Shown here: positions 1-29,604 of the stretch, piece after piece
Layout: each line of letters starts with the position of its first letter
Position numbering within the stretch: the stretch's first letter is position 1
IMG/VR virus record: IMGVR_UViG_3300021964_000342
Coordinates: 1 to 29,604 of that record
DNA from: a virus
Direction: 5' to 3' (one strand)
Length of the DNA: 29,604 bases
The notes under the pieces: generated by a model
The model's database searches: none
What the model was told of the DNA's origin: nothing
What the model saw: the letters and a program-made list of their open reading frames with translations, nothing else
Translations under genes and position numbers: made by a program

Positions 1-125
1 GGTGCTCCCTGAGTAGTGAGTTAAATGGTCCAGTTCTCCAGGATACAGCCAAACATATTGTCCCCTAGTGTCGGCCTAGTATGTCGTAACGGTGTATAAA
101 TCTAGATGGTAAACACGGCTAGGGG
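1..125 (+). ncRNA. GC-rich structured leader upstream of the first gene
   Basis: No convincing gene is visible here. GC is about 48% (60 of 125 bases), well above the surrounding coding sequence, which is typical of a structured RNA in an AT-rich genome. Positions 62-68 (CCCCTAG) pair perfectly with 119-125 (CTAGGGG), closing a 64-base domain; inside it 92-95 (GTGT) can pair with 113-116 (ACAC). The closing stem ends just before the ribosome site of the first gene. It is not a tRNA: the domain is too short and I find no anticodon arm or T arm. A leader RNA, a terminator of an upstream gene, or the 3' part of a longer RNA starting outside the window are all possible. Confidence 0.4.
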
Positions 126-144
126 ATAATAAAAAGGAGAATAA

Positions 145-378
145 ATGACATACGATGAAAATAATAATCCTTTAGAGTTTGAAAAAAGCTTTGAAGAACG
201 ATTAAAAAATCATAAAAATGTAGACCCTTGGAGTAAAGAGGGTATAGAAGAACGTGAAGAGTTCTACAAACTATATGGTAGAGGTTGGTTTTGGTTTACA
301 GACACAGGGTTTGTTCCAAGATATGCTGATAGTTGGGTAGAACAATTTAGAATAAAGGATACAGATGGAAACGAATAA
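145..378 (+). CDS. Hypothetical small acidic protein (77 aa)
   Basis: I do not recognise a family. The product is charged, Asp/Glu rich, with an aromatic patch in the second half (GRGWFWFTDTGF) and no membrane segment or signal peptide. The ATG at 145 is well supported: AAGGAG at 134-139 lies five bases upstream. It is the first gene of the + strand operon, directly downstream of the GC-rich structured leader, and its end overlaps the next gene by 14 bases, so the two are probably translated together. Position at the head of a replication operon suggests an early or host-takeover role, but that is inference only. Confidence 0.75.
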   Translation: MTYDENNNPLEFEKSFEERLKNHKNVDPWSKEGIEEREEFYKLYGRGWFWFTDTGFVPRYADSWVEQFRIKDTDGNE

Positions 379-622
379 AAAAGATATGGATAATATGTGG
401 GTATGCGATTATTGTGGTTCAGAAGAAGTAGACGAAAAAGCGTGGGTTAATATGAATACTCTTGAAGTTACAGAAAGTGTAGATGATACTCCACGTTGGT
501 GCAATATTTGTAATGACGAGGTAGCACCCATGACATACTTTGATTGGTGTGAACAGATTGCTGAAGAATGTGGAGGCAATAAAGATAAATATGATGAAAT
601 AACAAGCGGGAGTAGAATGTGA
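365..622 (+). CDS. Small protein with a CxxC...CxxC zinc-ribbon pattern (85 aa)
   Basis: The sequence has CDYCGS near residues 14-19 and CNIC near 46-49, spaced as in a zinc ribbon, so it probably binds one metal ion. A third cysteine cluster (WCEQ, ECGG) follows. No enzymatic motif is seen. Small zinc-ribbon proteins of phages are often nucleic-acid-binding or bind host polymerase, but nothing here fixes the partner. The start at 365 is preceded by AAAGGAT at 355-361; an alternative ATG lies at 386. It overlaps the upstream gene by 14 bases and the downstream gene by 4 (ATGTGA). Confidence 0.75.
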   Translation: METNKKDMDNMWVCDYCGSEEVDEKAWVNMNTLEVTESVDDTPRWCNICNDEVAPMTYFDWCEQIAEECGGNKDKYDEITSGSRM

Positions 623-840
623 AAAGTAGAAAAAACATAACATTAAATGATGATGGTAGAATAGACGCTTCTATAAAAATAGATATATATTATTCTTTTG
701 ACGAAGAAACTGGATACCATTTAGATACTGATAGTATAACAGCAGAGTTTGAAGAAAGATTATCTGAGATAGAAGATGATATATCAAACTTAAATCACGA
801 ACGCAATGACCATTTAAGAACAAAACATATGGAGGGCTAG
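619..840 (+). CDS. Hypothetical small protein (73 aa)
   Basis: Not recognised. It has a short basic N terminus, a beta-like middle (ASIKIDIYYSF) and a helical, coiled-coil-like acidic C-terminal half. The start overlaps the previous stop as ATGTGA, a translational-coupling arrangement, with GGGAG at 608-612 as ribosome site. Its stop overlaps the next start. Tight packing in a directional operon supports it being a real gene. Confidence 0.65.
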   Translation: MKSRKNITLNDDGRIDASIKIDIYYSFDEETGYHLDTDSITAEFEERLSEIEDDISNLNHERNDHLRTKHMEG

Positions 841-1034
841 TGAGAAAAGTAAATGAAATGAACAACCTTGTAACTGATGAAGAATGTAAAAATGCGTTAG
901 AATACTTTTGGTCGTTAGATATGCTTAATAATCGTATGAATAGCGATGAAAAATATTATTGTAAAATATTATTAAAAAGAGTTGCTAATACATTAGATAT
1001 AACATTAATAGATGGAGAAGATAATGGAGAATAA
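840..1034 (+). CDS. Hypothetical small protein, GTG start (64 aa)
   Basis: Not recognised; short, helical and charged. The GTG at 840 shares its G with the TAG stop of the preceding gene, and GGAGGG at 831-836 lies just upstream. An in-frame ATG at 858 is the alternative and would give 58 residues. The spacing from the ribosome site fits GTG at 840 better. It overlaps the following gene by 11 bases. Function unknown. Confidence 0.6.
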   Translation: MRKVNEMNNLVTDEECKNALEYFWSLDMLNNRMNSDEKYYCKILLKRVANTLDITLIDGEDNGE

Positions 1035-1413
1035 CACAAGAATAATAACTAACATACAAAATACTTTGAAGATGGTTCGTGAACAACTTGATGCTGAAAA
1101 TAAAATACCAAAAAAAGTAAAGTATACATCATTACTAATTGATGACATTGGTCAACGATTAGATATTGGTGCTGAAAAGTATGGTAGACAAGTACCAATA
1201 GAAGAATCAGATGGTAGAATATTTACACAAGAAGCATACGAAGAGCTATGTGATGCTATTGTGTATTTATCTTCTATAGGATTAAATTTAATTAGTAAAG
1301 CAAGAGATGAAGATGCACGACATCATGCACATATGATGGGCAATATATTGTTTAATACTTGTTATCAAACAATTGAATATATGGAGTTGATATATGATAA
1401 AAAAACGATATAG
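1024..1413 (+). CDS. Putative MazG-like helical protein (129 aa)
   Basis: An all-helical protein whose middle reads RLDIGAEKYG and then EELCDAIVYLSSIGL. This resembles phage MazG/dATP-dGTP pyrophosphohydrolase-like proteins, where an ExxxDAxxYL helix supplies metal-binding acids. Enzymes of that superfamily hydrolyse NTPs or dNTPs to monophosphates and can tune nucleotide or alarmone pools. The second Glu pair usual in MazG is not obvious, so catalysis is unproven. I chose the ATG at 1024 over that at 1012 because GGAG at 1014-1017 sits six bases upstream. The end overlaps the next gene by 20 bases. Confidence 0.55.
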   Translation: MENNTRIITNIQNTLKMVREQLDAENKIPKKVKYTSLLIDDIGQRLDIGAEKYGRQVPIEESDGRIFTQEAYEELCDAIVYLSSIGLNLISKARDEDARHHAHMMGNILFNTCYQTIEYMELIYDKKTI

Positions 1414-1645
1414 AAAAGATGAATTACAATTACTTGCAAAACAGTTTGTAATGAAACGAATAGAAGGGTTTGAGATAGAAGAACAACGCAAGTATTATCT
1501 TGAACCTAAATTAGTAGACGAATGGTCATACTATGTCTATTGTACCTGGAGAGAAAATACTATGATAAGAGGTTGGGATTTGAGATATCTTGATGACACA
1601 CCCCTTGGTATGCCTGCGGTTATGGATAAACGTAGGTATGAATAG
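1394..1645 (+). CDS. Hypothetical protein (83 aa)
   Basis: Not recognised. The product is basic at both ends (IKKRYRK at the start, DKRRYE at the end) and rich in aromatic residues in the middle (WSYYVYCTW). There is no membrane segment. The start is supported by GGAG at 1383-1386 inside the preceding gene. It is the last gene before a strong intergenic hairpin, so it may close a transcription or RNA-processing unit. Confidence 0.65.
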   Translation: MIKKRYRKDELQLLAKQFVMKRIEGFEIEEQRKYYLEPKLVDEWSYYVYCTWRENTMIRGWDLRYLDDTPLGMPAVMDKRRYE

Positions 1646-1653
1646 ATAAAGTA

Positions 1654-1694
1654 ATTGGATTAGTGAGTTATTAATTGTAACTTACTAGTCCAAT
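1654..1694 (+). promoter_or_regulatory. 17-bp intergenic hairpin
   Basis: Bases 1654-1670 pair along their full length with 1678-1694 as RNA (15 Watson-Crick pairs, 2 G-U), leaving a seven-base loop TTAATTG. It lies between the small-gene cluster and the recombination genes. What follows is a TAA-repeat tract and then the ribosome site, not a T-run, so it is not a standard intrinsic terminator on the + strand. It could be an RNA-processing or stability hairpin, a pause site, or an element read by a phage polymerase. As DNA the hairpin is imperfect only at the two G-U positions. Confidence 0.7.
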
Positions 1695-1728
1695 AATAAT
1701 AATAATAAAAATAAAATAAGGATAAAAT

Positions 1729-2295
1729 ATGAAATTCAAAGGTAAGGAATATACCGAAGTAAAAGATAGAATCATCGCATTCGCAGATGAATTTCCAGAA
1801 TCAACTATTGAAACACAAGTACTGAGTGTAAATCAAATTGTAGATACACCAACAGGTGAATCTTGCAATGAGTATGTTATAAAAGCAATAGTTAGACCAA
1901 ACCCTGTACAACAACCAGAATGGTTTTATGTTGGTCATGCAGCAGAACGTGATAATACAGGATTTGTAAACAAAACATCAGCATTAGAAAATGGTGAAAC
2001 ATCAGCAGTAGGTCGTGCATTAGCATTTGCAGGCTTTGGTGGTGACTTTTCTATTGCTAGTAAAGAAGAAGTAGACAATGCTAAAGCTAAACAAAAAGCT
2101 ATTAATCCAACAGTAGCATCATTATCAGCTATGGATAAAGCAGCTAACAATGCAGCTAAAGCAGGTACACTACCAGAAGAAGACCACCTTAGATACAAAC
2201 AGAAACGACAAGCTGGATTCTTTGATACAAAACTAAAAGTAAGTCAGAGTACAGAGTACTTTGAATCGTTAACGAAAACAGAAGGAGCTAAATAA
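1729..2295 (+). CDS. Erf/Rad52-like single-strand annealing protein (188 aa)
   Basis: Residues about 82-115 carry the signature of Erf/Sak-type annealing proteins: an ENGETSAVGRAL helix followed by a Gly-rich turn (AFAGFGGDFSIAS) and EEV. Proteins of this superfamily bind single-stranded DNA and promote annealing in phage recombination and replication restart. The N-terminal half is a mixed alpha/beta region expected of the core fold; the C-terminal third is Ala/Lys rich and probably flexible. It abuts the SSB-like gene with no gap, which fits a shared role on single-stranded DNA. It follows the 1654-1694 hairpin and a TAA-repeat leader. Length is on the short side for the family. Confidence 0.75.
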   Translation: MKFKGKEYTEVKDRIIAFADEFPESTIETQVLSVNQIVDTPTGESCNEYVIKAIVRPNPVQQPEWFYVGHAAERDNTGFVNKTSALENGETSAVGRALAFAGFGGDFSIASKEEVDNAKAKQKAINPTVASLSAMDKAANNAAKAGTLPEEDHLRYKQKRQAGFFDTKLKVSQSTEYFESLTKTEGAK

Positions 2296-2826
2296 ATGGC
2301 TATTACTGGAACAAAAGTGAAAACCAACACTTCCAATAAAAATTGGTTTATTAATCACTGTAAAATTGTAGAAATAGAACAAATAGATTCTCAATACAAT
2401 GATTGCAGTATTCGATTAAAATACGAAGATGTAGATAGTGGATATAATTATACTGCATTCATCAATCAGAACTTTGAAAAAGATAATAATGGTATTGTAA
2501 CTGGACTAAAATATCCAGATGATGTTAATACATTATATCTTGCAGCTAACGCTGATTTAAATGTATCTGATGTAGGAGAAGTCAATGTAGAAACCTTGAT
2601 TGGTAAAGAAGTAGCAGTACTGAATTATAAATCAACTGGTAAATACAAGAATGCTACATGGGGAGTAGTATCATCTTTAGATAAAACAGATGAACTTGGT
2701 AAACGTTTTATGGACCAAGTTGCTAAAGGTTATCCAAAGAACTACATGCAACCTGATTCAAGTGCACCGCAAACAACAGATACCTTTGGTGTAGATAAAG
2801 TGTCGGTTGACGACTTACCATTTTAA
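2296..2826 (+). CDS. ssb: Single-stranded DNA-binding protein (176 aa)
   Basis: The N-terminal two thirds look like an all-beta domain of the size of an OB fold, followed by a flexible Pro/Ser/Thr linker (about 150-168) and an acidic, hydrophobic C-terminal tip SVDDLPF. That tip matches the tail by which SSB proteins recruit helicase, recombinase and repair partners. Together with its position between an annealing protein and the primase-helicase this supports SSB. The ATG directly follows the preceding TAA; AGGAG at 2283-2287 is the ribosome site. Its stop overlaps the next ATG (TAATG). The OB fold is inferred from composition and context, not a strong motif. Confidence 0.7.
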   Translation: MAITGTKVKTNTSNKNWFINHCKIVEIEQIDSQYNDCSIRLKYEDVDSGYNYTAFINQNFEKDNNGIVTGLKYPDDVNTLYLAANADLNVSDVGEVNVETLIGKEVAVLNYKSTGKYKNATWGVVSSLDKTDELGKRFMDQVAKGYPKNYMQPDSSAPQTTDTFGVDKVSVDDLPF

Positions 2827-3086
2827 TGACTGCACAAGACATTCTATTAAGATGGATTGACTCTAAGGCTAAGTCTTCCGATGGACACTTTGCTAGCTAT
2901 GATTTAGAAAGCGAAGTCCCTGTATACGGAAGACTAGCACATCAGAAAGTACATACCCCAAGTACTTATTCTAGGGCATTTAGAAAGATACGTGAAGGTA
3001 ACACTTTAATGCGTTTAGGAATAGAGTTAGAAGAATATATTAATTCAGATACAAAGGTAAAAGGATGGAAAATAAAGAGACTATAA
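2826..3086 (+). CDS. Hypothetical small basic protein (86 aa)
   Basis: Not recognised. The chain is basic and mostly helical, with a segment HTPSTYSRAFRKIRE that could be a recognition helix of a small winged-helix or HTH protein, though no classical pattern is met. It starts on the overlapping TAATG with the SSB-like gene and overlaps the primase-helicase start by 22 bases. The location, between SSB and primase-helicase, suggests a replication accessory role. Confidence 0.65.
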   Translation: MTAQDILLRWIDSKAKSSDGHFASYDLESEVPVYGRLAHQKVHTPSTYSRAFRKIREGNTLMRLGIELEEYINSDTKVKGWKIKRL

Positions 3087-4855
3087 TTGAAATAATCAAT
3101 GGTAGTGTCGCTAATCGTAATACTGTTGGTACTGTAAAAGAGTTTGACGAAATGATTAAAAAGCATTGTTGGAATGGTGAAATGTATAGAAGCTATTATA
3201 GCTTTGATGAAACTATGAAAGATTATGTTGAGAATAATCGTACAGTCAAAGGATTTGATGGACTAACATATTTAGATTCAATCATCTTGGATGTGGACAA
3301 AGGGAATATACCTAATGACCAATTCCAACCTTACTTGTTACAATGCCTAGGAGAAATAGAAGACCTGGGCATTAACAAGAAGCACGTCAACATATGGTTT
3401 AGTGGTAATGGATATCATATAGAACTATTAAATGTATTTGGCTTTCAACCTAGTAGAGTATTACATGAAAAAGTAAAACTTACTATGAAAGAACATTTAT
3501 CATTTGCAGATAGTATCTTTGATAAAACACGTATCATTAGAGCACCATGGAGTGTGAATAAGAAGACTGGATTGTATAAGGTATTTATTCCTTATCACAG
3601 AATCTGGGAATTAGATTATGAAGAAGTCGCTGAAATGGCTTCTAATATAGATTCATACAAGACGTACCAAGAAGAAGATTGTGATTGGTATGACACTTAC
3701 TTCAGAGATAAAGAAGTAGAACCATACTTACAGAATCTTATTGTATCAACATCGCAAGCTGTATCTACAGGTAGATATCGTAGTAAAGATACTACATCGG
3801 TAGTTACGTGTATGCAGCACGCATTTAATGAAGGTCCTGTTGAAGGACAACGTAATATGAAAATGATGCGTATGTCTAGTACATACAAACGTGCAGGTGT
3901 TCCTTACATTGTTGCCTTAAATGGTATGTTACAATGGAGTGCTGGAACAATGGATGATGAAGAAATAATAAGAACAGTAAGTAATGTATATGATGGTAAC
4001 TACCAATATGGATGTCAAGATGTAATTATGGCAGAATATTGTGACCCTAAGTGTATTCATTTTAAAAGAAAAGATTACACATTGGATATCAAGAATGTTG
4101 AAGATATGACAAAATCGTTGGTAGAGTACTTACAAAATGACTTAACAAAGATGTCAATTAATATGGCAGATATATTTGATTGTCAAGACTATATCATTAA
4201 ACCTGGAGAGTTAGTTGTATTTTCTGGTGATACTGGTATGGGTAAATCTGCATTTGTACAAAATGTAGTTACTAAAGCTAATAAGAAAACATTATTCCTT
4301 TCATTAGAAATGAATGAATTTCTAACCTTTAGACGATTTGTACAGATAGCTAACAATCAAACAGAAGATTGGGTAATCAATCAAGTCAAAGCAAATCCTA
4401 ATATATCTTTCAAAGAACAATTAGGTCATATACAAGTAATGACAATAGCACCAGAGATTGAAGCTATTAAGAAGGTAATTGCAACGCATGAACCTAATAT
4501 CTTAGTAGTAGACACGACTGATGAAGTGCACGTTGATAGAGTAGAGTCTGAAATACAACGACAAAACATTATCATTGGTGCATTAAAAGAAATGGCACAG
4601 AAACATAATATAATTATTATAGCTGTGCATCACGTAAACAAGATATCTGCAGCAGGTAACACCATAGCATTGCATTCATTAAAAGGTAGTACTAATGTAG
4701 TACAAAAAGCAGATAAAGTAATAATGGTTAAAGGTAATCGTGACGAGAAAGCTAGAGTAGTAACTAGTGAGAAGTCAAGAGATGATGGCAAGTTTGAAAT
4801 GACATCATTGTTTGATTACGAAACAATGACCTTTAGACAAGTAGATTGGAGTTAA
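3065..4855 (+). CDS. Primase-helicase fusion (AEP-like primase + DnaB-like helicase, 596 aa)
   Basis: The N-terminal half looks like an archaeo-eukaryotic-type primase: DVD at residues 76-78 as the metal-binding acids, SGNGYHIE at 113-120 as the SxH-type motif, and RIIRAPWSVNKKTG at 156-169. Four cysteines follow (C249, C318, C326, C330) in an arrangement that could bind zinc or an Fe-S cluster. The C-terminal half is a RecA-fold DnaB-like helicase: Walker A GDTGMGKS 388-395, an SLEM segment at 413-416, Walker B ILVVD 479-483, AVHHVNK at 520-526, and a KGS...ADKVI motif near 540-553. It should prime and unwind at the phage fork, like T7 gp4, but with an unrelated primase. The ATG at 3065 has AAAGG upstream. 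Confidence 0.85.
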   Translation: MENKETIIEIINGSVANRNTVGTVKEFDEMIKKHCWNGEMYRSYYSFDETMKDYVENNRTVKGFDGLTYLDSIILDVDKGNIPNDQFQPYLLQCLGEIEDLGINKKHVNIWFSGNGYHIELLNVFGFQPSRVLHEKVKLTMKEHLSFADSIFDKTRIIRAPWSVNKKTGLYKVFIPYHRIWELDYEEVAEMASNIDSYKTYQEEDCDWYDTYFRDKEVEPYLQNLIVSTSQAVSTGRYRSKDTTSVVTCMQHAFNEGPVEGQRNMKMMRMSSTYKRAGVPYIVALNGMLQWSAGTMDDEEIIRTVSNVYDGNYQYGCQDVIMAEYCDPKCIHFKRKDYTLDIKNVEDMTKSLVEYLQNDLTKMSINMADIFDCQDYIIKPGELVVFSGDTGMGKSAFVQNVVTKANKKTLFLSLEMNEFLTFRRFVQIANNQTEDWVINQVKANPNISFKEQLGHIQVMTIAPEIEAIKKVIATHEPNILVVDTTDEVHVDRVESEIQRQNIIIGALKEMAQKHNIIIIAVHHVNKISAAGNTIALHSLKGSTNVVQKADKVIMVKGNRDEKARVVTSEKSRDDGKFEMTSLFDYETMTFRQVDWS

Positions 4856-4857
4856 TA

Positions 4858-5040
4858 ATGATAAAAATAAGAACAGTTAACAAATCAGATATTATGGCAC
4901 AAGAAATTGTGTTTTTGTATTTATTTGTTATTGGTGTTACATATCAAAAAGAAAGAGGAGAACACTTTTCATTTAATTTTGGAATAGGTCCAATTGGATT
5001 AGAGTTCACTTTGAGGTTGTGGAATGGCACATCCAAATAA
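4858..5040 (+). CDS. Hypothetical small hydrophobic protein (60 aa)
   Basis: Not recognised. There is a hydrophobic stretch (QEIVFLYLFVIGVTY, about 15-29) that could span or associate with a membrane, followed by a beta-like, Gly/Phe-rich half. I start it at ATG 4858 because GGAG at 4848-4851 is six bases upstream; an in-frame TTG at 4846 would overlap the primase-helicase. Its end overlaps the resolvase-like gene by 17 bases. Confidence 0.55.
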   Translation: MIKIRTVNKSDIMAQEIVFLYLFVIGVTYQKERGEHFSFNFGIGPIGLEFTLRLWNGTSK

Positions 5041-5356
5041 GATACGTGGTAATGCTCTTGAACGAGAAATCGTAAATCAATCTAAAGAGGAAGGGCTCTC
5101 TGCAAAGAGGGCCTATGCCTCCGATGGTAGGTCACTAGGTTATAGTGAAGTAGTAGATTGTGTAGTAGAGGATTGGACCATACAAGCAAAGAGAAAAAAG
5201 AAAATAGCACAATGGTTGTATCCAGAGTACCATGGAGATGATGTAGATGCGATTGTGACAAGAATGGATAGAAAAGAGGCGTTAATAGTTATGCCTCTAA
5301 AAAAATGGATAAAAATGATGAAGGAGATAAAAGATGGCAAAAGTAAATCTAAGTAA
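5024..5356 (+). CDS. Holliday-junction-resolvase-like nuclease (110 aa)
   Basis: A small PD-(D/E)XK nuclease. In order: GNALEREIV (conserved Glu, about 9-17), KRAYASDGRS (28-37), EVVDCVV with the metal-binding Asp near 45, then TIQAKRKKK near 52-60 giving the E/Q-x-K end of the motif. The arrangement and size match Hjc/RusA-alternative resolvases of phages that act on branched DNA during recombination and before packaging. It follows the replication genes and overlaps both neighbours. The basic C terminus probably contacts DNA. An endonuclease of related fold with a different substrate is possible. Confidence 0.7.
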   Translation: MAHPNKIRGNALEREIVNQSKEEGLSAKRAYASDGRSLGYSEVVDCVVEDWTIQAKRKKKIAQWLYPEYHGDDVDAIVTRMDRKEALIVMPLKKWIKMMKEIKDGKSKSK

Positions 5357-5570
5357 AGAAGAAGTAGAAATGGCGATAAAAGGTTTAGCTAATATAGTCA
5401 CTATTAAACATAGATATAGAGAAGTTAAAATGCCTAACTTGGATATAGATATGATTAGAGAAGTATTACATAAACTAGAAGCACCATTTGAAGAAAAATA
5501 CAATAAGATAATAAGAGATTCAGAAGACAAACAACCTAGAATAGGGAATTGTGAGTGTTGCGATGACTAA
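5334..5570 (+). CDS. Hypothetical protein with C-terminal cysteine cluster (78 aa)
   Basis: Not recognised. Helical, charged, with a C-terminal CECCDD that gives three cysteines in four residues and could bind metal. AAGGAG at 5321-5326 supports the ATG at 5334. It overlaps the resolvase-like gene by 23 bases and the next short gene by 8. Confidence 0.6.
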   Translation: MAKVNLSKEEVEMAIKGLANIVTIKHRYREVKMPNLDIDMIREVLHKLEAPFEEKYNKIIRDSEDKQPRIGNCECCDD

Positions 5571-5706
5571 ATTTAAGAAAGAAGAATTGTTGATAATGCG
5601 GTCTTCATTGCTTAACTTTAAGAAAGCACCTTGGGTGTCAGATGAAGAGAAAAAAATAATAAAAAATATTTTAAATAAAATTAGAAAACTATTTGAAGAA
5701 GAATAA
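5563..5706 (+). CDS. Short hypothetical protein (47 aa)
   Basis: A short open frame from ATG 5563 to TAA 5704-5706, overlapping the previous stop by 8 bases as many genes in this operon do. The product is Lys/Glu rich and helical (for example SDEEKKIIKNILNKIRKLF). No family is recognised and no strong ribosome site is seen, so translation would rely on coupling. It is the last frame before a long structured noncoding gap. Confidence 0.5.
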   Translation: MTKFKKEELLIMRSSLLNFKKAPWVSDEEKKIIKNILNKIRKLFEEE

Positions 5707-5709
5707 TAA

Positions 5710-5878
5710 TTATTGGCCTACATAATACGGCTTAAAAGGAGTCGGGCAGGTATTCAATCCTGTGCCTTTATTTAACGTTAAATTTAATAAATAAAGGAGA
5801 TTATTGATTTAATTGCACTATGGTTGGCCATCAACCACTGGTTGGTGCTGTAGTATAATTTAATTAGTAGGCCAATAA
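5710..5878 (+). ncRNA. Multi-helix structured RNA candidate upstream of the GroES-like gene
   Basis: No gene lies in 5707-5892. A 12-bp perfect closing stem joins 5710-5721 and 5867-5878. Inside, helices follow each other almost without gaps: 5728-5733/5739-5744 (6 bp, two G-U), 5746-5750/5759-5763 (5 bp, one G-U, T-arm-like), 5765-5774/5788-5797 (10 bp, perfect) and 5811-5820/5851-5860 (9 of 10 pairs). Within the last, TGGTTG at 5821-5826 can pair with CAACCA at 5832-5837, which could instead pair in part with GGTTG at 5840-5844, a possible switch. The right arm of the 10-bp helix contains AAAGG of a ribosome-site-like sequence at 5793-5799 that has no good start codon after it. I know no RNA family that matches. 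Confidence 0.55.
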
Positions 5879-5892
5879 AACAAGGAGATAAT

Positions 5893-6150
5893 ATGAAACC
5901 ATTAAGAGACGAAGTTGTAATAAAGCAGCAGTCAAGAGAAAACAAAACAGAAACAGGTATTATTTTAACAACAGATGTAGCAATCAAAGAAAACGTTGGT
6001 GAAGTAGTAGCTCTTGGTAGTAAAGCAGAAGAACTAGAAATTGGAGACAAAGTATTATTTGGTCCAGGATTTGTAGTTCAAGAAATAGATAGAAAAGAAT
6101 ATTTAATTATGAGTACCAAAAATATTCTATTAGTGTTAAATAACGAATGA
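5893..6150 (+). CDS. GroES-like co-chaperonin (85 aa)
   Basis: The sequence follows the Cpn10 pattern along its whole length: KPLRDEVVIK at the N terminus, a mobile loop around residues 14-31 with ETGIILT in place of the usual GGIVL, GEVVALG (36-42), LEIGDKVLFG (48-57), and YLIMSTKNILLV near the end. GroES caps the GroEL cage and sets its volume; phage versions (T4 gp31 is the classic case) adapt the host GroEL to fold capsid protein. At 85 residues it is shorter than bacterial GroES (about 95-97), mainly where the roof hairpin lies. AAGGAG at 5882-5887 precedes the ATG. No GroEL gene is in the window, so a host GroEL is the expected partner. Confidence 0.85.
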   Translation: MKPLRDEVVIKQQSRENKTETGIILTTDVAIKENVGEVVALGSKAEELEIGDKVLFGPGFVVQEIDRKEYLIMSTKNILLVLNNE

Positions 6151-6539
6151 TTATTCCTTATAAAAAACAATACGAAGTATTGAAAAAAGAATATGAAGAG
6201 TTGTCTAAAGAATTAAACCAATACGCTGATTTAAGTTTAAATGAATTTAAAGACCGTAAAAGCTTAATAACAAGGTTATATAAACTTGAAAAAGAATTAG
6301 AAAAAGAAAAAAGAAATAACAAATACTCCACAGAATACTTAGCTATTTTAGTTTGGCTTTATGGTATTGATAAAAAAAAGTATAATAAAGTAGTTGAAGA
6401 TATATGTAAAAAAATATATGATGACTATGAATGGAAGTCAGAAATACTAGGATATGATTTTTTGCATATGCATCTTTCAGAAAATAATAAATATGCAGAT
6501 GAGTTATTTGATTTATTTCACCAAGAAAGTGAGGACTAA
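6147..6539 (+). CDS. Hypothetical coiled-coil protein (130 aa)
   Basis: Not recognised. Residues about 5-60 form a Lys/Glu-rich coiled coil; the C-terminal half is compact and aromatic-rich (EYLAILVWLYG, then DDYEWKSEILGYDFLHMHL). The start overlaps the GroES-like stop as ATGA and the stop abuts the next ATG, so it belongs to the same unit as the co-chaperonin. Coupling to a GroES-like gene invites the idea of a folding or assembly accessory, but there is no direct support. Confidence 0.65.
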   Translation: MIIPYKKQYEVLKKEYEELSKELNQYADLSLNEFKDRKSLITRLYKLEKELEKEKRNNKYSTEYLAILVWLYGIDKKKYNKVVEDICKKIYDDYEWKSEILGYDFLHMHLSENNKYADELFDLFHQESED

Positions 6540-6917
6540 ATGGAATATAATGCTGATTTTCAATACGATTTAAAGTTTGGGCAAGAAGGTGAAACTGAAA
6601 TTGCAAAACTATTAAATAATTCTGAAGTTGAAGTAAAACGTGATAGACAGACTCAAAAAACTGGTAATGTATATATAGAATATGAATCAAGAGGTAAACC
6701 ATCTGGTATTAAAACTACCAAAGCTAATAAGTGGGCATACATATTACAAGATGGCTGCATTCTTATTGTTGATACAGAACTACTAAAAAAAGCATTACGT
6801 TATTTAATTAAAGCTAGACTATGTGTAAAAGATATGTCTGGTGGTGATGATAATACATCAGTAGGTGTATTAGTAAGTGTAGAAAGACTAATGGAAGGTA
6901 TAAGAAAAGTACAATGA
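6540..6917 (+). CDS. PD-(D/E)XK-like nuclease (125 aa)
   Basis: The pattern is that of a family of small phage nucleases: GQEGETEIAKLL (about 14-25) with a conserved Glu, SEVEVKRDRQTQKTGN (28-43) in which EVK supplies the catalytic E-x-K, then YIEYE (45-49), a PSGIKTT turn, and NKWAYIL (63-69). The fold class is established for DNA-cleaving enzymes; the actual substrate is unknown. It starts immediately after the preceding TAA with GAGG at 6531-6534, and its stop overlaps the final short gene (ATGA). It is the second nuclease of this fold in the operon. Confidence 0.65.
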   Translation: MEYNADFQYDLKFGQEGETEIAKLLNNSEVEVKRDRQTQKTGNVYIEYESRGKPSGIKTTKANKWAYILQDGCILIVDTELLKKALRYLIKARLCVKDMSGGDDNTSVGVLVSVERLMEGIRKVQ

Positions 6918-7063
6918 AAGATGATAAAACTTGGAGTTTAACAAAAGAGTATGAAGATAATAAAAATAATATCATATTTAAAGATAAATTCCCATTAAAA
7001 CGTCTTTTGAGTGATTTATCTAAAGAAAATGACAAGTTGCTCAAAAAAAGTCCACGAGAATAG
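6914..7063 (+). CDS. Short hypothetical protein (49 aa)
   Basis: ATG 6914 overlaps the preceding TGA (ATGA) and the frame runs to TAG 7061-7063. The product is strongly charged and Lys rich (ends ENDKLLKKSPRE) with no recognised domain. GGAAGG at 6894-6899 may serve as ribosome site. It is the last gene of the + strand operon before the convergent junction. Confidence 0.55.
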   Translation: MKDDKTWSLTKEYEDNKNNIIFKDKFPLKRLLSDLSKENDKLLKKSPRE

Positions 7064-7166
7064 CCTTAGAAGCTCTTAAAATAAATTCTTTGATATAACT
7101 ATCGCCTAAATAAAGATAGTGCGATGTCGTATTGATTAGGAGCTTAAACCTATATTAATGGTATAT
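7064..7166. promoter_or_regulatory. Convergent junction with a long inverted repeat
   Basis: The gap separates the end of the + strand operon from the end of the - strand giant gene. Bases 7070-7079 (AAGCTCTTAA) pair with 7136-7145 (TTAGGAGCTT), ten pairs with one G-U, enclosing 56 bases. Inside, ACTATC 7098-7103 pairs with GATAGT 7115-7120, and ATCGC 7101-7105 could alternatively pair with GCGAT 7121-7125. Neither strand shows a clean hairpin followed directly by a T-run, so a standard intrinsic terminator is not evident, though a transcription stop for both operons is expected here. Confidence 0.5.
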
Positions 7167-10100
7167 CTAATCTAAATCTTCTTCTATTTCTTCTTCATTT
7201 GCTTCAATCTGGTCTCTTCTGAGTTCATGAAGCGTATGAACTGGAATACCAAACATAAATTCACCAAACATAGCAGGACTTTTATACGTTCTTGCTACAT
7301 CTCTACCAAATCTACCAAATGGAAAATAAGTTGCTAATTGATATTTAGTTAAATTCTCAAAATCTTGATTTAATAATGCAGTTGTTGGTGCTAAAACAAA
7401 ACGAGCTATAGGTGGTGTTACAATACTTAATGGTGATAATACTGGATGTGGGTATTGACTAAAGAACGCACGTTCTCTTTCTTCTTCATCACCAAATAAT
7501 AACATAGCAGTATCTTGCATCCAATTCATTGGCGGTGATAATGCATAGTCAAATATACTTGCAACAAATATATTAGCAAGTGATAATGCCATTAAATCTG
7601 CAGTAAGTTGTCGTTGTGCTCTTTGTGTTTTGTAGCCACCAGACCATTCTTCAAACTTAGCACCTCTATATATTTTAATTCTTCTACCAATACTATTCCA
7701 AGCATAAGGATGGAAACGTGTCATAACTCTACCTAAAGATGTATTAGCTACATTAGGTCGTTGTGTTGCGTGGTAAATAAACTGTGATGCTTTTACAGTT
7801 CTATTTGCTAACTGAATCAATATAGGATGGTCAAATGGTAAATTTTTACCAAACTCACCTAACATTTGTCTTGCATTAATATATGCTGCATCCCAAGTTC
7901 TACTACGTAATAAAAACTCAGACTTTCTCATAAACACAGCACCAGCATTAGTAATAGCTTTACCTGCACCTACTTCTTTAAATACTTCTCTAGTAGTCAT
8001 ATCTGCAAAGTTATCAAACTCTTTGTCGTTCTTAGCACGTAATCCATCTTTACTTAATGTTCTAGATACAGTTTTTACTGCTTTAACTAATGGTTCTGAC
8101 ATACCTACCATTTGGAATCTTGAATCTTTTTGTGCTTCATTAATTAACATATCTTCAAAAGTACCAATGTATGCTTGCCACTCTTCCCATTCTTTTCTAT
8201 TTCTAATTCTTTTAGTAATAACTTCTCCACTAGCAGAGTCTAAAATTTTATAAGTTGTATTTTTACCCCATACATTATCATTCCACCAAGTATCAGATAA
8301 TGCATTTGTAAATGGTTTTAATCCTACATCAGTAATGGTATTACTACCACCACCATAAATATTAGTAATAAATGTTTTAGGGTGAAACAACAACGACATC
8401 ATTTCAAATTTACCTTCAAGGTCATTTAAATTTTGTCCTAATCTTGCTATATACATATCTCTTGCTGCTCTATTTTTAGGTGCTGCATCTAATATTTTAC
8501 CACCAAATACTTTATCTAAACGCTCAGTAAAGTTTATAACAGATTCATCAGTCAACAACCCATAGCCATTACCAAATCTACCTATCTTATTTATATTTTT
8601 TTCTTGTAATAATTTAGCTAGGTTTTCCATCTTAGCTTGTTTTGCTAAATCTAATGAACGTTCTTGTCTTGTATCAGCATCTATATTATCTCTTTTCATT
8701 TTAGATATCTCAGCTCTAATTTCACCACGTTGTATAGTGCTTAATCCTATGTGATAATCTACACGTTCTAAAAAGTCTTTTTGTTTACGCATACCTTTTA
8801 CAAAACTTTTATCAAAATTATTTGCAGCATAATCTTTTAGTAAATCAAATTCTTTTTGTGTAATACCATGGATATCAAAGTTACGTATAGAAGGATATCC
8901 CATTTGATTCTTAGCAACATCCATCATAAAATATGCCCAAGACTCTGTAATGTCTTTATCTTTTCTTAATGGATTTTTTTCTACAAAACGTTTAATGTTA
9001 TTACCTACCTTTAATGATAGATTACTATTAATTAAGTTTCTATACATAGAACCTACATATCTATCTACGTGATTAATACCAAGGTCCCATTCAGGTAAAC
9101 TAACTTCTTCACTTCTACCTTTTAGATGTCCATTGTATCTACCCATACCCATAGATTTTTGTAAAGTAAAATCTTCTATAATAGCAAGTTCTGCTATGTC
9201 ATTTAACTTGTCTACACCTTTGGTGTTATACCCTTCGTATTTTTCTCTTAATGACACTTCATATCTTAACAATGCTCTTTTTAATGCTACTTCTCCTTGA
9301 TTGCTTGCTGCATACTCTAAATCTATTGATGATAATATACTTGGGTCTTTAGTAGCTTTTTCTAATTCTTTTTGTATAATTTTTTCTATAGCTACTTCGT
9401 TTTGTTCTCTTCTAAAATTAGTACCAAAAGGGTCAGTATGTGGAACGTAATGTTTAACAGTACCATCAGATGATACATATCTACCTAAACTAACAGTTTT
9501 AGTTAATGGTTTATTACGCATGTAATTTTCCATTTCTTTTCTAACTACAGCAAATTCTTCTTTAGATAGCTGTTTAGTAAAATCTAGCTTAACCATCTTT
9601 CCTTTAACTTTTACTTCTTTCTCAAACACACGTTCAAGATGTTCATTCAATCTTTGGTAATATCTAAAAAAGTTTACATCAGTTAATGAAGGTAGCTTTC
9701 TTAAAGCACTAAGTGGGTCACTAGCAATCAACTCACTAAGACCAGCATACAATGCATCTACTTTACTTCTATTAGATAGTAATCCATTAGAATCTAAGAA
9801 CAATCTTTGTAGCTGTTGTATATCATAAGCTATTTGTTTATCTACATAATTTTTTTCATTTGGTTTTGGTTGTGTTAATAAATCACCTTCTGGTATTTTA
9901 TATTCATTAATCTTTTTACCTAGTGTTACAAGTTTGTCTTTCAATACACTACTTCTACTCATAATAACATCTTTCATAACTTGAGTCATAATGTTTGTAT
10001 AAGATTCGTTAATCATCTTTACTACTTGTTCTGGTGTTTTGCTAACACGTTCACCTTTTGTACCAGTCTCAGTTTCAAACTTAAACTTAATACCTTCTTT

Positions 10101-13100
10101 GGTCATTTTATCAAACTCTGCTTTGAGTGTTTTGTATTTGTTTTCTATATTTATTTCTTGTTCTCTGTTTTTAATACCATCATAAAACTTTAATGTTCCA
10201 TCTTTAGCAGGATTTGCTTCTCTTAATATCATAGTATATTTGAATAGAGTAGTAAAGTTATTACCTTGTGCTCTATCTTCTGGTCTAATTAAACGTAAAC
10301 TTTGTTCTATTTGTTCTTCAATATCTTTTTGTTTAGCATTATTCATTTGATGGAATGCAAGTGTCATTTCAGTATTCAGTTCAATAGTACTGTATGGCAT
10401 TGTACCAACTTTAAATTTAATATTACCATCTTTATCTTTAACTACGTTTTCTACACGACCCATTGTTTGGTCTTTTTCTGCATTCTCAATAAACTTTAAC
10501 TGGTCTTTTAATGTAGTAGTAGCAAAATGTTCAAACCATTTAGGTGCCCCTTCTATACTATAGGTTCCAGTTTCTTTATCAAACTTAATAGACTTTTGAA
10601 GTAATCTTTTTACAATACCAGGTTGTAACATAGAATCATAATAGTTCATAAAATTATTGATATCTTTTGCAGTAGCATCATTAAACTCTTTACCTACCTG
10701 AAATCCTTGGAATGGTCTACCAGTGGTAAAAGATTCAAACTGAGCATCAATAGTAGAACCAAATCCTTTGTGAGTTCTTAAGAAATTTTCTAATCTACGT
10801 AATACAGCTTTACCATAGTCAGTAAGATTAGGGTCTTTATATGCTTGTTCAAAATCAATCTTAGCTATACCTTCTTTGTCTACTTTAATTTTAGCATATT
10901 GTTCTTCTATAACTTCTATTTCTTTTTCTTGTTTTTCTTTTGCTATTTCTTCACGTACACCTTTTTCTAAGTCTTTAGCTTTTACTGTTCTAGTTTTACT
11001 TACTGGTATATCTGCATTATCAGTAGTCTCTGGTGCTTTAATTTCATTTGTTTTGTTATATACAGCATCTATGGTGTTAAAAAATACTTTACTATTCGCA
11101 GGGTCTATAGCAGGATTCTTGAACATTAATTCGTTTTGCAATCCTTCTATAGCATTCTTAATGTTTCTTACTTCTGATAGCTTTGCATTAGTATCACTGT
11201 CATACTTCATGGTATTTTCATCAGGAAATGTTTTTTCTAACTCTTTGTATATTTCTTGTATTCTGTCATAACCTTCATTCAATGTATACTCTACATTCTT
11301 TTTTAGTTTATTATTATAGATAGCATCACCAAGCTTAGGGTTGCCTTTTGTTTTTACAATAGGATGTGCGTGTAATGCAAAGTCCATAAATGCATACATC
11401 TCTCTACGTACAACGTTTAATGCCTTTGGATTCTTAATACGTTTACTTAACATAGTGTTCATCACTTTTTTCATATCAAGTATAGACTCTGCAATAGCCC
11501 TAGTGTTTTCACCTTGTTTCATTTCAAAAGTTTTTCTTAGTATGGTTTGTAAATCCTGTATGATGTTTTCTCTAGCCATACCTTGTTTACTTAATAACTC
11601 TATAATGTAATCTCCTTTACGTGTTAACAAATCAACACCAATAAGATTATTTACTGTTCCTCTAAGATTCTTACCACCTTTCAAATCATTAGTTAAAAAC
11701 TTTACATTCAAGTCTTTGTAAAAATCTAACAACTCTAATTCTTTAAACGTACTACTCTTTTTAAGGTTTTGATATGTACGTTGTAAATATGCTACCACAT
11801 TTTCTGGACTAGTAAATTTAAAGTTTAAAAACTCTCCACCCATATCTAGCTTAGATAATAATTGTGCTTGTTGCATAAAGTAATTTGTTTCTGCACCTTG
11901 TTTCATATATGGTTGCCATTGGTCTATAAAGTCTTTAGCAGCTTTAATTAATGATGGATTTTTAATTTTTCTATATTTTCCTTTACCAACATATCTATGC
12001 TCAGGATTTACCCATACATCTTTTTTACTTTGTATAGCTTTAGAAAATACTTTAAATGCATGTAAACTTGTTTTCTTGTTATTGGTTAATGTATACCATT
12101 TACTAGATTTTTGTGTGCTAACATCTTTACCATTACGTTGTACTGTAAAAAATGTTTCAAATATCTTTTGTACATTATCAGTAGCTTTACCAATTTTTAC
12201 AAACTCTGCACTATCTACTGCAATATTAATACCAGTATAACTTACATCTTTTAAGAATGCAAAGTCGTTTAGTTTAATTTTTAAGGTGTATCCATTACCA
12301 ATATCTAGTCTACCACCATTGGTAGTTATAATATCAAATAACATCTGAAAGTCTGTAGTAGCATTTACAATAGTACCTACTGCTTTCTTACCTTCATATG
12401 CAGCTTTAGCAGCTTTTAATCTTTCTTTGGTACTAAATAACATAGATAGTTTTTGACCTTCGCTAATTTTCTTATCTTGAAATACTACATCAAATAAAGT
12501 TTCTGCAATACTACGACCTTGTTTGTCGTATTTATTTTTCATTGCTTTTAAATCTCTAGGTGTAGCAGTAATATTACCATCTTGTAATTCATATTGTATT
12601 TTAGGATTACTAAATGCTTTTTTAACTATAGAAGGTAATGATTGATATCCTGTTACTGTATCGCCATCTTTATCCATACCACCTAAATACAAATCATTTA
12701 ACTCTGATGCAAAGAAATTATATCCACCACGTTCTACAAACCCTTTAAATACCAATGCTCTTACACCGCCATTACCACTATTAGGTGTACGCATTACTAA
12801 AAATGTTAAAGCATCTTCTAGTAAATCTAACTTTAACTTATCTTCTTTAGTCTTTTGAAGTTTTTTGTATTGTTTATATGCTTGTTCAAGAGTCATTACT
12901 TCTTGACCAACTTTAATAGGATTCTTTCTGTGTTGTTCTCCAAGCATAAACTCTGCTTCTTTAAGTCCATGCATACGTTCTAGACGTGGTGTATACAGCC
13001 CAGCATAGGCCTTAAATCCACTTTCTACACCTATTTGATTACTTCTGCCTACAATGTATCTAGCAAGGATATTAGATATAAAATTTTGATTCTCTTTCAT

Positions 13101-16100
13101 TACATTAAATGCGTAATCAGTTTTCTTTAATACCTCTGGTGTAAATCCTAGTTCTGCTATTTCTGCCATATCTAATGTAGCAACGTCAGATAGGTCTACA
13201 GTATCTTTATTAACCTGTTTGTTTAGTTGATTTACTATTTCCTTTGCTCTTTTGGTAGTAGGATTTGCTTGTAATGTATCGATTAAATCTTGTACTTTAA
13301 TAGTGTCAATGTCAAAATTAATATAATCATCTCCACCTTTTAAAAATTCTTGTGTTAATTTTTTATTACCTTCCATGTTGTTAATACGTAGTTCTTGTAT
13401 TGCATCAAAATATGTTTGGTCAAAATCTTGTAATGTATTCTTATCTAAAAATTGTTTGTATAACTTTAATTTTTTTTGTCTGTTAATTTCTTGTTTTTGT
13501 TTATATACATAGTCGGTAACCGATTCATTAATACCAAGTTCTTCAGGTCTAATCTTAGCAACGTCTAATGCATCTTTAAATGACCAAGAATCGTTCTTAC
13601 TTTCTATCAATTCATTAAGTTTTAATTTACCAAGCTGTTTAATACCACTACCATATACTAGAATATGTGTATTAGTGTCCATCATTAATTTATTTAGTCC
13701 AGCAGACTCTGGTTTAAATCCACCTGATTTAGTACGTATTTCTCCTCTACCCATTCTAGGGTTTGCTACAATAACAGGTTTTAAAAATCCATAATCTTTG
13801 GCCCAACCAAATTTATTACCAATAGTATTCCATACATCTTCTCTAATAATGAAACCACCATCAGTTCCAGATTCTAATTCTATACCATACTTCTTTAATT
13901 TTTTATCAGTAACACCTACTAGGTTTAGATATCCGTATATACCACCATCCATAACTTTAGCAAGGTCTGTTGCATCCATAGGTACTACATCACTTTGTGG
14001 TAATGTGTCGTATTTGTTATCTTTTAATACATCACCATTAATCTTACCTTCAGCTATATCTTGTTTTAATTCTTTTAATGCTTTTTTTAAATCTGCTTTA
14101 TTAACAGTAGGTCGTTCTATATATCCATTGTCTAACAACTTATATACCATATTAGATGCCATCTCTAATTGTTCTGTTGCACTTTTTAAATACTCTTTAC
14201 TAACACCAGATTCAAGCATAGCTTCTACATAAGTGTTTAATTTTTCTTTTACATTGTTTGGTACTCTTTGCAGTATGACTGTTCCTTTGTCTTTAGCACC
14301 ACCATAGATATAATAATCACTATATTCTACTAATATGTTTTCATATAACTTATCAAGTTCTGCTTTACTATATATGTCTAATGGTTCTTTATATATACCA
14401 GGATTCTTTGGGTCTTCTGCTTTTCTAATAATAACACGTGTATCAAGCCCATATCGTTCGTTAATAGAGTTTTCAGCAGTACGTTCTACTAAATTTTTAC
14501 CATTTTTATCTACTTCTAGTTTAGGTTTACCCTTAGAATCTTTACCAGTACCTATTTCAACAATTTCTCCTGACGCATTAATAGCAAATTGAGAACGTTC
14601 TGCATAGGTTTTAATGCGTAAAAACATAGACTTTAAAGGAACTTCGCCTACTTCATTTGTAAACTTTACCCCTTTAAATTTGCTTTGAACATAAGATTCA
14701 AATCCAGAATAATCATTGATATTTTCATATACACCTTCAATTAATAATTGTTTTGTGTCATATTTACCTAGATTATAATTGCTAGGGTCTTTTAGTATTT
14801 GTTGATATACTTTGTCTAAAGATGTATTAATACTTATAGGGTCGTTTATATCACCATCTTTTGATTTCATATAAGCATTATACTCTGGGTCAAAAGAATC
14901 TAATAATCTTTTTTGAACTTCTTCTATTTGAAACTTTTCTACTGCTTTTTCTACTACCTCTTGACGTTCTTGTGTTTTTCTAGCAAAGTCTTTATCTGTT
15001 TCAAATCTTTTAATATATAAATCTACTGGTGTTCTACCTCTATCCATTAATGCCTGAACAACATCTGACTTTGTTGCTTCTTCCGATAATTCTTTTAGTT
15101 GTTCTGGATTAGCTTTTTCAATATCTATTTTCTTTTCTTCAGCTATCTTAACAATCTCTCTATCAATAATAAGTTTAGCACCTATTTTTTGTGCACGTTG
15201 TTGTTGTTGTAAATACAATGTATTAACGTGCTTATCAAACATTTCTTGTACTTCAGGATTCTCTTTATATATCTCAGTCTTTTGTATGTCTTTCTTATAT
15301 CTGTTAATGTTGCTATTACCATTCATCATAGGGTTTTCAGCAATCATCTTTCTAAACTTAATTTCTTGTGGTGATTTAGAGTTTGCACCAAAAAAGAATC
15401 CCATCATATATTCATAGACTTGCTCTGGTAATGGTAATTGATTATAAGTAGCCATACCACCTTGGAATGATGCACCTGCAATACCACGTGCAAATGCATT
15501 AGCTGCAGTTTCATTAGTTAAAGAGTTGTCTGCTGCATCACGTACTGCCTGCTCTCCTAGTTTTCTTGTCTTAGGATTTGATAATAACTTAGATATGTTT
15601 ACATAACGACCAATACCACCAAAGGTAACCCCTGCTAGTGCACCATGCATTGTAGATTCTGCAATAGCTTTTGGTCCTTTCCATACAGAACTAGCACCTA
15701 ATGCAATACCAAGATGTACACCTTCTTTAGCTAGTTGTTGAAATGTTTCATTTTTAAATAAACCTTTAGATAAAAATCCTTGTGATAATAAACCAGATGA
15801 TGCAATCTTTTTTTCTATATTATCAGTAACCATGTCGGCTACACGCATAGGTATAGAACGTATCTGCCAACCTTTTAAATCTTTTATTTCTTTTTCACCA
15901 GCTTTTAATGCTAGCTTTACAGCTTTTTCTTGACCTTCTTCTGCTATAAACTTAGCAAATGGTCTAAATCCACCTATTTCTATTTTAGCTGCACCTTGAC
16001 CCATTGATGCTGCTAAACCACTAGCAGATTGCTTTATAGACTCTTCAGCTGCTTCTGCTGCAACTACTTGGTCTGCTATCTTACTACGTTTAGTTGCTGC

Positions 16101-16541
16101 TTCTGTAGTTGGTCTACCTACTGCACGTTTTACTGCTAACTTAGCACCACCTCTTTTAGCTATAACACCTGGTACTGCAGCACCCATAGATAATACACTA
16201 GCTATAATATCAGGAGCAAATCCTATAAAGTGACCTACCTTATTAGCTAATGCTTCTGTTTGTGTATCAGCTTCTGATGCCCAACCTAGTGTGGTAAATC
16301 CTTCTACAACACCAGAAGTAAATTGATTTAATACGTCACCTACACTATTCTCAGATGATGCCATATCTCTATTGAAATCAATGTCATTAGCCTTCATTCT
16401 TTTTTCAATGAAGTCTACATCTTCTTCTGAAAAATCACGTGGATTAGACTTATAAGCTAAGTCTATTCTAGTTAAATATGTTTGTTTATCAATTAATCTT
16501 TGTGAATAAAGATTATTCAAATACTGCAATTGTGTATTCAA
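7167..16541 (-). CDS. Giant virion-type protein with RNA-polymerase-like core (3124 aa)
   Basis: A single open frame filling almost a third of the window. Start is TTG at 16541, backed by AGGAG six bases upstream; no nearby ATG fits. Residues about 104-128 are hydrophobic and Gly/Ala rich, and a second hydrophobic stretch lies near 2980-3000, as in ejected proteins that meet the host membrane. Residues about 850-1450 carry marks of a double-psi beta-barrel RNA polymerase: DGG 894-896, lysines at 938 and 968 (SGIKQLG), RTP 1251-1253, DKDGD 1290-1294, and a helix with EGKKAVG near 1383-1389. The remainder is mostly helical with coiled coils. It is the last gene of the virion block, after a lysozyme and a gp14-like protein. 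I infer a packaged, injected polymerase. I see no T7/N4-type polymerase motifs and no lytic transglycosylase motif. Confidence 0.9.
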   Translation of the reverse strand: MNTQLQYLNNLYSQRLIDKQTYLTRIDLAYKSNPRDFSEEDVDFIEKRMKANDIDFNRDMASSENSVGDVLNQFTSGVVEGFTTLGWASEADTQTEALANKVGHFIGFAPDIIASVLSMGAAVPGVIAKRGGAKLAVKRAVGRPTTEAATKRSKIADQVVAAEAAEESIKQSASGLAASMGQGAAKIEIGGFRPFAKFIAEEGQEKAVKLALKAGEKEIKDLKGWQIRSIPMRVADMVTDNIEKKIASSGLLSQGFLSKGLFKNETFQQLAKEGVHLGIALGASSVWKGPKAIAESTMHGALAGVTFGGIGRYVNISKLLSNPKTRKLGEQAVRDAADNSLTNETAANAFARGIAGASFQGGMATYNQLPLPEQVYEYMMGFFFGANSKSPQEIKFRKMIAENPMMNGNSNINRYKKDIQKTEIYKENPEVQEMFDKHVNTLYLQQQQRAQKIGAKLIIDREIVKIAEEKKIDIEKANPEQLKELSEEATKSDVVQALMDRGRTPVDLYIKRFETDKDFARKTQERQEVVEKAVEKFQIEEVQKRLLDSFDPEYNAYMKSKDGDINDPISINTSLDKVYQQILKDPSNYNLGKYDTKQLLIEGVYENINDYSGFESYVQSKFKGVKFTNEVGEVPLKSMFLRIKTYAERSQFAINASGEIVEIGTGKDSKGKPKLEVDKNGKNLVERTAENSINERYGLDTRVIIRKAEDPKNPGIYKEPLDIYSKAELDKLYENILVEYSDYYIYGGAKDKGTVILQRVPNNVKEKLNTYVEAMLESGVSKEYLKSATEQLEMASNMVYKLLDNGYIERPTVNKADLKKALKELKQDIAEGKINGDVLKDNKYDTLPQSDVVPMDATDLAKVMDGGIYGYLNLVGVTDKKLKKYGIELESGTDGGFIIREDVWNTIGNKFGWAKDYGFLKPVIVANPRMGRGEIRTKSGGFKPESAGLNKLMMDTNTHILVYGSGIKQLGKLKLNELIESKNDSWSFKDALDVAKIRPEELGINESVTDYVYKQKQEINRQKKLKLYKQFLDKNTLQDFDQTYFDAIQELRINNMEGNKKLTQEFLKGGDDYINFDIDTIKVQDLIDTLQANPTTKRAKEIVNQLNKQVNKDTVDLSDVATLDMAEIAELGFTPEVLKKTDYAFNVMKENQNFISNILARYIVGRSNQIGVESGFKAYAGLYTPRLERMHGLKEAEFMLGEQHRKNPIKVGQEVMTLEQAYKQYKKLQKTKEDKLKLDLLEDALTFLVMRTPNSGNGGVRALVFKGFVERGGYNFFASELNDLYLGGMDKDGDTVTGYQSLPSIVKKAFSNPKIQYELQDGNITATPRDLKAMKNKYDKQGRSIAETLFDVVFQDKKISEGQKLSMLFSTKERLKAAKAAYEGKKAVGTIVNATTDFQMLFDIITTNGGRLDIGNGYTLKIKLNDFAFLKDVSYTGINIAVDSAEFVKIGKATDNVQKIFETFFTVQRNGKDVSTQKSSKWYTLTNNKKTSLHAFKVFSKAIQSKKDVWVNPEHRYVGKGKYRKIKNPSLIKAAKDFIDQWQPYMKQGAETNYFMQQAQLLSKLDMGGEFLNFKFTSPENVVAYLQRTYQNLKKSSTFKELELLDFYKDLNVKFLTNDLKGGKNLRGTVNNLIGVDLLTRKGDYIIELLSKQGMARENIIQDLQTILRKTFEMKQGENTRAIAESILDMKKVMNTMLSKRIKNPKALNVVRREMYAFMDFALHAHPIVKTKGNPKLGDAIYNNKLKKNVEYTLNEGYDRIQEIYKELEKTFPDENTMKYDSDTNAKLSEVRNIKNAIEGLQNELMFKNPAIDPANSKVFFNTIDAVYNKTNEIKAPETTDNADIPVSKTRTVKAKDLEKGVREEIAKEKQEKEIEVIEEQYAKIKVDKEGIAKIDFEQAYKDPNLTDYGKAVLRRLENFLRTHKGFGSTIDAQFESFTTGRPFQGFQVGKEFNDATAKDINNFMNYYDSMLQPGIVKRLLQKSIKFDKETGTYSIEGAPKWFEHFATTTLKDQLKFIENAEKDQTMGRVENVVKDKDGNIKFKVGTMPYSTIELNTEMTLAFHQMNNAKQKDIEEQIEQSLRLIRPEDRAQGNNFTTLFKYTMILREANPAKDGTLKFYDGIKNREQEINIENKYKTLKAEFDKMTKEGIKFKFETETGTKGERVSKTPEQVVKMINESYTNIMTQVMKDVIMSRSSVLKDKLVTLGKKINEYKIPEGDLLTQPKPNEKNYVDKQIAYDIQQLQRLFLDSNGLLSNRSKVDALYAGLSELIASDPLSALRKLPSLTDVNFFRYYQRLNEHLERVFEKEVKVKGKMVKLDFTKQLSKEEFAVVRKEMENYMRNKPLTKTVSLGRYVSSDGTVKHYVPHTDPFGTNFRREQNEVAIEKIIQKELEKATKDPSILSSIDLEYAASNQGEVALKRALLRYEVSLREKYEGYNTKGVDKLNDIAELAIIEDFTLQKSMGMGRYNGHLKGRSEEVSLPEWDLGINHVDRYVGSMYRNLINSNLSLKVGNNIKRFVEKNPLRKDKDITESWAYFMMDVAKNQMGYPSIRNFDIHGITQKEFDLLKDYAANNFDKSFVKGMRKQKDFLERVDYHIGLSTIQRGEIRAEISKMKRDNIDADTRQERSLDLAKQAKMENLAKLLQEKNINKIGRFGNGYGLLTDESVINFTERLDKVFGGKILDAAPKNRAARDMYIARLGQNLNDLEGKFEMMSLLFHPKTFITNIYGGGSNTITDVGLKPFTNALSDTWWNDNVWGKNTTYKILDSASGEVITKRIRNRKEWEEWQAYIGTFEDMLINEAQKDSRFQMVGMSEPLVKAVKTVSRTLSKDGLRAKNDKEFDNFADMTTREVFKEVGAGKAITNAGAVFMRKSEFLLRSRTWDAAYINARQMLGEFGKNLPFDHPILIQLANRTVKASQFIYHATQRPNVANTSLGRVMTRFHPYAWNSIGRRIKIYRGAKFEEWSGGYKTQRAQRQLTADLMALSLANIFVASIFDYALSPPMNWMQDTAMLLFGDEEERERAFFSQYPHPVLSPLSIVTPPIARFVLAPTTALLNQDFENLTKYQLATYFPFGRFGRDVARTYKSPAMFGEFMFGIPVHTLHELRRDQIEANEEEIEEDLD
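12192..13994 (-). other. Candidate double-psi beta-barrel RNA polymerase core (residues ~850-1450)
   Basis: This is a domain within the giant gene. The first half (codons for D894 at 13862-13860, K938 at 13730-13728, K968 at 13640-13638) resembles the barrel that supplies catalytic lysines in crAss-like, YonO and eukaryotic RdRp-type enzymes: a TDGG start, a KP segment, TKSGGF, then HILVYGSGIKQLG. The second half has RTP at 1251-1253 and GGMDKDGDTV, matching the arginine-proline motif and the DxDGD metal loop (codons 12674-12660); the three acids would be D1290, D1292 and D1294. The helix near 1378-1405 sits where the bridge helix is expected. Matching is by eye; domain limits are approximate. 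Confidence 0.6.
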
Positions 16542-16542
16542 T

Positions 16543-17202
16543 TTAGTCTCCTAACGCATCTAGAAGTTCGTTATAAACTTTTTGTTCATATTTATTAAAG
16601 TTTTGAGTTTCTCCACTATTAGCTATAGACAATAAACTTTTTTGTAGATTTTTTTTATCTTCATAATATTGTTTATCTTGTGAAGAACCTGGTAATACAT
16701 TTGCAGCATCCTCTGCTTCGTACTGAATAAATTTTTCAACATTTTCATTCAAATCATATAAAGCTCTTCTAGTTAAATATGTTTTAGCTTTTTCAGATGA
16801 CATTAAATATGGAACTCCTGTTCCTTTTCCTATTCCAGTAAAACCAAATGTTCCATAAACTTTTCCAGATTCTACTCTAGTGCGTTCCATTGCATCACCT
16901 AAAACTGGTTTTACGCTAACATCTTTTCCACTTTCTAAAATTTCTTTAGGTCTTTCTGGGTCATATCCCTCTGCCCTTCTTTGTCTTTCTTTTACTTTAG
17001 ATATAAGATTATCTGTTTTAGAAATGTCTTCTTCAGCTTTTATTCTTTCTAAATTGTATTTAAACTCTGCTAAAGATTTTTCATTTTCTAATTGTAACAT
17101 ACTTTTTTTTGCATACATTTCCATTTCTCTTCTAGGCTCATTAAATCCTCTAAGTGCTTGTAATAATGTAGCTAAACTTTGTATTGTTTCGTTGCTTGCC
17201 AT
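16543..17202 (-). CDS. Hypothetical helical virion-type protein (219 aa)
   Basis: Not recognised by sequence. The first ~85 residues are a long charged helix or coiled coil; a Gly-rich turn (YGTFGFTGIGKGTG) follows and then more helices. No signal peptide. The start at 17202 (ASNETIQ after Met) is chosen because GGAGGA lies eight bases upstream; an in-frame ATG at 17217 overlaps the upstream gene. It lies between the gp14-like protein and the giant protein, with only one base before the latter's start, so it is probably part of the same ejected or internal complex. Confidence 0.7.
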   Translation of the reverse strand: MASNETIQSLATLLQALRGFNEPRREMEMYAKKSMLQLENEKSLAEFKYNLERIKAEEDISKTDNLISKVKERQRRAEGYDPERPKEILESGKDVSVKPVLGDAMERTRVESGKVYGTFGFTGIGKGTGVPYLMSSEKAKTYLTRRALYDLNENVEKFIQYEAEDAANVLPGSSQDKQYYEDKKNLQKSLLSIANSGETQNFNKYEQKVYNELLDALGD

Positions 17203-17203
17203 T

Positions 17204-17734
17204 TTATATTCCTCCATACATATCTAATAACGATTTACCATAACTTGATTTAATACCATACTCAGAAGCATACTGGTCTAATTGGAATCCAGATGATTGT
17301 ATATCTCTAATAGCAGATGCTTCTCTTTGTTGCATTTGAAATGCAGATTCTCTAGATTGTAATGCTCTTGCTTCTTGTTGTCTTCCAAACTCTGCTTGAC
17401 CTTCCATTAATGCTTGCATACCAGAACCACTACCTGCTAGTCCTGTCATACCTACCTGTCCTTGTAATTGTTGCATTCCAAGTCGTTGTTGTTGTATAGC
17501 ACCAGTTTGTTCTAGTTCTTGTGCTTCACCTAAAAATTGTCTTTGTGTAGCAAAATCTGCACGTTCTGCAGCAGCTGCTTGCTGTAATGCACCATACTGT
17601 TGTCCTAGTAAGGTTTGTGCTCTTCTTCGTTTACGTGCTTTACGTTTACGTTCTCTTCTACTTCCAAAAAAACCTGTTATTGCTTTAGCAACAGATACTC
17701 CTTGGCTTATCATAGTCATTGTAACTGGGTCCAT
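17204..17734 (-). CDS. Gln/Ala-rich, Arg-patch internal virion protein, T7 gp14-like (176 aa)
   Basis: A short hydrophobic helix with a Gly pair (SQGVSVAKAITGFFG) is followed by a very basic patch of Arg/Lys (about residues 25-38), then a long helix extremely rich in Gln and Ala with a small Gly/Ser break (MTGLAGSGSGMQ). The layout resembles internal virion protein A (gp14) of T7-like phages, which is ejected and forms a channel in the outer membrane. Sequence identity is not claimed. GGAGGAG lies six bases upstream of ATG 17734, inside the end of the lysozyme gene; an earlier ATG at 17761 has no such site. Its neighbours, a lysozyme and a giant protein, fit an ejection cassette. Confidence 0.65.
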   Translation of the reverse strand: MDPVTMTMISQGVSVAKAITGFFGSRRERKRKARKRRRAQTLLGQQYGALQQAAAAERADFATQRQFLGEAQELEQTGAIQQQRLGMQQLQGQVGMTGLAGSGSGMQALMEGQAEFGRQQEARALQSRESAFQMQQREASAIRDIQSSGFQLDQYASEYGIKSSYGKSLLDMYGGI

Positions 17735-17735
17735 T

Positions 17736-18413
17736 TTATTCTCCTCCTTCAAATGGCTCAAATACTTGGCCTAAATCATTCATAATATTTAATATATTAA
17801 AACTACTACCTACAACCTTTGATGCATTTTGTTTTGCTTTAATTAACATAGCATCATTTTGACTCATAGATGATTGTTGCTTTTGTAAATCCATAATAGC
17901 ATTACCAAAGTTTTCTACACGATTTTTCGTTTGTGTTTTCCAAGCAGAATCTCCACCTTTACTATTTGTATTAATTTGTTTTACTGCTTCTTCATAATTA
18001 CCATCTTGTAATGCTTTATATGCTGATGGAAATTTATTTTTCCAACCTGTTCCAAGTTGAAAGTTTACATCTGTTAATGCTATTTCAAAATCTTCGCTAT
18101 CAATACCAAGTTCTTTGGCTTGTTCAGATGCTGCATTCATAGCAGTGGCTATATCATTTTCAAACCAACTGCTTGTTGTTTCTTTAGATAATTTTATTGG
18201 ACTACCTTGTTTGTCTACAGCTACTTTCCTTGTACCGTACTTTGTATTCATATTTTCATATCTATCAATAGAATAATTGTTTAAATCTTTTTCTGTTAAT
18301 AAATGCCCTGTACCCCCAGTAGCTTTACCTAAACTATCTAAATAAATAACATCTAAAAAACCTTCTTCTTCATTTAGTCTTTCCTGTATTTTTGTTAATT
18401 TATCCTGTGCCAT
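17736..18413 (-). CDS. T4-type lysozyme, probably virion-associated (225 aa)
   Basis: The N-terminal segment aligns with the T4 lysozyme active site: E17 in EEGF corresponds to the catalytic Glu, D26 in YLDSLGK to the catalytic Asp, T32 to the catalytic Thr, and GTGHLLT follows as in T4. A conserved LTDVNFQLGTGW helix lies near residues 112-123. The enzyme should cut the N-acetylmuramic acid/N-acetylglucosamine bond of peptidoglycan (GH24 family). At 225 residues it has about 60 extra C-terminal residues, which end in an acidic tail. It sits among structural genes next to ejection-type proteins, away from the holin-like genes, so it may open the wall during entry; a role in lysis is not excluded. 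Confidence 0.85.
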   Translation of the reverse strand: MAQDKLTKIQERLNEEEGFLDVIYLDSLGKATGGTGHLLTEKDLNNYSIDRYENMNTKYGTRKVAVDKQGSPIKLSKETTSSWFENDIATAMNAASEQAKELGIDSEDFEIALTDVNFQLGTGWKNKFPSAYKALQDGNYEEAVKQINTNSKGGDSAWKTQTKNRVENFGNAIMDLQKQQSSMSQNDAMLIKAKQNASKVVGSSFNILNIMNDLGQVFEPFEGGE

Positions 18414-18416
18414 AAC

Positions 18417-19241
18417 TTATCCTGTTGTTAATTTGTTAATTGCTTCATTTGCAATTTCATCTTGTTTATTTGTTATTTCTTCTTGAGACCTACCTGTAAA
18501 AAATCCTGTTACACCTGCTGCTGCTTGTGTTGATTTTACAGCTTCTAAATCATAATTAGTACCAGGTATATCTTTTATATTTACATTGCTATAATTATAG
18601 CCTGTTGATTCTGCAAATGCTGGATTTAGCATCAAACCATTAGTCATAGTTGTATCAAGAGTATTATCTAAATACAACTTACTTGCAACGTCTATTAAAT
18701 CTATATTAACTTTATCTACTGGTAATATAAATTCTCCTCCCATATCTTCTGTTTCAGAAGGAACAGAATATTCAGGTTTAACTGGTTGTTCTCTAGTATC
18801 CATATTACCTAACATTGTAGGCTCTTCTTCATCAAGTTCGTATCGTGGTTTTACTGGTTCAACTAATGATTCTTTAGGAGCAAAAAGACTAATAACATCC
18901 ATATCAGAATTTAATCTTGGTTTTATATTTAAAGTATCATTTTTCCCTTTAGCCAAAGCTCTTTCCTCTGGTGTTAAATCTTTTAATTCAACATTTTTAC
19001 CATAAATTCTTTCCCCTATTTTACCACGTAAACTATCAGAATCAAATTCTCCCTTTAAATAATCTGTTTTGAAATCTTTTACAGCACCTTCTAAAGCATA
19101 CATAGCTTCTTGTCCTGTTTGATATCCTAATATACCTGCAGTAATATCATCAATGACACTACCTTCATTTTTTTTCTTTCTATAAATTTGGCTTAGCTCT
19201 CCACGAACTTGTGCCATTATTAAATCTGCTCTACTTGCCAT
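18417..19241 (-). CDS. Hypothetical virion-region protein (274 aa)
   Basis: Not recognised. A helical N-terminal region of about 75 residues is followed by a long acidic, Pro-rich linker (around 115-165, with several EPVKPxY-like repeats) and a C-terminal domain ending in a Gly/Thr-rich segment. AGGAGGA upstream supports ATG 19241. It lies between a tail/fibre protein and the lysozyme with only a three-base gap to the latter, so a tail or ejection-complex role is likely. Confidence 0.7.
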   Translation of the reverse strand: MASRADLIMAQVRGELSQIYRKKKNEGSVIDDITAGILGYQTGQEAMYALEGAVKDFKTDYLKGEFDSDSLRGKIGERIYGKNVELKDLTPEERALAKGKNDTLNIKPRLNSDMDVISLFAPKESLVEPVKPRYELDEEEPTMLGNMDTREQPVKPEYSVPSETEDMGGEFILPVDKVNIDLIDVASKLYLDNTLDTTMTNGLMLNPAFAESTGYNYSNVNIKDIPGTNYDLEAVKSTQAAAGVTGFFTGRSQEEITNKQDEIANEAINKLTTG

Positions 19242-19250
19242 TATTCCTCC

Positions 19251-20918
19251 TTATGGTGCTATATCTGAACCTATACATGTTATATCTAAATCAGTATTAG
19301 ACACGCTGTTGTTCGTAAATGTTATTGTTTGTGTATTGTTATCATCAATGTCTTTTACTCTTGTATACTTAAATCTTAAATAATACGTGCTAGCATTAGC
19401 TATAATTACAGATGTAGTATACGTATCACTTGTACTAGGTGTAGACGATGTGCTTGCCGCTACCAGCAATGCACCGATTAAACCTGATTGACTACACTGT
19501 ATTGTGGTATTGCCACTACCATTTGTTAACGTAATAGTTTTACCAGGTGAGTATGCAACTCCATAATATTCAAAAGCTTCTAAAGTAAAATCTACTGGTA
19601 CATTAGACCAAGCTGTTCCTGCTGCAGCTGTAGTAACATTACTTGTAGCACTATAACTACTTGTATGCAAAGGACTTCCTGTATTAGTACCATTTTGTGC
19701 TCTTGCTCTTACATAGTATGTAGTACCAGCTGTAATTCCACTACTAAAAGTATTACTACCAGTAGCATTTCCAGATGCAGTAGTACCTTTAACACTAGGT
19801 GTCACATATGCTGTTTGCAAATTACTAGAATTAAAAGTATTTACTGTGTCTATTTGTACTTTCCAATGTCTTGTTACATATGTTTCACCACTTAAATTTA
19901 CTGTCAAAGCAGAACTCGTTGTTGCTGACAAAGTAATTGATGGTAAATTTGGTACCGCTGAATATTTGGCTATAACATCCCCATCGTCATCTACATTTAT
20001 AATTACATCGTTATCAGACGATATTGGGTTATCTTGTCCAAACCAACCATTTACATAACTATCTGGTAATGTACCTCCACCTGAACCATCTTGGTTACCG
20101 TTAAAATCTCCACCAGTTCCATAAAAATCTACTGCTAAACCTTGTGCATTGTCATATATTTTAGAGTTAACAGCAAAATTAATATCATCTGTATAGTAAC
20201 CAGTTGCTGTAGCATTATTTGCTGAATTAGTATCGTCAAACTCAGCACATTCTAATAGCTGTGTATTTGTGTAAGGATAAGAAACACTAGTACTTGGTCC
20301 TGTTTGTTCTGTTAAATGTTGTAAATCTCTTAACTGATAAGCACCTATCGTTGTTGCAAACTTGTCTTGTATAATAAAAGAAGCACTGTCTATATTGTAA
20401 AATATAATTTTATAATACCAAGTTCCTACCGCTAAGCTTGTAAGATTGTCTTGAAAAGAACCAGAAGATGTACCATTTTGAATAAGTGTACCTGGTTCAA
20501 TAAAAGAACTTCCAGCAGAACTAGACCTGTACAACTGATGAGAATGAGCATTAGAACCGTAAGTCCATGTCAATGTTATAAACTGATTACCTGTTCTTGT
20601 AGCAGTTAAATCTCCGTTAGGAAGGCCTGCTTCTGTATCAGATGTTGCTGCAGTAGTTGTTCTTCCTGCACTTGTTGTTCCAATGTTTTGCGAAAGCTCT
20701 GTACGAAACCATCCATTAAATGATTTAATATATAAACTTTTACTACCTTGCTGATTTACAATAACTGTATCTCCAATACTTCCTTCTGCATTATTAGGTA
20801 CAAAGTTTTGCTCTTTTGCAGGAGTACTGTATTGTTGTTGGGCTTCACGAAACTTTTTAACCATTTCTACTTGTTTTCGTATTGTTTTAGGATGTTTGGC
20901 GTTAGAATTTTTAATCAT
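19251..20918 (-). CDS. Beta-rich tail/fibre protein with Fn3-like segments (555 aa)
   Basis: The first ~35 residues are basic and helical, then the chain becomes Ser/Thr/Gly/Asn-rich beta structure. Segments such as QFITLTWTYGSNAHSHQLYRSS (residues ~112-133) and GTTYYVRARAQNG look like fibronectin-type-III strands, and TWYYKIIFYN is similar. Such proteins decorate tails or fibres and touch the cell surface. The start overlaps the preceding stop by four bases (ATGA). It follows the tail-nozzle-like gene. No cleavage domain or lectin signature is visible. The exact place in the tail is not known. Confidence 0.7.
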   Translation of the reverse strand: MIKNSNAKHPKTIRKQVEMVKKFREAQQQYSTPAKEQNFVPNNAEGSIGDTVIVNQQGSKSLYIKSFNGWFRTELSQNIGTTSAGRTTTAATSDTEAGLPNGDLTATRTGNQFITLTWTYGSNAHSHQLYRSSSAGSSFIEPGTLIQNGTSSGSFQDNLTSLAVGTWYYKIIFYNIDSASFIIQDKFATTIGAYQLRDLQHLTEQTGPSTSVSYPYTNTQLLECAEFDDTNSANNATATGYYTDDINFAVNSKIYDNAQGLAVDFYGTGGDFNGNQDGSGGGTLPDSYVNGWFGQDNPISSDNDVIINVDDDGDVIAKYSAVPNLPSITLSATTSSALTVNLSGETYVTRHWKVQIDTVNTFNSSNLQTAYVTPSVKGTTASGNATGSNTFSSGITAGTTYYVRARAQNGTNTGSPLHTSSYSATSNVTTAAAGTAWSNVPVDFTLEAFEYYGVAYSPGKTITLTNGSGNTTIQCSQSGLIGALLVAASTSSTPSTSDTYTTSVIIANASTYYLRFKYTRVKDIDDNNTQTITFTNNSVSNTDLDITCIGSDIAP

Positions 20919-23353
20919 CGCTTTACCAACTCTCTATATACAATTTGAATATCGTTAATTTCAAACCCTGAATTTATGGTTCTATTTTGACCATTTGGTT
21001 GATAGTTTTGTAATTGCAATGCAAAAGATTTAATACCTTGAAAAGTTGTACCAAGAACAGGTAATTTTGCTGTAGTAAATCCATCTGTACCAGTATGTGG
21101 TAAAAAATCTATTTCTACAGCTTGTCCATCAACGTCAGGAACTCCAAACACTTTTATTTTACTTGTATTTGGTTGTTTATAATTTACATATATAGTTTTT
21201 ATATTTTTCTTTGTATCTGGATTACCAAAATCAAAATCTTTAGTTTGTAAAATTACATCATCTCCAGTAGGTGTCAAAGATTCTGATGGAGCACTCCATT
21301 CTTTTAATTCAACATTGCCGCTTGTTGGTTTGCTTAAAAATAATAAATTTCCATTTGTATCATTAACAACGTTAGACATACTATCCATAGATATATAACT
21401 ACTGTAACTCCATGACTGAGATTTAATATCAAACTGCAATAGTTCCTCAGCATTACTATTAAATATAAATAAACATTTTTTATTAGGGTCGTATGCTATA
21501 GTAGCATCATCGTGATAATAAGCTGATTGCCAATTAGCTAATCTTGGTTGTCCTGTTTCATCTAAATTAATATCTATAACTCGTTGTCCATCATATAAAT
21601 ACACAGAAATTTTGTTAAACCAAGCTATAAATCCTTCTCCGTTTACTACATGATAATCTTTTTCACATCCTCTAAATTTATATTCACCTTCTAAAAACTC
21701 TATATCTCTTGATATGTTTATAATATATAATGTATTTCTTTTAAATTGTAATAATTGGTTATTAATAGATTCTAATGCTGTTATTTCATCTCCATCATTT
21801 ACTTCTACATCTATAAAATTATTATCTCTAAATGTATCAAACTTGTTTACATCTGATTTTAACACCGTATCTGATTTAATTACCTTATCAGTACCTTCAT
21901 AGTAAGATACATTGCCTATATAAGCTCTTCTATTAGCTATAGACGACGTTTTAAACCCTGTGCCTTGTCTACCTACAGCAGATTGATTTAAATTTAAATA
22001 TGGCTCATTTTGAGATAAAGATAATAATTGTTTTGTATACATATGATTTTCGCCATAAGTACCAAATCCACTTAATGGATATATATAATATTTATTTGTA
22101 GATGTAAAAATAGGCATAGATTCGTATTTATCATTACCACCAAAACGTAATCCTTTTGAAAAATCTATATCCATAAATAAATATTTTTGCTCTACAGACT
22201 CTACAGATAAACCAAAATCATCTTTATTAATCAATGCCCAATATATTTTAATACCAGTTTGTCTAGGATTTGTTGGTATTCTACCAGCTAAAGCTATATT
22301 TAAAGGCCTTGTATATGATTGATTATTACCGCTTATAGAAGGCTGTAATACATCTCCAATATATACAGGATATGATTCTTGATTTCCATAAACATTAGAA
22401 GCAAATAAACCATAAAATACTTTCTGGTCACTAGTATATACACGTATATTAGAATTGGTAGAACCTACTCCAAGGTCATCTCCTGTTGTTAATTTATTAA
22501 AAAAAACATATAATGCAAATGTACCGTGACCCCCAGATAAAGCCATACTTGTATCTAAAGTTGTATTTAAATTTGCAGCAGTATCTAGGTTATCGTCAGT
22601 AATATATCCATTACTAGTAGTATCATCTAAAGAAAGAGTAGTAGGACTATCATCGCTAGTTAAAGTATGATTTAAAACTATTTCAGATACTCCCAAATTA
22701 AAAGATTTATCAAAATAATTTTTAGGGTCATAATCATAGCTACCGCTACTAATAGAACTTTTTAATGGTGCTATATATAAATCAGATGCATAATAATTTT
22801 CATATAAATGTCCTATATCGTTTGTACCTCCAGCTGTAGTAGCACTGTTATTTCCCATATTGTAAGTTTTTTCTATATAACCAAACCATTTTGGAGTATT
22901 ATTTGTTTTAGTTGTTTCTGAAGACAATCTTACTTCACCGTCTACTACAAATGTATTTATTCGAGAATCGTCACTTCCATAATCAATTAAAGCAGACGAA
23001 GTGCTTCCGTCTATTAAATTGTAGGCATAAACATTTTCATTAGCTGCGTCATTTACTAACAATAATTCATTTTGAGAAATACTTGGTTTGCTAGCACTAT
23101 CAACATCTCTATCAAAAGATAAATATGTTAACCCATTACCTTTATAAAAAGTAGATTGACTTTGACTAAAATTGTCACCTGACGGATTAAATCCGTCATA
23201 GGCATGAATACCACCAAACAATCTTAACTTACCTGGTATTTCATTATCCAAACCATTTAAAATTTTAAATTGATTATCTGATAAATCTCTAGGATTTGTA
23301 TTATTATCTAGCCCACCACTAAAATTATTTACGTTTATACTTTTTTTTGGCAT
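20915..23353 (-). CDS. Tail-nozzle / stabilisation-like protein, beta-propeller type (812 aa)
   Basis: The N terminus (VNNFSGGLDNN, then NPRDLSDNQF and a Gly-rich LFGGI) has the form typical of phage tail tubular/stabilisation proteins, in which F-GG-L and dp-L-Q elements recur. The body has repeated blade-like strands, for example ITALESINNQLLQFKRNTLYII, EGFIAWFNKISVYLYDG and KCLFIFNSNAEELLQFD, consistent with a beta-propeller platform such as T7 gp12 or P22 gp10 nozzle components. The ATG at 23353 has only a purine-rich GAAGAAG upstream, and a short Lys-rich frame overlaps it. Four-base overlap with the next gene. Confidence 0.7.
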   Translation of the reverse strand: MPKKSINVNNFSGGLDNNTNPRDLSDNQFKILNGLDNEIPGKLRLFGGIHAYDGFNPSGDNFSQSQSTFYKGNGLTYLSFDRDVDSASKPSISQNELLLVNDAANENVYAYNLIDGSTSSALIDYGSDDSRINTFVVDGEVRLSSETTKTNNTPKWFGYIEKTYNMGNNSATTAGGTNDIGHLYENYYASDLYIAPLKSSISSGSYDYDPKNYFDKSFNLGVSEIVLNHTLTSDDSPTTLSLDDTTSNGYITDDNLDTAANLNTTLDTSMALSGGHGTFALYVFFNKLTTGDDLGVGSTNSNIRVYTSDQKVFYGLFASNVYGNQESYPVYIGDVLQPSISGNNQSYTRPLNIALAGRIPTNPRQTGIKIYWALINKDDFGLSVESVEQKYLFMDIDFSKGLRFGGNDKYESMPIFTSTNKYYIYPLSGFGTYGENHMYTKQLLSLSQNEPYLNLNQSAVGRQGTGFKTSSIANRRAYIGNVSYYEGTDKVIKSDTVLKSDVNKFDTFRDNNFIDVEVNDGDEITALESINNQLLQFKRNTLYIINISRDIEFLEGEYKFRGCEKDYHVVNGEGFIAWFNKISVYLYDGQRVIDINLDETGQPRLANWQSAYYHDDATIAYDPNKKCLFIFNSNAEELLQFDIKSQSWSYSSYISMDSMSNVVNDTNGNLLFLSKPTSGNVELKEWSAPSESLTPTGDDVILQTKDFDFGNPDTKKNIKTIYVNYKQPNTSKIKVFGVPDVDGQAVEIDFLPHTGTDGFTTAKLPVLGTTFQGIKSFALQLQNYQPNGQNRTINSGFEINDIQIVYRELVKR

Positions 23354-23447
23354 TTGTCTTCTTCTTTTTTTTGTTATACAATCTTCTAGTACTATTAGTA
23401 GAAACTCCTTTAGACTTTCCCCCGATAGATTTACTTGTTACCGTCAA
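23325..23447 (-). CDS. Candidate Lys-rich mini-protein with TTG start (40 aa)
   Basis: An open frame from TTG 23447 to TAA 23327-23325 overlaps the phosphoesterase end by 17 bases and the tail-nozzle start by 29. GGTGAG lies upstream as a possible ribosome site. The product is SGK-rich with a Lys/Arg-rich second half (a run of five Lys near residues 26-30 and KKKYKRK at the end). Its composition matches the other basic mini-proteins in this region, in particular the 46-aa one at 25626-25766 (both have G-[MV]-S-x-N followed by Tyr and Lys runs). Overlap and non-ATG start keep confidence low. Confidence 0.4.
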   Translation of the reverse strand: MTVTSKSIGGKSKGVSTNSTRRLYNKKKKKTNAKKKYKRK

Positions 23448-24198
23448 TTAACTCACCCCATAAGGTTGTTTTACCATCAGTTATCTCTACTACTTCTACT
23501 TTAAATTCACCATTGTCAAACCAGTCAACAATAGCAAATGCGTGACCCCAGTTATGTAGTCTACCCTTTAACCACTTGTTATTCTCATGTGACATATCTT
23601 TTAAACATCCCATAGACCAAGCACCAATGTTGCCATCAAACTTTGTCATAGTATGTCGTTGTATGTCGTGGGTATGTCCATACATAACATTTTCACCATA
23701 CGACTCTAAATGCTTCTTAGCATGATACGTAGTCGCATACGCACCATGAAAGAATACTAACTTACCTACTTGGATTGGTAAGTTGTACTCTGTGTATTGG
23801 TATCCTCTTTCTTTAATTCTGCACGCTTTAAAAAATGCATAATCACTAAGATAGGGATACTTGTTAGCGAAATTATCCAACCAGAGGTCGTGATTACCTT
23901 GGAGGAGATACTTTTCTTTACATTTAACTTTCTTAAGTACTTCATCCCATTCATCTAATCCTTCATTCACTAACCTTATTTCTTCATCTACTAAAGGTAG
24001 TTGAAACTCTAAAGGTGGTAGTTTTTTATCTTTGTACTTCCAAGCAGAACAAGATTCCCATTCTCCAACATCTCCTAAGTTTACAAACACCTTAGGTTTA
24101 ACTTTGAGTATTGCTTTCTTAACACATTCTACTGCAGCTCTATCCTCTAGTGGATAATGCTGGTCAGGTATTACGATACCACGTTTTTTAAGTTTCAA
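23431..24198 (-). CDS. Calcineurin-like metallophosphoesterase (255 aa)
   Basis: All metal-binding motifs are present in order: DQH at 12-14, GDVGE at 42-46, GNHD at 101-104, FHG at 150-152 and GHTH at 174-177. These bind a two-metal centre and hydrolyse phosphomonoesters or diesters; substrates in this superfamily range from proteins and nucleotides to DNA ends, and nothing here fixes which. The start is TTG at 24198, supported by AGGAGG five bases upstream. It sits inside the virion block, an unusual place for a replication enzyme, so DNA-end processing at packaging or a host-directed function may be considered. Length is normal for the family. Confidence 0.85.
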   Translation of the reverse strand: MKLKKRGIVIPDQHYPLEDRAAVECVKKAILKVKPKVFVNLGDVGEWESCSAWKYKDKKLPPLEFQLPLVDEEIRLVNEGLDEWDEVLKKVKCKEKYLLQGNHDLWLDNFANKYPYLSDYAFFKACRIKERGYQYTEYNLPIQVGKLVFFHGAYATTYHAKKHLESYGENVMYGHTHDIQRHTMTKFDGNIGAWSMGCLKDMSHENNKWLKGRLHNWGHAFAIVDWFDNGEFKVEVVEITDGKTTLWGELIDGNK

Positions 24199-24210
24199 TG
24201 AAACCTCCTA

Positions 24211-24363
24211 TTATTTAAGTGCTTTTTTAATTTCTGCAAACAACTTGTCGTCTAATTTATTTGAAGACTTAGATACTAAGTGTTCTCCTAAATGTAATAC
24301 GATAGCTTTCAATACTTTTTCAGTACCTAGTTTTGCAAGTAACTTTCCTAAAATCGGTCCCAT
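24211..24363 (-). CDS. Short amphipathic protein (50 aa)
   Basis: The frame opens with ATG 24363 sharing its A with the TAA stop of the previous gene (TAATG) and ends at TAA 24213-24211. The product starts GPILGKLLAKLG and continues with hydrophobic/Lys-alternating helices ending in EIKKALK, so an amphipathic or membrane-associated peptide is likely. Size and character suit a lysis accessory or a small virion protein. No family recognised. Confidence 0.6.
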   Translation of the reverse strand: MGPILGKLLAKLGTEKVLKAIVLHLGEHLVSKSSNKLDDKLFAEIKKALK

Positions 24364-24560
24364 TATTTTACCTCACAATCTTTTTCACAAGCTTCAAGGC
24401 CTTTCATATATCCTTGGTGCTCTACAATCATTTGTTTAACTTCAGCTAATCTTTCGTTAGCTCCTTGTAATTCCTGTACAAGTGCATTATGTTGTTCAAC
24501 CAAAGATTCCATCTTTGTTTGTGCTTCTTGTCTTAGGTCTACTTTTTTTTCTTTTGCCAT
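24363..24560 (-). CDS. Small coiled-coil protein (65 aa)
   Basis: Nearly the whole chain is one coiled coil (from about residue 8 to 55), with a C-terminal ACEKDCE containing two cysteines. GGAG lies upstream of ATG 24560. Coupled to the following 50-aa gene by TAATG. Small coiled-coil genes near phage lysis genes sometimes act as chaperones or scaffolds, but no specific role can be assigned. Confidence 0.65.
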   Translation of the reverse strand: MAKEKKVDLRQEAQTKMESLVEQHNALVQELQGANERLAEVKQMIVEHQGYMKGLEACEKDCEVK

Positions 24561-24581
24561 TTTACTGGTCTCCTTATTTTA

Positions 24582-24824
24582 TTATCTGTAAGCTTTTGTT
24601 TTCTTGGCTACCTTCTTAGGTTGCTTAGAATGTTGCTTTCCTTTTTTAGTATCTTTTCTTTTTTTACGTGTAGTAGCTGCATATTCTTTATCACTAAGTG
24701 CTTTAATAGCAGCGTCAGGTAAATAACGTTCACCAGTTTCTGATGACTTTTTACCAGACTTTGTTCTCCACTTTTGCTTAGTCCACTTTTTTAAACTTTG
24801 TTGTGACTTAGCTAATGCCATCAT
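24582..24824 (-). CDS. Lys-rich small protein of a marine-phage type (80 aa)
   Basis: The sequence KWRTKSGKKSSETGERYLP, then IKALSDKEYAATTRKKR and a Lys-rich end, is a conserved arrangement I associate with small basic proteins (DUF5872-like) of marine phages and other aquatic genomes; the DUF name is from memory and unverified. Function is unknown; the strong positive charge suggests nucleic-acid contact. ATG 24824 overlaps the preceding stop by four bases and GGAGG lies five bases upstream; a second ATG follows immediately. Confidence 0.75.
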   Translation of the reverse strand: MMALAKSQQSLKKWTKQKWRTKSGKKSSETGERYLPDAAIKALSDKEYAATTRKKRKDTKKGKQHSKQPKKVAKKTKAYR

Positions 24825-25003
24825 TTATAGCCTCCACCTGCTGCTTTATATCGTTTAGCAAGCATTTGTGCTTTACGAGCAGACCATTGTCCAGGCCTTC
24901 CGCCCTTACTACCAGCTTTAATTACTTGAAACAATCGTTTACGCATTGATGGTTTCGTGTAATTACCAGCTTGGTTTACTTTTGATTTAGCTTTTTTTGG
25001 CAT
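24821..25003 (-). CDS. Small basic protein with GGxPGQWSARKAQ motif (60 aa)
   Basis: The chain runs AGNYTKPSMRKRLF, IKAGSKGGRPGQWSARKAQ, and ends KAAGGGYK. This pattern of Gly turns and Lys/Arg recurs in short proteins of marine phages and in some larger aquatic proteins as a C-terminal unit; I cannot name the family with certainty. Charge suggests DNA or RNA binding. The ATG at 25003 shares its A with the stop of the preceding gene (TAATG). Confidence 0.7.
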   Translation of the reverse strand: MPKKAKSKVNQAGNYTKPSMRKRLFQVIKAGSKGGRPGQWSARKAQMLAKRYKAAGGGYK

Positions 25004-25329
25004 TATTTTTTACTTTGCTTTTTTATTTTTTTTATAGACTGACTTTTTAATATAGCAGTTTTTCTTTTTTGTCTTCTTTCTTCTCGTTGTTTTCTTAACA
25101 CTTCAGAAGTTACAGGCTTTCTTTTTTGTATTAACATGTCCCTAACATCCGTTGATATTCGTGGTAAAGATGTAGACCTATTCATTTGTCTATCAATAGG
25201 TCCATCATTCATATTGTCTGTACTATTCTGTCCTGTACCTTTTTGTGTTTGTTCATAATTGTCAGTACTATTCTTTTTCTTTGATGGTCTACCAACTTGA
25301 CTACCGTATGTTCCTTTACCTTGTGGCAT
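25003..25329 (-). CDS. Basic, low-complexity virion-region protein (108 aa)
   Basis: It starts with a PQGKGTYGSQVGRPSKKK segment, a common opening in small phage proteins, followed by an Asn/Gln/Thr-rich linker with a repeated NSTDN, and ends with a very basic helix (KQREERRQKRKTAILKSQSIKKIKKQSKK region). Probably disordered with a DNA-binding tail. AAGGAGGG upstream of ATG 25329 is a strong ribosome site. Stop overlaps the next start. Confidence 0.7.
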   Translation of the reverse strand: MPQGKGTYGSQVGRPSKKKNSTDNYEQTQKGTGQNSTDNMNDGPIDRQMNRSTSLPRISTDVRDMLIQKRKPVTSEVLRKQREERRQKRKTAILKSQSIKKIKKQSKK

Positions 25330-25341
25330 AATGCCCTCCTT

Positions 25342-25626
25342 TTACCATTTAACTTTATTTGCCCAATATGCTGCAGACATTTTGCCTTTAGCTATATTCT
25401 TAGCGTGTCTTGCTTTAAAACTTCTTCTACGTGCTTTACCAGCTGCTGTTTTAGGAGCTTTACCAGCACCACTAACGCCTTGTTGACCAAAACGTATAGT
25501 CTTTACCTTGTCTCCAACTTTAGCGACCACTACGTGCGATTTTTTAGGATGACTAGGTGTACGTTTAGGTTTATTATATCCTGATACACCAGCTCTAGTT
25601 AGTCTTGAATCTTTCTTTCTAGCCAT
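25342..25626 (-). CDS. Small basic conserved phage protein, DUF6321-like (94 aa)
   Basis: Order of elements: KDSRLTRAGVSGYNKPKRTP, HPKKSHVVVAK, KTIRFGQQGVSGAG, then RRRSFKARHAKNIAKGKMSAAYWANKVKW. The last segment is a strongly conserved block I recall from cyanophage and other marine phage proteins (DUF6321-like, unverified). Function is not established. Net charge is high and the fold appears mixed. ATG 25626 shares its A with the previous stop, so translation is probably coupled. Confidence 0.75.
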   Translation of the reverse strand: MARKKDSRLTRAGVSGYNKPKRTPSHPKKSHVVVAKVGDKVKTIRFGQQGVSGAGKAPKTAAGKARRRSFKARHAKNIAKGKMSAAYWANKVKW

Positions 25627-25766
25627 TACCCTTGTCCTCTACTTTTCTTTTTGTAGTATTTACTACTAGTTTTAGTTCCATATTTGGTATTATTAGACAT
25701 TCCTTGACGTGTTTTCTTCTTCCCGTTGCTTTTTCTAACAGCATTATTTCCGAATACTTTACGCAT
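25626..25766 (-). CDS. Lys/Arg-rich mini-protein (46 aa)
   Basis: An open frame from ATG 25766 to TAA 25628-25626, filling the space between two annotated genes and sharing one base with the next start (TAATG). The product is almost entirely Lys, Arg, Ser, Asn and Gly (for example RKSNGKKKTRQG and KYYKKKSRGQG). No fold expected. The ribosome site is weak (AGGTAG). It fits the run of basic mini-proteins in this part of the genome. Confidence 0.65.
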   Translation of the reverse strand: MRKVFGNNAVRKSNGKKKTRQGMSNNTKYGTKTSSKYYKKKSRGQG

Positions 25767-25783
25767 GATGTGTAATATACTAC

Positions 25784-26164
25784 CTATTTAACTTCTTTCC
25801 TAATACTTTCTATAATAGTTTTTTCATCAAAACTCATAGAAATACCAGGTTCAAATCTTTTTACTTCTACACCTTCTTTAAGTACAATAATAGTAGGAAC
25901 AATATCTATGTTCCATTCTTTCACTATTACAGCACCAACTGTTTTATTTTCAATATCTATTTCAGCTATATAACATAACTTGTTTAGTTGTTCTATATTA
26001 ACTCTGTTTTGATAGTTCCAAGATGCATTTACCTGCACTACTGCACATTTCTGTATATTTAATGCTTGTATCTGCTGAAAACTATCCAAAGATACTGATT
26101 GCGAGTATAACGACGAGGTAAACAACCCAAGTCCCAATAACCACATACTTATCAATTTTTGCAT
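25784..26164 (-). CDS. Exported thioredoxin-fold protein lacking the CxxC site (126 aa)
   Basis: An N-terminal signal peptide (Lys, hydrophobic core about 6-16, SSLYSQS boundary near 22) directs export. The mature part follows the thioredoxin pattern: VVQVNASWNYQN (42-53) where the active site WCxxC should be, a central strand, then DIVPTIIVLKEGVEVKRFEPG (88-108) with the cis-proline at P90. Both redox cysteines are replaced (N50, N53), so disulfide exchange is not expected; C40 and C64 are elsewhere. It may bind or mimic a partner, or be a structural module. It is next to two membrane/coiled-coil proteins. Confidence 0.75.
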   Translation of the reverse strand: MQKLISMWLLGLGLFTSSLYSQSVSLDSFQQIQALNIQKCAVVQVNASWNYQNRVNIEQLNKLCYIAEIDIENKTVGAVIVKEWNIDIVPTIIVLKEGVEVKRFEPGISMSFDEKTIIESIRKEVK

Positions 26165-26172
26165 AATCCATC

Positions 26173-26469
26173 CTAGTTGTTATTCATGTTTAGTAAAGTC
26201 TCGTTGATACTTCTAGTGTCTTCTTTAATATCATCTACCTTATCTTCAAGTGCCTCTACTTTATCTTCTGTATTCATAATACTATTACGTATCATTTGGT
26301 CTTTTAAATCATACTCTGTTCTACTTACAGGAGGTTCTGGTAATTCTTTAGCTTCTTCTATATCTGCTTGTAAATTATACCAAAGACCTACTACCATAAA
26401 TATAGAAACTCCTACACTAATAGCTGTTTCTATACTGAGAGTAAATTTAGTTCCTTTATCTACTTCCAT
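26173..26469 (-). CDS. Membrane protein with N-terminal TM and coiled coil (98 aa)
   Basis: One hydrophobic segment at about residues 13-33 (ETAISVGVSIFMVVGLWYNL) is followed by an acidic linker and a C-terminal coiled coil (about 50-95). It likely anchors in the inner membrane with the coiled coil on one side. Together with the neighbouring gene it forms a pair with mirrored topology, as might be expected of a holin/spanin-type lysis pair. AGGAGAAA precedes ATG 26469. No direct proof of lysis function. Confidence 0.7.
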   Translation of the reverse strand: MEVDKGTKFTLSIETAISVGVSIFMVVGLWYNLQADIEEAKELPEPPVSRTEYDLKDQMIRNSIMNTEDKVEALEDKVDDIKEDTRSINETLLNMNNN

Positions 26470-26478
26470 CGTTTTCTC

Positions 26479-26679
26479 CTATAATAAGCCTAATACCATA
26501 GCTATAACAATACCAACAGCAGTAATACGTGCAATGTTTTGTTCATTAGTACGTACTCTACCATTTTGCTCTTTAACTAATTCTTTAATCTCTTTTATAT
26601 CGTGATAAATATCAATTACTTGAGCTTCTATTACAGCTACTCTTTCAGCCATTTGTTCTCTGTATTCACTTACTTTCAT
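26479..26679 (-). CDS. XhlA-like coiled-coil protein with C-terminal TM (66 aa)
   Basis: A coiled coil (about 5-45, with KEIKELVKEQNGRVRTNE) leads to a single hydrophobic C-terminal segment (about 50-66). This is the architecture of XhlA/haemolysin-type phage holin-associated proteins. It should be tail-anchored in the membrane and work with a pore-forming partner. The gene is nine bases upstream of the N-terminal-TM protein. The next upstream gene ends eight bases before its ATG. Assignment rests on layout. Confidence 0.65.
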   Translation of the reverse strand: MKVSEYREQMAERVAVIEAQVIDIYHDIKEIKELVKEQNGRVRTNEQNIARITAVGIVIAMVLGLL

Positions 26680-26687
26680 TATTTATC

Positions 26688-26984
26688 CTATGTAAATTCT
26701 CCACCGATAGTATGACTTACATTAAATGGAGCGGTTCCTATATTATCTAACACTATTTCTGCTGCTATTACTTGGGTAGCTTGTAAAGGATTATTAGTTC
26801 CTCCAACCTTATCTACTGTATCTAAAGGTCCACCATCTGCTCCAAATGTATTTGTTATACTATTATATGTACTCCCAGTACACAAACTAGCTAAGCTTAT
26901 GTTAGTAGTTTCGTTACAGTCACTTCCATTTTTTAAGCTACTTCCTACACCTACATTTGTACCAGTTATTCTGGGTGTAGCCAT
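26688..26984 (-). CDS. Hypothetical small Gly/Thr/Asn-rich protein (98 aa)
   Basis: Not recognised. The sequence is Thr/Asn/Gly/Ser-rich and beta-like, with two cysteines (near 23 and 35) that could form a disulfide, and no charged helix. Composition resembles capsid or fibre decoration proteins. ATG 26984 overlaps the preceding stop (TAATG). It is just downstream of the S74 fibre and a coiled-coil gene. Confidence 0.6.
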   Translation of the reverse strand: MATPRITGTNVGVGSSLKNGSDCNETTNISLASLCTGSTYNSITNTFGADGGPLDTVDKVGGTNNPLQATQVIAAEIVLDNIGTAPFNVSHTIGGEFT

Positions 26985-27235
26985 TACTCAGCATCTCTAA
27001 TTGCTATATAGTCTGCTAATTCTGATTCACACTCAGTAAGTTGTGCTTCTAAATTAGCTTTATGTGCTTCACATTGTGATATAGCTTCATCTACTGATTT
27101 AACATCAGTATAATCCACCACTTCTACATCACTACCTGATGCATCTTGCATCGTTCTTGTATGCTTGATTTCTACCATTTTATGTGAATCAGCTACAACT
27201 ACTTCTTGTAATTTTTCTGCGATTACTTTAGCCAT
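26984..27235 (-). CDS. Small coiled-coil protein after the tail fibre (83 aa)
   Basis: An N-terminal beta-like half (VVVADSHKMVEIKHTRTM) is followed by a coiled coil with two cysteines at roughly seven-residue register (ISQCEAHKANLEAQLTECE). No recognised family. ATG 27235 lies in the end of the fibre gene (8-base overlap). A fibre-assembly accessory role is possible from position only. Confidence 0.6.
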   Translation of the reverse strand: MAKVIAEKLQEVVVADSHKMVEIKHTRTMQDASGSDVEVVDYTDVKSVDEAISQCEAHKANLEAQLTECESELADYIAIRDAE

Positions 27236-29604
27236 TTAACTTCTCCTCTAATTTGTTAATTTGTTGTTGTTGTTCTTTTATTGCCTCTATAAGTAGAGGT
27301 ACAATCTTTTCATATTTAACTGCTTTATATCCACTATCTCTTTCTGTAACTACTTCAGGTAAGACTTCTTCTATTTCTTGTGCTATAACACCTACATCGT
27401 GTCCTTCATTTCCATGAATAGTTTTCTTTTCTTCTTCAGTCAATTCTTTCCAGTCAAATGATACACCACTAATCTTTAACACTTTTTCTAATGCACTATC
27501 TAATGGTTTAATGTTTTCTTTTAATCTTTTATCAGAAGTTGAGAATGCTACAACATCATTACTAAAATCTCCTCTACCATCTGTGGTACTTGCAGCAACT
27601 CCTACACCAAGAGCATCTTCAACTTTTAATCCATTTCCATTTAATGTCATGGCAGTGCTTCCACCTATATAATGAAAGTGCTGACTACTTGTACCAGCAT
27701 ATAACAAAGTACCACCTTGTAAAATTCTTGCATAATTACTTTGAGTTCCAAACTCGGCATAACCATTACTATTTTGTGCTCTCATAGTTACTAAAGCATT
27801 AGAACTTACTGTATCTGCTATGTGAAGCAAATCTGCAGGTGAGTTAGTTCCTATACCGACATTAACATTACTGAAATAAGCATTTTGAGTTCCACTACCT
27901 GCTACAAATCTAAGTCTTTCAGTTTCTCCACCTGCACTACCATTATTAGACATTAAGATTAAATCTCCTCCTGTATGTCTATTAGTTACATAATGGTCAT
28001 CATTGTTTGCATACAATGCTCTTCTATAATTAGCATCAGATACTCCCATAAATGCTATTGAATCTCCACCATTATCTAATCTTACTTCTCCATTTGTAAC
28101 GAAATTTCCAGTAGCTCTTACATCTCCACTAACATCAAGTTCATAATCAGGTGATTGAGTTCCTATACCGACATTACCTGATGAGTCTATTTTCATTCTT
28201 TCAGCAGCATCAGTCCAAAATTCCATATCATTAGCAGAGTGGTCATATTGAATTACCCCTCTCCAATTATCATTTGCACCTCTACCATCTGCAAAAGAAA
28301 GAGCTCCTTTACCAGTAGTTGTATCTGAAAAAATTTGTATTCCAGTATAATCTGAAACACTTGGACCACCAACAATAACTTGATGAGCTGAACCTGCAAT
28401 AGCACCACTACCTGAAGTTCCAAATTCTGCAATAGCTGCACTACCATTAGATGTAGTTGTATATTCTACTTGTAGCTTAGAATCAGGCGATTGAGTTCCT
28501 ATACCGACATTACCACCAGCAGTAATCGTTGTAGCTGTACTGCCATTTGGTCTTATAAAAATATCATTAGCACCTATGGTATCTATAAATGCTTGACCAT
28601 TCCATCTCAAAACATCTCCACCATCTATTCTTACATTACCAGCTATATGAAGTTTATCTCCTGGTGATGTAGTTCCTATACCGACTCGTTCTGCAGAACC
28701 ATCTATAAATAAATTATTTACATAAGCACTACTATCACTTTTCAAATTCCTGAAAATAATGTCTTGCCCTGCTGTTTGATTGACAATATATAAATCATCA
28801 CTATAAGAGTATATTCTACCATCTTGTCCTTCACCAAATTCTATTGCCTGTAAATCATTAGGTAATTGAATATGCCCAGTAGTATCTTTAATTATAAATC
28901 TTGTTGCTACACCATTTTCATCAATTTTAAAATCTCCATTTAAAGCATATAAATCATAAGTATTGGTAGTAGTGATTAACTTATTGTAAGCACCATAACC
29001 TGCTGCTGTTGATTCTGTTCTAAATACTGCACTACCATTAGCATAATTTCTTATACCACCATTGACATCTAACTTATGTGCAGGTGAATTAGTTCCTATA
29101 CCGACATTACCTGATGTATCAATTCGCATTAATTCAGAGTCTGCACTATCTGCCCATCTAAACTCTGCTTGACTTGGTGATGCTTGTTTTGCTCTAAATA
29201 GCATACCCCAATTACTATCAGAATAAATACTACCTGCTGCATAATTTCCATCTGAACCAATAGTTAAAGAATCGTTTAATGTTAAATTACCAAGAATAGA
29301 AGTGTTATATCCAAGTGTTATGCTATCTACTGCATCATTACTTGCATTAGTAGTTATACTTAATGGATAAGTACCAGTATTATTTAATCTAATACTATAA
29401 CTACCACCATCTGCCACAGTCCACCAAGCAGGATTATTTGTAACATCTGTTTCATTTAATCTTATAATAGAATATACACTACCACTAATATCTAAAACTC
29501 CACCACTATAAGTTAATTCTGATTCTGTAGAAACAGTACCATCGCCATCATCAGTAATCAGTCTGTTTGCACCTCCACCAAAACCTACTTCAGTTAAATC
29601 AATG
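27228..29604 (-). CDS. Tail fibre/spike with C-terminal S74 chaperone, 5'-truncated by the window
   Basis: The frame stays open to the window edge; a GTG at 29417 exists but 62 further codons upstream continue the same beta-rich, Gly-rich style, so the true start lies outside. The shaft contains five VGIGT-x-SP repeats followed by short strands, typical of trimeric fibres. The last ~110 residues form an S74 domain: TSDKRLKENI with the Ser and the Lys five residues later (the Ser-Lys dyad of this family), then DVGVIAQEIEEVLPEVV, YEKIVPLLIEAIKEQ and a coiled coil. The domain trimerises the fibre and is then self-cleaved just before that Ser. It should bind the host receptor. Confidence 0.85.
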   Translation of the reverse strand, partial: IDLTEVGFGGGANRLITDDGDGTVSTESELTYSGGVLDISGSVYSIIRLNETDVTNNPAWWTVADGGSYSIRLNNTGTYPLSITTNASNDAVDSITLGYNTSILGNLTLNDSLTIGSDGNYAAGSIYSDSNWGMLFRAKQASPSQAEFRWADSADSELMRIDTSGNVGIGTNSPAHKLDVNGGIRNYANGSAVFRTESTAAGYGAYNKLITTTNTYDLYALNGDFKIDENGVATRFIIKDTTGHIQLPNDLQAIEFGEGQDGRIYSYSDDLYIVNQTAGQDIIFRNLKSDSSAYVNNLFIDGSAERVGIGTTSPGDKLHIAGNVRIDGGDVLRWNGQAFIDTIGANDIFIRPNGSTATTITAGGNVGIGTQSPDSKLQVEYTTTSNGSAAIAEFGTSGSGAIAGSAHQVIVGGPSVSDYTGIQIFSDTTTGKGALSFADGRGANDNWRGVIQYDHSANDMEFWTDAAERMKIDSSGNVGIGTQSPDYELDVSGDVRATGNFVTNGEVRLDNGGDSIAFMGVSDANYRRALYANNDDHYVTNRHTGGDLILMSNNGSAGGETERLRFVAGSGTQNAYFSNVNVGIGTNSPADLLHIADTVSSNALVTMRAQNSNGYAEFGTQSNYARILQGGTLLYAGTSSQHFHYIGGSTAMTLNGNGLKVEDALGVGVAASTTDGRGDFSNDVVAFSTSDKRLKENIKPLDSALEKVLKISGVSFDWKELTEEEKKTIHGNEGHDVGVIAQEIEEVLPEVVTERDSGYKAVKYEKIVPLLIEAIKEQQQQINKLEEKLNG
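27847..29105 (-). repeat. Five in-frame copies of a 14-base repeat in the fibre gene
   Basis: GTTCCTATACCGAC (plus-strand sense) occurs at 27847, 28159, 28495, 28672 and 29092. Intervals are 312, 336, 177 and 420 bases, all multiples of three, and each copy encodes the VGIGT turn of the fibre shaft. Flanking residues (NVGIG, SPxxxLxV) are also shared. Consistent with a modular shaft that can gain or lose segments by recombination between copies. Confidence 0.9.

Follow-up and report, generated by a model that had tools for sequence, protein, structure and literature searches.

Gene content of the locus

The window, i.e. the whole stretch of 29,604 nucleotides that was analysed, comes from a marine phage record in which the gene of a giant protein sits last among the late (virion) genes (Table 1). 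The protein is laid out as a virion-type N-terminal region, a predicted two-barrel RNA polymerase (RNAP) and a conserved helical C-terminal region. Directly upstream of the giant gene lie two genes encoding proteins of 224 and 185 aa, for which no significant family match was found; for the 'gp14-like' label of the latter, no profile matched significantly. The small lysozyme proposed near the giant gene was recovered as a match to phrog_2083, 'internal virion lysozyme motif' (E 5.7e-9). Late-operon position and adjoining lysozyme would be compatible with a packaged and injected enzyme. The same window also encodes an unrelated 555-aa tail-type protein (19251-20918) that contains a chance DDDGD.

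Table 1 Features of the giant-protein locus (positions in the window; residues of the giant protein).
Feature	Position	Strand	Basis
Giant protein, 3124 aa	7167..16541	(-)	open ORF, TTG start
N-terminal region, residues 1-585; candidate ejection/assembly region	14787..16541	(-)	
Predicted two-barrel RNA polymerase core, residues ~643-1576	11814..14615	(-)	AlphaFold2 model, Foldseek
DPBB-B (beta-subunit-like barrel), residues ~880-990	13572..13904	(-)	invariant residues, profile alignment, model strands
DPBB-A (beta'-like barrel), residues ~1245-1310, R1251-x-P1253 and DKDGD	12612..12809	(-)	invariant 69/69; gp66 DFDID and crAss DxDVD align
Candidate metal-binding loop D1290-K-D1292-G-D1294	12660..12674	(-)	conservation, profile alignment
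Insertion slot after residue 1354, empty in the window protein	12480..12482	(-)	pairwise alignments
Bridge-helix-like 37-residue helix, residues 1371-1407	12321..12431	(-)	model DSSP helix 782-818
Conserved C-terminal region, residues ~2440-3115	7197..9224	(-)	68-member alignment
Two small late proteins, 224 and 185 aa, candidate internal virion proteins	16543..17761	(-)	position
Small internal-virion lysozyme-like protein, 225 aa	17736..18413	(-)	phrog_2083, E 5.7e-9; late-operon context

A 47-member alignment of the N-terminal region revealed invariant G/F/Y positions, and hydropathy analysis a hydrophobic stretch at about residues 102-130; no Pfam family was found above cut-off in this region of the window protein. 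The C-terminal region contains two hydrophobic stretches (2978-3003 and 3033-3057, hydropathy), and its helical model (pLDDT 70.5) had no match in the PDB. Neither terminal region matched known ejection proteins.

Motifs and residue conservation

Window positions 12192-13994 correspond to residues 850-1450 of the giant protein. Translation of the reading frame confirmed the motif reading of the first-pass annotation: GGMDKDGDTV with D1290, D1292 and D1294, RTP at 1251-1253, about 40 residues before DKDGD, and, further upstream, TDGG (893-896), KP (921-922), TKSGGF (K938) and SGIKQLG (K968) are all present. D894-G895, K921, K938 and K968 lie within DPBB-B, the first of two putative double-psi beta-barrels (DPBB). 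EGKKAVG, which had been placed in a helix near 1378-1405, falls inside a helix predicted at 1371-1407 (DSSP of the AlphaFold2 model).

The DxDGD string alone is weak: shuffling the giant protein with its composition preserved yields one in 5% of cases. It is residue conservation that lifts it above chance. Conservation of the catalytic-type residues in homologues, set beforehand as a test that could refute the polymerase reading, was found throughout 69 aligned cores, most of which are only 15-19% identical to the window protein. K843, D894, R1251, P1253, G1259, F1268, G1287, G1288 and D1443 are identical in 69/69 cores, as are the DPBB-B lysines K921, K938 and K968 and the metal-loop aspartates D1290, D1292 and D1294 of DPBB-A, the last three being partly ascertained because aligned rows had to carry GGxDxD[GA]D. 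The invariance holds in 28/28 rows from scans run without the DxDGD pattern, and those unbiased-scan loci that span the metal-loop site carry the motif. A copy from a Bacteroidetes prophage, retrieved via its C-terminal region, reads DLDID, with the same three aspartates. dN/dS of the giant protein is well below 1 against three relatives; purifying selection is strongest in DPBB-A (dN/dS 0.03-0.12), and the middle region (1800-2300) diverges rapidly.

Predicted fold and structural matches

Residues 590-1780 were modelled with AlphaFold2 (pLDDT 82.2, pTM 0.80). Foldseek matched this model to the phi14:2 virion RNAP (6VR4, E 9e-10) and QDE-1 (E 3.3e-6), and the remaining rows among the matches listed were either subunits of multisubunit RNAPs or two-barrel RNAPs of phages. 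VIA Z-scores against the model were 13.3 for RDR2, 12.4 for QDE-1, 11.8 for 6VR4 and 11.0 for P74 gp62. The alignments comprised 770 (6VR4), 590 (QDE-1) and 513 (RDR2) residues and spanned both barrels, the part aligning to all three structures being model residues 54-987; overall TM-scores were low (0.36 to 6VR4). The two-barrel fold proposed for this region is supported at the level of structure prediction by these alignments, with two putative double-psi beta-barrels that would form one active site. Proximity of K968 to DKDGD is implied only through single alignments that span both barrels. In two-barrel RNAPs, the bridge helix comes after DPBB-A (PMC10770324); the predicted 37-residue helix occupies this position, while no trigger loop was confidently identified.

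Sequence-level comparison with known polymerases

Profile-profile comparison (hhalign) aligned the family with one crAss RNAP at Prob 80% (E 1.4e-5) and with a set of 11 crAss sequences at Prob 78% (E 1.9e-5), whereas controls with non-RNAP and reversed sequences reached Prob <=1%. These alignments run from DPBB-B to DPBB-A with the catalytic loops in register: K968 coincides with the lysine of crAss ESAVK, and an ESAVK-type stretch of the family falls on crAss FESAVK. In profile alignments DFDID of phi14:2 gp66 falls on DKDGD, and the SGADFDGD loop of Lactococcus phage 1706 orf75 aligns to the family metal loop. The comparison with gp66 suggested by the first-pass annotation stood as a structural match to 6VR4 and failed as hhalign to gp66 alone (Prob 0.9%). 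Hhalign against single P23-45 gp64 and gp96 sequences was likewise not significant. An HMMER profile of the core run against PDB sequences returned chance matches only and no RNAP, so the link to RNAPs rests on structure and profile-profile comparison.

A 71-aa family consensus searched against 50,697 phage records gave only matches at E 2-10, mainly to proteins of crAss phages and to Lactococcus-phage proteins that carry an RNA-dependent RNA polymerase annotation, and tblastn of several family members against the same records found no RNAP relative. One tblastn query did match crAss phages and an N4-like phage (E 2e-4 to 6e-3), through a DprA/SLOG-like accessory insert and not the RNAP. The whole giant protein gave nothing meaningful against Pfam, PHROGs and PDB sequences; weak Pfam matches, SpoU_sub_bind (E 0.02) among them, fell short of the cut-off and were discarded. 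At the sensitivities used, the giant-protein family is absent from Pfam, PHROGs and named phages.

Relatives and the insertion slot

Three IMG/VR scans identified ~75 non-redundant relatives in viral contigs, mostly of 2.8-3.5 kaa and encoded in records of mostly 43-56 kb. A complete-looking prophage of the family is carried by a Bacteroidetes MAG (JAHISV010000010.1). Related records match phrog_38 (TerL), phrog_156 (portal) and phrog_1328 (MCP), and Crassvirales are not among the best-ranked rows of a TerL tblastn search. A single RNAP gene was found in 29/30 related records with a 7-row profile, and no second RNAP was detected, the window being a 29.6 kb fragment of its genome. Membership in the N4-like virion RNAPs was rejected because PF00940 (T7-type RNAP) is absent from 30 related records (T7 positive control, E 1e-109) and the protein has no Pfam match.

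Between the catalytic barrel and the bridge-like helix, relatives contain an insertion slot that holds either a cpYpsA/SLOG domain (PF12694 in L010 and L011, E 6e-17 and 3e-19) or another domain of ~110-120 aa (L005/L012). Unexpectedly, slot content differs among close siblings, which carry SLOG, another domain or nothing. With a slot beside the predicted active site, one may ask whether ligand-sensing modules exert control over phage RNAPs.

Interpretation and alternatives

Taken with the predicted fold, the giant protein is very probably a single-chain two-barrel (DPBB) virion RNAP within a giant late protein of a podovirus-like phage of ~50 kb. We infer that it is packaged and injected, that it is active as a polymerase on a DNA template and that its role is early. 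It would be synthesised late, stored in the capsid and ejected before or together with the DNA, with the N- and C-terminal thirds probably serving packaging and passage through tail and envelope; inside the cell it would refold and transcribe the first phage genes.

An active two-barrel RNAP that is not carried in the virion but is made during infection from its late-placed gene, and transcribes late genes or serves another synthesis step, is an improbable alternative. Late position tells expression timing only, the two-barrel P23-45 gp64 is a non-virion phage RNAP (PMC10770324), and orf75 of Lactococcus phage 1706 has a gene of its own outside any giant protein. Against this, the polymerase forms part of a 3.1 kaa chain with conserved N- and C-terminal thirds, its gene comes immediately after those for lysozyme and other late proteins of structural type, and the fusions of this kind known from experiment, N4 vRNAP, phi14:2 gp66 and P23-45 gp96, all belong to the virion (PMC10770324, PMC5512222).

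The rapid divergence of residues 1800-2300 could fit a degenerate or repurposed DPBB pair with a structural or DNA-binding role and polymerase function lost, but the invariance of the predicted catalytic positions (69/69), the selection on DPBB-A and the predicted bridge helix make this most improbable. The reading of DxDGD as a motif of chance or Ca2+-loop-like nature, with the giant protein as an ordinary ejection protein, is hardly credible: such strings do arise by chance, in the tail-type protein as in the shuffles, yet the fold match to 6VR4/QDE-1 and the co-conservation of R-x-P, K938 and K968 argue otherwise.

A bolder form of the virion RNAP reading, which we regard as speculative and rather unlikely, makes one polypeptide both ejection machine and polymerase: the termini would build or gate a DNA-entry channel while the middle transcribes the entering DNA, with no second phage RNAP, and the swappable slot domain (SLOG or other) of some siblings would couple first transcription to a nucleotide-derived host signal.

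Comparison with known systems

Virion RNAPs of the cellular two-barrel type are already known from crAss-like phages, from jumbo phages and from one group of Thermus siphoviruses. What is new is a family in ~50 kb phages, large, diverse and without annotation, that is encoded by one giant late gene. A single gene would hold polymerase and presumed delivery machinery. Because related records are short, show no T7-type RNAP at the sensitivity used and include one complete-looking Bacteroidetes prophage, the family could serve as a compact model for asking how so large a polymerase would be packaged, unfold, be injected and be tied to the entry of DNA. The alignment with crAss RNAPs also provides a bridge between single-chain two-barrel RNAPs that have diverged widely.

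QDE-1, the second Foldseek match, and plant RDR2 give the highest VIA Z-scores as a pair, and the family consensus GGADLDGD resembles the RDR catalytic loop. Unlike the window family, both are eukaryotic stand-alone RNAi polymerases, and no sequence-level match links them to it.

Experimental support exists for several precedents: phi14:2 gp66 and the tail-tape-fused virion RNAP gp96 of P23-45 (PMC10770324), and the virion RNAP-associated proteins of crAss001, seen by mass spectrometry (PMC10172136). The best Foldseek match, gp66 (6VR4), has in common with the window protein a two-barrel RNAP that is a single chain and part of a large protein, virion-borne in gp66 and presumably so here, and Crassvirales RNAPs align with the family at RxP, DxDxD and one DPBB-B lysine. 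Crassvirales infect Bacteroidota, and the family includes one Bacteroidetes prophage. In contrast, phi14:2 and crAss001 encode several large virion proteins in separate genes (gp66 has 2180 aa) in ~100 kb genomes, whereas the family has one 3.1 kaa polypeptide in ~50 kb; its viral-contig members carry DxDGD where Crassvirales have DxD[IV]D, at an aligned identity of about 10-13%.

P23-45 gp96 likewise combines a two-barrel RNAP with a giant virion protein, and gp96 and gp64 share the DxDGD loop and the upstream R-x-P. Gp96, however, belongs to a siphovirus tape measure with an N-terminal, clampless RNAP, and P23-45 has a second, non-virion RNAP (gp64, nvRNAP), of which none was detected in the window family. 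YonO and the Lactococcus phage 1706 RNAP are single-chain DPBB-type polymerases as well, but are stand-alone proteins of about 1000 aa outside giant virion proteins. The N4 virion RNAP is itself a giant of ~3500 aa with the polymerase mid-chain between N-terminal injection and C-terminal packaging regions (PMC5512222); N4 gp50 thus resembles the window protein in layout and presumed role, while its polymerase has a T7-like and not a two-barrel fold.

A predicted two-barrel RNA polymerase core in a giant late protein

The window (29,604 bases of a viral record, GC 32%) ends its late gene block with the giant gene, which is directly preceded upstream by small late genes. From sequence alone, a double-psi beta-barrel (DPBB) RNA polymerase (RNAP) had been proposed within its product, and every residue quoted in that first-pass annotation lies at its given position. 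DxDGD alone would be weak evidence, because it is present in 5% of shuffles of the giant protein and a tail-type protein, helpful as a negative control when motifs are read, carries DDDGD by chance.

Features of the window and their coordinates
Feature	Position	Strand	Remark
Early/replication genes	1-6,900	plus	
Late genes		minus	final one is the 3124-aa ORF
3124-aa ORF (giant protein)	7167-16541	minus	
Proposed RNAP signature	12192-13994		residues 850-1450 of giant protein
Insertion slot	~12480		after residue 1354
Region of raised dS	9642-11144		residues 1800-2300
Lysozyme-like protein			upstream of giant gene; PHROG match (internal virion lysozyme) at E 5.7e-9
Tail-type proteins and metallophosphoesterase			also upstream of giant gene
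Tail-type protein with DDDGD	19251-20918		
Lysine-rich 80-aa protein	24582-24824		resembles Pelagibacter phage HTVC103P gp55 (HTVC103P/HTVC104P)

An AlphaFold2 model of residues 590-1780, with a 69-row core alignment as input, reached pLDDT 82.2 and pTM 0.80. Foldseek searches against the PDB returned the Cellulophaga phage phi14:2 virion RNAP (6VR4, E 9e-10) as top match and then QDE-1 (E 3.3e-6), in support of the proposed two-barrel fold; the remaining rows were multisubunit RNAP subunits and phage two-barrel RNAPs. A second comparison with VIA-align gave RDR2 (Z 13.3), QDE-1 (Z 12.4 over 590 residues), 6VR4 (Z 11.8 over 770 residues) and P74 gp62 (Z 11.0), and 50 of the 50 matches listed were two-barrel RNAPs or subunits of them. 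Among predicted viral structures, the best matches were unnamed proteins and crAss-like phage proteins. The helix anticipated near 1378-1405 is predicted as a 37-residue helix (1371-1407) at the expected bridge-helix place after the catalytic barrel (DPBB-A).

Profile comparison using hhalign linked the family to the crAss RNAP cr111 (probability 80%, E 1.4e-5), where unrelated large proteins and reversed sequences reached at most 1%, and similarly to eleven crAss RNAP sequences (78%, E 1.9e-5). The crAss FESAVK is paired with the K968 stretch and R-x-P...SDLDVD with R-T-P...MDKDGD, while the eleven-sequence alignment places the phi14:2 loop D1361-F-D1363-I-D1365 onto D1290-K-D1292-G-D1294. 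Against gp66 of phi14:2 singly the score was not significant, yet the loop was in register. The homology is a very distant one: HMMER found no match among PDB sequences.

Conservation and variation among relatives

Scanning IMG/VR with the giant protein yielded 18 loci with identity down to 32-34%, and two scans with core alignments yielded 78 and 48. The second core scan used the patterns GQNKSFI and [KE][GN]LHMIM and left the DxDGD loop unused; the motif was found in its loci spanning the site. The merged set comprises 135 motif-bearing ORFs including the window's, 81 of them non-redundant by k-mer containment and 75 of these retained; full-length members mostly measure 2.8-3.5 kaa. In the core alignment, where identity to the window is mostly 15-19%, K843, D894, K921, K938, K968, R1251, P1253, G1259, F1268, G1287, G1288, D1290, D1292, D1294 and D1443 are identical in 69/69 rows, the three loop aspartates being partly ascertained as rows had been selected for GGxDxD[GA]D. 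These positions include the candidate catalytic lysines K938 and K968 and the metal-loop aspartates. The consensus around the loop reads RVPMDSxSGAxxLxFxGFTGRxGHGxLLHxRxMRALGGADLDGD.

Between the catalytic barrel and the bridge helix lies a slot that in relatives is either empty or filled by a cpYpsA/SLOG domain (loci L010, L011) or by a second type of domain, 109-121 aa long (L005, L012); outside the slot, the cores of L005 and L010 share 94-96% identity with that of the window. In individual other members, the terminal regions likewise give SLOG, DprA-like and DUF4326 hits. Relatives L015/L016 carry a DprA/SLOG-like insert at residues ~450-608, weakly matched in crAss phages and the N4-like Klebsiella phage Pylas virion RNAP. 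At residues 1800-2300, dS relative to the close relative L003 is 0.82, compared with 0.15-0.35 in the other regions measured, a sign that the giant gene may have recombined or exchanged sequence in its middle part.

Related phages and possible hosts

Related records are mostly 43-56 kb. One of them (G001) shares the window's late block and also encodes a terminase (E 1e-82), portal (E 7e-68) and major head protein (E 2e-23). T7-type RNAP (PF00940) was detected in 0/30 related records (T7 positive control E 1e-109), and 29/30 have a single RNAP gene; in five records read whole, a second gene with a convincing GGxDxDGD loop was not found. Record G028 (88,986 bases) encodes two different giant RNAP ORFs of 3080 and 3031 aa, ~48 kb apart, and may be an assembly chimera or an element of double length.

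A host scan with one genome per species located a complete-looking family prophage (L169-L172) at about 92000-137800 of the 142.6 kb Bacteroidetes MAG contig JAHISV010000010.1. It is flanked by bacterial-type genes and has, besides portal and head genes, a terminase that shares 53% identity with the one in G001. Its giant protein, of 2925 aa, carries the loop DLDID, which crAss RNAPs also have. Near the contig end, a recombinase-like ORF begins. In the Ignavibacteriae MAG contig PMMO01000176.1 (L165/L173), a 262-aa ORF matching the giant protein's C-terminal region sits among bacterial-type genes and is likely a prophage remnant. The window's 80-aa protein gene shares 85-86% DNA identity with HTVC103P/HTVC104P over about 120-130 bases, which could reflect gene exchange with pelagiphages or a common host.

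Proposed function and comparison with known systems

Sequence, conservation, predicted fold and gene position are established for the giant protein. We propose that it would be packaged in the virion, leave through the tail at ejection, then refold and synthesize the first transcripts. Its hydrophobic stretches (102-130, 2978-3003, 3033-3057) could serve membrane passage, a weak reading because in some other members no comparable peaks pass that threshold.

At the search sensitivities applied, the family is absent from Pfam, PHROGs and the annotated phage collection, and the survey of viral two-barrel RNAPs in PMC10770324 may already list some members. A virion two-barrel RNAP inside a giant protein is a kind already known. 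In P23-45, gp96 is an active virion two-barrel RNAP fused to the tail tape; where crAss-like and N4-related phages join a virion RNAP to a large protein, the fusion may couple early transcription to DNA entry (PMC10770324). RNAP-associated proteins are present in crAss001 virions, with partial unfolding during ejection as the model (PMC10172136). In N4, the vRNAP shares the three-part layout of the giant protein, with a different polymerase (PMC5512222).
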